This document shows, one piece after another, positions 1-51,844 of a stretch of DNA of 51,844 nucleotides. Positions within the stretch are counted from its first letter, which is position 1. Each line of letters opens with the position of its first letter. The DNA is from Chloroflexota bacterium (GTDB lineage: Bacteria; Chloroflexota; Anaerolineae; Aggregatilineales; Ch27), in assembly GCA_019873685.1 (NCBI GenBank), contig JAIOAT010000019.1, positions 1-51,844 of the forward strand. Direction: 5' to 3'. Under the pieces are notes generated by a model that saw only the letters and a list, made by a program, of their open reading frames with translations, was not told the DNA's origin and ran no database searches. Both the position numbers and the translations under genes were made by a program.

Positions 1-1
1 G

Positions 2-112
2 CTGCAGGTCGAACTGATCACCCCCGTCGCCCTCGAACGCGGCTCCAAGTTCGCCATCCGCGAAGGCGGCCTCACCGTCGGCGCCGGTATCATCACCGAG
101 ATCCTGGAGTAG
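2..112 (+). CDS. tuf: Elongation factor Tu, 3' end (partial)
   Basis: Only the last 36 codons and the TAG stop are inside the window; the gene begins upstream. The translated tail holds the EF-Tu C-terminal beta-barrel signature, with the blocks [12 protein letters not shown] and [12 protein letters not shown]-Tu is the GTPase that delivers aminoacyl-tRNA to the ribosomal A site. The order tuf, rpmG, tRNA-Trp, secE, nusG, rplK, rplA is a classic bacterial translation and transcription cluster and supports the call. A strong hairpin follows within 20 bases of the stop. Confidence 0.95.
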
Positions 113-128
113 TTGTCCCTTGCTTTGT

Positions 129-158
129 ACGGTGAGGGGGTTTATACTCCCTCACCGT
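129..158 (+). terminator. Perfect 10-bp hairpin between tuf and rpmG
   Basis: ACGGTGAGGG (129-138) pairs perfectly with CCCTCACCGT (149-158) around a 10-base AT-containing loop. There is no T-tract after the 3' arm, so this is not a textbook intrinsic terminator. It may be an mRNA 3'-end stabiliser, a processing site or an attenuator that lowers rpmG and secE expression relative to tuf. Confidence 0.5.
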
Positions 159-184
159 AGTCGCAGCAGCATTAGAGGAAGACC

Positions 185-349
185 ATGGCCAAGAAGGACA
201 TTCGCATTGTGGTTACGCTGGCCTGCACTGAGTGCAAGGAACGTAACTACACAACCCAGAAGAATCGTCGCAACGATTCCGGGCGGCTGGAACTTAAGAA
301 GTACTGCTCGCGCTGCCGTACGCATACGTTGCACCGCGAAACCAAGTAG
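185..349 (+). CDS. rpmG: 50S ribosomal protein L33
   Basis: A 54-residue basic protein of the large ribosomal subunit. It has the L33 pattern: an N-terminal AKKDIRI segment, a C14-x2-C17 pair and a C40-x2-C43 pair that form the zinc ribbon, so this is the zinc-binding (C+) paralogue. It starts at ATG 185, a few bases after the purine-rich AGAGGAAG. It lies between tuf and tRNA-Trp, the usual place for L33 ahead of secE in many bacteria. Confidence 0.95.
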
Positions 350-375
350 CGGCGGCTGGCCAACTCATTGAACGT

Positions 376-451
376 AGGGGAGTAGCTCAACTGGCAGAGC
401 AACGGTCTCCAAAACCGTAGGTTCCGGGTTCGATTCCTGGCTCCCCTGCCA
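376..451 (+). tRNA. tRNA-Trp (anticodon CCA)
   Basis: A full cloverleaf can be drawn. The acceptor stem is AGGGGAG (376-382) with CTCCCCT (441-447). The D-arm is closed by GCTC/GAGC. The anticodon stem ACGGT/ACCGT carries loop CTCCAAA with anticodon CCA. The T-arm is CCGGG-TTCGATT-CCTGG. A genomic CCA end is encoded at 449-451. It is co-directional with rpmG and secE and probably cut out of their common transcript. tRNA-Trp just ahead of secE-nusG is a widespread arrangement. Confidence 0.97.
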
Positions 452-474
452 ATTCCAATGAAGACGTAGTACAT

Positions 475-498
475 GACACCGTCCACTGCGACGGTGTC
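475..498 (+). terminator. Hairpin downstream of tRNA-Trp
   Basis: GACACCGTC (475-483) pairs perfectly with GACGGTGTC (490-498) around the loop CACTGC, followed by TTAAAT. The 9-bp stem with a weak T-tract could be a partial terminator or tRNA 3' processing signal ahead of secE. Confidence 0.5.
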
Positions 499-571
499 TT
501 AAATGATAGGACTGGCCCCGTCCTTCACTGCTATGGGCCGCGGCAACCAGTTTAGGGAAGGGACACCCGAC

Positions 572-1015
572 ATGACCGTTGACGAGGTCACCAACAGCAC
601 CAAAGAAAGTAGCCGGAGCGCCCGGCGTCGGCGTAACCGCGAGGTTGCGGCGGCCAAGGACTCCAGTGCGGCTGCGCAGGTCGTGCGCAAGGATCGGCCA
701 GCCCCCGCCCGGCGGGAAGCCCCGGCCGGCAAGGGCAATATCATCACCCGCTTCCTGCGGGGGATTGCCAATTACTTCACCAGCACACGCGCCGAAATCC
801 AGAAGGTGACCTGGCCGACCCGTGCGGAAAGCCTGCGCCTGTCCGGGATCGTGCTTGGTGTGACGGTAGTCTCCTCGATCGCGCTGGGCATCCTGGACTT
901 CCTGTATGGCGAACTGTTCCGTATCGGTTTCAATGCCCCGGTAGTCTTTGGGGTTGTAGCATTAGTCCTGGCCGTGGTCGTTATCGGTGCAACCTGGATC
1001 ACGCGGCGGACCTAG
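572..1015 (+). CDS. secE: Preprotein translocase subunit SecE
   Basis: SecE clamps SecY in the membrane translocon. The protein has 147 residues. Residues 1-60 are a charged, low-complexity cytoplasmic extension rich in Arg, Ala and Lys. Next comes the amphipathic helix with the hallmark EIQKVTWPTR (about 75-84), then a hydrophobic helix at about 91-113. Most bacterial SecE proteins stop after one such helix, but here a second strongly hydrophobic stretch (about 123-143) follows. I chose ATG 572 because AGGGAAGGGA lies just upstream and the earlier in-frame ATGs lack a site. The position directly before nusG supports the call. Confidence 0.93.
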   Translation: MTVDEVTNSTKESSRSARRRRNREVAAAKDSSAAAQVVRKDRPAPARREAPAGKGNIITRFLRGIANYFTSTRAEIQKVTWPTRAESLRLSGIVLGVTVVSSIALGILDFLYGELFRIGFNAPVVFGVVALVLAVVVIGATWITRRT

Positions 1016-1045
1016 TGGCCCTGACCGGCCAAATGAGTGTGTTTT

Positions 1046-1723
1046 ATGACTGACAACGACGGAATCGACTTCGATCCAGAACCCATCTATCTTGACGAAC
1101 CCGAAGAAGACAGCGGGGCTGACGAAGCTGCCGTCGAGCCAGAGGAACAGCCTGCCGGTCCCGGTTCCGGTGTCCCTCAGGATGCCGAGGCGGCGACTGA
1201 CGAGCGTCAATGGTATGTGGTGCACTGCTATAGCGGCTACGAGAATAAGGTCCGCCACTCCATTGAGCAGCGCATCGAAAGCATGGGCATGCAGGACCGC
1301 ATCTTTGATGTGGTCGTGCCCACCGAGGAAGAAATCGAGGTCCGGGATGGCAAGCGCCGCACCGTCGAGCGCAGGGTGTTCCCCGGCTACATCCTGGTCC
1401 AGATGATCATGGACGAAGACTCGTGGTACATGGTGCGCAACACGCCCGGCGTGACCGGCTTTGTCGGCATGGGCAACGAACCTACCCCGCTTCGTCCGGA
1501 AGAAGTCGCCCAGATCATGCGGCGCATGGAATCGGAAGCGCCCAAGGTCAAGATCGCCTTTAAGGTCGGTCAGCGTGTGCGGATCATCGACGGCCCCTTC
1601 AACGATTTCGTCGGGACAGTCGGTGACGTGGATATGGAACGGCATAAAGTCCGGGTCATGGTGAACTTCTTCGGTCGCGAGACTCCCGTTGAACTGGACT
1701 TTCTGCAGGTAGAAAAGGCATAA
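1046..1723 (+). CDS. nusG: Transcription termination/antitermination protein NusG
   Basis: NusG binds the RNA polymerase clamp and links it to Rho or ribosomal S10. The protein has 225 residues. Residues 1-54 form a very acidic disordered extension that short bacterial NusG proteins lack. The NGN domain starts at about 55 ([15 protein letters not shown]) and includes [12 protein letters not shown]. The C-terminal KOW domain contains [21 protein letters not shown] 1046 is preferred; an in-frame GTG lies nine bases earlier at 1037. It sits between secE and rplK, as in most bacteria. Confidence 0.95.
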
Positions 1724-1736
1724 GGAACCCCAAGTC

Positions 1737-2162
1737 ATGGCCAAAAAAGTCAAAGCTGTCGTCACCCTGCAAATTGCCGCTGGCAAAGCCAACCCGGCCC
1801 CGCCCATTGGCCCGGCCCTGGCCCAGCATGGCATCAACCTGATGGCGTTCTGCAAGGAATACAACGCCAAGACCAGCAACCGCATCGGCGAGATCATCCC
1901 GGCGGAAATTACCATCTATCAGGACGGCTCCTTCCGCTTCAATCTCAAAAGCCCGCCCACAGCCTTCCTGATCCGCCGCGCCGCCGGTCTTGAAAAGGGA
2001 TCGTCCCGTCCCAATACGGACAAAGTTGGCACGATCACCAGGGCGCAACTGCGCGAGATCGCCGAGATCAAGATCAAGGACCTGAACGCCATCAATCTCG
2101 AAGGCGCGATGGCTCAGATCGAAGGCACCGCCCGCAGCATGGGCGTCAAAATCGTCGACTAA
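1737..2162 (+). CDS. rplK: 50S ribosomal protein L11
   Basis: L11 builds the GTPase-associated centre of the large subunit with 23S rRNA and L10/L12. The 141 residues match the usual length. The N-terminal domain shows [20 protein letters not shown] followed by [10 protein letters not shown], and the C-terminal rRNA-binding domain has [15 protein letters not shown] and MGVKIVD at the end. It starts 13 bases after the nusG stop, behind AAGGAACC, so the two are probably co-transcribed and translationally close. Confidence 0.97.
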
Positions 2163-2181
2163 CTGCATTCGTTGAGTTCGT

Positions 2182-2248
2182 CTATCCGCCGATAGCCGGA
2201 CAGGGAAAGCCCCCTCGCCTGAGGCCCCCGGACGGACTTTGCGGATAG
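2182..2248 (+). promoter_or_regulatory. Structured rplK-rplA intergenic leader
   Basis: The 148-base gap between rplK and rplA is long for this pair. CTATCCGC (2182-2189) pairs perfectly with GCGGATAG (2241-2248), enclosing a GC-rich multi-branched interior. This could be an L1-responsive leader or a processing site. L1 autoregulation through an mRNA mimic of its rRNA site is known for L11-L1 operons, but I cannot match this element to a described L1 or L10 leader. Confidence 0.35.
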
Positions 2249-2310
2249 ATGTTTATCCGTTTACGTGGGAGGAGTCACCGGCTCCAACAGCACCACAGGA
2301 GTGAACTATC

Positions 2311-3027
2311 ATGGCCAAGCATGGCAAACGCTACATCGGGGCGCTCAAGCAAATCGATCGCTCCAAGCTTTACTCGCCAGAAGAAGCGGTCCGCCTGGTG
2401 AAGGAACTGGCCACCGCCAAATTTGACGAGACCATCGAGATGCACTTCCGCCTGGGGATTGACCCGCGCCACGCTGACCAGCAGCTGCGCAGCACAGTCG
2501 TCCTGCCGCACGGCCTGGGCAAGGAAGTTCGCATCCTGGTCTTTGCGGAAGGGGAAGCCGCCCGCATCGCCCAGGAAGCCGGGGCGGATATCATCGCTGA
2601 CGACGAGATCATCAACAAGATCAACGACGGCTGGGTTGAGTTCGATGTCGCCCTGGCCGTGCCGGATATGATGCGCAAGATCGGCAAGCTGGGTCGTGTC
2701 CTGGGTCGTCGCGGCCTGATGCCCAGCCCCAAATCCGGCACGCTGGTGCAGCCAGAAGACTTGCCGCAGGCTATTCGGGAAGCCCGCGCAGGCCGCGTGG
2801 AATTCCGCAATGACCGCACCGCCAACGTCCATGTGCCCATCGGCAAAGCCAGCTTTGAGTACCAGAAGCTTTACGAGAACATGGTGACAATGCTGGACGC
2901 CATCCGCCGCAACAAGCCCAGCGGCGTCAAGGGGACCTACATCAAGCGTATCGTGATCACGTCCACCATGGGGCCGGGCATCCGCATTGACCCGGTGGCG
3001 GCGATGGATCTCCGCCCGGCAGAGTAA
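2311..3027 (+). CDS. rplA: 50S ribosomal protein L1
   Basis: L1 forms the mobile stalk that helps deacylated tRNA leave the E site, and in many bacteria represses its own operon. The protein has 238 residues. Characteristic blocks are [61 protein letters not shown] and the C-terminal [11 protein letters not shown]. The start at ATG 2311 has ACAGGAGTG upstream. The cluster ends here with a strong terminator instead of continuing into rplJ, rplL and rpoBC. Confidence 0.97.
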
Positions 3028-3050
3028 AGCCTGCAATCAGCCAGTCCAGA

Positions 3051-3079
3051 ACCGGAGCTACCTGTGGCTCCGGTTTTTT
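3051..3079 (+). terminator. Intrinsic terminator after rplA
   Basis: ACCGGAGC (3051-3058) pairs with GCTCCGGT (3067-3074) and is followed by a T-run to 3079, a textbook Rho-independent terminator on the plus strand. It separates rplA from the converging ogt gene and may also stop ogt transcription. Confidence 0.9.
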
Positions 3080-3099
3080 GTTATTTACTCCACAGCGCA

Positions 3100-3597
3100 T
3101 CACCGCGCCCCCTCAAAGGCCAGCAACCAGCGCTTGGTGGGCAGGCCGTTCCCGCTGCCATACCCGCGCAGGCTGCCATCCCCTCCCACCAGCCGGTGAC
3201 ACGGCACGATCAGCGGCAACGGATTGCGGGCGTTAGCCGCGCCGACCGCCCGCGCGGCACCCGGACGGCCCAGCTGCCGGGCAAGCTCGCCATAGGTGCG
3301 CACCTGGCCAGCGGGAATGGCCAGCACCGCCCGCCAGACAGCCTGCTGGAATGCTGTCCCGTCGCTGAGGTCCAGCGCCAGGGGGAAGGCGTCTCGCTCA
3401 CCGGCGAAGTATGCAGCTACCCAGGCCATCACAGGAGCCAGCGCCCGCGGATCGCGCAGCGCTTCCGTCGCCTCCAGCCCGGACAGGAACGGCTCAATCG
3501 ATCTCCCCAGTTCAGATCGCCAGACTCCCAGCGCCGTCACCGCTGCATAAAACGGGCCAAGCGGAGTCATGATCATGTCCCAGCGCACAATGTCCAT
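3100..3597 (-). CDS. ogt: Methylated-DNA-[protein]-cysteine S-methyltransferase
   Basis: A suicide DNA-repair enzyme that transfers alkyl groups from O6-alkylguanine to its own cysteine. The 165-residue protein has the N-terminal ribonuclease-like domain (MTPLGPFYAAVT) and the C-terminal domain with TAFQQAVWRAVLAIPAG, the helix-turn-helix TYGELARQLGRPGAARAVG with its arginine finger, and the active site LIVPCHRLVG (Cys133). ATG 3597 follows a GGGAGG site; a much longer upstream frame is only antisense to aspS. It converges on rplA and is divergent from aspS. Confidence 0.93.
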   Translation of the reverse strand: MDIVRWDMIMTPLGPFYAAVTALGVWRSELGRSIEPFLSGLEATEALRDPRALAPVMAWVAAYFAGERDAFPLALDLSDGTAFQQAVWRAVLAIPAGQVRTYGELARQLGRPGAARAVGAANARNPLPLIVPCHRLVGGDGSLRGYGSGNGLPTKRWLLAFEGAR

Positions 3598-3634
3598 CGT
3601 CGCCAACCTCCCTGCCCCATAGCAGCCCTGAGGC

Positions 3635-3663
3635 TTGAGCGTGCCAGTCGTTTGTGTTATCCT
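3635..3663 (+). promoter_or_regulatory. Candidate sigma-70-type promoter for aspS
   Basis: TTGAGC (3635-3640) and TATCCT (3658-3663) are separated by exactly 17 bases, in the ogt-aspS divergent gap about 50 bases before the aspS start. The hexamers are imperfect but spacing and position are good. Confidence 0.45.
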
Positions 3664-3714
3664 CACCGGCATTGTGCCTGATATCACGTTCGAGTTGTAC
3701 TCCGGAATCAGACT

Positions 3715-5505
3715 ATGCTCAAGACACACACGTGCGGCGAGCTTCGCGCTGAACATGCTGGCCAGACGGTCACGCTGGCCGGCTGGGTCAACCGTCGCCG
3801 CGACCAGGGCGGGCTGATCTTCATTGACCTGCGTGACCGCTGGGGAATTACCCAGGTGACGATTGACCAGGCCACGGCGCCGGACGCCCACGCGATCGCC
3901 GATCAGGTGCGCAGCGAGTATGTCATCCAGGTCACCGGCACGGTCCGCCTCCGCCCGGCGGGGATGGAAAACCCCGCCATGGACACGGGCGAGATCGAGG
4001 TTGAAGCCAGCGCCATGGTCATCCTCAACCCCGCTAAAACCACGCCCTTCCTCATCTACAGCGACGACAAGCTGGATGAAGCGCTGCGGCTCAAGTACCG
4101 CTATCTCGATCTGCGCCGCCAGCGGATGCAGCGCAACATCATCCTGCGCCACCGCGTGGTCAAGTACATCCGCGACTTCCTGGATCGCAAGGGGTTTGTC
4201 GAGATCGAGACGCCGATCCTGTTCAAGACCACGCCGGAAGGCGCGCGCGACTACCTGGTGCCCAGCCGGGTGCATCCCGGCCAGTTCTACGCCCTGCCCC
4301 AGAGTCCCCAGCAGCTCAAGCAGCTGCTGATGGTGGCCGGCTACGAGCGTTATTTCCAGATCGCCCGCTGCTTCCGCGACGAAGATCAGCGCGGCGACCG
4401 CCAGCCGGAGTTCACCCAGCTTGACCTGGAGATGAGCTTCGTGGAACGCGAAGACATCATGGCTCTGATCGAGGAGATGATGACCGGCATCGTGGAACAG
4501 GTCTCCGATCGCCAGCTGGTCACCAAGCCCTTCCCGCGCATCAAGCACCACGACGCGCTGGAGAAGTACGGCTCCGACAAGCCCGATCTGCGCTACAACC
4601 TCGAATGGGTTGACGTTAGCGCCCTGGCTGCCGCCAGCAGCTTCGGCGTGTTCCAGGAGAGCGTCCGGGCCGGGAACAAGGTCAAGGCGATGCGCATTCC
4701 GGGCGGCGCGGCTGGCCAGAGCAATAGCCAGCTCAAGAAACTGCACCAGGAACTGGAAGCACTGGCCCGCGATAAAGGGGCTAAAGGTCTGGCCTGGCTG
4801 ACCCCGGCGGAAGACCCCGGCGGTGAGCCGCGTGGGTCAATCGCCCGCTTCTTTAGCCCTGAGCAGGCAGCAGCCCTGTTCGCCCAACTGGGAGCCGCGC
4901 CGGGCGATCTGATCCTGTTCGTGACGGATACCCCGGCCATTGTCTACGCGGTGCAGGACGCCATCCGGCGCGATGTGGCGGAACGGATGGGCCTGGCCGA
5001 TCCGCGCCAGATCGCTTTTGGCTGGATCATCGACTTCCCGCTTTTTGAGTGGAATGCTGAAGAAAACCGCTGGGACCCCTCCCATCACCTGTTCACGGCG
5101 CCGATGCCTGAAGACTTGCCTCTGCTGGACACTGACCCTGGCCGGGCGCGCGGCCAGCAGTACGACCTGTGCTGCAACGGCTACGAAGTCGCCGGTGGGA
5201 GCATCCGTATTCACCGCCGCGAGGTGCAGGAGAAGATCTTCGGACTGATCGGCCTCGATCTGGCTGTAGCTCGCGAGCGCTTTGGCCACATGCTGGAAGC
5301 TTTCGAGTATGGCACGCCGCCGCATGGCGGCATCGCTCCCGGGATTGATCGGCTGGTCATGCTGCTGGCTGGCGAAGCCAATATCCGCGAGGTGATGGCC
5401 TTCCCCAAGAGTCAGCAGGCCGCTGACCTGATGGCCGGTGCACCCTCCCCTGTTGAGCCAAAGCAGCTGGAGGAGTTGCACATCTCCCTGCTCAACAACG
5501 CCTGA
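3715..5505 (+). CDS. aspS: Aspartyl-tRNA synthetase
   Basis: A class II synthetase charging tRNA-Asp (or tRNA-Asx if non-discriminating). The 596-residue length is that of bacterial AspRS with the GAD insert. The N-terminal OB-fold anticodon domain ([20 protein letters not shown]) is followed by [10 protein letters not shown], the flipping-loop and motif 2 region ([18 protein letters not shown]), the inserted domain, and motif 3 [13 protein letters not shown] (from 539). Residue 31, reported to affect tRNA discrimination, is Gln here rather than the familiar Leu or His. Transcription likely starts in the ogt-aspS gap and ends at the hairpin just after the gene. Confidence 0.96.
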
Positions 5506-5522
5506 GTGCGACTTGAACATCC

Positions 5523-5560
5523 GGACGGTGGCCATGCAATTGCGCCACCGTCCCTGTTTG
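5523..5560 (+). terminator. Hairpin after aspS
   Basis: GGACGGTGGC (5523-5532) pairs perfectly with GCCACCGTCC (5544-5553), then CTGTTTG. The 10-bp stem lies 18 bases after the aspS stop; the short T content makes it a moderate terminator candidate. Confidence 0.6.
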
Positions 5561-5623
5561 AGGTCTGACCCTCACCGCGCCTAACCCGGCCAGCAGCCAG
5601 ACCTCTGATCTGAGAGGTAGCGT

Positions 5624-6877
5624 ATGGTCCGCGAGAACATTACCGTTCTGGAAAACAAGCATATCCTGCTGGGGGTCACCGGCAGTATTGCCGTCTACAA
5701 AGCTGTTGACCTGGCCAGCAAGCTGACCCAGGCAGGCGCCCATGTGACCGTGATCATGACGGAAGCCGCCCAGCACTTCGTCAGCCCGCTCACTTTCGAG
5801 TCGGTCACCGGCCACCCGGCCTACACGAATCTGTGGCGCTCCGGCAGCGGCGAACTGCCCACCCATATCACCCACATCGGCCTGGGCGAGGATACTGACC
5901 TGCTCGTCATTGCCCCGGCAACCGCCAACACGCTGGCCAAGCTGGCCGCTGGCCTGGCTGATGACCTCCTATCGATCACTGTGCTGGCTGCCCGTTGCCC
6001 GGTCATCATCGCTCCGGCGATGGACGGCGCCATGTATGAGCATCCTGCCACGCAGAGCAACCTGGCTACTTTGCGCGGACGGGACATCATCGTGATCGAT
6101 CCGGAAGAAGGACGCTTTGCCTCCGGGATGATAGGCCGAGGACGGCTGCCGGAGACGCCAACGCTGATGGGTCACATCCGGCGCGTGCTTGGCCGCCAGG
6201 GCAGCCTGCATGGTCGGCGAGTCATCGTCACTGCTGGCGGAACACAGGAAGCGCTCGACCCGGTGCGCTACCTGACCAACCGTTCGACGGGTAAGCAGGG
6301 CTATGCCCTGGCCCAGGCCGCTCTGGACGCCGGCGCGGACGTAACCCTGATCAGCGCGACAAGCGCCCTGCCCACGCCCATCGGCGCGACACTGGTGCCA
6401 GTCACCTCAGCGCAGGAGATGCTGGCTGCGGTGGAGGCCAGTGTGCCCGGCGCAGACGTGCTGATCATGGCTGCTGCCGTTGCTGACTTCCGGCCTGCTG
6501 TCATCGCCGAGCGCAAGATCAAAAAGGGCGCCGACGAAAACCAGAAGCTAACCATCGAACTGGTGCGCAACCCGGATATCCTGTTGACGGTAAAACGCCT
6601 TCGCCAGGAAACCGGCTGGCCGCGTGTGACCATCGGCTTCGCCGCGGAAAGCGAAGACCTGGAGGAAAACGCCCGCGCCAAGCTGGAAGCCAAAGGGCTG
6701 GACCTGATCGTGGCCAACGACATCACCGCTCCTGACGCCGGATTTGCGGCGGACACCAACCGCGTGATCCTGCTGGATCGGCGGGGCCGCCGCCAGGCGC
6801 TGGAACTGGCCAGCAAGATGCGCATCAGCGAAGCCATCATCAGCCGGGCGGCGGCGCTCCTGGGTCGGGAAGCGTAA
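5624..6877 (+). CDS. coaBC: Bifunctional phosphopantothenoylcysteine decarboxylase / phosphopantothenate-cysteine ligase
   Basis: This fused enzyme makes 4'-phosphopantetheine from phosphopantothenate and cysteine, the middle of coenzyme A synthesis. Residues 1-190 are the flavoprotein decarboxylase CoaC, with GVTGSIAVYKA, an active-site-type His in THITHIG (about 84) and PATANT (98-103). Residues from about 197 are CoaB, with VIVTAGGTQEALDPVRYLTN and the NRSTGKQG block. The substrate-loop cysteine usual in CoaC (ACG) is replaced by Ser in FASGMIGRGR (about 167). ATG 5624 follows GAGAGG. It converges on coaX, giving two CoA genes end to end. Confidence 0.95.
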   Translation: MVRENITVLENKHILLGVTGSIAVYKAVDLASKLTQAGAHVTVIMTEAAQHFVSPLTFESVTGHPAYTNLWRSGSGELPTHITHIGLGEDTDLLVIAPATANTLAKLAAGLADDLLSITVLAARCPVIIAPAMDGAMYEHPATQSNLATLRGRDIIVIDPEEGRFASGMIGRGRLPETPTLMGHIRRVLGRQGSLHGRRVIVTAGGTQEALDPVRYLTNRSTGKQGYALAQAALDAGADVTLISATSALPTPIGATLVPVTSAQEMLAAVEASVPGADVLIMAAAVADFRPAVIAERKIKKGADENQKLTIELVRNPDILLTVKRLRQETGWPRVTIGFAAESEDLEENARAKLEAKGLDLIVANDITAPDAGFAADTNRVILLDRRGRRQALELASKMRISEAIISRAAALLGREA

Positions 6878-6885
6878 GCGCGACG

Positions 6886-7650
6886 TCAGTCGTTACGTTC
6901 CGCGATCAGACGCAGCCCATCCAGCGTCAGCCACGGCTCAATAGCGTCAAAGCGGTCGGTCAGCGGCCCGATCAGGCCAGATAGCCCGCCGGTAGCGATG
7001 ACTTTCGCGCCCGGCAACTCGGCCCGCATCCGGTCAATGATGCCTTCGACCATGCTGACATAGCCCAGCACCAGCCCGGCCTGCATGGCCTGTACAGTGT
7101 TGCGCCCGATGATCGACGGCGGCGGCACCAGTTCGACATGCTGAAGCTGGGCGGCGCGGCTGACCAGAGCATCAGCGGTAGCCTGCAGGCCGGCGGCGAT
7201 GGCCACGCCGAGAAACGCCCCTGGCCGGGCAACTGCGGTGAACGTCGTGGCCGTGCCAAAATCGACCACAATGCAATCCGTCTGGAAGTACTCGTAGGCG
7301 GCCACAGCATCGGCCACCAGGTCGCTACCGACCCGCTCCGGGTGTTCCGTCCGAATCTCCAGGCCCGTGCGTGTGCCGGGCGGACGGACGATCAGCGGCT
7401 GGCGGTGAATCTGCGCCGCTACCATGCCCGCGATACCCTGCGTAAGCTGGGGAACCACGCTGCTCAGCACCGCCCGGTCGAACATCCCGAAGTGCAACCC
7501 GGCCCCCAGCAGAAAGCCCTGGAACAGAACGGCGTACTCATCGGGCATGCGTTCGCGCACCGTCTGCACCCGCCAGTGGTGAACCCAGCGGTCACCATCA
7601 TGCACGCCGAAAACGATGTTGGTGTTGCCTATGTCAATCGCCAGCAGCAT
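6886..7650 (-). CDS. coaX: Type III pantothenate kinase
   Basis: Phosphorylates pantothenate, the first committed step of CoA synthesis, and is feedback-insensitive in known members. The 254-residue protein has the ASKHA-fold signatures DIGNTNIVFG (5-14), HPERVGSDLVADAVAAYE and VDFGTATTF. It starts at ATG 7650. Its stop lies 8 bases from the coaBC stop on the other strand, and its start shares a short divergent gap with the P1 peptidase gene. Confidence 0.95.
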   Translation of the reverse strand: MLLAIDIGNTNIVFGVHDGDRWVHHWRVQTVRERMPDEYAVLFQGFLLGAGLHFGMFDRAVLSSVVPQLTQGIAGMVAAQIHRQPLIVRPPGTRTGLEIRTEHPERVGSDLVADAVAAYEYFQTDCIVVDFGTATTFTAVARPGAFLGVAIAAGLQATADALVSRAAQLQHVELVPPPSIIGRNTVQAMQAGLVLGYVSMVEGIIDRMRAELPGAKVIATGGLSGLIGPLTDRFDAIEPWLTLDGLRLIAERND

Positions 7651-7752
7651 CGCGTGCCTTCCTTTTCGGTTTGAGCGAATCAGCGTGGTAGATTATAGGT
7701 GACCGGGCCGGATTCTGGCGATAACATCCCCATAGTTCAAGGAGGTGCGCCT

Positions 7753-8730
7753 GTGACCAATACCACCCTGACCGCTATCGAGGGCTTCCGCGTGGGCCAC
7801 GCGCATCATCTGGACGGCCCAACCGGCTGCACCGTTGTCCTGTGCCCGCCAAACACCGTCGGCGGCGTCGACCAGCGCGGCGGCGCACCCGGCACGCGGG
7901 AAACTGACCTGCTCCGTCCACTGCATCTCGTCCAGCACGTCAACGCTGTCCTGCTGGCCGGGGGTAGCGCCTACGGGCTGGACGCCGCAGGCGGCGTCAT
8001 GCGTTACCTGGAGGAGCGCCAGATCGGTTTCCACGTCGGCGTTGGCGTCGTACCGATCGTCCCTGCCGCCATCCTCTTCGATCTGGACGTAGGCGATCCG
8101 GCTATCCGCCCGGACGCAGCAATGGGTTATGCAGCCTGCCTGGCCGCATCAGATGCTCCGGTGGAGGAAGGCTGTGTCGGCGCGGGAGCAGGCGCACGGG
8201 TTGGCAAGCTATTCGGCTTTGGCTTCTCCTGCAAATCCGGCCTCGGCACGGCGTTGATCGCGCTCGATGGCGGGATTCAGGTTGCCGCGCTGGTGGCGGT
8301 GAATGCCGTGGGGGATGTCGTTGACGAAACGGGGCGCATCCTGGCCGGGACACGCCAGCCGCCGGAGGGACAGACCTTTGCCGGGGCGCTCAACATCCTG
8401 CGGGGTATGGCCGCCCTGCCGCCCTACCCTGCCGGAACAGGGAGCAACACGATCATCGGCGTCATCGCCACCAATGCCGCCCTGACCAAGGAGGAGACCA
8501 ACAAGGTCGCCCAGATGGCTCACGACGGTCTGGCCCGCGCTGTTCGCCCCAGCCACACCATGCTCGATGGCGACACCATTTTTGCCCTGGCCAGCGGGAC
8601 CGGCGGCCCGGCCAACGTCAGTGTGATCGGTGCGTTTGCCGCCGAAGCTATGGCTGAGGCAATCCGCCGCGCCGTGCTCACCGCCACGCCGCTGGCTGGC
8701 CTGCCCGCCGGGCGCGAGTTCAGCGGCTAG
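7753..8730 (+). CDS. P1 family peptidase (DmpA/S58-like aminopeptidase)
   Basis: A self-processing N-terminal nucleophile hydrolase of the L-aminopeptidase/D-esterase family, cytoplasmic and with no signal peptide. The 325-residue chain shows the family blocks TVGGVDQRGGAPGTRETDLL, LLAGGSAYGLDAAGGVM and, at the expected autocleavage site, GSNTIIGVIATNA with Thr233 as likely nucleophile. The tail has MAHDGLARAVRPSHTMLDGDT. GTG 7753 is chosen because AAGGAGGTG lies directly upstream; an upstream extension to 7699 lacks a site. Substrate cannot be read from sequence. It is divergent from coaX. Confidence 0.88.
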   Translation: MTNTTLTAIEGFRVGHAHHLDGPTGCTVVLCPPNTVGGVDQRGGAPGTRETDLLRPLHLVQHVNAVLLAGGSAYGLDAAGGVMRYLEERQIGFHVGVGVVPIVPAAILFDLDVGDPAIRPDAAMGYAACLAASDAPVEEGCVGAGAGARVGKLFGFGFSCKSGLGTALIALDGGIQVAALVAVNAVGDVVDETGRILAGTRQPPEGQTFAGALNILRGMAALPPYPAGTGSNTIIGVIATNAALTKEETNKVAQMAHDGLARAVRPSHTMLDGDTIFALASGTGGPANVSVIGAFAAEAMAEAIRRAVLTATPLAGLPAGREFSG

Positions 8731-8911
8731 GCCAACGCAATCCCCAGGGGCGTCCGGCGCCGCCTCTACAACACGGGCAAGGCGGCCAGATCGGTGGGAA
8801 CATGCATCGCAGCCGTGCCGGTTCTTGTTTGCATCGGACTGGCATCGGGTGAGAATATATTGCATCTAACTAACAACTCTCGTTTGTCTGTTCGCAGAAG
8901 TGGAAACCTTC

Positions 8912-10156
8912 ATGAACATCCCGCGCCAGCGATCGTTCTGGGCCATAGCCGTGGGCCACACCACCGTCGACATTTTCACCAGCATGGGGCCGGTGTTGCT
9001 GGCCTTCCTCAGTGCACAGGTCCTGCCTGTCAGCAACACGCAGATCGGGGCGGCAGTCAGCGCCCAGCAACTCGCCGGATCGCTCAGCCAGCCGTTGTTC
9101 GGCTGGCTGGCCGATCGCGGCGGAGTGCGCTGGCAGCGCTGGCTGGGCGCGGGTGGCGTGCTATGGACGGTGATCTTCCTGGTGGTCGCCGTGGCCCTGG
9201 CCATGACCGGCCAGTACTGGTTAATGGTCGTTCCCTATGCCCTGGCCGCGCTGGGCAGCGGGGCTTTCCACCCGGTCGGGACGATGCTGGCCGCCGAGAC
9301 AGACAGCGATCACGCCGCCAGCAACCTGTCCTATTTCTTCCTGCTCGGCCAGGCCGGGCTGGCACTTGGTCCCGCGCTGGCCGGTATTCTGCTCGACCGG
9401 GCCAACCCGCCCGGCGCCGGGGCAGTCACTGTGACGCCCATCTATGTCCTCGGCCTGCTGGCGCTGCTCCCGATCGGCCTGCTGGCAATCAACATGCCGT
9501 CCGGACGGGCGCGCTCACGTCCTGCCGTCGCAGCGTCGCCGGAGGCCACCGCCAGCTTGCCGGTCAGGGCGCTGACACTGCTGGCCCTGATGGTCATGCT
9601 ACGCAGCATGGCCCAGCCAGGATCGGTAGCCTTTATCCCGCGTCTCTTTCAATCCAAGGGCTGGGACCCGACCGAGTACGGTCTGATCACCACTTCGTTC
9701 TGGCTGGCTTCCGGCATCGCGGGCGTGATCTTTGGGCAACTGGCCGACCGTTATGACCGCCGCCATGTCATTGCCGGAAGCCTGCTACTCTCGGTCCCTG
9801 CGCTATATCTGCTGCCGGTTTCGGGGGAGAAATTCCTGGCCTTCGGGCTGGCCATTGCCGCCGGGGCGCTGACCGGCGGATCGCACAGTGTGATCGTGGC
9901 CCTGGCCCAGACTCTCATTCCTGGCCGCAAAGGGCTGGCTTCCGGCCTGACCCTGGGGTTTCTGTTCGCTACCGGCGCGGTGGGTAGCCTGCTGATCGGC
10001 GGACTCTCCGACAAGATCGGGTTGTCATCTGCCTTTCAGGTCGTTGCACTGGTGATGATCGCCGCCGGGATGACGGCGTTATGGCTGCCCGCCGGAACCC
10101 AGCGCCACGCCGCAGAAGCCCGGCAACCCGAACCGGCGTCTACCCGGACACGCTGA
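8912..10156 (+). CDS. MFS transporter, fosmidomycin-resistance (Fsr)-like
   Basis: A 414-residue inner-membrane transporter with about 12 hydrophobic helices in two six-helix halves. The first helix carries AVGHTTVDIFTSMGPVLLAFL, typical of Fsr-type drug exporters, and the loop after helix 2 has the MFS motif GWLADRGG. A second copy (GQLADRYDRR) opens the C-terminal half, and GAFHPVGTMLA matches the Fsr family. ATG 8912 is preferred; an in-frame GTG sits 12 bases earlier at 8900. Substrate is unknown. It converges on murQ. Confidence 0.82.
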   Translation: MNIPRQRSFWAIAVGHTTVDIFTSMGPVLLAFLSAQVLPVSNTQIGAAVSAQQLAGSLSQPLFGWLADRGGVRWQRWLGAGGVLWTVIFLVVAVALAMTGQYWLMVVPYALAALGSGAFHPVGTMLAAETDSDHAASNLSYFFLLGQAGLALGPALAGILLDRANPPGAGAVTVTPIYVLGLLALLPIGLLAINMPSGRARSRPAVAASPEATASLPVRALTLLALMVMLRSMAQPGSVAFIPRLFQSKGWDPTEYGLITTSFWLASGIAGVIFGQLADRYDRRHVIAGSLLLSVPALYLLPVSGEKFLAFGLAIAAGALTGGSHSVIVALAQTLIPGRKGLASGLTLGFLFATGAVGSLLIGGLSDKIGLSSAFQVVALVMIAAGMTALWLPAGTQRHAAEARQPEPASTRTR

Positions 10157-10216
10157 CCAGGGGGCGGAGCGTATTCCTGTTCGCCCGTGATCGTGCCCGG
10201 CAAAAGCCGCTGTACC

Positions 10217-11101
10217 CTAGCCCTCTGGCGGGATGATCGCGCTCAGGCGGCCACCAGCCGCCGCCAGCCTGGCCCGCGCTTCTTCCGGCGAGATACCCAG
10301 CAGCCCGATCAGGATCGCCACCTTGACCTGGTTATCCGCCCTGGCCAGCAGGGCAGCGGCTTCTTCCTCGCTGACGCCGGTCACCTGACTGACAATCCGC
10401 CGGGCGCGCCGGGCTAGCTTCTGATTGGTGACCCTGACATCCACCATCAGGTTGCCGTAGACCTTGCCCAACCGGATCATCGTCGCTGTGGAGAGCATAT
10501 TGAGCACCATCTTCTGGGCTGTACCCGCCTTCAGGCGCGTGGAACCGGCGATGACCTCCGGGCCGGTCAGTACCGGGATGGCGATCTGGGCCGTATCCAG
10601 CATCAGGGCCGGGCTATTGCAGGTGAGCGCAATCGTCGCTGCGCCGATCTCGTTGGCGTATTCCAGCGCCCCCAGCACATAGGGGGTATTCCCGCTGGCG
10701 GCGATGCCCACCACCGCATCTTGCGCACCAAGGCCGCGGGCCAGCAAGTCCGCCCGACCGGCTTCGCGGTCGTCCTCCGCCCCTTCCACCGCCTCAATGA
10801 GCGCCCGCTGCCCCCCGGCAATCACGCCCTGCACCATTTCCGGCGGGACGCTGAAGGTCGGCACACATTCCGCCGCATCCAGCACGCCTAGACGGCCGCT
10901 CGTCCCCGCCCCCACGTAAAACAGGCGTCCTCCCTGCTGCAGCCGCGCCGTGATTACATCCACCGCCTGGGCGATCGCCGGCAGCACCCGGCGCACCGCC
11001 AGGGCGACGGTGGCATCCTCGTCATTCATGATCTGCAGGATTTCCAGCGTGGAACGCCGGTCGATGTCCATACTGCGGGGATTCTGTTGCTCGGTCAGCA
11101 T
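10217..11101 (-). CDS. murQ: N-acetylmuramic acid 6-phosphate etherase
   Basis: A cytosolic SIS-domain lyase that removes D-lactate from MurNAc-6-phosphate, giving GlcNAc-6-phosphate during cell-wall recycling or scavenging. The 294-residue length is standard. It shows FYVGAGTSGRLGVLDAAEC, with Glu78 and Glu109 (EGAEDD) in the places of the two E. coli catalytic glutamates, then GIAASGNTPYVLGAL, AGSTRLKAGTAQKM and the C-terminal RARLAAAGG helix. ATG 11101 follows GAGGAGGTGACC. No MurNAc kinase or PTS gene is visible nearby, so the phosphorylated substrate must come from elsewhere. Confidence 0.95.
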   Translation of the reverse strand: MLTEQQNPRSMDIDRRSTLEILQIMNDEDATVALAVRRVLPAIAQAVDVITARLQQGGRLFYVGAGTSGRLGVLDAAECVPTFSVPPEMVQGVIAGGQRALIEAVEGAEDDREAGRADLLARGLGAQDAVVGIAASGNTPYVLGALEYANEIGAATIALTCNSPALMLDTAQIAIPVLTGPEVIAGSTRLKAGTAQKMVLNMLSTATMIRLGKVYGNLMVDVRVTNQKLARRARRIVSQVTGVSEEEAAALLARADNQVKVAILIGLLGISPEEARARLAAAGGRLSAIIPPEG

Positions 11102-11235
11102 CGTCAGGTCACCTCCTCATGGCCTCCGACAGGCGTCGCTGCCGGAGCCTGATCCGTCATGATCCCGCCCGGATGGCAGAGCGCGCCGGAGAAGGCATCC
11201 CACGGCGCGCTCATGCTCGTACCCAATCCGGTGCG

Positions 11236-14200
11236 CTAGGCCGGGATCAGGCGCAGCGTGACGATCTGGTAAGGCCTGATGGGCAGCGTCACGCGGTTGC
11301 CATCCACCTCCAGCCGTGTCTGGTCCTCCTCCAGCAGATTGGTGATCCAGGCTTCGGCCAGCGGGAAGGACGCCGTCAGCGTCAACGGGCCGCGCTGGCG
11401 ACAGGCTTCGTAGAAACGGACGATCACGCCCCGCCCATCTTCCGCCTGCTTGATCGTTTCGATCACGATGTTGGATCGATCCAGGCGCAACATCCCTTCC
11501 AGAGCGGCAGGCACGAACTCCACCGCCCGGCCAGTGCCTTTGGCCGCCACAACCGGGTCGTTCAGCGCATAGGCAGCGGCGATTGTCCGCTCATCCCAGC
11601 CGCCAGCGTGCGGCAACAGGCTGTAGGTGAAGGTATGAGCGCCGAGGTCAGCCACCGGGTCCGGCTGGCTGGGGCCGCGCAGCAGGCTGATCCGGATCAC
11701 GTTGTCGCGGATGTCGTGGCCGTACTTGCAGTCGTTGAGCAGGCTGACGCCATAGTTGCCTTCGCTGAGGTCAACCCATTTCTGAGCCACGACCTCAAAC
11801 CGCGCCCAGTCCCAGCTGGTGTTGCGGTGCGTTGGCCGCTGCACGTTCCCGTACTGAATCTCGTACGTGGCCACGGGTGAGAGCACGTCCACCGGGAAGG
11901 CCGCTTTGAGCAGCACGCTGCGCTCCCGCCAGTCGATATTGGTGGTGATATCCAGGCGCGGGCTGTTATAGGCCAGCGAGACAATCTGCTCATAATGGCT
12001 GTTCAGGATGCGCCGCGTGATCTTCAGCGCCGCCCGCAGCGGCCCTGCTTCCACAACCTCAATGCTGTCTGCCGGTTCGGCCAGCCACATCCGATCATCG
12101 TAGAAGATGTCAATATCCCAGGCATCCCAGTTCAGAGGCCGATCTTCAAAGGCCTGGAACTGGTTGGCGACCGCCCCGGCGGGCAGTACTTCGCGGCAGT
12201 TGACCTTGTCGTAGATGCGGGAGATATCCCCGGCGCGGTTGAATTCCACGCGTACATAGGCGTTCTCCAGCCGGTCAGGCGCGACCTCCAGCCCTGTCTG
12301 CGGCGGTTCGGCCTCGCCAGAGGCGACAACCAGCGGCGTGACGCTCAGCGGCGGAAGCTCGCCGGGAGCCAGCCACAGGCCACCTTCCACTGCCTGCGTC
12401 ATCACTTCGCGCCCATCCGGGCGCACCAGATGGTGGCCCTCCGGGAGCATCTCCGGCCAGAAGACCAGGTCTTCCCGAGCAAACGCGATCGGGTTGGCCA
12501 GCAGGATATCGCCGCCGATCCGCGCGGCGATCTGCTCCAGGGCGTCATCCCGCACCTGAAGCGCCGTCTTGAACACCTCCCGGTATTGCGCCTGCGATTC
12601 CTCGTAGACAGCGGTAATGCTGCTGCCGGGGATGACATCATGGAACTGGTTCAGGCACACGGTGTGCCAGGCTTCGTCCAGCGCCGCAGCGGGGTAGACA
12701 GCCGCCGGATCCAGCAGCCCTGCCAGCGCCGCCAGGAACTCGGCGTCGTGCAACAGGAACTCGCTCTTGCGGTTGGCGCGCTTGTTGCGCCCCTGCGTCG
12801 TGTACGTGCCCCGGTGCAGCTCCAGGTACAGCTCGCCATTCCAGACGGGCAACTGCGCCCCGGATTCCGCTTCCAGCCGCCGGAAGAAGTCCCCCACCCG
12901 GCCAAACTGCGTGCGCGGCATCCCCGGCAGGTTTGCCATGGCATGGATATTTTCCAGCATCTCGCGGGTCGGACCGCCGCCCCCGTCGCCATAGCCGTAA
13001 CTCATCAGATGGGTACGCTGGCTTTCCTTGTGCTGGGAATTCAGCCACGTGCCATAGACAGCCAGGGGAGTCGCCGCAGCATTATAGGTGGCCCGGCTGT
13101 GAATATCGTGCTCTTCCGGCGTGGTGCTGAAATGTGTCAGCACCCGCGTACCGTCCAGGCCCTGCCACCAGAAGCTATCATACGGCAGACGGTTGTACTG
13201 GCTCCAGCCGATCTTGATGGTGAAGAAGTATTCCAGCCCGGCCTGCTTGATCAACTGCGGCAACGCCCAGGCATAGCCGAACACATCCGGCAGCCACAGC
13301 ACGGGCGTTTCCGCCCCTGCGCCGAAATGTTCCCGGAAGAAGCGACGCCCCAGCATAAACTGGCGAGCCAGCGATTCCGCCCCGCTGATGTTGCAGTCCG
13401 CTTCCACCCACATCCCGCCGATCGGTTCCCAGCGTCCTTCGGCCACCCGCCGCCGGATAGCCTCAAAAAGCGCCGGGTAGTCCTGCCGCACAAACTCATA
13501 AAGCTGGGGCTGGCTCTGGGTGAAGCGATATTCCGGGAACTGATCCATCAGGCGGATGACGTTGTGGAAGGTGCGCCCGGCTTTGCGACGGGTCTGGCCC
13601 AGCGTCCACAGCCAGGCCACGTCAATATGGGCGTGCCCCACGCTGATCACGTCAACATCCATCGGCACACCGGCCTGTTCGACTCCACTCCGCAGGCGCT
13701 CCAGCGCACCGGGCACGCTGGCATAAAAGGCATCGCCCAGCGGCTCGCGCAGGTCAAGCGCCTTGAAGGCGTCGTCAAGCGCATTCAGCAGCCGGTCGCG
13801 GGCTGGATTCTGCGGCTCATACAACCGGGCCGCGCCAAGCGCCACACGAGCCAATGCCACAAAGTCACGGGTGGGCTGGTCGACCAGCACTACCGCCGGG
13901 ACGGCCATATAAGGCTGAGCCGGATTGGTGGATTCCGCGTTGCCCGTCCAGCCATGCAGCGCCAGGACATGCTCCCGCCCGTCACGCCACACCGCTGGCA
14001 GGACGATCTCCTGATGGTGGCGGTCGCAGGCGGCCACCGCCTGCCCGTCGATGTACGCCAGCGCTTCCGGATGGCTGAAGCTCCCGGCCACGCCAAGCGG
14101 CAGGAATAACGCCACTGGCGCTTCCACCGGCCAATCCGTCGGGACGCTGAAGCGGGTGCGCATCACAAAATCCTGCTGCCAGCGGCCCCAGTAGGATTGT

Positions 14201-14382
14201 GGGGCCACCACTTCCCAGCCACGATCGTCCACATCCGGGGCTACCGGCGGCAGAACGCGGGGGCCATCCAGCGCCAGAAAGCGGAACGATGGCAAGGGCA
14301 GGCGCGCCCGGTATTGCCGGGATGCGACCAGGTCCAGCCGCCGGCTGATTTTCTGTTCCGTCCAACGAATCTCGTGATACAC
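11236..14382 (-). CDS. Alpha-mannosidase, glycoside hydrolase family 38
   Basis: A 1048-residue retaining zinc alpha-mannosidase with no signal peptide, so probably cytosolic. An N-terminal beta-domain (1-245) precedes the catalytic barrel. This holds the zinc motif HAHIDVAWLW (from about 250), the nucleophile in WLPDVFGY (Asp366), FFTIKIGWSQYN and the HDIHSR region. Beta-sandwich domains follow (SPRLDITTNIDW, VDLSEGNYGVSLLNDCKYG). GTG 14382 gives the best spacing from the only GGAGG; two further in-frame GTGs (14388, 14394) overlap that site. Neighbouring murQ and CE7 esterase genes on the same strand suggest glycan scavenging. Confidence 0.92.
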   Translation of the reverse strand: MYHEIRWTEQKISRRLDLVASRQYRARLPLPSFRFLALDGPRVLPPVAPDVDDRGWEVVAPQSYWGRWQQDFVMRTRFSVPTDWPVEAPVALFLPLGVAGSFSHPEALAYIDGQAVAACDRHHQEIVLPAVWRDGREHVLALHGWTGNAESTNPAQPYMAVPAVVLVDQPTRDFVALARVALGAARLYEPQNPARDRLLNALDDAFKALDLREPLGDAFYASVPGALERLRSGVEQAGVPMDVDVISVGHAHIDVAWLWTLGQTRRKAGRTFHNVIRLMDQFPEYRFTQSQPQLYEFVRQDYPALFEAIRRRVAEGRWEPIGGMWVEADCNISGAESLARQFMLGRRFFREHFGAGAETPVLWLPDVFGYAWALPQLIKQAGLEYFFTIKIGWSQYNRLPYDSFWWQGLDGTRVLTHFSTTPEEHDIHSRATYNAAATPLAVYGTWLNSQHKESQRTHLMSYGYGDGGGGPTREMLENIHAMANLPGMPRTQFGRVGDFFRRLEAESGAQLPVWNGELYLELHRGTYTTQGRNKRANRKSEFLLHDAEFLAALAGLLDPAAVYPAAALDEAWHTVCLNQFHDVIPGSSITAVYEESQAQYREVFKTALQVRDDALEQIAARIGGDILLANPIAFAREDLVFWPEMLPEGHHLVRPDGREVMTQAVEGGLWLAPGELPPLSVTPLVVASGEAEPPQTGLEVAPDRLENAYVRVEFNRAGDISRIYDKVNCREVLPAGAVANQFQAFEDRPLNWDAWDIDIFYDDRMWLAEPADSIEVVEAGPLRAALKITRRILNSHYEQIVSLAYNSPRLDITTNIDWRERSVLLKAAFPVDVLSPVATYEIQYGNVQRPTHRNTSWDWARFEVVAQKWVDLSEGNYGVSLLNDCKYGHDIRDNVIRISLLRGPSQPDPVADLGAHTFTYSLLPHAGGWDERTIAAAYALNDPVVAAKGTGRAVEFVPAALEGMLRLDRSNIVIETIKQAEDGRGVIVRFYEACRQRGPLTLTASFPLAEAWITNLLEEDQTRLEVDGNRVTLPIRPYQIVTLRLIPA

Positions 14383-14679
14383 ACGCACCTCCACTAACAG
14401 CCGCCGGGGATCACCTGCCGGCGTCTGAACGAATGAAGAGCAACTGGGACGTTACCGCCCATCAGAACCACAGGTAGAACCCGGCCTGCCCCGCAGCAAC
14501 GCAACAACCAGCACTATCACAGAGTCGGGTATTGCCGCCTGTCAGAAGCATACGACACGACAGCAAAAAGCCGGTCGACTCCCCGGCTGCCCAGGCAAGG
14601 CTGGTACAGCGATTATGCCTTTCCCACGGTCAAAACGCCAGCCCGCAATGGCAACCGGCGGCGCTGACACGCGCCGTCA
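14383..14679 (-). other. Non-coding gap between esterase and mannosidase
   Basis: About 300 bases with no convincing gene on either strand; the frames crossing it lack ribosome binding sites and family features. It holds the GH38 ribosome binding site at its left edge and must hold that gene's promoter, but I cannot pick hexamers with confidence. A short GC-rich inverted repeat (GGCGC/GCGCC, about 14660-14675) follows the esterase stop and has no T-tract. Confidence 0.5.
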
Positions 14680-15654
14680 TCACCCCCACAGACCGGCCAG
14701 GAAGCGCAGCTGTTCCAGCTGGTGATGAACGCCCCCGCCCTCGTGGTTGTTGTATGACCAGATGCGGATATCCTTCTCACCGGCGTAATAGTTGTAAGCG
14801 GCAAAGACCGTGCTGGGCGGGCAGATGTCGTCCATCAGACCGACGGAAAAGAGCGCTCTGGCGCGGGCGCGAACAGCAAAGTTCACGCCATCAAAGTAAG
14901 ACAGGGTATTGAAGACCGTCTCCACCTTGTCGCGGTGAATCTTGCAGTAGCGCGTGATCTCCGCGTACGGATCGGTATCCACCAGTTCGGTCGCGCGCCG
15001 GTAGTGGCACAGGAACGGCACATCGGGCATAGCAACCGCCACCACATCCGGGATCAGGCCGCTGACCGCCAGGGCAATCCCCCCACCCTGGCTGCCGCCT
15101 GTTACAGCGATCCGCCTGGCGTCCACCAGCGGATGGCTGAGTGCCGTTTCAACCGCCCGCACCGCGTCTACAAAGACGCGCCGGTAGTAGTACGTCACCG
15201 GGTTGAGAATGCCCTGCGTCATGAAGCCGGGATGGAACGGGTTCGCTCCGGCGGTCGGCAGGTCGGGTGTGTCGCCATGGCGCCAGGTGCTGCCCTGCCC
15301 GCGGGTATCCATAACCAGGTGAGCGTACCCGGCGCTGGGCCAGACCAGCCATTCCAGGGGATAGCCGCGCCCACCGCCATAGCCGATATACTGCACCACG
15401 CACGGCAGCGGTCCGGTCGCCCCGTGCGGCACCATGAACCAGCCGCGTACCGGCTGGCCGTCATAACCGGCGAAAGTGACATCATAACAGTCGATCGTCT
15501 TGAGCTTGAAGTCGGCCAGCTCGAACCGCGCCGCCAGCGGATGCGCCCGCGCTTCCGTCAGCGATTGCGCCCAGAACGAATCAAAATCGGCCGGTTCCTG
15601 GCGCTCTGGCCGATACGTGCGCAGCTGCTCCAGAGGCAAATCAAACAGAGGCAT
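14680..15654 (-). CDS. Acetyl xylan esterase / cephalosporin-C deacetylase family (CE7)
   Basis: A 324-residue alpha/beta hydrolase that removes acetyl groups from sugars and short oligosaccharides; no signal peptide, so cytosolic. CE7 features are [16 protein letters not shown], the nucleophile elbow GGSQGGG (Ser188), Asp in GLMDDICPP (about 275) and His in NNHEGGG (His304). It opens with [17 protein letters not shown], typical of the family. ATG 15654 has GGAAGG upstream; the longer open frame to 16581 is antisense to the aminotransferase. It is divergent from that gene. Confidence 0.93.
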
Positions 15655-15777
15655 GATTCCCTTCCTGAGAGGTGGAACTCCGGCGCAAAAAGCCGGCCCA
15701 ATCATAACACAGCCGCCCTCGGCGCGGGGTATAATCGCGCGCGTTTGAGCTTGCTCTGACTGAGAAGGAAGACTTCC

Positions 15778-16983
15778 GTGACCCTCACTGACCGGGCAAC
15801 CGGCATCGTAGATGCTCTGTTGCCCAGTATCGATCCTGAACTGATCAACGCTGATTATCTCGCCTGGGCGCGCCACATGGGGGCCAGACTGGCCGCACAC
15901 AGCGGGTGCTACAACCTGTTCAGCAGCGCCGTCCGGGAGCCGCTCGCCCTGCTGATGACCGATCTGCAGGCCGTTGGCTGGCCGGCGGTACTGGAACGCG
16001 CCAATCGGACCTCCTCCTGGGGCCATCCCGATCTCATCAGCGGCATCCAGCGCCATTATGGCATCGATGATCCGGCGCGCATTCTGATCACCAGTGGCGG
16101 ATCCATGGCCTTCGTGCTGGCAGCGCTGGCGCTGGTAGAACCGGGGGAACACGCGCTGCTCGAATCGCCACTCTACCAGCCCTTCCAGACGGTGTTGCTC
16201 CGCCGGGGCGCGCGCGTCTCCCACTTCACTCGCGACACGGTTAGCGGCCAGCCCGACCTGGCCATGCTGGAAGCGCTGATCCGGCCTGAAACACGCCTGA
16301 TCGTGCTGACCAACCTCCACAACCCCGGCGGTACACTGCTGGACGATGCGACCCTGCAACAGATCGCGGCCATCGCCGACCGCACCGGAGCGACTATCGT
16401 CATCGACGAGGTCTTTCACGATCTCGCACCCGATGGCCCGGACTACAGCCGGACGGCCGCCCTGCTGGCGGACAACATCGTCAGCATCAGCAGCCTGTCC
16501 AAAGCCTATGGGCTTGGGCGGCTGCGCGTCGGCTGGATGATCGCCGCGCCGCCGATCATGGCTCGCCTGCGGGAAGTGCACGTGACGTTTGAGACCAGCC
16601 TCTCGTCGCTCGACCAGGCGGCGGCGTCAATCGTCTTTGACGGCCTGCCGCGTTACCGCCAGCACGGCCAGGAAACGGTGGCCGCCAATCGCCCCGCCGT
16701 CCTCCGTTTTGCCGCGGAGATGATCGCCGCTGGCCGCCTGGAAGGGGCGGTGCCGCCGTATGGCTGCGTGTGGTTCCCCCGCCTGTGCGGGCTGGCGGAA
16801 AGTGATACGCTGGTGGAACACCTGCGGGAACACTGCGGAGTCGCGGTCGTGCCGGGGCGATTCTTCGGCGCCCCGGCGCACATCCGTCTGGGCTTCGGCG
16901 GTGACCCGGCGCAGGTCAGCGCAGGGCTGGCGCGGCTGGCTGAGGCGTTGCTGGCGCTGCCCGGCGGCCAGCCCTGCCTGTAA
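15778..16983 (+). CDS. Class I/II pyridoxal-phosphate aminotransferase
   Basis: A 401-residue fold-type I PLP enzyme. Visible residues are the cofactor pocket ITSGGSMAF, the LTNLHNPGG loop (Asn182), Asp210 in IVIDEVFH, the Schiff-base lysine in [10 protein letters not shown] (Lys242) and the carboxylate-binding Arg near 250. The substrate cannot be assigned, and some family members are C-S lyases or decarboxylases. The GTG start at 15778 follows GAAGGAAG. It is the only plus-strand gene between 10.2 and 30 kb and converges on the LarA-family gene. Confidence 0.85.
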
Positions 16984-16997
16984 CAACCAGCATGAAT

Positions 16998-18278
16998 CTA
17001 CGCCGCACTCCCCAGCATAGGGACAACCGCGTTGGCGGCGGGCATGATCGCGATCCTTGCGGATGGCGGTAGACCCGCCAGCGCCGCGTCGATAGCGGCC
17101 TGCAGGCTTTCCGCTGGCGTCAGCAGCAGGGCGCGGACGGCCTCCGGCGGCATATCCGAGACCAGCCGAACGTTGACGCGCACCGCATCGCGCGCGACAA
17201 GATAGGCCTTGTGCTTGCCAATCTGGAACTCCTCGCGGGCGAAGCGATCCAGCACTTCCTGCATAGAGGAGACCTGCCCGTCGCTCATGAACCGTTCAAA
17301 GACGGTGCTACCCGCCCCTTCCGGGCAGGCTGCCACCAGGATCACCGTACCGCCATCGCGGGCGACCATTGCCGCCGGGACGAGCGCCTTCTGCGCCTGG
17401 TAGAAGTTGATGTCCTTGGGTGCGCCGCCGGAGCTGGCGATCACCAGATCGTACGGGGCAGCAACCGGCGTGACCGCGATCTCGCGCACCAGGGGGATTC
17501 CAGCCTGCATCACCGCCAGCGGGTCTCCGGCGATCGCTTTGACGATGGCCTTGCGCCCGTTGAGGATGGCGTTAAGAGCGAAGTGCACGCCGATCATCCG
17601 CCCGATCTCTTCCACGTCCATACGCAACGGGTTTTCTTCGTAGCAGTTCATCCGTGCGCCGGGCAGGGTCAGCATCTTGTGGTTATGGGCGATCGTCTCT
17701 CGTGCGCTGACGCCCACCGCCGCGCTTTTGACGCCGCCGGAGAAGCCCATGAACATGTGCGGCTCGATGTTGCCCACTACCAGCCGCAGATCGGCCTCCA
17801 TGTACCGCCGGTTGACCCAGACCGGAGTCCCGCGCGAGGTCTGCCCCAGGTAGACCATCGCGCTCCGGTCGTCGCAATCGTGGGAAATCACCGGGTAGCG
17901 GGCCAGAATCGCTGGCGGGATGACCCGCTCGAATTCCTCCGGGGGCATAGGCGTATGCGTGCCATTGGCGATGACCAGCGTGATCGCTTCCGGCGGCAGT
18001 CCCAGCGCCTCCAGACGTTCCAGCAGCGGCGGCAGCAGGTACTCGTGCGGCACCGGGCGCGTCTTGTCGTTGACGGCGATGGCCGCGGAACGCACGCCGG
18101 TGAAGCTCGCCAGGCTGACGCCGCCCACCGGCTCGTCAAGCGCCCGGATCACTGTCGCCAGCGGATCGGCTGCCTCCGGCACGTCAGCCGCTGTAATCAC
18201 GTCCACATGCACATAGGCTTCCGGTATGGTGAAGTGGAGCGTCGTCCTGCCATACGGGATAGTGAACTCGCGCGTCAT
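16998..18278 (-). CDS. LarA-family nickel-pincer 2-hydroxyacid racemase/epimerase
   Basis: A 426-residue member of the lactate racemase family, which inverts the C2 hydroxyl of hydroxy acids using a nickel-pincer nucleotide bound to lysine. The key residues are all present and, as I recall the numbering, fall at the same positions as in Lactobacillus plantarum LarA: His108 (NGTHTP), His174 and Lys184 (PHMFMGFSGGVK) and His200 (IAHNH). DKTRP (71-75) and NFYQAQKA (291-298) are also kept. ATG 18278 follows GGGAGGGACG. Family members act on lactate, malate, phenyllactate or gluconate. Placement after a UxaA/SuyB-type lyase points to a substrate other than plain lactate. No LarB, LarC or LarE cofactor genes lie in the window. 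Confidence 0.88.
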   Translation of the reverse strand: MTREFTIPYGRTTLHFTIPEAYVHVDVITAADVPEAADPLATVIRALDEPVGGVSLASFTGVRSAAIAVNDKTRPVPHEYLLPPLLERLEALGLPPEAITLVIANGTHTPMPPEEFERVIPPAILARYPVISHDCDDRSAMVYLGQTSRGTPVWVNRRYMEADLRLVVGNIEPHMFMGFSGGVKSAAVGVSARETIAHNHKMLTLPGARMNCYEENPLRMDVEEIGRMIGVHFALNAILNGRKAIVKAIAGDPLAVMQAGIPLVREIAVTPVAAPYDLVIASSGGAPKDINFYQAQKALVPAAMVARDGGTVILVAACPEGAGSTVFERFMSDGQVSSMQEVLDRFAREEFQIGKHKAYLVARDAVRVNVRLVSDMPPEAVRALLLTPAESLQAAIDAALAGLPPSARIAIMPAANAVVPMLGSAA

Positions 18279-18450
18279 CGTCCCTCCCTGATTCACGTCG
18301 CCAACCCGAAGCGAAACTAACAATGCAGGTCCGGCGGCAAGCCCTCACTCACGGCCCGCGCCTGCCTGCATCATATCCTGCCAACGGAGGGGAACATACT
18401 GGCGAAGGTCACCTGTGACCCGCGCCACAACTCACACCTTCCCGAGCGGC

Positions 18451-19626
18451 CTAGATGCTCACTCCCACGCGGTGGATGGCGAAGCTGTTGTGCGCCTTGA
18501 GCGCCTCCGACTTGGTCAGGCGGCCGCTGGCGACCGCAACGACCTCGTCGAAGACCATGCGCCCGGCCTGCTCCAGTGTGATCTCATCGCGCAGCACGCC
18601 GCTGACATCCAGTTCAACCGTGTCCTTCATCAGCGCGTACGAGGTCGCGTTGCCCGTGATCTTGATCGTCGGCATGATCGGGTGGCTGGAGGTATGCCCG
18701 CCGCCCGCATTGAAAACCAGCACCTGGCAGCCAGCCGCCGCCATGCTGCTGATCGACTCCGCACCATGGCCAGGACCGTACATCACGTACAGGCCGGGCG
18801 TAGCGGTCGCTGGACGCTCAGCGATCTCCAGGTAACCGACGATTGGCGCACTGCCGGACTTCTTGCAGGCGCCCATGGACTTCTCCTCAATCGTGGTCAG
18901 CCCGCCGACGATGTTGTCGCCGGTCGGCTGCGAGCCGCGGATGTCTTCGCCGCTGGCCAGGGCGCGGTTCTCCATGTCCTTCACGCCAGCCACGATCCGG
19001 GCGGCGATCTCCGGGCTGACTGCCCGACCGGTCAGCCACTCCTCGCAACCCATCCACTCCGTGCATTCGGCCATGATCGTGCGCCCGCCCTCAGCGATGA
19101 TCAGGTCGGAACAAATGCCGGTTGCCGGGTTGCTGGCCAGACCGGACGTGGTATCGGATGTGCCGCACTCCACACCGAATAACAGCTTGGAAAGCGGGAC
19201 CGGTTCCCGCCGCTGATCGCTCAGCATGCGGGCGAAGTCTGCCGCGTAGTACAGCGCCTGCTGGGTGGCGGCGATCAGGCCGCCCGCGGCGCGGATGTTG
19301 ACCGTTGCCACTGGCTTGCCGGTGGCCGTCTGGATGTCGTGGGCCAGGTCTTCCGCCGTCATACCTTCCTCGCGGAAGTGGTCGATGACGACCACCGCAC
19401 CCACGTTCGGATTCATGCCGGTATTGGCCAGGAAGCGGCGCGTCATGCGCAGATCGGGGCGTACCTGGCAGCGACCCAGCGGATGGGTGATCGCCACCGC
19501 CCCGGCGATGTGGTCGGCCACCCGCTCGCAGATGTCATTGGCGTACACCGTGCCGGAGAGAATCAGCAGATGATTGCGCGCCCCGACTGATCCGTCAGCA
19601 CGTACATAGCCCCAGAACTCGGTCAT
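18451..19626 (-). CDS. UxaA-family lyase, large subunit (altronate dehydratase or sulfolactate sulfo-lyase SuyB type)
   Basis: A 391-residue protein covering the large domain of the altronate/galactarate dehydratase family. Blocks are GYVRADGSVGARNHLLIL, FGVECGTSDTTSGLASNP, GNIVGGLTTIEEKSMG, GGGHTSSHPIMPTIKI and VDVSG-LRDEIT. E. coli UxaA is one chain of about 500 residues. The separate small subunit encoded just upstream is the layout of (2R)-sulfolactate sulfo-lyase SuyAB, although split dehydratases also exist. Start ATG 19626 overlaps the small-subunit stop by 4 bases. The reaction is therefore either sugar-acid dehydration or release of sulfite from sulfolactate; the gene set favours the second. 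Confidence 0.8.
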   Translation of the reverse strand: MTEFWGYVRADGSVGARNHLLILSGTVYANDICERVADHIAGAVAITHPLGRCQVRPDLRMTRRFLANTGMNPNVGAVVVIDHFREEGMTAEDLAHDIQTATGKPVATVNIRAAGGLIAATQQALYYAADFARMLSDQRREPVPLSKLLFGVECGTSDTTSGLASNPATGICSDLIIAEGGRTIMAECTEWMGCEEWLTGRAVSPEIAARIVAGVKDMENRALASGEDIRGSQPTGDNIVGGLTTIEEKSMGACKKSGSAPIVGYLEIAERPATATPGLYVMYGPGHGAESISSMAAAGCQVLVFNAGGGHTSSHPIMPTIKITGNATSYALMKDTVELDVSGVLRDEITLEQAGRMVFDEVVAVASGRLTKSEALKAHNSFAIHRVGVSI

Positions 19627-19943
19627 GATTCCGCCCCCTGTGATGTCTGCTGCGCGGCCAGATCGCCGCGCCCGCGATTGCTCTCGACGTTGTGGATGTG
19701 GACATGATCGCCAGCCCTGATGTCAACTGTCGCCGTCCCGATGCTGAGACCGTACTTGATCACGGCTGCGCCTCTGGGAATATCCCGCAGGGCGATCTTG
19801 TGCCCGTAGGGAATTGGCTGGTTGGCTACCACACTGATCCCGGTCAGCCGGCCATACGCCTCAACGGTTTCGCCTGCTTCGATCGGCTCCAGCACCGCCG
19901 TGCCGACGTTATCCTCCCGCTCGATCACAAACACACGCTTCAC
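19623..19943 (-). CDS. SAF-domain small subunit of UxaA/SuyA-type lyase
   Basis: A 106-residue SAF (antifreeze-like) domain protein, the N-terminal part of one-chain altronate dehydratases or the separate SuyA subunit of sulfolactate sulfo-lyase. It shows NVGTAVLEPIEAGETV, IPYGHKIALRDIPRG and GDHVHIHNVESNRG, the last being the conserved end of this domain; the final 15 residues look disordered. ATG 19943 follows GGAGAGAC. The 4-base overlap with the large-subunit gene implies translational coupling in equal amounts. Confidence 0.82.
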   Translation of the reverse strand: MKRVFVIEREDNVGTAVLEPIEAGETVEAYGRLTGISVVANQPIPYGHKIALRDIPRGAAVIKYGLSIGTATVDIRAGDHVHIHNVESNRGRGDLAAQQTSQGAES

Positions 19944-19983
19944 GCCAGTCTCTCCTTCCCCCCAGCAGGACGCCCGCCGGGCG

Positions 19984-21393
19984 CTAACTGAACTGCGGCA
20001 GGTAGTCCGCGAACTCGGTCAAAAAGTCGCGCATAATGGCGCGGGCGGTGTCAATGTCGGTAATCATGTGGTCGAGCAGCAATGCCTGCAGCAGGAGCTG
20101 GCGGTCGCCGTGCACCGCCGCCTCCACAACCAGTGAGCTAAGCTCCAGCTCGCGGCGGCACAGCTCGGCGATGCCCTCTGGCAGCGGCGGCATACCCAGC
20201 CCCTGCACCCCCAGCGCGGAGATCACGCCGGGCACCTCGACAATGGCGTCCGGCGGCAGATTGGGGATCAGCCCGCCATTGTTGGGGATGTTCAGTTGCT
20301 GCAGGTAGAGGTTGTCGTTGTAGTGGATGGCGGTCATGATGTCGACGACCGGCTCCTCAAGAATGTCGTGCTTCCACAGGTCGCGCAGTTCCTCCACCGC
20401 CACCTCGCCGCGCACGATCGATTCCGCCAGCGCCCGCCGCCGTGCTCGCCGCCGCCGGTTGCCTTCCCAGTCCTGGGGAGTCAGGTGGTATTTCTCCCAG
20501 GGTTTGGTGGTCGGATCCGTCACCCAGGGCAGGAACTCGCACAGGTGGGCGTCGCCCGGCGTAGGCAGCAGGCCGAAAATCTCGAAGGTCTCGCGGGTCA
20601 GCGGCTCAAAGTCGCGCCGGTAGTGGTTGAACCACTGATCGCGCAGGAGGGGGTAGAGGTCTTCGCCAGTGTGCCGGTCGCGGACCTCGTAGGCCCACGA
20701 GAAGTGGTTAATCCCTGCCGCTTTGATATCCAGATGCTCCAGCGCCGCCCGCGCCACGGGGATGAAATTGGGCATGTTATCGGCGTTGGTGTGAACATGA
20801 AAGCCCGGCGGTACAGGGATGTCCCAGCGGTCGGCCAGCACCGCTCCGGCCATGGCGTACCCCCATAGCAGCTGGTGGCACAGCCCCAGCACCTTGATCG
20901 ACGTATACCGGGCCACACCCCACGTCAGGCGGATCAGCGGGTTGGTCAGGTTAAGGTACCAGGCGTTCGGGCAAAGCTCCTCCATATCGTAGGCGATGTC
21001 CAGCATCAGCGGCATGTTGCGGGCGGTGTGAGCAATCGAGCCGGGGCCGCCGTTCTCCGCGTAGGGCTGGCGCACGCCATAACGCAGCGGAATCTGCCAG
21101 TCCATCTCCCAGACCGTCTCCCGGTCGCCGACCTGCACGGAGACAATCACAAAGTCAGCGTCGCGCAACACCTCGCGGCGATTGGTGGTGCCGCGAATGG
21201 TCATACCCGCGCCCCACGCCGCATTGAGAATCTCCGCCAGGCGGGTCATGGTTTCCAGCGCCGGCTCGTTGATGTCCACCAGGGCCAGTTCAGCGCCACG
21301 CATGCGCTCCGAGCGGATGATAGTCGCCATGGCTCCCAGGCCAAAGATGGCGCTGCCCGCGCCGATGACAACGATTTTGGGCGGCTTGACCAT
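19984..21393 (-). CDS. Glycoside hydrolase family 4 (NAD-dependent glycosidase)
   Basis: A 469-residue cytosolic glycosidase that uses NAD and a divalent metal to cleave by oxidation, elimination and reduction. The Rossmann motif VVIGAGSAIFGLG (8-20) and ALVDI are N-terminal. LNLTNP (147-152), the metal Cys-His in GLCHQ (172-173) and GINHFSW (His230) match GH4 alpha-glucosidase, alpha-galactosidase and alpha-glucuronidase. The substrate is not settled by these motifs. ATG 21393 follows GAGGGGAG; the longer frame upstream overlaps the transaldolase gene. It lies 19 bases after the transaldolase and 40 before the SAF gene, so is clearly in the same operon. Confidence 0.9.
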   Translation of the reverse strand: MVKPPKIVVIGAGSAIFGLGAMATIIRSERMRGAELALVDINEPALETMTRLAEILNAAWGAGMTIRGTTNRREVLRDADFVIVSVQVGDRETVWEMDWQIPLRYGVRQPYAENGGPGSIAHTARNMPLMLDIAYDMEELCPNAWYLNLTNPLIRLTWGVARYTSIKVLGLCHQLLWGYAMAGAVLADRWDIPVPPGFHVHTNADNMPNFIPVARAALEHLDIKAAGINHFSWAYEVRDRHTGEDLYPLLRDQWFNHYRRDFEPLTRETFEIFGLLPTPGDAHLCEFLPWVTDPTTKPWEKYHLTPQDWEGNRRRRARRRALAESIVRGEVAVEELRDLWKHDILEEPVVDIMTAIHYNDNLYLQQLNIPNNGGLIPNLPPDAIVEVPGVISALGVQGLGMPPLPEGIAELCRRELELSSLVVEAAVHGDRQLLLQALLLDHMITDIDTARAIMRDFLTEFADYLPQFS

Positions 21394-21412
21394 AGTTGCT
21401 CTCCCCTCAGGG

Positions 21413-22081
21413 CTACCACTCACCGTACGGAGTTTGATCCCAGAAGCTCTGGAATCTGGCCAGGCCGGAATGCGTGTAGGGGTGGTCAAACCCCTCCTGA
21501 TACACGGCAAACCCGGCGGTGACGATATCCGCCCCGGCGACCGCCGCCTCCACGATCTGCCGCGCGTTGCGCACCGCCGCCACCAGCACCTCGGTGGCAA
21601 ACGCATAGTTGTCGCGGATCGTCACAATCTCCTGAATGAGCGGCACGGTTTCTTCGCCGTTGGCTTCCTTCCAGCCAATGAAGGGTGAGACATACGTCGC
21701 CCCCATGCGCATGGCCTGCAGCGCCTGCACCGCTGAAAAGCACACCGTCACATTGACGCGGATGCCTTCCCCGCGCAGAACCTGGCAGGCTTTGAACCCG
21801 GCTTCGGTAGATGGAACCTTGATCACGAAGTTGGGGCACAGCGCGGCAAGTTGCTCCGCCTCCGCTACCATATCCTCCCAGCGAGTATGGTGCGGATTGA
21901 TCTCGGTGGAGACGGTCTTGTCCGTGCCCGCCACCAGCCGACCAATCTCGCGGATGACCTCCAGAAACGGGCGACCGGTGGCCTGTATATGGCGCGGGTT
22001 GGTGGTCACCCCGTCGATCGCCCACATCTCCAGCGCGTGAGCGATCTCATGAACATGGGCGCTATCCAGAAAGAACTTCAT
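21413..22081 (-). CDS. TalC/fructose-6-phosphate-aldolase-type transaldolase
   Basis: A 222-residue class I aldolase/transaldolase of the short TalC type. It begins MKFFLDSAHV and has DGVTTNPRHI (24-32), the Schiff-base lysine in FVIKVPST (Lys88), NVTVCFSAVQAL and GATYVSPFIGW. The family covers transaldolase, fructose-6-phosphate aldolase and the sulfofructose transaldolase of sulfoglycolysis. Three in-frame starts (22087 GTG, 22084, 22081 ATG) are stacked behind GAGGAGG; 22081 has the best spacing. It heads the second half of the cluster, after an AT-rich gap that may hold a promoter. Confidence 0.88.
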   Translation of the reverse strand: MKFFLDSAHVHEIAHALEMWAIDGVTTNPRHIQATGRPFLEVIREIGRLVAGTDKTVSTEINPHHTRWEDMVAEAEQLAALCPNFVIKVPSTEAGFKACQVLRGEGIRVNVTVCFSAVQALQAMRMGATYVSPFIGWKEANGEETVPLIQEIVTIRDNYAFATEVLVAAVRNARQIVEAAVAGADIVTAGFAVYQEGFDHPYTHSGLARFQSFWDQTPYGEW

Positions 22082-22133
22082 CATCACCCTCCTCTGCCGC
22101 GTCCTCCGCGAGTCTGTGTACAGTCAGATCAAG

Positions 22134-22200
22134 CACTTAGCGATAATTGAGCATAAATTGATTTAGAAATAATTCATCATCTGGCATAAATTCTTTCACC
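22134..22200 (-). promoter_or_regulatory. AT-rich promoter region ahead of the transaldolase gene
   Basis: This is one of the few clearly AT-rich stretches in a GC-rich window, placed 50-120 bases upstream of the transaldolase start. On the minus strand it contains TTTATGC and CAATTAT-like segments but no hexamer pair with ideal spacing. I infer a secondary promoter for the transaldolase-to-LarA genes. Confidence 0.4.
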
Positions 22201-22212
22201 ACACGAAAGGAA

Positions 22213-22246
22213 GGGGTGCGGCGGGCGTTCGAACCCGCCACACCCC
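22213..22246 (-). terminator. Long hairpin after the aldehyde dehydrogenase gene
   Basis: GGGGTG and GGCGGG (22213-22225) pair with CCCGCC and CACCCC (22234-22246) with one mismatch, giving a 12-bp stem and 8-base loop 10 bases past the aldehyde dehydrogenase stop. On the minus strand the next bases are CTTCCTTTC, a weak T-tract. Partial termination between the two halves of the cluster is likely. Confidence 0.55.
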
Positions 22247-22256
22247 CGCTATCCGG

Positions 22257-23699
22257 CTAATCTTCGCGCCCACCCGGCAGATTCAACACCATCAACTTCA
22301 TCTCCGTCATCTCTTCGATGGCGTAGCGCGGCCCTTCCTTGCCAACGCCTGACCCCTTGACACCACCATAGGGCATCTGGTCAATGCGGAAGGTCGAGAC
22401 ATCGTTCACCTGCAGCCCGCCGACCTGGATCTCCTCAAAGGCGCGCATGATGCGGTTCATGTTGTTGGTGAACAGGCCCGATTGCAGGCCATAGTCCGTG
22501 TCATTGGCCAGGCGGATGGCTTCATCGAAATCTTCATAAGGCGTCACCGTGATCACCGGCGCGAACAATTCCTCGCGGTTGACCCGCATATCCGGCGTGG
22601 TATCCACCAGCACAGTCGGCTCAAACATCGCGCCTTCACAGCGCCCACCCAGAACAATCCTGGCGCCAGCGGCGACCGCTTCCTGCACCTTGGCGTAGGC
22701 TTCCTGTGCAGCCCGTGCGTCGATCATCGGGCCGACTTCCACGGTCGGATCGCGCGGGTCGCCGAACTTGAGCTGGCTGATCCGCTCCAGCAGCAGTTCC
22801 AGCGTCTGGTTGTAGATCGGGCGGTGGATCAGCACCCGCTGCACGGAGATGCAGTTCTGCCCGGCGTTAGTGAAACCGCCAACGGCGATCCGCCGCACAG
22901 CATAATCGATGTTGGCGTCCTCATGGACGATGGCCGCCGCGTTCCCGCCCAGTTCCAGCCCGACGCGCTTGCGCCCGGCCACACTCTTGAGATGCCAGCC
23001 GACCTCTGAACTGCCGGTGAACGTGAAGAACTTGATGCGCTCGTCGCGGACAAGTCGCTCCGCCCGCGAGCCGGGGCAGATCACCACGCTCAACGCCTCC
23101 GGCGGGAAACCGGCTTCCAGCACCATCTCCGCCAGCAGCAGGCCCGAAAGCGGCGTATTGCTGGCCGGCTTGAGGATGAACGAGTTCCCCGCAGCGATAG
23201 CCGGGCCGAGCTTGTGGCAGCTCAGGTTGAGGGGATAGTTGAAGGGCGCAATGCCCAGCACCGGCCCCAGCGGCAGGTGCCGGACGAGGCCGATCCGCCC
23301 TTCGCCGGCTTCCGTCCAGTCAATCGGGACAATTTCCCCGGCGATACGCTTGGCTTCTTCCGCCGAGACGCGGATGGTTTCCAGCGCCCGGCTAACCTCC
23401 CCTCGCGCCACATTGAGCGTCTTGCCGCCCTCCAGCTGGAGCGCCGTCACCAGCTCATCGAACCGCTTTTCCATCTGGGCGAGCAGCTTGAGCAGGATGC
23501 CTGACCGGCGGTACGCTGGCAGCTTGCGCGTCACTTCAAAGCCGCGCACTGCCGCCTGAATCGCATCTTCCAGGTCGGCGTCGCTTGCCTGGTAGACCTG
23601 AGCAACAACCTCGTTGTTGTAGGGGAAGCGAACATCCACCACCACGTCGCTGGCGCGCCATTCGCCCCCGATCAGGAACTTGTGCGGTCCCTTGTCCAT
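22257..23699 (-). CDS. NAD(P)-dependent aldehyde dehydrogenase (lactaldehyde/sulfolactaldehyde type)
   Basis: A 480-residue ALDH-superfamily enzyme oxidising an aldehyde to an acid. Catalytic residues are Cys283 (NAGQNCISVQ), Glu249 (ELGGN), Asn154 (PFNYPLNLS) and Lys177 (ILKPAS). The PFNYPLNLSCHKLGPAIAAG block is typical of lactaldehyde and non-phosphorylating glyceraldehyde-phosphate dehydrogenases, and sulfolactaldehyde dehydrogenases belong to the same broad group. ATG 23699 follows GAGGAGTC. It lies 63 bases after an ABC permease gene. Substrate is inferred from context only. Confidence 0.87.
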   Translation of the reverse strand: MDKGPHKFLIGGEWRASDVVVDVRFPYNNEVVAQVYQASDADLEDAIQAAVRGFEVTRKLPAYRRSGILLKLLAQMEKRFDELVTALQLEGGKTLNVARGEVSRALETIRVSAEEAKRIAGEIVPIDWTEAGEGRIGLVRHLPLGPVLGIAPFNYPLNLSCHKLGPAIAAGNSFILKPASNTPLSGLLLAEMVLEAGFPPEALSVVICPGSRAERLVRDERIKFFTFTGSSEVGWHLKSVAGRKRVGLELGGNAAAIVHEDANIDYAVRRIAVGGFTNAGQNCISVQRVLIHRPIYNQTLELLLERISQLKFGDPRDPTVEVGPMIDARAAQEAYAKVQEAVAAGARIVLGGRCEGAMFEPTVLVDTTPDMRVNREELFAPVITVTPYEDFDEAIRLANDTDYGLQSGLFTNNMNRIMRAFEEIQVGGLQVNDVSTFRIDQMPYGGVKGSGVGKEGPRYAIEEMTEMKLMVLNLPGGRED

Positions 23700-23762
23700 G
23701 ATGACTCCTCGCGTGTTTACCTGTCCATTCAGGCCAGCCCCGCGCGGGGTTGGCAACCTCAC

Positions 23763-24839
23763 CTACTTCATGCCCGTCGTAGCGATACCGGTGGTGATGT
23801 AGCGCTGCAACAGCGCAAAAACCACCGTAATCGGCAGCAACGTCAGCACGGTCATCGCCAGGATGTAATGCCACTGTACATTCAACGCGCCCTGAAAGGC
23901 GTTCAGGCCAACCTGCAGCGTGAACAACTCCGAACGGTTGAGTACGATCAGCGGCCACAGGAAGTCGTTCCAGCGCCACATCACCGAGAAGATTGTCAGC
24001 ACCGCCAGCGCCGGTGACGTCAGCGGCAGGATGATCTGCCAGTAGATGCGCCATTCGGTCGCCCCGTCAATCCGCGCTGACTCCAGCAACTCATCGGGGA
24101 TGGTCAGCATATACTGGCGCAACAGGAAGACTCCGGTCGGCGTGGCCGCGCCGGGGATGATCACCCCCCACAGGCTGTTGTTCCACCCCACCTTGGTGAT
24201 CACCAGAAAGGCCGGGATCAGGATGACGGAGATCGGCACCATCAGCGTGCTGATCATGATCAGGAAGATCGTGTCGCGGCCTCTGTAGTGGAACTTGCTC
24301 AGGCCGTAAGCCGCCATGCTGTTGATTAACAGCGTGACCAGCGTCGCCACCACCGTGATCACCACGCTGTTGCGCAGGTATGTGAAGAACGGGAAGCTTT
24401 GCACCCCGCCGCTGTAATTGGACAGGTCAAAGAACACCCGCTTGACTTCCCGCCGCCCCGCCAGTTCGCGGATGTTCAACTCCAGCGGCTCAGCCTCAGG
24501 CTGCGCGGGGTCGACCATCGTCACCTGCAAACCGACGCGCCGCACCTGGGCCAGCCGCCGGGTGGTGCCATCGGCAAACGTGATGTCATACAGTGGCAGC
24601 GGCTGCTCATAACCCTCCATCACCACCGTGTCCTGCTTCTGCGGCAGAAAGCTGGGCGGAAAGTCAAACAGGTTGGACTGCGCCTTGAAAGACGACATCA
24701 CCAGCCAGACCACCGGGCCGAACATCACCACCACGCCCGCCAGCAAATAGAGATAGGTCAGCACATCGGCCAGATCAATCCGGCGACCGCCGTGTTTGCG
24801 GGTCAGAAAGGCGACTACGCCGCGCTTTTCGTCAGCCAT
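23763..24839 (-). CDS. Carbohydrate ABC transporter permease, MalG type
   Basis: A 358-residue inner-membrane permease of the sugar-importer group. A first helix (about 27-50) is followed by an extracytoplasmic loop of about 100 residues, much longer than in E. coli MalG. About five more helices follow, with the ATPase-coupling EAA loop ESARIDGATEWRIYWQIILPL. ATG 24839 is close behind the stop of the partner permease gene. No ATP-binding subunit is encoded in the cluster, so a shared MsmX-like ATPase must drive it. Confidence 0.9.
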   Translation of the reverse strand: MADEKRGVVAFLTRKHGGRRIDLADVLTYLYLLAGVVVMFGPVVWLVMSSFKAQSNLFDFPPSFLPQKQDTVVMEGYEQPLPLYDITFADGTTRRLAQVRRVGLQVTMVDPAQPEAEPLELNIRELAGRREVKRVFFDLSNYSGGVQSFPFFTYLRNSVVITVVATLVTLLINSMAAYGLSKFHYRGRDTIFLIMISTLMVPISVILIPAFLVITKVGWNNSLWGVIIPGAATPTGVFLLRQYMLTIPDELLESARIDGATEWRIYWQIILPLTSPALAVLTIFSVMWRWNDFLWPLIVLNRSELFTLQVGLNAFQGALNVQWHYILAMTVLTLLPITVVFALLQRYITTGIATTGMK

Positions 24840-24858
24840 GGTCTCCTCTCCCCGCCCC

Positions 24859-25920
24859 TCAGGCGATCTCGCTTGTCCGGCCCAGGCGGAGCTGGCCGAG
24901 CGTCAGGACGAAGAGCACTGCTGCCAGCACCAGCGAGGTCGCCGCGGCCAGCCCGAATTGCTGCCGGTCAAACGCTGTCTGGAAGATGTACTGAACCATG
25001 TACAGTGTCGCTGTCCCCGGCCCGCCCGTGGTCAGGACAAACACCTGGTCAAAGACCTGCACCGCCCGGATCAGGGAAAGCACCAGCACTACCACCATCG
25101 TCGGCATGAGCAGCGGCAGCGTGATCTGGCGGAACGACCGCCAGGCGCCCGCGCCATCCATCGACGCCGCCTCATACAACTCATGGGGGATGGATTGCAG
25201 CCCGGCCAGCAGGATCAGGGTGTGGAAGCCCATCTGCGCCCACACGCTGACCACGATTACCCACAACCGCGCCCAGTTCGCTTCCACCAGGAAGGGCAGG
25301 CGCTCCAGGCCCATCCCGACCAGGATGCCGTTGAAGACCCCTTCCGGTTGCAGAATCCACTTCCAGATCAGGGCCACCACCACCGGAGAGAGCAACACCG
25401 GGTAGAAAAAGATACTGCGGAAGAACCCCCGCCCGCGCACTTCGCGGTTGAGCGCCAGCGCGGTCACCAGCGCCAAGAGCACCATGACGCCCACCTGAAA
25501 GATCACGAAGGTGAGGGTATTGCCCGCTGCCCGCCAGAAGCGATCCTGCTGGCAGACGCTGGGGTTCATGAAGCTCTCACTGCGCGGGTCAAGGAAGGTC
25601 GGCTGGCAGCTAAACAGGGATTCCAGGTTAGCCAGCCCCACAAACTGGCGATTCTCCGGCAGGATGGAATCGCCCGCCGTGAAGCCATAGTAAAAGTTCA
25701 AAAGCATCGGCAACAGGATGAAAATGCCAAAGACCAGTAGATTAGGCAAGACAAAGAAATAACCCATCCGCTGCATACCCAGCAGCTTCTGCAGCGGCCC
25801 CAGGACGACATCCGCCAGGGTCGCCAGCACTACAAACGGCTTGAGCAGCAGCCGACCGATCCAGGCCATCACAAGCTTTCGTTTCCCGCCTCTGCGCTTG
25901 CTGACTCGTGTCGTGCGCAT
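24859..25920 (-). CDS. Carbohydrate ABC transporter permease, MalF/UgpA type
   Basis: A 353-residue inner-membrane permease, partner of the MalG-type protein encoded 19 bases downstream. A basic N-terminus and amphipathic segment precede six main helices starting near MGYFFVLPNLLVFGIFILLP. The first large outer loop contains two cysteines (FSCQP and SVCQQ). The coupling loop is YEAASMDGAGAWRSFRQITLP, followed by TTGGPGTAT, a common motif of UgpA-like proteins. The start codon at 25920 sits 116 bases after the binding-protein stop. Confidence 0.9.
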   Translation of the reverse strand: MRTTRVSKRRGGKRKLVMAWIGRLLLKPFVVLATLADVVLGPLQKLLGMQRMGYFFVLPNLLVFGIFILLPMLLNFYYGFTAGDSILPENRQFVGLANLESLFSCQPTFLDPRSESFMNPSVCQQDRFWRAAGNTLTFVIFQVGVMVLLALVTALALNREVRGRGFFRSIFFYPVLLSPVVVALIWKWILQPEGVFNGILVGMGLERLPFLVEANWARLWVIVVSVWAQMGFHTLILLAGLQSIPHELYEAASMDGAGAWRSFRQITLPLLMPTMVVVLVLSLIRAVQVFDQVFVLTTGGPGTATLYMVQYIFQTAFDRQQFGLAAATSLVLAAVLFVLTLGQLRLGRTSEIA

Positions 25921-26036
25921 GAAGACTACCCGCCCTGCCCTGCGCTCACCCTACAGAAACAATCTTCGGGGCGGGGCGCGCTGCCACCGGACAGGTCGCA
26001 GCGCGCCCCAACTTTACCGGGCCAGGCTGCCCGGCG

Positions 26037-27314
26037 CTACTGGGCAAACAGTGCGTCCATATCCGCCTGAATGCGCTCGATCGCCTCATCCAGCGTGAAC
26101 TCACCGGCGATCACCTGGCTCAGGCGGTCGCGGATGGCGGCGTTCAGGTCCGGCCCCTTGGGGTGATACTGCAGCGCATACGCTTCTTCCATCAGGTTGG
26201 GGATCATCGCGGCGAAGGCATTGAGGGCTTCGTTGTTGCTGGGATACTCAATGCCCTTCTCGATCAGGCCCAGATGCCCCGGCAGGAAGAGCGTGCGGGC
26301 ATAGAACTCCGCGATCACCTCTTCGCTGAACAGGTAGTCCATGACCTTCCCCACTTCTTCCGGATGTTCGGTGCCCGCAAAGGCCACCATCAGCGCGCCG
26401 CCGGGCACGCCGGTCGCCCCGCAGTCACCGCGCGGATTGGGGATCACCTTCCAGTCAAAGGCGTCACCGATGTTGGTGGCGAAGTTGCCCACCTGCCAGC
26501 TGCCGGACATGTACAGCACCAGTTGTCCGTTGATGAAGTACGGTGCCGCCGGGACGTAGTTGCCCGCGCTGCCGCCCCAGACATCCGGCGGCATCAGCCC
26601 ATCGTTGTGCCAGCCGATGATCATCTCCGCCGTAGAGCGGAAGCCCGGCGAATCGACGGTGAAGGTGCCATCCTCGTTGATGTACGTCGCGCAGCGGCTC
26701 AGCGATGGCCCCCAGAAGCGGTGCCCGGTACGGTCAATCGCCACCGGGTAGATGGTGAATTCGGCGTCGCTCAGCTCTTCAGCGACCGCCGTCGCCGCCG
26801 CCACCCATTCCTCCCAGGTCGAGTCATCCGCCGGGATTTCCACGCCGGCCTGCTCGAACAGGGTGACATTGATGAACGGCCCGGTCACGGTGAACTGGGT
26901 TGGGTAACCGTAGATGCCGGTATCCTCTGCCCCCTGACGCATGGAGCCGAGCACAGCCTCCGGGATGTTGTCCAGCCAGTACTGCGGATCGGCGACGTAA
27001 GCAGATAGATCAAGGTACTGGCCCAGGAAGCGGTTGGGGAAGGTAATACGGGCCATATCCGGGGCTTCGCCGGTCTCAACCTGCGCCTGCAGCAGGGTAT
27101 GCAGGTCAGCGTAAGCCACCTCGTCGATGACCACCCTGATCCCCGGGTTCTCCGCCTCAAACCGGTCGAGCAGGTCGCGCAGGACCTCGCCCTCGTTACC
27201 ATCGTTGTACCAGGTGATGCGCAGCTCAACCTGGTCACCCTGAGCCAGTGCGGGCAGCGCCGCTGCGATCAACGCAGCCACCACCAACAATGCAAGAAGG
27301 GTTCGTTTCGTCAT
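26037..27314 (-). CDS. Extracellular sugar-binding protein of an ABC importer (family 1)
   Basis: A 425-residue solute-binding protein for the permease pair that follows it. Residues 1-24 are a signal peptide ending ALPALAQ, which favours signal peptidase I; there is no lipobox cysteine. The mature part has the MalE-like pattern ITWYNDGNEGEVLRDLLDRFEAENPGI and SGSWQVGNFAT. ATG 27314 follows AGAGGAGAT. In a monoderm the absence of a lipid anchor would be unusual; in a diderm it would be normal. Ligand unknown; the cluster suggests a glycoside or sulfosugar. Confidence 0.9.
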   Translation of the reverse strand: MTKRTLLALLVVAALIAAALPALAQGDQVELRITWYNDGNEGEVLRDLLDRFEAENPGIRVVIDEVAYADLHTLLQAQVETGEAPDMARITFPNRFLGQYLDLSAYVADPQYWLDNIPEAVLGSMRQGAEDTGIYGYPTQFTVTGPFINVTLFEQAGVEIPADDSTWEEWVAAATAVAEELSDAEFTIYPVAIDRTGHRFWGPSLSRCATYINEDGTFTVDSPGFRSTAEMIIGWHNDGLMPPDVWGGSAGNYVPAAPYFINGQLVLYMSGSWQVGNFATNIGDAFDWKVIPNPRGDCGATGVPGGALMVAFAGTEHPEEVGKVMDYLFSEEVIAEFYARTLFLPGHLGLIEKGIEYPSNNEALNAFAAMIPNLMEEAYALQYHPKGPDLNAAIRDRLSQVIAGEFTLDEAIERIQADMDALFAQ

Positions 27315-27337
27315 CAGCTTATCTCCTCTTTGGTCAG

Positions 27338-27350
27338 ACAAACGGTTTGT
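27338..27350. promoter_or_regulatory. Palindromic operator candidate upstream of the sugar-binding protein
   Basis: ACAAAC-G-GTTTGT is a perfect 6+1+6 inverted repeat, 24 bases before the binding-protein start in a 121-base gap inside the cluster. The shape resembles LacI/GalR-family operators with a central CG. It would let the transporter be regulated separately from the isomerase and ROK genes. Confidence 0.45.
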
Positions 27351-27435
27351 ACCAGGGCCACAAAGGCCCAACGAGACTCGCCGGCGTACGCCATACGGTC
27401 GGGTAACGGTCATTCCTCCTTTCCAGCCAGAACGC

Positions 27436-28779
27436 TCAGAGGTTCAAAACCGGGAGGCCGAGCAACCCGGCCAGCGCAGTCAGCGCCGCCCGGTGCTCGC
27501 CATACGTCAGCGCCAGATGATGCTCCAGCCCTTCACGCAAAACCGTATCCAGGACATCCATCGTCGGGCGGTCAAAACGCAGCAGGCCCGACGTGCCGGA
27601 AAAACTCGGCGGTGCAGGCAGCATCTCGCCGCCGCCGATCACCAGCTGCAGATCGCCGTTCGCCTGGCTCAAGCGGGCCACGGTCACACGCCCCGGCTTG
27701 AGCGGGAATTGCAGCAGCAGCGGCAACCGCCGGTTGGAATGAACAACGCCGCGCGGCTGATAAGCCGGATCACTCATCGAAAGGGGGGCTTTGCCACAGT
27801 GCCATAGCACCGCAGCGTCAGTTTCCCGGTCAATCGCCACCAGGTCGGCGTCGAAAGCCGGGGAATCGCTCACCCATTGCAGGATGAGCTGCGTGATCGC
27901 CCCGTTGACATCCGCCTCACAGGCTGCCGGGAGACGATCGTCGTTAAGCATACCCAGCGCCCCGCAGGCCGCGCATCCAAGATCGGTGAAGAACTGCGGC
28001 CAGCAGCGCACCGCCAGACCGCTGAATCCTTCCTGCCTGGCCAGTTCGCGCAGCACCACATACGTCGCCAGCGTCCCGCGCACCGCGCCACGATCCAGCT
28101 CCTGCAGTCCGGCCAGCCGTTCGCCCGCCCATGCCTCGAGCGCGTCAAGCTGCTCGCTGTCGGCGGCGCGCACCCGTTCAAACACCTGCTCCAGCGCCAC
28201 CGGGCTGACTCTGACCCCCAGGCGGCGCTCCAGGCTGGAAAGATCAACCTGGCACGTCTCGAAGCCGTCCGGCGGAGAGCCAACGCGCCCGATCCGCGCC
28301 TGCGCCAGCAGGCGGCGGGCGCGCCCCGCCGCCGCCAGAGTTTGCACCAGCTCCAGGCCAGCAGCATCCTCCGGTGCAGCATAGACATGCCAGTAAGGAC
28401 GCCCTGCCCGCTTGAGGGCGTGCGCACCCAGGTTGATCCCGCACAGTGAATTAAGCCGCAACCGTCCGCCTGTACGCGCTTCCGGCACCGCCCACAGCAG
28501 CAGCGGCGCATCGATCCGCTCGGCAAGAGTCATGAGCATCGAACTATCGGCGAAGGTGGCCTGGAAGATCACCAGCGCGTCCAGCGGTTGCCCGGCAAAC
28601 ATCCTGGCCGCCGCCAGCGCTTCCTCCAGCGTGGTCACCAGCGTCTCAGGGCCGATCAGCGCCAGGTTGGCCCCGGCCAGATGGGCGCGCGCCGTGGCGG
28701 CCACTTCCACCGCCAGCGGGATGTCAAAGGTGGTGCGGGCAACCGGCACAAAGCCGACCTGCCATCTCCCCGCCGCCAT
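27436..28779 (-). CDS. L-fucose/L-arabinose isomerase-like protein
   Basis: A 447-residue protein of the fucose/arabinose isomerase superfamily, which converts aldoses to ketoses with Mn. The N-terminal Rossmann-like half contains VGFVPVARTTFD and LVIFQATFADSSM. The C-terminal half has likely metal ligands Glu288 (CEADVNGA), an Asp near 310-317 (FDADLVAIDRET) and His327 (WHCGKAP). The family includes FucI, AraA and, as I recall, the sulfoquinovose isomerase of the sulfo-transaldolase pathway. Its ATG overlaps the ROK stop (TGATG), so translation is coupled. Confidence 0.82.
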   Translation of the reverse strand: MAAGRWQVGFVPVARTTFDIPLAVEVAATARAHLAGANLALIGPETLVTTLEEALAAARMFAGQPLDALVIFQATFADSSMLMTLAERIDAPLLLWAVPEARTGGRLRLNSLCGINLGAHALKRAGRPYWHVYAAPEDAAGLELVQTLAAAGRARRLLAQARIGRVGSPPDGFETCQVDLSSLERRLGVRVSPVALEQVFERVRAADSEQLDALEAWAGERLAGLQELDRGAVRGTLATYVVLRELARQEGFSGLAVRCWPQFFTDLGCAACGALGMLNDDRLPAACEADVNGAITQLILQWVSDSPAFDADLVAIDRETDAAVLWHCGKAPLSMSDPAYQPRGVVHSNRRLPLLLQFPLKPGRVTVARLSQANGDLQLVIGGGEMLPAPPSFSGTSGLLRFDRPTMDVLDTVLREGLEHHLALTYGEHRAALTALAGLLGLPVLNL

Positions 28780-30035
28780 CAGGCCACTCCCTCGTAGTGC
28801 TGGTAAAAGAACCGGTTGAGGGCCAGCGCCGCCGCCCCGATCACGCCAGCGTTCTGATGGTTGAAGCTGGGCGGCACAAGCGCCACCTTTTCGCCCAGCC
28901 GGGCGAAGGCGCGCTGAATCATCGTCTCCCGGATGACCGGCAGGAGTAGGTCCTGGCCCTGGGCCAGGATACCACCCAGTACGATCAGCTCCGGGTTGAG
29001 GATATTCACCAGATTGGCGAGCGCGATCCCCATGTAATGGGCACGCTGGTTGAGCAGGTTGCGACTCGCGCTATCCCCCGCCCGCGCCGCGGCAAAGACG
29101 CGCTCGATCAACGGGCCACTGCCCGCCCGCCAGTGCTGGGCAAGCAAACCACCCGGATTGCGCTCGGCAATGAGTTGCGCTTCCCGCAAGATCACCGGCT
29201 CCGAAATCAATGTCTCCAGGCAGCCGCTGTTCCCGCAACGGCAGCGCGGACCGCCATCCGGCAGGATGGTCATGTGGCCGATCTCTCCGGCGCCCGCCCC
29301 GCCGCCGTAGTAAAGCCGCCCGCCGACCACAATCCCGGCGCCCACACCCACACGGGCATAAACAAAAGCCAGTGAATAGACATCCTTGCCGACGCCAAAC
29401 AGCGCTTCCCCCAGGGCCATCGCCCGCACGTTATTGTCAACCGTGACCGGCAGATGCAACTTGCTGGCGAAGTAATCCTGCAACGGTACATCATGCCAGT
29501 TCAGGTTGGGCGCGAGGATGTTGACGCCGGTCAGCGGATCGACCAGCCCTGAGGCCCCCACCCCCAGCCCCAGGATGTGGCTGCGATCAAGCTGCGGGTT
29601 ACGCCGGATCAGCCCCTGCGCCAGCGCCGCAGTCTGGGCCAGCACCTCGGCAACCGGCAGGTCAAGCGGATGTTCCAGAGCATCCACCGCGATCGGCCTG
29701 GCCAGCAAGTCAGTCAGCGCCACCCGGACACTCCCCACACCAAAATGGATGCCCAGCGCGTAACGCGCATCCGGCACCAGGTGCAGCTGGCGGCGTGGTC
29801 GCCCAACGCTGCGCTGTCGCTCCTGCGGCTGATCCTGCTCTTCCTGCGCAACAATGCCAGCTTCGATCAGTTCAGTGACCAGGTTGGTGATGGTGGTGGT
29901 GGAAAGGCCGGTCAGATCGGCCAGGTCAACCCGCGATATCCGACCGTAGCGCAGGAGCATCAGCAACACGGCGCTCATGTTGCGCGGCTTGATCGTGCTA
30001 CTGCTGCTGCCCACCGGGTTACGCCGCAGAATCAT
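28779..30035 (-). CDS. ROK-family transcriptional regulator
   Basis: A 418-residue sugar-responsive repressor. Residues 20-65 form a winged helix (RISRVDLADLTGLSTTTITNLV). A sugar-kinase-like domain follows, with VGASGLVDPLTG, VDNNVRAMALGE, AGEIGHM (His254) and the zinc signature CRCGNSGCLE (265-274). It heads the minus-strand cluster and is coupled to the isomerase gene, so it most likely controls the cluster and itself. ATG 30035 follows GGGGAG; the longer upstream frame has no site. Two AT-rich palindromes lie about 80-105 bases upstream. Confidence 0.92.
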   Translation of the reverse strand: MILRRNPVGSSSSTIKPRNMSAVLLMLLRYGRISRVDLADLTGLSTTTITNLVTELIEAGIVAQEEQDQPQERQRSVGRPRRQLHLVPDARYALGIHFGVGSVRVALTDLLARPIAVDALEHPLDLPVAEVLAQTAALAQGLIRRNPQLDRSHILGLGVGASGLVDPLTGVNILAPNLNWHDVPLQDYFASKLHLPVTVDNNVRAMALGEALFGVGKDVYSLAFVYARVGVGAGIVVGGRLYYGGGAGAGEIGHMTILPDGGPRCRCGNSGCLETLISEPVILREAQLIAERNPGGLLAQHWRAGSGPLIERVFAAARAGDSASRNLLNQRAHYMGIALANLVNILNPELIVLGGILAQGQDLLLPVIRETMIQRAFARLGEKVALVPPSFNHQNAGVIGAAALALNRFFYQHYEGVA

Positions 30036-30113
30036 GGGAAACTCCCCTGCCCGGACGCCTCCACCGCCGGCGCAGGCGGCGACGCAGGGCAGGATGCACC
30101 AGCAGATGGGATG

Positions 30114-30140
30114 AATTAATTTTTCAAGGGGATTAATTAA
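30114..30140. promoter_or_regulatory. Paired AT-rich palindromes, candidate ROK operator
   Basis: AATTAATT (30114-30121) and TTAATTAA (30133-30140) are each self-complementary, with centres 19 bases apart, about two helical turns. The second is flanked by GGG and CCC. They lie just upstream of the ROK gene in an otherwise GC-rich region and are good candidates for binding by a ROK dimer or tetramer and for promoter melting. Confidence 0.5.
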
Positions 30141-30235
30141 CCCTGATTCAGTGTACCCGGAAAACGCCGCACCTGTCAAGAATCCTGCCGGGCGGCCCAC
30201 CGAACCGCCCGGCAGGCTGAAAACACAGGTAGACG

Positions 30236-33200
30236 CTACTCTCCAGCGATCACCGGCACCTGGCCGAAGTCATCCGGGCCAAGCGTGCCCACATTCGCCT
30301 GGGAGGACGGGTAGGCGCCGAGCATCTGCTCCTGCACCCCTTCCTCCGGGTAGATCACATCCAGCAGACGGGTGTGGTTGGTATCCTGCGGCCCGCCGCC
30401 GATCCGCCACTGTTCGGCGCTCGGCAGCACGTCGCGAATGCGCCAGACGCCCGCCGCCGGGTAGCCTTCCTGACTGGCCACCGTCACCGCGTAAGCCCAG
30501 TCCGCCGGGTCGCCGGGTAGAACACTGCGCGAGACGCTGATGGTGATCCGCCGCTGTCCGGCGTTGGTCATGATATTCAGCGCCCCGTCGACCTGTACCG
30601 GACCTTCCGCGCCCGGACGGTAGATGCCCGGCGTCCAGCCTTCGGCCCAGATGGCATAATCCCAGGCATATTCCGGCGGGAGCGCCGCGTTGCGCCCCGG
30701 CAGGAGCAGCCGGGCGCCGTTCTGCGGCCCATCCACGTCGATATAGATGTCCACAGTGTGGATGCCCATGCCATTGGGCGCACCCCAGTCGTTTTGCACC
30801 GGACCGCGGAAAGTGATGCGGAAGATGACCTGCTGGTCGTCATAGCCAACGGTGAAGCCCGTCGCGTCATACGCCCCGCCGCGGAACACGGTATCACGCG
30901 GGTAGACGTAACTCCCTGGCCCGTGATCATCGCCAGTGGGATCGACCACATCCAGCACCACGTTGGGGATGGGCGCATCGGGCAGCACCACCTGGGCAGG
31001 CCCCTGCGGCGGTGCGACGGCAAGCATCTCCTCCCCCCGGCTGACGATCAGGCGCATGGCGATCTTATCGCCGCTCTGCGCCGCCGGAGAGATCACCGCC
31101 GCTGGAGCCGCCAGTTCCAGCACGTCCCCGGCCAGGGCGACCGTCTCCACGGCAGCCGCCTGCCGCCAGCCGCCTGCGCCATTGGCGTTGTAGAGCGTCG
31201 CCTGCGGAGAGCCATCAGCGAACGTCACCTCAAGCAAACGGCGCGCGCCAAAGCCAAGCACCGGGCGCCCGCCTTCTGCCTCCAGGCGACTGTAGGCGTT
31301 TTCCGGCAGGGCGTCCGGCCCGCGCAGGTAGAAGCTATAGGTTGCATCCGGTTCGACTCCGTCCAGCCTCAGGAACAGATTCTCGGCGTCAAAGCCGTAG
31401 TACAGCCCCGTCGGCCCGGTCCCCGCTGCCGCCAGATCGTAATACGTTGCGTTATCCCACTCCCCTTCTCCCACGACGCCGTCAACGGTCACCGCCAGGT
31501 CGCCCCCCGCCGGACGGTCGGGGAGCTGCGCCGCCTGCGGGATCACGGGGATATAGACAAAGCTGGGCGGCTCCACGGCGATCAGTTCGTAAACCTGCCG
31601 CAGGTAGTCCCGGAACTGCTCATCAAATGAGGGGTCCTGACCGGAGTCCTGATCGGCGCCATACCACCAGAACCAGTCCGAGCCTTCAGCGATGTACATC
31701 GTCTCAAACGCCCGCTGCTTGACCTCCGCGCTCAGGCGTGGCTCGGCGGCCTGCAACGCAGTGCGTGTTTGCAGGAGGTATTCCCAGGCGCGATTCTCTT
31801 CCTCCTCGCCGATCCAGGTAGCGAAGTCCGGCGTCACCCATGAGCCGGGCCACAGGTTCTCGATCTGCCGCAACTCGCCCGCGATCTCCAGATACTCAGA
31901 CGGCGTCACCGTCCGGATGTTCTCCGCTTCGGAAAGCAGGCGGTACATCGCGTGCAGGAAGTCCTTGCCGTCATTATCGTAGTATTCCCAGGCATTCTCC
32001 CCATCGAGGAGGATGGTCACCACGTGCGGCCCTGCCGCGCCGGATTCACGCAGCGCCGCCTGGATGTTGTTCAGGCGCGCCAGCAGGTCAGCGGCAGCCG
32101 CCTCGCCAGCCATGCCCGAATACTGGAAACCTACCTTGTCGGAGATCAGCTTGTCGCGGAAGAAGACAGCCACCCGCCCACCGCGTCCGCCGCGCACCTC
32201 ATACGGCCGGTAGAGTGCATCCGCCTGGATGACGGTATCAGCGCTGTCACGCGTGAAGCCTTCCACGTCCGGCAGGCTGCGGGCCAGCACTTCCTCATCC
32301 GTAGCCATCCAGCGGATGCCGGCATTGGCCACCATCTGCACGATCTGAGGCGAGACCGAGCCTTCCGCCGGCCACATGCCGCGCGGCGGGCGACCAAAAT
32401 GGGCCTCGTACATCGCCGCGCCCAGCTGCACCTGGGCGACAGCATCCTGGCCGAAGACGAATCGCTCCGGCAACTCGGCTTCCGGCATGGCCACCGCCGC
32501 CACATTGCTATCGACCAGCAACGGCAGGATCGGGTGGGCGAAAGGCGTCATGGTGATCTCGATCTGACCGGCGTCCTGCAGCCGGGCGTGGTAGGGCAGC
32601 ACCTCGCTGATCAGCCGCAGATGCTCGGCAAAGAGCACCGCCTTGTCTTCCTCAGCGTAGTCCCGACCCTTTGCCACCAGACCGGCCAGCGGCTCCTCCG
32701 CCAGCCAGTCAGGATCCGTCCAGGCCAGGTTGAAGAGCACCTGCAGGTCGCGGAAATCCTGCGCTGACCAGCTTTCCACCGCCGTGTCGATGCCCGCCTC
32801 ATCGCGCATCTCCAGCAATTCCTGGTAGCGCGGGAAGCGAGCGATGATCTTCCGGTTGGTATCGAAGAAGCGCTCCAGCAGGAACCGCTTCTGCTCTGCC
32901 GAGAGTTCCTCAGCGGGAACTTCAGCCATCAGCCAGTAGAGGTCCTTGGCCCCCGCAGTGAAGTCATCAAGCTGGCGGATCAGGCTGGGGGTGTAGTTGA
33001 AGGTGACATGGATGTCCGGGTAGTCTTCCAGGATGGTCGCCATGTCCAGGTAGTCTTTGGTCGCGTGAACGCGCACCCAGGGCCGGATGTAAGCACCGGT
33101 CTCCGGGTCTTTGAAATAGACTGGCTGGTGCTGGTGCCAGATGATGGCAACGTACAGCACATCATCAGCAGCCTGGCGGGCCGGGCTGGCGGTCGCCGGC

Positions 33201-33271
33201 AGCGAACCGCACAGCAGGGCCAGGATCACCACCGCAAGGGCGAATCGATGCCAGCGCCCAACGTGCCTCAT
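30236..33271 (-). CDS. Secreted glycoside hydrolase family 57 protein with C-terminal glucodextranase-like domain
   Basis: A 1011-residue exported alpha-glucan-active enzyme of the amylopullulanase type. A signal peptide (about 1-30) is followed by the GH57 motif IIWHQHQPVYF (43-53), the catalytic nucleophile in MWPAEGSVS (Glu303) and the acid/base in LLDGENAWEYY (Asp423). After about residue 640 come beta domains; the last contains DPTGDDHGPGSYVYP and DVDGPQNGA, as in glucodextranase-type C-terminal domains. There is no visible wall anchor. ATG 33271 follows GAGGAGGAAG. It is divergent from phnD and ends about 200 bases from the ROK start. Confidence 0.9.
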   Translation of the reverse strand: MRHVGRWHRFALAVVILALLCGSLPATASPARQAADDVLYVAIIWHQHQPVYFKDPETGAYIRPWVRVHATKDYLDMATILEDYPDIHVTFNYTPSLIRQLDDFTAGAKDLYWLMAEVPAEELSAEQKRFLLERFFDTNRKIIARFPRYQELLEMRDEAGIDTAVESWSAQDFRDLQVLFNLAWTDPDWLAEEPLAGLVAKGRDYAEEDKAVLFAEHLRLISEVLPYHARLQDAGQIEITMTPFAHPILPLLVDSNVAAVAMPEAELPERFVFGQDAVAQVQLGAAMYEAHFGRPPRGMWPAEGSVSPQIVQMVANAGIRWMATDEEVLARSLPDVEGFTRDSADTVIQADALYRPYEVRGGRGGRVAVFFRDKLISDKVGFQYSGMAGEAAAADLLARLNNIQAALRESGAAGPHVVTILLDGENAWEYYDNDGKDFLHAMYRLLSEAENIRTVTPSEYLEIAGELRQIENLWPGSWVTPDFATWIGEEEENRAWEYLLQTRTALQAAEPRLSAEVKQRAFETMYIAEGSDWFWWYGADQDSGQDPSFDEQFRDYLRQVYELIAVEPPSFVYIPVIPQAAQLPDRPAGGDLAVTVDGVVGEGEWDNATYYDLAAAGTGPTGLYYGFDAENLFLRLDGVEPDATYSFYLRGPDALPENAYSRLEAEGGRPVLGFGARRLLEVTFADGSPQATLYNANGAGGWRQAAAVETVALAGDVLELAAPAAVISPAAQSGDKIAMRLIVSRGEEMLAVAPPQGPAQVVLPDAPIPNVVLDVVDPTGDDHGPGSYVYPRDTVFRGGAYDATGFTVGYDDQQVIFRITFRGPVQNDWGAPNGMGIHTVDIYIDVDGPQNGARLLLPGRNAALPPEYAWDYAIWAEGWTPGIYRPGAEGPVQVDGALNIMTNAGQRRITISVSRSVLPGDPADWAYAVTVASQEGYPAAGVWRIRDVLPSAEQWRIGGGPQDTNHTRLLDVIYPEEGVQEQMLGAYPSSQANVGTLGPDDFGQVPVIAGE

Positions 33272-33399
33272 GGTCTTCCTCCTCAACTCATACCTGCCGG
33301 CAACGCCCGCTGCGTCGCCGCGCCTGAGTACAGCTATGCCAATCGTAACACAGCCAGGCCGCGCCAGATAGCCATCCGCCAACAGCTACCCGAGAATGT

Positions 33400-33428
33400 T
33401 TGCACTGCCTGCGCTCCGGCTATACAAT
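33400..33428 (+). promoter_or_regulatory. Candidate sigma-70-type promoter for phnDCE
   Basis: TTGCAC (33400-33405) and TACAAT (33423-33428) are spaced 17 bases, about 70 bases before the phnD start. TACAAT is one base from consensus. The remainder of the 225-base divergent gap to the GH57 gene shows no other clear element. Confidence 0.6.
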
Positions 33429-33496
33429 GGCTGTGCTGTACCTCGCAGGTATCCGCAGCATCCGCTCAGGTGTATTCATAGACGAGGAGAAGCTAG

Positions 33497-34525
33497 ATGA
33501 AGAAACTTCTGTCCCTTCTGCTGGTCAGCATCTTTGTGCTGGCCCTGGTGCCAGCCGTCTCCGCGCAGGGCGGCATCGGCACCGCGGATAACCCGATCGA
33601 AGTGTATTTCGTGCCGTCCGGCGAAGCGCAGACCATCGTCGAAGGCGGTGAGGTGCTGGCAGCGGCTCTGAAGGAAGCAACCGGCCTCGAATTCAGGGTT
33701 TCGGTGCCAACCTCCTATGCCGCAACTGTTGAAGCCATGTGCGCCGCCCCTGACCGCTCGCTGGGCTTCATCCCGGCGGCGGGCTATGTGATCGCCAATA
33801 ATCGCTGCGGCGTCGAGGTGGCGGCGGCAGCCGTCCGCTTTGGCTGGCCCTACTACTGGGCGCAGTATGTCGTCCGCCGCGATAGTGACATCTACACGCT
33901 CGGCGACCTGGCTGGCAAGAGCTGGGGCTACGGCGATCCCGGCTCGACCTCTGGCTACATCGTGCCCTCGGTGGAATTGAAGGCCATGGGCATCACCCCC
34001 GGCTCCGAGGTTCAGACCGGCGGCCACAACCAGACCATCCTGGCCGTGTATAACGGCGAAGTGGACTTCGGCACCACCTACTACAGCCCGCCCATCATGC
34101 CGGAAGGCCATGCCCAGTGGTCTGTACGCGACCTGCCTGAGCCATACGATCTGTCCATCGACGAATCGTACATTGGTGATGACGGCGAGCTGTATGTGGG
34201 CGACATCCGCATCATGGATGCCCGCCGCGCCGTCCGCGAGACCGCGCCGGATGTGGTCAACCAGGTGCGCATCCTGGCCATCAGCGCCCCAATCCCCAAT
34301 GACACGCTGAGCTTCAGCCCGGACTTCCCGGAGGACCTGCGCCAGCAGATTCTGGATGCGCTCTTCGCTCTGGCGGAGAACAAGGAAGCCTGGGACGCCA
34401 CCGCGCTGGCCACCGCCTATAGCTGGACCGGCATCGCCCCGGTGACCGATGATGCGTTCGACTCTGTCCGGCTACAATTCGAGATCCTCGGCCTGACGGA
34501 ACAGGATGTATTCGGCGAAGGCTAA
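33497..34525 (+). CDS. phnD: Phosphonate/phosphite/phosphate ABC transporter substrate-binding protein
   Basis: A 342-residue exported binding protein of the PhnD type. A signal peptide ends near VPAVSAQ. The mature part has VYFVPSGEAQTIVEGGE, VPTSYAATVEAMCA, LGDLAGKSWGYGDPGSTSGY (the oxyanion-binding loop) and DFGTTYYSP. ATG 33497 follows GACGAGGAGA. It is followed by a strong hairpin and then phnC and phnE, a normal order in which the binding protein is made in excess. The exact ligand cannot be told from sequence, and no C-P lyase genes are present. Confidence 0.9.
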   Translation: MKKLLSLLLVSIFVLALVPAVSAQGGIGTADNPIEVYFVPSGEAQTIVEGGEVLAAALKEATGLEFRVSVPTSYAATVEAMCAAPDRSLGFIPAAGYVIANNRCGVEVAAAAVRFGWPYYWAQYVVRRDSDIYTLGDLAGKSWGYGDPGSTSGYIVPSVELKAMGITPGSEVQTGGHNQTILAVYNGEVDFGTTYYSPPIMPEGHAQWSVRDLPEPYDLSIDESYIGDDGELYVGDIRIMDARRAVRETAPDVVNQVRILAISAPIPNDTLSFSPDFPEDLRQQILDALFALAENKEAWDATALATAYSWTGIAPVTDDAFDSVRLQFEILGLTEQDVFGEG

Positions 34526-34564
34526 CCGTTCCCTTTCGGTCAACTGACCATCAACGGTATACTA

Positions 34565-34605
34565 ACGGGCAGCGAGAGTCGGCACTCTCCCTGCCCGTTG
34601 TTTTT
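34565..34605 (+). terminator. Intrinsic terminator/attenuator between phnD and phnC
   Basis: AACGGGCAG (34565 onward) pairs with CTGCCCGTT and, after one C-C mismatch, GAGAGT pairs with ACTCTC around loop CGGC; GTTTTT follows. This 15-bp interrupted stem with a T-tract probably gives partial termination, so that phnD mRNA exceeds phnCE mRNA. Confidence 0.85.
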
Positions 34606-34647
34606 GCCCGCCCACCCGGATCACCGGGGAACAGGACGGAGACCCTG

Positions 34648-35406
34648 ATGCTCAAGATCGAACATCTCACCAAGATTTATGACAATGGCGTCATGGCCCT
34701 GAATGATGTCAGCTTTGAGGTGCCGGACGGCCAGTTTGTCGTGATCATCGGCCTGAGCGGTTCCGGCAAGTCTACCCTGCTGCGTTGCATCAACCGCCTG
34801 ATCGACCCCACCGCCGGACGCATCCTCTGGAACGACATCGACATCACCGCCGCTACCGACGAAGAACTGCGCCTGATCCGCCGGCGTATTGGCATGATCT
34901 TCCAGCAGTTCAACCTGGTCAAGCGTTCTTCTGTCCTGACCAATGTCCTGTCCGGGCGGCTGGGATACACCAACCCGCTGTGGAGCCTGATCAACTACTT
35001 CCCGCGCAGCGAACGGGAGAAAGCGCTGGAAAAACTGGAGCGGGTGGGCATCCGGGAGAAAGCCCACAACCGCGCCGATGAACTGAGCGGCGGCCAGCAA
35101 CAGCGCGTCGGGATCGCTCGCGCCCTGATGCAGGAGCCGGAGCTGATGCTGGCTGACGAGCCAGTGGCCAGCCTGGACCCCGCCACATCCCACTCAGTCA
35201 TGAAGTATCTGGAGCTGCTGAACAAGGAAGATGGCCTGACCGTGCTGTGCAGCCTGCACTTCCTCAGCCTGGCGCGCACCTACGCCGACCGGATCATTGC
35301 CCTCAAAGAGGGCAGACTGATGTTCGACGGTCTGCCGGAAGACATCGACGATGAACGCTTCAAAGCCATTTATGGCGAAGACGCTGTGCGGGTTGAGATC
35401 GCTTAG
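34648..35406 (+). CDS. phnC: Phosphonate ABC transporter ATP-binding protein
   Basis: A 252-residue ABC ATPase on the cytoplasmic face of the PhnE permease. Walker A is GLSGSGKST (35-43), the Q-loop is in MIFQQFNLVKR, the signature is LSGGQQQR (147-154) and Walker B is LMLADEP, with a His switch in CSLHFL. The QFNLVKRSSVLTNVLSGRLGY block is typical of PhnC. ATG 34648 follows ACAGGACGGAGA. Its stop is 8 bases from the phnE start. Confidence 0.95.
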   Translation: MLKIEHLTKIYDNGVMALNDVSFEVPDGQFVVIIGLSGSGKSTLLRCINRLIDPTAGRILWNDIDITAATDEELRLIRRRIGMIFQQFNLVKRSSVLTNVLSGRLGYTNPLWSLINYFPRSEREKALEKLERVGIREKAHNRADELSGGQQQRVGIARALMQEPELMLADEPVASLDPATSHSVMKYLELLNKEDGLTVLCSLHFLSLARTYADRIIALKEGRLMFDGLPEDIDDERFKAIYGEDAVRVEIA

Positions 35407-35414
35407 GGGGAGCC

Positions 35415-37484
35415 GTGAACAACACTGACCGACCTTCATCCCGGAGCGCCCTGCGCCGCCTGTTGCTTGTCGCGGCGGTCGTGCTGGGCGTCCTGGTCTA
35501 CGCCTATGGCTGGCGCGTCACCGACATCAGCCTGGAAGAAACCCAGGACCCCATCCGCCAGGACTCGGTGACCCGCGCCCTGCGCGAGCTGCTGTCACCC
35601 GATATCTTCGACCAGGATCGCACCTCTGAATTCGTCTATGCCGCCATCGCCCTCGGCTGCCCGGAAGATGGCACACCCATCGAACAGCCGGCAGCCGAGC
35701 CGGGCAAGCCGCAGGTCACCGTCTCGCCGGACTGCGGGCGTGGCGGCGATGTCATCACCGTGCAGGGTACAGGCTTTGCCCCGCATGCGGATGTCTTCCT
35801 GCGCTGGATTCCGCCCAGCGGGCAGAGCCGTCCACTGGTGCGCACGGATGTTGACGACAGCGGCAACTTCACCACCCGCTTTGAAATCCCGCGCATTCGC
35901 GGCAGCCAGGGCGAAACCCACCGCCTGGAAATCGAAGAAAGCTGGCCGGTCAGCCTGCCCTACTTCAGTGCGACCACCAGGACTGTGATCGAAAAGATCA
36001 TCGAGACCATCTTTCTCGCTCTGATGGCGACTACGATCGCCGTACCCATTGCCGCGATTCTGAGCTTCCTGGCTGCCCGCAACCTGATGCGGCAAGTTCA
36101 ACTCCCGCTTGGCAATGTGCTGGTTGGCTTCATCCTGCTGCCGGTCGGCTGGGTGCTGGGCGTGACACTCCTCTCCCCCGTAGCGACGCTGGGGATGGCC
36201 TGGGGCAAAGAGCTATGGTTGGGGCTGGTTGGCCCGCTGATCGCCTTAGCCGGCTACGCGCTGGTTGATCGCTCAGTGAATAACGTGGAACTGTCGCTGC
36301 ACAGCCTCGGCTATCATGCCCGGCGGATCGGGATGAATATCCTGCTGCTGGTGATTACGGTGTTCGTGATCGGCGCGCTGGGTGGCCTGGGCATCTGGCT
36401 GGGCGAACGGTTGCAGGTTGGCCTGCTGGCCGATCTGGGCAACTTCCTCGGCACTCTGGGACGCCTGATCGAGCTGGTGATCACCCTGATCACCGGTGCT
36501 GGCGCAGCCTTCTTCGCCGCTTCAGTAGGCATGGAACTGACCCGCGACGGACTTAAGGTGCTGACCGGGACGCCCAGCCATATCGTCGGTGGGATTCTGG
36601 GCGCCATTGGCGGGGCGCTGCTCTTCGCCGGTCTGGCGTTGATCGCCAACATTGCGGCATTGCTGACCCTGCTCCTGCCGATCATGACCGCCATCCTGGG
36701 CATGCAGGTCGTGATCATGATCTTCAACCGGGCCGTCAAGCCGACAGTGCTGGCGGAAGGCGACGCCAGGCAAACCGCCCGGCTTATCGTCGGCATCGCT
36801 GGCGCGGTGATCGCCTTCTTCCTGGCCTATGACTTGCTGGAAACCGGGCGCGGCCTGGTCGATGGGCGGCTACCTTCCAGCCTGACCTGGGATGTGCTGG
36901 GCTACCAGGTGCAATCTATTGTCGCCAAGGCGGCCCTGGTGGGTGGGGTCCTCAGTGGTGTCGGAGGCTTGCTGGCCGGGACACGGGCTATCTTCCCGCT
37001 GGGGCTGACGATCTACAACGTCACTCGCACCATCCTCAACGCCTTGCGCTCCATTGAGCCGCTGATCATGGGCATTGTCTTCGTGATCTGGGTAGGCGTA
37101 GGGCCGTTCGCGGGTGTGCTGGCGTTGACCCTGCACGGCATCGCCGCGCTGGGTAAGCTCTACTCCGAACAGACGGAGAACATTGATCCCGGCCCACTGG
37201 AGGCGATCCAGGCTACCGGCGCCAACCGCCTGCAAACGATCGTCTACGGCGTAGTGCCGCAGATCATCCCGCCGTACATCGCCTTTACCATGTACCGCTG
37301 GGACATCAACGTGCGCATGTCCACGATCATCGGTTTCGTCGGCGGCGGCGGCATCGGCTTCCTGCTCCAGCAGCAAATCAACCTGCTGCGCTACCAGGAC
37401 GCCGGCGTGGCCGTCCTGGCCATCGCCATCGTCGTCTCCGCGCTGGACTACGCCAGCGCCACCATCCGCGAGCGGATGGTCTAG
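35415..37484 (+). CDS. phnE: Phosphonate ABC transporter permease, enlarged PhnE
   Basis: The C-terminal 200 residues are a typical PhnE permease: NALRSIEPLIMGIVFVIW, the coupling-loop region PLEAIQATGANRLQTIVYGVVPQ and IIGFVGGGGIGFLL. The full chain is 689 residues, against about 270 for usual PhnE. An N-terminal helix (about 12-30) is followed by an outer segment with a beta-sandwich (IPT/TIG-like) look (VTVQGTGFAPHADVFLRW, about 90-170). Then come many hydrophobic helices (about 190-480) with no clear counterpart in standard PhnE. The GTG start at 35415 follows GGGGAG. The frame is open throughout, so this is not an assembly error in reading frame. Confidence 0.87.
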   Translation: MNNTDRPSSRSALRRLLLVAAVVLGVLVYAYGWRVTDISLEETQDPIRQDSVTRALRELLSPDIFDQDRTSEFVYAAIALGCPEDGTPIEQPAAEPGKPQVTVSPDCGRGGDVITVQGTGFAPHADVFLRWIPPSGQSRPLVRTDVDDSGNFTTRFEIPRIRGSQGETHRLEIEESWPVSLPYFSATTRTVIEKIIETIFLALMATTIAVPIAAILSFLAARNLMRQVQLPLGNVLVGFILLPVGWVLGVTLLSPVATLGMAWGKELWLGLVGPLIALAGYALVDRSVNNVELSLHSLGYHARRIGMNILLLVITVFVIGALGGLGIWLGERLQVGLLADLGNFLGTLGRLIELVITLITGAGAAFFAASVGMELTRDGLKVLTGTPSHIVGGILGAIGGALLFAGLALIANIAALLTLLLPIMTAILGMQVVIMIFNRAVKPTVLAEGDARQTARLIVGIAGAVIAFFLAYDLLETGRGLVDGRLPSSLTWDVLGYQVQSIVAKAALVGGVLSGVGGLLAGTRAIFPLGLTIYNVTRTILNALRSIEPLIMGIVFVIWVGVGPFAGVLALTLHGIAALGKLYSEQTENIDPGPLEAIQATGANRLQTIVYGVVPQIIPPYIAFTMYRWDINVRMSTIIGFVGGGGIGFLLQQQINLLRYQDAGVAVLAIAIVVSALDYASATIRERMV

Positions 37485-37514
37485 GCGGTTCTTGCGCCCG
37501 CTGTCTGAGTTTTC

Positions 37515-37539
37515 AAGGGGCGGCGCGGGTCGCCCCTTT
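37515..37539 (+). terminator. Terminator hairpin after phnE
   Basis: AAGGGGCG (37515-37522) pairs perfectly with CGCCCCTT (37531-37538), followed by TCCTT. It ends the phnDCE transcript just before the racemase ribosome binding site. Confidence 0.65.
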
Positions 37540-37559
37540 CCTTGAGGGAGGGGCATTTG

Positions 37560-38258
37560 ATGAAGACGATCGGCTTGTTGGGCGGGATGAGCTGGGAGTC
37601 CTCGCTGGAATACTACCGCCTGTTGAACGAGGGGGTCAAAGCCCGGCTGGGCGGCCTGCATTCCGCCTGGATCGTGATGGTGTCAGTGGACTTCGCCGAG
37701 GTCGAGGCCATGCAATCGGCCGGTCGCTGGGACGACGCTGCGCGGTTCATGATCGAGGCCGCGTTGCGTGTGGAACTGGGCGGGGCGGACTTCCTGGTGA
37801 TCGCCACCAACACCATGCACCGCCTGGCTGACGCCGTCCAGGCCGAGATCAGCATCCCCCTTTTGCACATCGCCGACGCCACCGCTGGGCCGATCAGGGC
37901 GCAGGGGCTGCGCACCGTGGGCCTGCTGGGCACCCGCTACACGATGGAAGGCGACTTCTACCGGGGGCGGCTGGAAGAACGACACAGGCTGCGCGTCCTG
38001 ACGCCAGACGCCGCCGCGCGTGAAACCGTCCACCGCATCATCTACGACGAACTGGTGCTGGGGGACATCCGCCCGGCTTCACGCGAGGCCTACCGGGCCA
38101 TCATCGCCGATCTGGTCAGGGCAGGCGCGGAGGGGATTATTCTGGGCTGCACAGAGATCGGCCTGCTGGTCAGGCCGGAAGATAGCCCGGTGCCACTCTT
38201 CGATACGACCGCCCTGCATGCCGCAGCAGCGGTGGACTGGGCGCTGGAGGATGTTTAG
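37560..38258 (+). CDS. Aspartate/glutamate racemase family protein
   Basis: A 232-residue cofactor-independent racemase-fold protein. It begins MKTIGLLGGMSWESSLEYY. The two catalytic positions are Thr83 (ATNTMH) and Cys197 (LGCTEI). Most Asp/Glu racemases have two cysteines. The Thr/Cys pair at these same positions is that of E. coli L-DER (YgeA), which, as I recall, acts on L-amino acids. So broad L-Asp/L-Glu to D-form activity is likely. ATG 37560 follows GAGGGAGGGG. Its stop codon overlaps the hypE stop on the other strand. Confidence 0.9.
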   Translation: MKTIGLLGGMSWESSLEYYRLLNEGVKARLGGLHSAWIVMVSVDFAEVEAMQSAGRWDDAARFMIEAALRVELGGADFLVIATNTMHRLADAVQAEISIPLLHIADATAGPIRAQGLRTVGLLGTRYTMEGDFYRGRLEERHRLRVLTPDAAARETVHRIIYDELVLGDIRPASREAYRAIIADLVRAGAEGIILGCTEIGLLVRPEDSPVPLFDTTALHAAAAVDWALEDV

Positions 38259-39331
38259 CAGATACGCGGCAGCAACTCCCCGGCGGGCAGGTCAACCACC
38301 CGCGTCGCGCCAATGCTCGTCTTCGCCACCACCAGCCCCGGATGCTCCGCCGTGACCGTTCCGATGCGGGCGGCGTCCCTGCCGTAAGGATGGGCGCGCA
38401 TCGCCTCCAGCACGGCTTCCGCCTGTGGCTCCGGGACTATAGCGACCAGCTTGCCCTCGTTGGCCACATAAAGCGGATCCAGACCCAGCATCTCACAGGC
38501 GGCCTGCACCGCCGGTCTGACCGGTACACGCGCTTCCTCAAAGACGATGCCAACCCTTGACGCCACAGCCAGCTCGTTCAGGACAGCGCTAAGGCCGCCC
38601 CGCGTAGCGTCGCGCAGGCAGTGAATCTCCCGCGTGACCGCCAGCATCGCTTCCACCAGGCCGTTGAGCGGCGCGGTGTCGCTTTCCACCGGCGCAAAGA
38701 AGTCCAGCCCTTCCCGCACGGACATGATCGTAATCCCGTGATCGCCCATCGTGCCGCTGACCAGCACAGCATCGCCGGGGCGGGCATTGCCGGGGGCGAT
38801 GTTCACACCGGGCGGGATCAGCCCGATCCCGGAGGTGTTGATGAACAGGCCGTCGCCGTGTCCTTTGTCGACTACCTTCGTGTCGCCGGCCACCAGCTGC
38901 ACGCCCGCTGCCCGGCAGGCTTCGCCAAACGAGGTGACGACCCGGCCCAGCGTTTCCAGCGGCAGGCCCTCCTCCAGGATGAAGCCCGCGCTCAGGTATA
39001 GTGGCCGGGCGCCGCTCATCGCCAGGTCATTGACCGTACCGTTGACCGCCAGTTCACCAATATCACCGCCGGGGAAGATCAGCGGACTGATCACGAACGA
39101 GTCGGTGGTAAAAGCCAGGCGGCAAGGCGCGCCATCGCTGCCCGGCGGCAAGGTCAGCACGGTCGCATCGCCCATCTGGGCCAGCAGATCGTTGCCCAGC
39201 AACGGCTCAAACAGGTTGTGGATCAGGTCGCTCATCATGCGGCCACCGCTGCCATGCCCCATGACGATGGTCGGGTAGTTGCGCAGGGGCAGCGGGCACG
39301 TCCAGCCGCTGAGGGTGGGTTTCTCTGTCAT
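38255..39331 (-). CDS. hypE: Hydrogenase maturation factor HypE
   Basis: HypE dehydrates the carbamoyl group on its C-terminal cysteine to thiocyanate and supplies the CN ligands of [NiFe]-hydrogenase. The 358-residue protein has MGHGSGGRMMSDLI, TTDSFVISPLIFPGGDIG, GDTKVVDKG and the diagnostic C-terminus PRIC. ATG 39331 is chosen; the long upstream frame overlaps hypD. It is the last gene of hypC-hypD-hypE on the minus strand, 25 bases after hypD. Confidence 0.96.
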   Translation of the reverse strand: MTEKPTLSGWTCPLPLRNYPTIVMGHGSGGRMMSDLIHNLFEPLLGNDLLAQMGDATVLTLPPGSDGAPCRLAFTTDSFVISPLIFPGGDIGELAVNGTVNDLAMSGARPLYLSAGFILEEGLPLETLGRVVTSFGEACRAAGVQLVAGDTKVVDKGHGDGLFINTSGIGLIPPGVNIAPGNARPGDAVLVSGTMGDHGITIMSVREGLDFFAPVESDTAPLNGLVEAMLAVTREIHCLRDATRGGLSAVLNELAVASRVGIVFEEARVPVRPAVQAACEMLGLDPLYVANEGKLVAIVPEPQAEAVLEAMRAHPYGRDAARIGTVTAEHPGLVVAKTSIGATRVVDLPAGELLPRIC

Positions 39332-39356
39332 GTGTTCTGTCCGGTTGGTTGGCGAG

Positions 39357-40472
39357 TTAATCCTGTTGAATGGCCTGCGCCTGGCGCTGGCGTCCGTAGC
39401 GGTAGTAAGCCGCGCACGCTCCCTCTGAGGAGACCATCGTCGCTCCCAGTGGAGTCTGCGGGGTGCACTGGCGACCAAAGGCCGGGCACTCATATGGCTT
39501 CCGGCGCCCCTGCAGGACCAGGCCGCTGATGCACAGGGACGACTCTTCAGCAGCGATCTGGCCAACCTCAGGGAAGCGCCGCTCTGCATCATAGAGCGCG
39601 AACTCCTCGCGCAGCTGGTAGCCGCTCATAGGGATCGTACCGATGCCGCGCCACTTGCGGTCACACCGCTCGAATACCTGCGCGATGACCGCCTGCGCGG
39701 GCCGGTTGCCTTCCAGCGTCACCGATCGCTCGTAGGCGTTGGCAACTTCGGCCCGCCCCGCTTCCAGCAGCTGCACCAGCTTGAGGATGCCCCGCGCCAG
39801 GTCGACCGGTTCAAAGCCAGTCACTACGATGGGGACGCGGTATTTCTCCGCCAGCGGCGGGTATTCCCAGTAGCCCATCACCGAGCAGACATGCCCGGCA
39901 GCCAGGAAGCCATCCACCTGCACCTCGGCTTCCTCCATCAGCCCGGCGATGACCGGCGGCACAGTGACATGCGAGACCAGCACGGCGAAGTTCTGGATGC
40001 CCTGCGCCCTGGCCTGCAAAACAGCCATAGCGTTGGCGGGCGCGGTAGTCTCAAAGCCGATGGCGAAGAACACGACGGTCTTCGCCGGGTTGTCGCGGGC
40101 GATTTTGAGCGCGTCCAGCGGCGAGTAGACAATCCGCACGTCCCCGCCCGCCGCCTTGACGCTGAACAGATCGCGCCTGGAACCGGGCACGCGCAGCATA
40201 TCCCCGTAGGAGGTGAAGATCACATCCGGGCGAGAAGCCAGGGCGACAGCGCGGTCGATCAGTTCTACCGGCGTGACGCACACGGGGCAACCGGGGCCGT
40301 GTACCAGCTCGATCTCCGGCGGCAACAACTGATCCAGACCGCTCTTCATGATCGAATGCGTCTGTCCGCCGCAGACCTCCATGATCCGCCAGGGGCGCTT
40401 GACCGTGGCGCGGATCTCGGCCAGCAACCGCCGGGTCAGGTCACCGTCGCGGTACTCGGTCAGGTACTTCAT
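39357..40472 (-). CDS. hypD: Hydrogenase maturation factor HypD
   Basis: The iron-sulfur scaffold on which Fe(CN)2CO is built. The 371-residue chain has the conserved [38 protein letters not shown] and C-terminal cluster-binding cysteines ([18 protein letters not shown] and [11 protein letters not shown]). The start at ATG 40472 overlaps the hypC stop by one base, so the two are translationally coupled, matching the HypC-HypD complex. Confidence 0.97.
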
Positions 40473-40741
40473 CAGTCTTCGCCATCTCCGGGCTGGTCTG
40501 GCAGTTCACCGGCGAGCATATCCATCTCGGCCAGCATAGCCAGCGTCTTCTGCGCTTCTTCCTCATCGACCCTGCTGATGGCAAAGCCGACGTGAATCAG
40601 CGTATAATCGCCGATCTGCAGTTCCGGGACATAAGCCAGGCAGGCTTCCCGGATCACGCCGCCGCCAAAGTCCACCTTGCCCATCGGCAGCCCATCACGC
40701 TCGTAAATCTCAACCACCTTACCGGGTATTCCCAGGCACAC
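40472..40741 (-). CDS. hypC: Hydrogenase maturation chaperone HypC
   Basis: An 89-residue chaperone that carries the iron ligand complex and docks it on the hydrogenase large subunit. The essential N-terminal Cys is in [12 protein letters not shown], and [20 protein letters not shown] is typical of the family. It heads hypCDE and is divergent from hypF across about 190 bases. The acidic C-terminal tail ([10 protein letters not shown]) is unremarkable. Confidence 0.96.
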
Positions 40742-40759
40742 AGTCAGTCCCTTTTCCCT

Positions 40760-40770
40760 GTCACAGTGAC
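40760..40770. promoter_or_regulatory. Inverted repeat in the hypC-hypF divergent promoter region
   Basis: GTCAC-A-GTGAC is a perfect 5+1+5 palindrome 19 bases before the hypC start, in the gap between hypC and hypF. An AT-rich stretch (ATTATGTATAAATC) lies next to it and is the likeliest promoter site. No known regulator can be named. Confidence 0.35.
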
Positions 40771-40931
40771 GGCCAAATCTTACCCATTATGTATAAATCA
40801 AACCCGGCCGGACGGTAGTGACAAATAGCACTGATTCCTCCCTCCCCCAACGCGATTTTTGGCACTTGCCGCGTGCCGGGTAGGGTCGCTATCCTATGCC
40901 CCGGCGTAATGCACAGCAGGAAATCACGATC

Positions 40932-43250
40932 ATGGCCGCCAGCGCGGTAGAGCGACGACACATCCATGTTGATGGCGTGGTGCAGGGCGTGGGCTTTCGG
41001 CCCTTCATCTATGGCCTGGCGGTGCGCCACCGCCTGACCGGTTGGGTGCTCAACTCGTCATCCGGCGTGGACATCACGGTTGAAGGCCCGCCCACCGCCC
41101 TGGACTCCTTCCAGCGAGCGATCACGGCTGAAGCACCGCCGCTGGCCCGCATCGACCGGGTGACTGCGACGCTGCTCCCTCGCGATGGCGAGCCATTCAC
41201 CACTTTCTCCATCCGCCACAGCGCCACCGACGCTGGCGCATCGTTGATCGCGCCGGACGTGGCTACCTGCCCCGATTGCCTGGCGGAAATCCTCAACCCA
41301 GCCGACCGGCGCTACCGCTACCCGTTCACCAACTGCACCAATTGCGGGCCGCGCTACACCATCATCGAGGCCATGCCCTACGACCGCCCGATGACCACCA
41401 TGCGCGCCTTCGCCATGTGCCCGGCGTGCCAGGCGGAATACGACGATCCGCTCAACCGCCGCTTTCACGCCCAGCCGAACGCCTGCCCGGTCTGCGGGCC
41501 ACGCCTGCGCCTGATCGCTCCGGCGGACACGCCTGCTGATCTGTTAGCCGGTTGCCCGGATGACATCGCCCGTGCAGCGGCGTTGCTGCGTGCCGGGTAC
41601 ATCCTGGCCATCAAGGGGCTGGGCGGCTATCACCTGGCCTGCGATGCGACGAGCGCGGAGGCGGTGGCCCGCCTGCGCCAGCGCAAAGCCCGCCCGGACA
41701 AACCCTTCGCCGTGATGCTGGAATCGCTGGAGGCAGTGCGCCGCCGCTGCGTGGTCAACGCGGATGAAGCCGCGCTGCTGTCCGCCGTCAGCGCCCCGAT
41801 CGTGCTGCTCTATACCCGGCCAGACTCGGACATCGCCCCGAACGTCGCCCCGGATAACCCCATGCTGGGCGTGATGCTGCCCTATACCCCCCTGCACCAC
41901 CTCCTGTTGCGCGACGCGGGCATCCCCCTGGTGATGACCAGCGGCAACCTGAGCGACATGCCGGTGATCAAGGACGACGACGAAGCGCTGGAGAAGCTGG
42001 CCCCCATCGCTGATGCTTTCCTGCTGCATAACCGCCCGATTCATATGCGCTGCGACGATGCCGTGTGGTGGGTTGACCGCTTCGCCGGGGAAGGCGACGC
42101 TGCGCTACAACCCCTGCGGCGCTCCCGTGGGGATGCGCCTTACCCCATCCGTCTGCCCTGGGCTGCCCCGCGCCAGATTCTGGCCACCGGCGCGGAGATG
42201 AAGAACACGTTGTGCCTGCTGCGCGGGCAGGACGCTTTCCTCAGCCAGCATATCGGCGAAGTGGATTCGCTGGAGGCGCTGGCCTACTTCCGCGAGGCGC
42301 TGGATCACCTGCGCCGCATCTTCAAGGTGCAGCCAGAGACAATCGCCCACGATCTGCATCCCGGTTACCTGACCACCCGCCTGGCCCGCGAACTGGCCGC
42401 CGCCTGGGATGTGCCGCGCGTCGAAGTCCAGCATCACCATGCCCATATCGCCGCCTGCCTGGCTGAGCATGGGCGGGATGAGCCGGTGATCGGCCTGGCA
42501 CTGGACGGCACCGGCTACGGCCCGGACGGCGCGATCTGGGGCGGCGAGGTGCTGGCAGCTGATCTGCAGGGCTACGAGCGCCTGGCCCACCTGGAATATC
42601 TGCCACTGCCGGGTGGCGAGGCGGCCATCCGCCGCCCGTACCGCATTGCCTGGGGCTACCTGTGGGAAACCGGCGGGAATATCCCGCATTTACCCACACT
42701 ATCCCACCTTAACCCACAGGAGCAGACAATCGTTATCCAGCAGGTCAGTCGTCGTTTGAACAGTCCGCTGACTTCCAGCGCCGGGCGCCTGTTCGACGCC
42801 GTCTCGGCGCTGCTGGGCCTGTGCCCGGTGACCACGTTTGAGGCGCAGGCGGCCATCGCGCTGGAACTGGCCGCCCGCGGCGTCGACCTGGCCCGCATCA
42901 TCCCCTACGCCTTCACGCTGGACGACAGCATCATCCGCGTCGGCGGGCTGCTGGAATCAGTCGTGCGCGATGTAGACGCTGGCCGCCCGATCGGCGAGAT
43001 CGCCGCCGCGTTCCACCTGACGCTGGCCGAGATGTTTGCTGCAGCAACGGAACAAGCACGCAGCCAAACCGGACTGGGGACGGTAGTCCTCTCCGGCGGT
43101 GTGTTCCAGAACCGGCTCTTCCTGCGGCTGATGCGGGAGGCGTTGCGGCGACGCGGCTTTGCTGTGCTCTCCCACCGGCAGGTCCCGGCCAACGACGGCG
43201 GCCTCAGCCTGGGCCAGGCGGCGGTCGCCCTGCACACCTCACCGGGCTGA
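40932..43250 (+). CDS. hypF: Carbamoyltransferase HypF
   Basis: HypF makes the cyanide-ligand precursor by transferring carbamoyl from carbamoyl phosphate to HypE. The 772-residue chain has an acylphosphatase domain (VVQGVGFRPFIYGLA), two zinc fingers (CPDC, CTNCGPR, CPAC, CPVCGPR), a YrdC-like domain (LAIKGLGGYHLACDA, KPFAVM) and a Kae1-like domain (EVQHHHAHIAACLAEH, LALDGTGYG, VVLSGGVFQNRLF). ATG 40932 is preferred, with AGGA upstream; ATG 40896 is an alternative. Its direction opposite to hypCDE is unusual but all domains are intact. No hydrogenase structural genes, hypA or hypB are in the window. Confidence 0.95.
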   Translation: MAASAVERRHIHVDGVVQGVGFRPFIYGLAVRHRLTGWVLNSSSGVDITVEGPPTALDSFQRAITAEAPPLARIDRVTATLLPRDGEPFTTFSIRHSATDAGASLIAPDVATCPDCLAEILNPADRRYRYPFTNCTNCGPRYTIIEAMPYDRPMTTMRAFAMCPACQAEYDDPLNRRFHAQPNACPVCGPRLRLIAPADTPADLLAGCPDDIARAAALLRAGYILAIKGLGGYHLACDATSAEAVARLRQRKARPDKPFAVMLESLEAVRRRCVVNADEAALLSAVSAPIVLLYTRPDSDIAPNVAPDNPMLGVMLPYTPLHHLLLRDAGIPLVMTSGNLSDMPVIKDDDEALEKLAPIADAFLLHNRPIHMRCDDAVWWVDRFAGEGDAALQPLRRSRGDAPYPIRLPWAAPRQILATGAEMKNTLCLLRGQDAFLSQHIGEVDSLEALAYFREALDHLRRIFKVQPETIAHDLHPGYLTTRLARELAAAWDVPRVEVQHHHAHIAACLAEHGRDEPVIGLALDGTGYGPDGAIWGGEVLAADLQGYERLAHLEYLPLPGGEAAIRRPYRIAWGYLWETGGNIPHLPTLSHLNPQEQTIVIQQVSRRLNSPLTSSAGRLFDAVSALLGLCPVTTFEAQAAIALELAARGVDLARIIPYAFTLDDSIIRVGGLLESVVRDVDAGRPIGEIAAAFHLTLAEMFAAATEQARSQTGLGTVVLSGGVFQNRLFLRLMREALRRRGFAVLSHRQVPANDGGLSLGQAAVALHTSPG

Positions 43251-43270
43251 TCCCGTCCTGCAACAAAGAA

Positions 43271-43298
43271 ATCGCCCCGGCGGGTCAGCCAGGGCGAT
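43271..43298 (-). terminator. Hairpin between hypF and the small membrane-protein gene
   Basis: ATCGCCC (43271-43277) pairs with GGGCGAT (43292-43298), with an inner GGC/GCC pairing. On the minus strand it is followed by TTCTTTGTTG, so it is best read as the terminator of the minus-strand gene ending at 43325; it could also slow hypF transcription. Confidence 0.6.
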
Positions 43299-43324
43299 CA
43301 ACAGGTCTTGAGGCCAGGCAGCGA

Positions 43325-43666
43325 TTAGCTTTCGCGGCGGCCAAAGATCATCGCCAGGCCGATGGCCACCAGCGCCAGCGGCCACAGCTTAAACAACCAG
43401 TCCAGCTCGACATTGAACAGGAAGGCCAGCGCCAGAACCACCAGGAACAGGCCCAGCCCGCCCTGTACCAGGTCGTTGTTGTTCAGCCGGTTGTTGGCGG
43501 TATAGACGTTGTAGACGTTACGCAGCATGGCCAACCCCGGCAGCGCAATGAAGATCGCCCACCAGTTGAAGTTCAACTGCATCCCGAACTGGCCAAGCAG
43601 CAGGATGACGCCCAGCGCAATGAGGATGAGCGCGCCCACATTTCTGTCCCGACCTCTGGTCGCCAT
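43325..43666 (-). CDS. Small four-helix membrane protein of unknown function
   Basis: A 113-residue protein with about four hydrophobic helices (ALILIALGVILLLGQFG, WWAIFIALPGLAML, GLGLFLVVLALAFLF, WPLALVAIGLAMIFG) and short polar linkers. This is the look of the DUF5668/LiaF-type N-terminal membrane module common in Gram-positive and Chloroflexota genomes. ATG 43666 follows GGGAGAAAA; a longer frame upstream has no site. Function unknown. It lies just downstream of the kinase-regulator gene on the same strand. Confidence 0.75.
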   Translation of the reverse strand: MATRGRDRNVGALILIALGVILLLGQFGMQLNFNWWAIFIALPGLAMLRNVYNVYTANNRLNNNDLVQGGLGLFLVVLALAFLFNVELDWLFKLWPLALVAIGLAMIFGRRES

Positions 43667-43768
43667 AGGTGATTTTCTCCCTTCGCCCACAGTGGCTATC
43701 ACTTTACTATACGCACACTCCGGCGGAAGGTTCCAAAGCTGCAACCGATAGCGGCCATTCGCGGCCAT

Positions 43769-44581
43769 TCAGGGTTTGAAGTAGCGCGTGATCAGGGCGA
43801 TTACTTCCGCGGCGCTTTCCTCAATGGGCTTGTCAGTGATGTCCAGGATGGCAAAGCCGTGCTCGCGGAACAGGCGCAGGGCGCCCTCGACCTGCTCCTT
43901 GAGCGCCTCCGGCTCAACATAGTCACCGCCGCCACCCGCCCGGAGCCGCCGCTGCCGCCAGCGACGATGGGCGACCAGCTGGTCGGGGTCGATGGTCAAC
44001 CCGATCACGCGACGCGGATCGATCTGGAATAGCTCCGCTGGCGGGTCGACGCCGGGCACGATGGGGACATTGGCTGTCTTCCACCCCTGCACTGAGAGAT
44101 AAATGCTCAGCGGCGTTTTGCCCACGCGGGAGACGCCGATCAGGACGATCTCCGCCTGGTCAAGCTCGTGCGGCTTGCGCCCATCGTCGTGCGACACGGT
44201 GAACTCGATCGCTTCGATGCGCTCAAAGTAGGTCTCGCGGATCTGGCGGTATAGCCCCGGCTGGCCGAGCGGCTCCCTGCCCAGCAGGTGAGTCAGGTGG
44301 GAGAGCAGCCCGCCCATCAAATCCAGGGCGGGAACGTTCTCTTGCCGGGCGCGCTGGATCAAGGCCTGGCGCAGACCAGCATCCACCAGCGTGTGGACAA
44401 TCGTGCCGTGCGTGCGACCGGCCTCCTGAACGGCGGCTTCAACCTGCGCCAGCTCCCGCACACGCGGCACGATGATCACCGGGATGTCGTCAGACTCAAA
44501 CTGGGCCAGCGCCGTGCGCACAATCTGCTCACCACTGATGCCTTCCCCGCCGGATACGATGTAGATCGGCGGCGCGTTCAT
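43769..44581 (-). CDS. Pyruvate, water dikinase / PPDK regulatory protein (PSRP)
   Basis: A 270-residue bifunctional ADP-dependent kinase and Pi-dependent phosphorylase (DUF299) that switches PEP synthase or pyruvate phosphate dikinase off and on. It shows IYIVSGGEGISGEQIVRTALAQF, the P-loop GVSRVGKTPLSIYL (149-162) and GLTIDPDQL. Which dikinase is the target cannot be told, since neither is in the window. ATG 44581 follows GGGAGGAGCC. It is divergent from the small hypothetical gene at 44770. Confidence 0.92.
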   Translation of the reverse strand: MNAPPIYIVSGGEGISGEQIVRTALAQFESDDIPVIIVPRVRELAQVEAAVQEAGRTHGTIVHTLVDAGLRQALIQRARQENVPALDLMGGLLSHLTHLLGREPLGQPGLYRQIRETYFERIEAIEFTVSHDDGRKPHELDQAEIVLIGVSRVGKTPLSIYLSVQGWKTANVPIVPGVDPPAELFQIDPRRVIGLTIDPDQLVAHRRWRQRRLRAGGGGDYVEPEALKEQVEGALRLFREHGFAILDITDKPIEESAAEVIALITRYFKP

Positions 44582-44727
44582 CTGGCTCCTCCCTGCCTCT
44601 GTAGCAGATGTTCTTCACCGCGTTCTGTGATCTCAGTGTAAGGACTTTTGCCTGCAGTGAGGAGATCGCTGGCAGGACTCGCGGGATCGCGCCGGGCGGC
44701 CCATAATCTTCAGCAGCGCCATAGCTA

Positions 44728-44751
44728 CAGCGCCGCTACCAGCGCCGCTAC
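44728..44751 (+). repeat. Tandem 12-bp direct repeat upstream of the hypothetical membrane gene
   Basis: CAGCGCCGCTAC occurs twice in direct tandem (44728-44739 and 44740-44751), with a degraded third copy just before (about 44714-44727). It ends less than 20 bases before the ATG at 44770. It may be a slippage product or may influence translation initiation. Confidence 0.7.
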
Positions 44752-44769
44752 CGGCGGAAGGATGCCAGC

Positions 44770-45309
44770 ATGGATGACCGGAACGACAGCAGCGCAACCG
44801 ATCAACTGGCCGACGCCTTTGCCTTCACCACGGAAGATCTGGCCGCCAACCGCGCCGGTCGGCTGAGCCAGCGGCAAGTGGAAGCCCTGCGCCGCCGCGA
44901 GCGCCGGGCCAGTGTCATCGTGCTGCTCTTCACGCTGGGCATGGCGGTCGTGCCCGCCCTGGCTCTGCTGGTCTTTGCCCTTGCGGGAAACATGCCGATG
45001 ATAGGACTGTCGGTGTTCCTGCTGGTGGGATTACCCATGCTGGGCTACTGGGTGGCCGATTCAGAACGCCGCCGCTGGCGCCGCGACCGCACGGGTGATG
45101 TCGCCGCCGGCATCTACGGGCCGGTCTGGCCTGCCAGTACGTCAGGTCGGACGGGCCGCCCCCGTATACGCATCGAGAATCTGGAGTTTGAGGTCAGCCC
45201 GGAACAACTGGCCGCCTTCCAGCCGGGAGTCACGTACAGCGTTTACTACACGCCCCGCACGCGGACAATCCTGTCCGTCGAACGCCCGCAGGAGAAACCG
45301 GGCGTCTAA
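44770..45309 (+). CDS. Hypothetical two-helix membrane protein
   Basis: A 179-residue protein I do not recognise. Residues 1-45 are charged and helical (LSQRQVEALRRRERRAS). Two hydrophobic helices follow (about 47-70 and 75-95), then a basic stretch (DSERRRWRRDR) and a C-terminal small beta-like domain (IRIENLEFEVSPEQLAAF, YSVYYTPRTRTILSVE) probably in the cytoplasm. The start ATG 44770 has GCGGAAGGATG nearby. Its stop overlaps the end of the ABC-2 permease gene on the other strand. Codon usage looks like its neighbours. Confidence 0.7.
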   Translation: MDDRNDSSATDQLADAFAFTTEDLAANRAGRLSQRQVEALRRRERRASVIVLLFTLGMAVVPALALLVFALAGNMPMIGLSVFLLVGLPMLGYWVADSERRRWRRDRTGDVAAGIYGPVWPASTSGRTGRPRIRIENLEFEVSPEQLAAFQPGVTYSVYYTPRTRTILSVERPQEKPGV

Positions 45310-46814
45310 CCACCCAGCAGTAAACGCACGGCTGCTGGCGTGACGTAGACTTCCAGAACAGCCGCCACGACCAGCAGCGGCAGCACCAGACCAATCCCGA
45401 CCGCTGCGGCATCCGCCATGGCGGCCAGCCAGTGTTCGCCGATGCTGCGCCCGGCAGGCGGGCGATCGGTGATGCAGGCGCCCATGCGCAACGCCGCCGC
45501 CGTTGCCAGCAGGATGGCCGGGATTTCCACCATACTATGGGGGGCCACCGCCGCCAGGAATACCGCCGGGTCCAGCCCCAGCGCCACAAACTGGGCGGCA
45601 ACCCAGCCCAGGATGCCAAACGGCGCGATGGCCAGCACCACCGCCATCACCCCGAAGCTCACTACCGCCAGCAAGGTCGCCGCCAGCAGCACACGACTAT
45701 TCTGCCACACCGCCAGCAGGATGGTCCCCGGCTGCGCTCCCAGTTCGTAGAGCATACTGAAGTTGGCCGCCAGCGCTTCCCGCGAAGTAGCGGCTTCCGG
45801 CGGAAGGCGTAACGCGGAGTACGTCCCGATTCCCCAGCCGGCCACAAAAGCCCCCACCGCAGCGATCAGGACGACCAGCGCCGCCCAGCGCAGGCGGCGC
45901 GCCGCCGGGAAAACCGTCCCGCCATACCACCCCAGCAGACTGCCCTGCCGCTCCCCTCGAAAATGACGCCAGAAGGTGCGGGCAATCCAGCGCAGGTTGA
46001 TCGCGTCCAGGGCGGTGGAGAGCAACTCCTCACGGTTGAACATGCGCGTGCCGATCCGCATGAACAACACCGTGCCCAGCAGCAAGCCCGCCAGAATCAC
46101 CCACAGGGCAAAGATGCCGCGCGGCGAATCAGCGTCCGGCGCGCCGAACATGATGATGCTTTCCAGGATGATCAACAGAGAAACCGGCACGATGATGAAG
46201 CTGGCCAGCAGGTTAGCGGCGCGGGTAGATGTCGTCTGGCTGGAAACCACGACCGCCCCGGTGACCATCAGCAACGCCTGCGCCGTAGTCAGCAGGACGA
46301 TCTGGACGATCAGCATCGGCTGTGGACGCCAGGCCAGTTCGCCCAGCAGCAGGCTGCCCAGGTAGATCGCCATGCCCGTGTAGCTGGCCAGCAGCGGCGG
46401 GATCATCGCCGCCAGCGTCTTGCCGATGTACAGCTCCAGGTTAGTCAGTGGGGTGGCCAGCAGCGGCTCCAGGCTGCGCCGTTCCTTTTCGCCGACAAAG
46501 GTTTCCAGCGCAATCACCAGCGAAAGTGAGATCGGGAAGAACCCCACGATCATCAGCAGGAAGGGAATCGTCCGTTCGCCGATCAGCTCCGCGCCGTACT
46601 GCGTCACAAAGTTCAGCATCAGGTTGGCGCCAAACTGGGAAAGCGCCGGAAAGCCCAGGGTCAGGATGAAGATCGGGGCCATGATCCGCCAGTCACGGAA
46701 GCTATCCAGCAACTCGCGGCGGGTGACAATCAGGGCGTTGCTCAGGGTGAGCCGCCAGCGACCCCACCGGCCCGTCGAGCCTGACGCTTTACGCGGAGAA
46801 ACCGTTGCCGTCAT
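45306..46814 (-). CDS. ABC-2 permease fused to a SpoIIM-like domain
   Basis: A 502-residue membrane protein. The N-terminal half is an ABC-2 exporter permease: RRELLDSFRDWRIMAPIFI, ALETFVGEKERRSLEPLLATPL and five to six helices. The C-terminal half, from about residue 280, has the stage II sporulation M/DUF95 pattern with five helices and the hallmark HSMVEIPAILLATAAALRMG. ATG 46814 is chosen; it overlaps the ATPase gene by 26 bases, and an in-frame TTG lies at 46844. It is the partner of the preceding ATPase. The exported substrate is unknown. Confidence 0.85.
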   Translation of the reverse strand: MTATVSPRKASGSTGRWGRWRLTLSNALIVTRRELLDSFRDWRIMAPIFILTLGFPALSQFGANLMLNFVTQYGAELIGERTIPFLLMIVGFFPISLSLVIALETFVGEKERRSLEPLLATPLTNLELYIGKTLAAMIPPLLASYTGMAIYLGSLLLGELAWRPQPMLIVQIVLLTTAQALLMVTGAVVVSSQTTSTRAANLLASFIIVPVSLLIILESIIMFGAPDADSPRGIFALWVILAGLLLGTVLFMRIGTRMFNREELLSTALDAINLRWIARTFWRHFRGERQGSLLGWYGGTVFPAARRLRWAALVVLIAAVGAFVAGWGIGTYSALRLPPEAATSREALAANFSMLYELGAQPGTILLAVWQNSRVLLAATLLAVVSFGVMAVVLAIAPFGILGWVAAQFVALGLDPAVFLAAVAPHSMVEIPAILLATAAALRMGACITDRPPAGRSIGEHWLAAMADAAAVGIGLVLPLLVVAAVLEVYVTPAAVRLLLGG

Positions 46815-47766
46815 TGCGGTGGCCCTTTTCGTCTTCCTCGACAATCCGCAGGTAGATCGTCTCCAGCGTGTCCTGCAGCGGGCTGAGCGTCACCACGTCC
46901 ACGCCGAGGCCGGTCAGCCGGCGGATGATCTGCGGGTTGGTGCGCTCCGGCTCCTCAGTGCGGTAGCGGAGCCAGTCGTCGCCACACTCAACCACCTGCA
47001 CGAGGCTGCTCAGTTCAGCAGCAATGCCATTGAGCGGCCCGTGCACCCGCAGTTCCATCAGCGGGACGCCAGCAAAAGCGCGGGAAAGCTGCTCAAAAGT
47101 GCCGAGGGCGATGATCCGCCCCTGGCGGATGATGGCGATCCGGTCAGCCAGGAGTTGCGCTTCGGTCAGGTTGTGCGTGGTGACGATAAACGTGCGGGCG
47201 TCGCGCCGCAGTTCCAGGATGGCGTCCCGTACCAGCTTGGCGCTCTGGGGGTCCATGGCGCTGGTCGGCTCGTCCAGCAGCAGGACAGGCGGATCATGCA
47301 GCATGGCCCGGACCAGGGCCAGCTTCTGCTTCATCCCTTTGGAAAACTCACCCAGCCGCCGGTCAAGCGCATCTTCCAGCCCGAAGCGTTGCATCAACAG
47401 GCGGGGCCGTTCCCGGCGGGTGCGGTCATCCAGATGGTACAGCCGGGCGAAGAAATCCAGGTACTCCAGGGCCTTCATGCGCTCGTAGAGGCCGTGTTGT
47501 TCCGTCAGCACGCCCACCCTGAAGCGCACCTCTTCCGGCTGGCTGACCACGTCATAACCGGCGATCCTGGCCCAACCGGAGGTTGGCTTGAGGATCGAGG
47601 TTAACATACGTACGGTGGTGGTCTTGCCGGCGCCATTTGGCCCCAGCAGTGCCAGGACACTGCCCGCTTCCACCTGCAGCGTCACACGATCCACCGCCCG
47701 GAAGTTGCCAAAATCTTTGGTCAGCTCCTCGGCTTCAAGCATTACTCTGCGCTCAACCATAGCCAT
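46789..47766 (-). CDS. ABC-2 type transporter ATP-binding protein
   Basis: A 325-residue ATPase for the fused permease encoded directly downstream. Walker A is LGPNGAGKTTT (about 43-53), the Q-loop region is GVLTEQHGLYERM, the signature FSKGMKQKLAL, Walker B VLLLDEPTSAMDP and the switch TTHNLTEA. A C-terminal domain of about 100 residues (VPLMELRVHGPL, DTLETIYLRIVEE) is typical of exporter ATPases in this class. ATG 47766 is used; another in-frame ATG is at 47760. Confidence 0.92.
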   Translation of the reverse strand: MAMVERRVMLEAEELTKDFGNFRAVDRVTLQVEAGSVLALLGPNGAGKTTTVRMLTSILKPTSGWARIAGYDVVSQPEEVRFRVGVLTEQHGLYERMKALEYLDFFARLYHLDDRTRRERPRLLMQRFGLEDALDRRLGEFSKGMKQKLALVRAMLHDPPVLLLDEPTSAMDPQSAKLVRDAILELRRDARTFIVTTHNLTEAQLLADRIAIIRQGRIIALGTFEQLSRAFAGVPLMELRVHGPLNGIAAELSSLVQVVECGDDWLRYRTEEPERTNPQIIRRLTGLGVDVVTLSPLQDTLETIYLRIVEEDEKGHRNDGNGFSA

Positions 47767-47855
47767 GAATCACCCTGTCTGCCCGCACCACTGTTCATTG
47801 TAGTTCAGCGGACAGCGCTAAGACTATGGCCTTTTGGCACTACCGGCCGGCTCTC

Positions 47856-48743
47856 CTAGCGATCGGCCACATCGAAGGTCTCTTCACCGGGGATCGTCGC
47901 GTAGCGCCCGGCAGCCGGCCAGCGCCGCCGCCACAGAAGTACTAGCGCAGCCAGGATGACACCGCCCAGCGCGACCACCTGGGACACATTCACCGACCCG
48001 ACCAGCGTTACATCGACGCGCAGGAACTCCAGCAAGAAACGGATTACGCCGTAGGAGATCAGGTAGAGCAGCAGAAAGTCGCCCTTGTGAAAGCGCTTGC
48101 GATGGTTGAGCCACAGGTAGAGCAGCACCACCACCGTCAGCGCATTCCACAGCGACTCGTAGAGAAAGATGGGATGAAAACGCGTTTCCAGCGGGTAAGT
48201 CACCATGTCACGGTACTGGCCAATGCGGGCGAAGCGTTCGATGGTGATGCCCCAGGGCAGCGTGGTCGGGAGGCCCCACAATTCCTGGTTGACGTAATTG
48301 CCCCAACGACCGATCGCCTGTCCCAGCGGCAGCACGATCGCGCCGATGTCCAGCCACTCTGCCAGGTTGAGGCGGTGACGCCGCGCATACAGCAGGATGC
48401 CCAGGATGCCGCCGATCACCGCGCCGAAGATGCCCAGCCCACCGCTCCAGATCGCCAGCGGCCCGTTGGTCAGGTCAAGCGGATGGGTCAGGAACCACTC
48501 CGGCGTGAAGCCGCGCTCAACCATCTCTTTGGAGGGGAAGAAGACGAACCACAGTCGCGCCCCGATAATGCCGGGGATCAGCGCCCAGGTCAGGCCGCTC
48601 CAGACATGATCCGGATCGCGGCGATCCTTCCTGGCCATCCAGGCAGCCAGGCTGGCGGCAAGCAACAGCCCGCCCACGATCAGCATCCCGTAGTAGCGAA
48701 GATAGAGAGGGCCAAGATGAATACCGTACGAATCCACAGACAT
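47856..48743 (-). CDS. lgt: Phosphatidylglycerol-prolipoprotein diacylglyceryl transferase
   Basis: The inner-membrane enzyme that adds diacylglycerol from phosphatidylglycerol to the lipobox cysteine of prolipoproteins. The 295-residue protein has about seven helices, the family motif GRWGNYVNQE (about 146-155), YYGMLIVGGLL near the N-terminus, HPIFLYESLWN and GVIRFLLEFLRVD. ATG 48743 is used. The next gene upstream (a CDP-alcohol phosphatidyltransferase) ends 5 bases away; the two may form a small lipid operon. Confidence 0.96.
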   Translation of the reverse strand: MSVDSYGIHLGPLYLRYYGMLIVGGLLLAASLAAWMARKDRRDPDHVWSGLTWALIPGIIGARLWFVFFPSKEMVERGFTPEWFLTHPLDLTNGPLAIWSGGLGIFGAVIGGILGILLYARRHRLNLAEWLDIGAIVLPLGQAIGRWGNYVNQELWGLPTTLPWGITIERFARIGQYRDMVTYPLETRFHPIFLYESLWNALTVVVLLYLWLNHRKRFHKGDFLLLYLISYGVIRFLLEFLRVDVTLVGSVNVSQVVALGGVILAALVLLWRRRWPAAGRYATIPGEETFDVADR

Positions 48744-48748
48744 AGCGC

Positions 48749-49387
48749 TTAAGCACCTTTATCGTTCCCGGCAACCTGCGCAAGCCGCGCAAATTGCGCC
48801 ACAGACCACAAGCGATGAAGTGCAGTCAGACCGGAACCCACCGCCAGGACAACCAGGCCAGGCAGCACCCAGCCTGTGAACAACATCAGCAGCAGCACCG
48901 CCAGACGCTCAAAGCGGGAGAACATCCCACCGGCGCAGGGTAAATCGGCGGCGCCAGCCCGCGCCCGGATGTAGCTCACCATGGTGCTGCCCACCAGCGC
49001 CGCGTATGCCAGCGCCATCTCCCCAAAGCGACCGGTCACCGCCAGGTAGTACGCCAGCGACAGCAGCAACGCCATATCGGCCAGGCGATCCACGGTCGAA
49101 TCGAGTACGCCGCCAAACGGGTTAGTGCGTCCCATCGCTCGCGCCACCGCGCCATCCAGTGCGTCCATAGGCAGGCTGATCACCAGCAACACCGCCGCCG
49201 CCACAAATTGGCCGCCGGCCAGCAATCCAGCAGCAACCAGCGTGATCCCCAGTCCAATCAGCGTCAGCAGATCGGGATGCACGCCATGCGCTGCCAGGCT
49301 ACGACCGACACGCTCGGTAAGGGCCGAGGTTGCCTGGCGCAACCAGGTGCTCAGGTTGGGCGTAGTGGGTGGTTGAGACGGTCTCAC
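48749..49387 (-). CDS. CDP-alcohol phosphatidyltransferase family protein
   Basis: A 212-residue membrane enzyme that swaps CMP on a CDP-lipid for an alcohol such as glycerol phosphate or inositol phosphate. The full signature D75-x2-DG-x2-AR-x8-G-x3-D96-x3-D100 is present in MDALDGAVARAMGR and FGGVLDSTVDR. About six helices follow. The GTG start at 49387 follows GGGAG; the longer upstream frame is antisense to tRNA-Pro and is rejected. The alcohol acceptor is unknown, though pairing with lgt suggests phosphatidylglycerol synthesis. Confidence 0.88.
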   Translation of the reverse strand: MRPSQPPTTPNLSTWLRQATSALTERVGRSLAAHGVHPDLLTLIGLGITLVAAGLLAGGQFVAAAVLLVISLPMDALDGAVARAMGRTNPFGGVLDSTVDRLADMALLLSLAYYLAVTGRFGEMALAYAALVGSTMVSYIRARAGAADLPCAGGMFSRFERLAVLLLMLFTGWVLPGLVVLAVGSGLTALHRLWSVAQFARLAQVAGNDKGA

Positions 49388-49461
49388 GGTCTTCTCCCAT
49401 CGTTGTTGGAGAAACTTGCCCTTGCCAGCGGGCGCTTTGTCAGGTACACTTAGGCCGTTCT

Positions 49462-49536
49462 CGGGGCGTAGCGCAGCTTGGCTAGCGCGCACCGTTCGGG
49501 TCGGTGAGGTCGGCGGTTCAAATCCGCCCGCCCCGA
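49462..49536 (+). tRNA. tRNA-Pro (anticodon CGG)
   Basis: Acceptor CGGGGCG (49462-49468) pairs with CGCCCCG (49529-49535), with discriminator A at 49536. The D-arm is GCGC/GCGC. The anticodon stem CACCG/CGGTG carries loop TTCGGGT with anticodon CGG. The T-arm is GGCGG-TTCAAAT-CCGCC. The terminal CCA is not encoded (ACAC follows). An intrinsic terminator follows within five bases, so this is a monocistronic tRNA gene. Confidence 0.95.
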
Positions 49537-49540
49537 CACA

Positions 49541-49566
49541 AAGGCTCGCATCAGCGAGCCTTTTTT
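49541..49566 (+). terminator. Intrinsic terminator of tRNA-Pro
   Basis: AAGGCTCGC (49541-49549) pairs with GCGAGCC plus TT (49554-49562) around loop ATCA, followed by T-rich sequence to 49566. This is a textbook Rho-independent terminator. Confidence 0.93.
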
Positions 49567-49643
49567 CATGCTCCAGACCCTGCCATTCTACACCGTCCTC
49601 CACCGATTTTACAGGGCGTGGCGCACGGGCCGGGCCGCCATAA

Positions 49644-50087
49644 TCAGGATTCCGGTCCGCGCAGCACATCCCGCACCACCGCGGCCAGCGACTGGGCCGG
49701 GGTGCCTTCTGTCGCTGGAACATGCACAAAAGCGCCATCCAGTTGCATGTAACCGAGTACCACCGCCAGATCGGGAAGCTCCGCCTGAATACGGTGCTGG
49801 ATCGCCCGCAGGTCATCCCGGTGGCGGTCTGGCGTGCCCTCCGCGCCATAAGCGCCGCAATCTTCGTGATTCAGCAGGAGCACCAGTCGGATGCCATGCA
49901 GTCGCGCCGCCAGCGCTACCTGCGCCAACACGACCTCGCGATCCTTCACGCCGCCGGCCAGCGCGACGCGATCATACGTTCCGTAACCGAGCACCGAACT
50001 CAGCCAGGCGTCAAGGTGGGCCTGCAGCCGGAAATCAATACAGGAAACGACCAGAGCATCACAGCGAAGCGGCCGCCTGTTCCCCAT
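49644..50087 (-). CDS. Small beta-carbonic-anhydrase-like protein
   Basis: A 147-residue protein, shorter than usual beta-carbonic anhydrases (about 190-220). It keeps the zinc-site motifs: Cys16 and Asp18-Arg20 in VVSCIDFRL, and His74 and Cys77 in LLNHEDCGAYG. The Asp-Arg dyad next to the first cysteine is present, so activity is possible, but the missing C-terminal part leaves this uncertain. ATG 50087 is used. It lies between tRNA-Pro and mazG, on the mazG strand. Confidence 0.75.
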   Translation of the reverse strand: MGNRRPLRCDALVVSCIDFRLQAHLDAWLSSVLGYGTYDRVALAGGVKDREVVLAQVALAARLHGIRLVLLLNHEDCGAYGAEGTPDRHRDDLRAIQHRIQAELPDLAVVLGYMQLDGAFVHVPATEGTPAQSLAAVVRDVLRGPES

Positions 50088-50131
50088 GTCTCAACCCTGC
50101 CCCCGTTTCCCCTGACGGTCAGACTTCCGGA

Positions 50132-51574
50132 CTATAACCCCTGCGCCTTTGCCTCTTCCCACAGCGCATCCATCTCCGCCAGGGACATCTGGCTCAGGAC
50201 ACGCCCGGCGCGTTCCGCCGCCTGCTCGATATAGTGAAAGCGCCGGTAAAAACGCCGGTTGGCTTCCCGCAGCGCCGTCTCCGGCTCAACGCCCATCCAG
50301 CGGATCCAGTTCACCAGAGCAAAGAGCAGATCGCCGATCTCCTCAGCGCGCTGCTCAGGATCAGGCGCGGCGCGGATTTCGTCGATCTCCTCGCGGATTT
50401 TGTCAATCACCGGCTCGATCTGTTCCCAGTCAAAACCAACGCGGGCGGCCCGTTCCTGGTAGTTGTACGCCTGAGCCAGCGCCGGTAGCGCCTTGGAGAT
50501 ACCATCCAGCAGCGATTGGCGGGCCTTGCCATTATCCCGCCGTTCCTGCCGCTTGATCGCTTCCCAGTTACGGGCTACATCGCTGCTATCGTTGACGCTC
50601 ACCTCACCCCAGACGTGCGGGTGGCGGTGAATAAGCTTGCGGTTGATAGTGCCGATAACCTCTGGCATCCGGAATTCGTCCCGGTCAATGGCCACCTGGG
50701 CATGAAAAACTACCTGCAACAGCAGGTCGCCCAGTTCTTCGCGCAGTGCGCCAACATCTCCGGCGTCCAGCGCCTCCAGCACTTCGTAGGCTTCTTCAAG
50801 AAGGTACGGGCGCAGCGTCAGGTGATCCTGCTCCCGATCCCAGGGACAGCCCTCTGGAGAGCGCAAGTGGGCCATCGTCTCCTGCAGGCTTTCAAAGCTG
50901 CCATAGGGATCACAGGCAGGAATGTACAGATGCGTCAGGGGGGATAGATGGAGACGATCATCGATCGCGGCCAGCGCAACGGGCGACGTTAACAGATGGC
51001 CGGCGTCATCGGGCCGGAGCAGCAGCAGTTCGTGTTCGGGGGGATACTGGCGCAGCAACAGCGTCCTGATCTGGTTGAGCAAAGCTGCGCTGCTCACCTC
51101 CGTAATCAGGGCTGGAACCGCCGGGTTGAACGGCGGATAGTACACCCCTGCCAGTTCCGCCGCCGGGTGAATCTGTATCCCCGTCGCAGCAGGCGCAGGC
51201 AGCGCCTCCAGCAGGCTGTCAAGAAAACCCGCGCTGTCGATCAAGCGCAGGGGGACGCCCCGTTCGAGCGCCTGCGCGCTAAGCCGCTCCAGGAATGATC
51301 GGTCGCCGGCTAACCTGCCGGGCGACGCATACACCACTTCCCGGCGCTCACCTTCCTGCAGGATGTCAGCGCACCAGCGCCCGTAGCTGGCATCGTCGAT
51401 CGAATCGTCGTCGCCGGTCAGGGCGCGATACTCCGGGCCAGCGGGCAACGTCGCCACAACCGGATGATCCGGCATCCGCAAGAAAACGATCTGCGCCTGC
51501 TCGATCGCCCGCCAGGCACCCAGGCTCAACCTGTCGATATGCCCGGACCCAAGCCCAACAACCGTGATCGCCAT
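50132..51574 (-). CDS. mazG: MazG nucleotide pyrophosphohydrolase with N-terminal tetrapyrrole-methylase domain (YabN type)
   Basis: A 480-residue fusion. Residues 1-220 are a SAM-dependent tetrapyrrole-methylase-like domain (ITVVGLGSGHIDRLSLGA at the start, DPYGSFESL near the end). Residues 225-480 are MazG, which hydrolyses NTPs to NMP and PPi. It has LRSPEGCPWDREQDH, the metal motifs EEAYEVLEA and EELGDLLLQ, then a second EEIDEI/EEIGDLLFALVNW set. This layout is that of Bacillus YabN. ATG 51574 is used. Adjacent to the 5S rRNA gene, which reads the same way. Confidence 0.94.
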   Translation of the reverse strand: MAITVVGLGSGHIDRLSLGAWRAIEQAQIVFLRMPDHPVVATLPAGPEYRALTGDDDSIDDASYGRWCADILQEGERREVVYASPGRLAGDRSFLERLSAQALERGVPLRLIDSAGFLDSLLEALPAPAATGIQIHPAAELAGVYYPPFNPAVPALITEVSSAALLNQIRTLLLRQYPPEHELLLLRPDDAGHLLTSPVALAAIDDRLHLSPLTHLYIPACDPYGSFESLQETMAHLRSPEGCPWDREQDHLTLRPYLLEEAYEVLEALDAGDVGALREELGDLLLQVVFHAQVAIDRDEFRMPEVIGTINRKLIHRHPHVWGEVSVNDSSDVARNWEAIKRQERRDNGKARQSLLDGISKALPALAQAYNYQERAARVGFDWEQIEPVIDKIREEIDEIRAAPDPEQRAEEIGDLLFALVNWIRWMGVEPETALREANRRFYRRFHYIEQAAERAGRVLSQMSLAEMDALWEEAKAQGL

Positions 51575-51755
51575 GGTCGCCCCCAATAGCAAAGCATACC
51601 AGCCCGGCCAGACGCTTCATTATACCGGAAGATCGCGGCTCTTTTCAGCAAGAATCGACCGGCAGGCAACTGTAAGCCGCTAAATAGGGGGAAAAGCTAC
51701 AAGTGAATAATCAGGGGAAACGCGTTGTTGGGTGTAGAAAAAGGACATTCCTGAG

Positions 51756-51844
51756 GGTTGGCGTTGGCCTACTCTCCCACTCCGCTACCAGAGCAGTACC
51801 ATCGGTGCTGGCGGGCTTAACGACCGGGTTCGAGATGGGACCGG
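51756..51844 (-). rRNA. 5S ribosomal RNA, 3' part (truncated by the window edge)
   Basis: Read on the minus strand, the sequence contains the 5S hallmarks CCCATCTCGAACCCGG and GTGGGAGAGTAGG and ends in GCCAACC. The 5' part lies beyond the window. It implies that an rRNA operon ends here, upstream of mazG. Its 3' boundary is approximate. A short AGGA/TCCT hairpin and a T-run follow the 3' end. Confidence 0.93.

Follow-up and report, generated by a model that had tools for sequence, protein, structure and literature searches.

How does a bacterium that cleaves sulfoquinovose, a plant sulfosugar of which about 10 billion tons are made each year, present the resulting sulfolactate to its desulfonating lyase in the right configuration? 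Cleavage of the sulfosugar yields (S)-sulfolactaldehyde, because the stereocentre derives from C5, and SuyAB takes (R)-sulfolactate. Complete breakdown via SuyAB thus requires the conversion of (S)- to (R)-sulfolactate, for which the described solution is a dehydrogenase pair, SlcC and ComC (PMC12421959, PMC9594981). SuyAB has been reported in the sulfo-TAL clusters of Thermotogae and Chloroflexi (PMC9594981), so this part of the pathway is already known; that review does not say in its text which enzyme performs the (S) to (R) step.

Here we analyzed a stretch of 51,844 nucleotides from a Chloroflexota bacterium (the window; assembly GCA_019873685.1, contig JAIOAT010000019.1). An earlier, sequence-only reading had proposed that a LarA-type nickel enzyme encoded beside a SuyAB-like lyase is a candidate sulfolactate racemase. 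It had given two stereospecific dehydrogenases, SlcC and ComC, as the known solution, in agreement with both papers cited above.

Results

A LarA homologue is the last gene of a sulfoquinovose operon

Eleven minus-strand genes, running from 30200 to 16998, make up a sulfoquinovose operon (Table 1). A ROK regulator comes first, followed by an SftI-like isomerase, an ABC transporter, an SlaB-like aldehyde dehydrogenase, a sulfofructose transaldolase, a GH4 enzyme, SuyAB and, in the last position, the LarA homologue. The sequence-only reading had covered only three genes of this larger operon.

Table 1. Genes of the operon, in order of coordinates, with the basis of each assignment
Feature	Position	Strand	Basis
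LarA-superfamily nickel-pincer racemase, candidate (S)/(R)-sulfolactate racemase	16998..18323	-	Pfam, NCBIfam, residues, AlphaFold
SuyB-like sulfolyase large subunit, 'type A' lineage	18451..19626	-	Pfam GD_AH_second/GD_AH_C
SuyA-like small subunit	19623..19943	-	Pfam SAF
GH4-family glycosidase, candidate sulfoquinovosidase	19984..21396	-	Pfam Glyco_hydro_4/4C
6-deoxy-6-sulfofructose transaldolase (SftT/SqvA-like)	21413..22087	-	best PDB match BmSF-TAL 8bc3, 240 bits
Aldehyde dehydrogenase, candidate sulfolactaldehyde dehydrogenase (SlaB-like)	22257..23762	-	Pfam Aldedh
ABC sugar permease 2	23763..24839	-	kept in clusters of relatives
ABC sugar permease 1	24859..25920	-	kept in clusters of relatives
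ABC carbohydrate-binding protein	26037..27413	-	weak NCBIfam carbohydrate substrate-binding matches
Sulfoquinovose isomerase (SftI/SqvD-like)	27436..28779	-	NCBIfam SftI NF048012, Pfam Fucose_iso_C
ROK-family regulator, operon head	28779..30200	-	Pfam ROK + winged helix

Both components that define a sulfo-TAL pathway, a sulfofructose transaldolase and an SftI-like isomerase, are present. In the PDB search, the next different transaldolase after 8bc3 scored 168 bits. The sole NCBIfam match of the isomerase was the SftI model, at 290 bits, which lies under its cut-off of 700. For the aldehyde dehydrogenase every NCBIfam match fell below cut-off, with SafD, a sulfoacetaldehyde dehydrogenase, among the top three; a relative of this gene adjoins SuyAB-LarA in one cluster (L124) and the transaldolase in two others (L209 and L210). 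Counterparts of the GH4 gene with 64-73% identity recur in sulfo-sugar clusters. The SuyA-like and SuyB-like genes, which overlap by 4 bp, encode the separate SAF small subunit and GD_AH large subunit typical of SuyAB, and SuyA adjoins SuyB in nearly all relatives examined.

The proposed adjacency of a LarA homologue and a SuyAB-like pair was borne out: the reading frame is intact, the Pfam domains are found, and the arrangement is far from chance, since it is conserved across many genomes. Several lineages carry LarA and SuyAB in clusters whose other members vary. They include one of GH4, GH31 and a Gfo/Idh/MocA protein; either an aldehyde dehydrogenase or an aldehyde ferredoxin oxidoreductase that comes with a MoaD-like protein; an exporter of the YeiH type; and ABC or TTT transporters. 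The unit of genome G178 (L124) consists of the aldehyde dehydrogenase, SuyAB and LarA and nothing more. In G307, from another class of the phylum, LarA has the transaldolase on one side and a threonine-synthase-like gene on the other; a YeiH-type exporter is also there, SuyAB is not. Clusters that combine LarA, the transaldolase and a threonine-synthase-like protein and lack SuyAB numbered two (L179 and L223).

LarA keeps the catalytic machinery and has a malate-type pocket

The likely ATG start of LarA is at 18278, and its Lar_N (197 bits) and LarA_C (69 bits) domains both score above the Pfam cut-off. The sequence-only reading had His108, His174, Lys184 and His200 conserved; our alignment agrees and adds the equivalents of D72, R75 and K298. 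With residues of the window protein numbered from the Thr codon at 18263, the full set is D66, R69, H103, H169, K179, H195 and K292. An AlphaFold model (mean pLDDT 95.1) matches the crystal structures of Mar2 and LarA, and its pocket shares with Mar2 the residues His358, Lys359 and Gln297, of which the first two are His351 and Lys352 of the window protein.

Against NCBIfam, LarA scored 536 bits with the LarAH5 malate racemase model NF052595 (cut-off 462) and 305 bits with the lactate racemase LarA model, under the cut-off of 460. The pair at 358 and 359 fits the LarAH5/MAR pattern of H or Q followed by K. Positions 175, 176, 358 and 359 read M, F, H, K, which matches neither the lactate racemase signature (F175, F176, W358, E/Q/T359) nor that of gluconate 2-epimerase (E, V, A, H; PMC11770544). 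By its model assignment, NCBIfam would call the window protein a malate racemase.

Sulfolactate is malate with a sulfonate replacing the distal carboxylate. The pocket Lys is believed to hold malate by its second carboxylate (PMC11770544), and the side chain at position 175, directly after catalytic His174, touches the substrate (PMC11851776). This residue is Gln in all 21 other sulfo-linked sequences and Met in the window genus, and His in 18 of 18 sequences from an unlinked Anaerolineaceae group. In the window enzyme itself, Met at 175 and Leu at 362 replace the Gln of its linked relatives, a departure that weighs against the sulfolactate reading. A Gln-or-His variation has been recorded within group 5 (PMC7583248) and may correspond to position 175.

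In the phylogeny, the Chloroflexota LarA proteins formed one clade (58 sequences, support 100), with the lactate racemases and Mar2 outside it. A sub-clade of 38 sequences, with support 92 and drawn as weakly resolved, contained all 23 sulfo-linked ones, and the sulfo-linked label needs 9 changes on the tree compared with 21 in shuffles. Clustering with lactate racemases would have counted against the sequence-only reading; the window LarA is separate from them in the tree, and its pocket is not of the lactate type.

That reading also depended on the nickel cofactor genes, and larE-larB-larC are indeed found in the window genome, with LarE at 328, LarB at 276 and LarC1 at 188 bits (L192), all over the NCBIfam cut-offs; larC runs off the end of its contig. 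The genome holds further LarA matches, one of which (C25) bears the F,F,W,Q signature of the lactate type, so the presence of larEBC does not by itself count as specific evidence. No PF02615 (ComC-family) protein was found in the window genome.

The LarA clade accompanies SuyB across the class

The search covered 298 genomes of the class and used SuyB, LarA, the transaldolase and a second SuyB as queries. The close LarA clade, delimited at E of about 1e-98 or better (next match 2e-84), was found in 39 of them: 28 of the 32 with SuyB and 11 of the 266 in which SuyB was not detected (Fisher p about 3e-26, kinship ignored). The co-occurrence test that the sequence-only reading had proposed was strongly positive; nearly all of the evidence comes from a single phylum. 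LarA-SuyB pairs were spread over 10 family-level groups, and 21 of 27 (counted without G193) lay within 2.5 kb. Some of the 11 genomes that carry the LarA clade with no detected SuyB have His175.

Sulfofructose transaldolase genomes (n = 31) divided into 18 with LarA and SuyB, none with SuyB only, three with LarA only and ten with neither. LarA was therefore present in 18 of 18 genomes holding both the transaldolase and SuyB, and by this split LarA follows the desulfonating enzyme and not merely the sugar pathway.

A scan with LarA alone gave apparent counter-evidence: SuyB or transaldolase was found in the flanks of none of its 80 loci, and the Chloroflexota loci inspected lay beside housekeeping genes. 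We set this aside, since the wider search revealed that the scanned set had mostly missed the sulfo-linked sub-clade. We also rejected the Sporomusa termitida plasmid pSPTER as a second LarA-SuyAB case; the LarA encoded there is an isomerase of group 22, and the lyase falls outside both SuyB lineages.

These two lineages, which are divergent, both pair with the LarA clade. Type A, to which the window SuyB belongs, occurs in 9 class genomes (70-100% identity) and is sister to haloarchaeal plasmid SuyB-like proteins encoded beside GH31-type, SlcC-like and ComC-like genes. Type B occurs in 22 genomes and in G193, whose shortened SuyB lies at a contig start and which was counted as having LarA and SuyB. 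It shares about 60% identity with the Cupriavidus pinatubonensis SuyB, which adjoins hpsN-hpsO, and its relatives in Paracoccus and Rhodococcus are found beside hydroxyacid dehydrogenase and Ldh-family oxidoreductase genes. The type-B query carried about 70 wrong-frame N-terminal residues and no C-terminus; its matches cover the true part. The window SuyB, at 36-39% identity to the Cupriavidus-like type B, is not a close orthologue of the C. pinatubonensis protein.

One SuyB genome without LarA carries a linked SlcC-like/ComC-like pair

Four of the 32 SuyB genomes are without an intact LarA. Two of them, G262 and G239, have a contig that stops about 590 bp past SuyB. In G297 the LarA gene beside SuyB is broken by frameshifts, two stops and an internal deletion and is a pseudogene. 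This leaves G135 as the sole SuyB genome with neither a sign of LarA nor an assembly gap. There, a ComC-like Ldh_2 gene adjoins an SlcC-like dehydrogenase and a sulfofructose-kinase-like gene; the top NCBIfam match of the ComC-like protein is the sulfolactate dehydrogenase model, under its cut-off.

SlcC orthologues (at least 53% identity) were detected in G135 and in seven genomes that have the transaldolase but neither LarA nor SuyB; G184 is the only LarA and SuyB genome to have one. Some Ldh_2 protein is present in 16 of 31 SuyB genomes, so it is the linked SlcC/ComC pair that is exclusive, and not the ComC family. The pattern reads as LarA taking the place of SlcC/ComC.

Discussion

We consider it highly probable that this LarA homologue racemises sulfolactate by means of the nickel-pincer nucleotide. 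The analysis establishes the genes, their linkage and co-occurrence, the complementarity with SlcC/ComC, the presence of larEBC, the lack of a ComC-family protein and the residues, whereas we infer the substrate, the stereochemistry and the direction. Our analysis thus supports the sequence-only reading of this gene as a candidate, with a predicted activity. In our model, GH4 would release sulfoquinovose and SftI would convert it to sulfofructose, from which the transaldolase would move a C3 unit onto glyceraldehyde-3-phosphate, leaving (S)-sulfolactaldehyde; the aldehyde dehydrogenase would turn this into (S)-sulfolactate. LarA would then pass the C2 hydride to the Ni-pincer, giving bound sulfopyruvate, and return it on the opposite face to give (R)-sulfolactate, which SuyAB would split into pyruvate and sulfite, the (R) preference of the window type-A SuyAB being assumed. 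LarA would in this way stand in for the SlcC/ComC dehydrogenase pair.

The alternative with the most in its favour is a genuine malate racemase (LarAH5/MAR) that serves C4 metabolism and lies in the operon by chance. The LarAH5 score above cut-off and the His-Lys motif shared with Mar2 would fit it, as would the related Anaerolineaceae LarA genes near PEP carboxykinase. We nevertheless regard it as unlikely, given that LarA adjoins SuyAB repeatedly in many family-level groups, that its link to SuyB among the transaldolase genomes is near-perfect, and that the substrate-contact residue after His174 is Gln in the linked and His in the unlinked Anaerolineaceae enzymes. Moreover, Mar1, the tested group-5 enzyme, has a KM of 55 mM for malate, and its authors doubted that malate is the native substrate (PMC7583248).

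The sequence-only reading had kept a sugar-acid route in reserve, with the lyase as an altronate/galactarate-type dehydratase and LarA as an aldonate epimerase. The lyase does belong to the UxaA/GarD family, and the nearest solved GH4 structure is annotated as an alpha-galacturonidase; yet the operon holds a BmSF-TAL-like transaldolase and an SftI-like isomerase together with the aldehyde dehydrogenase and the transporter, the pocket is malate-type and lacks the gluconate-epimerase motif, and type-A SuyB groups with the haloarchaeal proteins described above. All of this disfavours the fallback, which we hold to be very improbable. Slighter still are the chances of two further readings. A lactate racemase acting on fermentation lactate derived from pyruvate would suit the family and a pathway that ends in pyruvate, but His-Lys replaces the Trp358 pocket, and a separate lactate-type LarA (C25) exists in the same genome. 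Equally small is the probability that the substrate is another small anionic 2-hydroxy acid of the same pathway: the clusters with a threonine-synthase-like protein (L179 and L223) point that way, whereas the known sulfo-TAL route makes sulfolactate as its sole 2-hydroxy acid, and LarA and SlcC interchange in SuyAB contexts and apparently in the threonine-synthase-like contexts too.

A sulfolactate racemase of this kind would differ from the systems it most resembles. LarAH5/Mar1 and LarAH6/Mar2 (PMC7583248, PMC11770544) share with the window LarA the fold, the catalytic and cofactor residues, the His-Lys pair and the Gln before the catalytic Lys; after His174, however, the window clade has Met or Gln plus Phe and Mar2 has Tyr-Lys, and the window LarA accompanies a sulfofructose transaldolase and SuyAB. 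No word beginning with 'sulfo' occurs in the text of these two LarA surveys. The lactate racemase LarA (PDB 5HUQ), about 30% identical, has the same fold and catalytic machinery but another substrate pocket and tree position. SlcC/ComC racemisation (PMC9594981, PMC12421959) occupies the same position, taking (S)- to (R)-sulfolactate ahead of SuyAB, with two NAD(P)-dependent dehydrogenases and free sulfopyruvate, whereas LarA would be one nickel enzyme with internal hydride transfer. The extended sulfo-TAL pathway with SuyAB in Thermotogae and Chloroflexi (PMC9594981) has the same enzyme set from sulfoquinovose to pyruvate and sulfite, in which LarA would fill the stereochemical step. The term 'sulfolactate racemase' was absent from the open-access literature searched; within that scope, the statement that no such enzyme has been described in the LarA family stands.

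If our prediction is correct, one nickel racemase would add a new activity to the LarA superfamily and account for the way in which many Chloroflexota could mineralise the sulfosugar within one cell, and the database name malate racemase would need correcting. Position 175 offers a residue-level test of specificity.

It is also possible, though we would not favour it, that a whole clade within LarAH group 5, recognisable by Gln or Met after His174, racemises sulfolactate, and that Mar1 of Desulfitobacterium hafniense does so too. We treat the connection to Mar1 as a lead only; D. hafniense has been reported to use sulfolactate as an electron acceptor and to carry a SuyB candidate.

Variation in the sulfo-sugar clusters

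The window SuyB represents a second, divergent SuyB lineage, common to Chloroflexota and the haloarchaeal plasmid loci L082 and L083. These loci contain GH31-type, SlcC-like and ComC-like genes; in one of them an aldehyde dehydrogenase is present as well, together with a putative sulfate exporter.

Sulfoquinovosidases so far known belong to families GH31 and GH188, and our literature search found no GH4 sulfoquinovosidase. The GH4-family glycosidases recurring in sulfo-sugar clusters, which share 64-73% identity, are candidates for this role.

The phosphofructokinase-like and aldolase-like genes found instead of the transaldolase in two loci suggest that some SuyB clusters couple a sulfo-EMP-type route to SuyAB. 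Among the transaldolase clusters, the threonine-synthase-like PLP protein possibly provides another desulfonation route. Its partner is SlcC in L209 and LarA in two genomes, in one of which a YeiH-type exporter adjoins. The aldehyde ferredoxin oxidoreductase, often accompanied by a MoaD-like protein, is a candidate tungsten enzyme oxidising sulfolactaldehyde.

Other LarA-family genes were also recorded. The genome carrying the LarA pseudogene (G297) has several Ldh_2 genes elsewhere.

Features of the window and of loci from other contigs or genomes (L-numbers)
Feature	Locus	Position	Context
SuyB	window	18451-19626	
GH4-family glycosidase	window	19984-21396	recurs in L161, L162, L166, L170, L191, L208
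Phosphofructokinase-like + aldolase-like genes	L120	9472-11903	SuyB cluster, replacing transaldolase
Same	L213	12156-14491	same
Threonine-synthase-like PLP protein	L209	11538-12761	transaldolase cluster, in place of SuyAB
Same	L210	1614-2837	same
Same	L179	2755-3939	same
Same	L223	3433-4599	same
Aldehyde ferredoxin oxidoreductase	L160	5324-7051	expected aldehyde dehydrogenase position
Same	L161	445-2571	same
Same	L166	4544-6376	same
Same	L179	3936-5675	same
LarA pseudogene	L121 (G297)	2511-3530	adjoins intact SuyB
Second LarA of window genome	L190 (G000:C25)	about 33519-34772	lactate-type pocket F, F, W, Q
Group-22 NPN isomerase gene	L084 (Sporomusa termitida pSPTER)	6329-9155	adjoins split UxaA-family pair and TTT transporter
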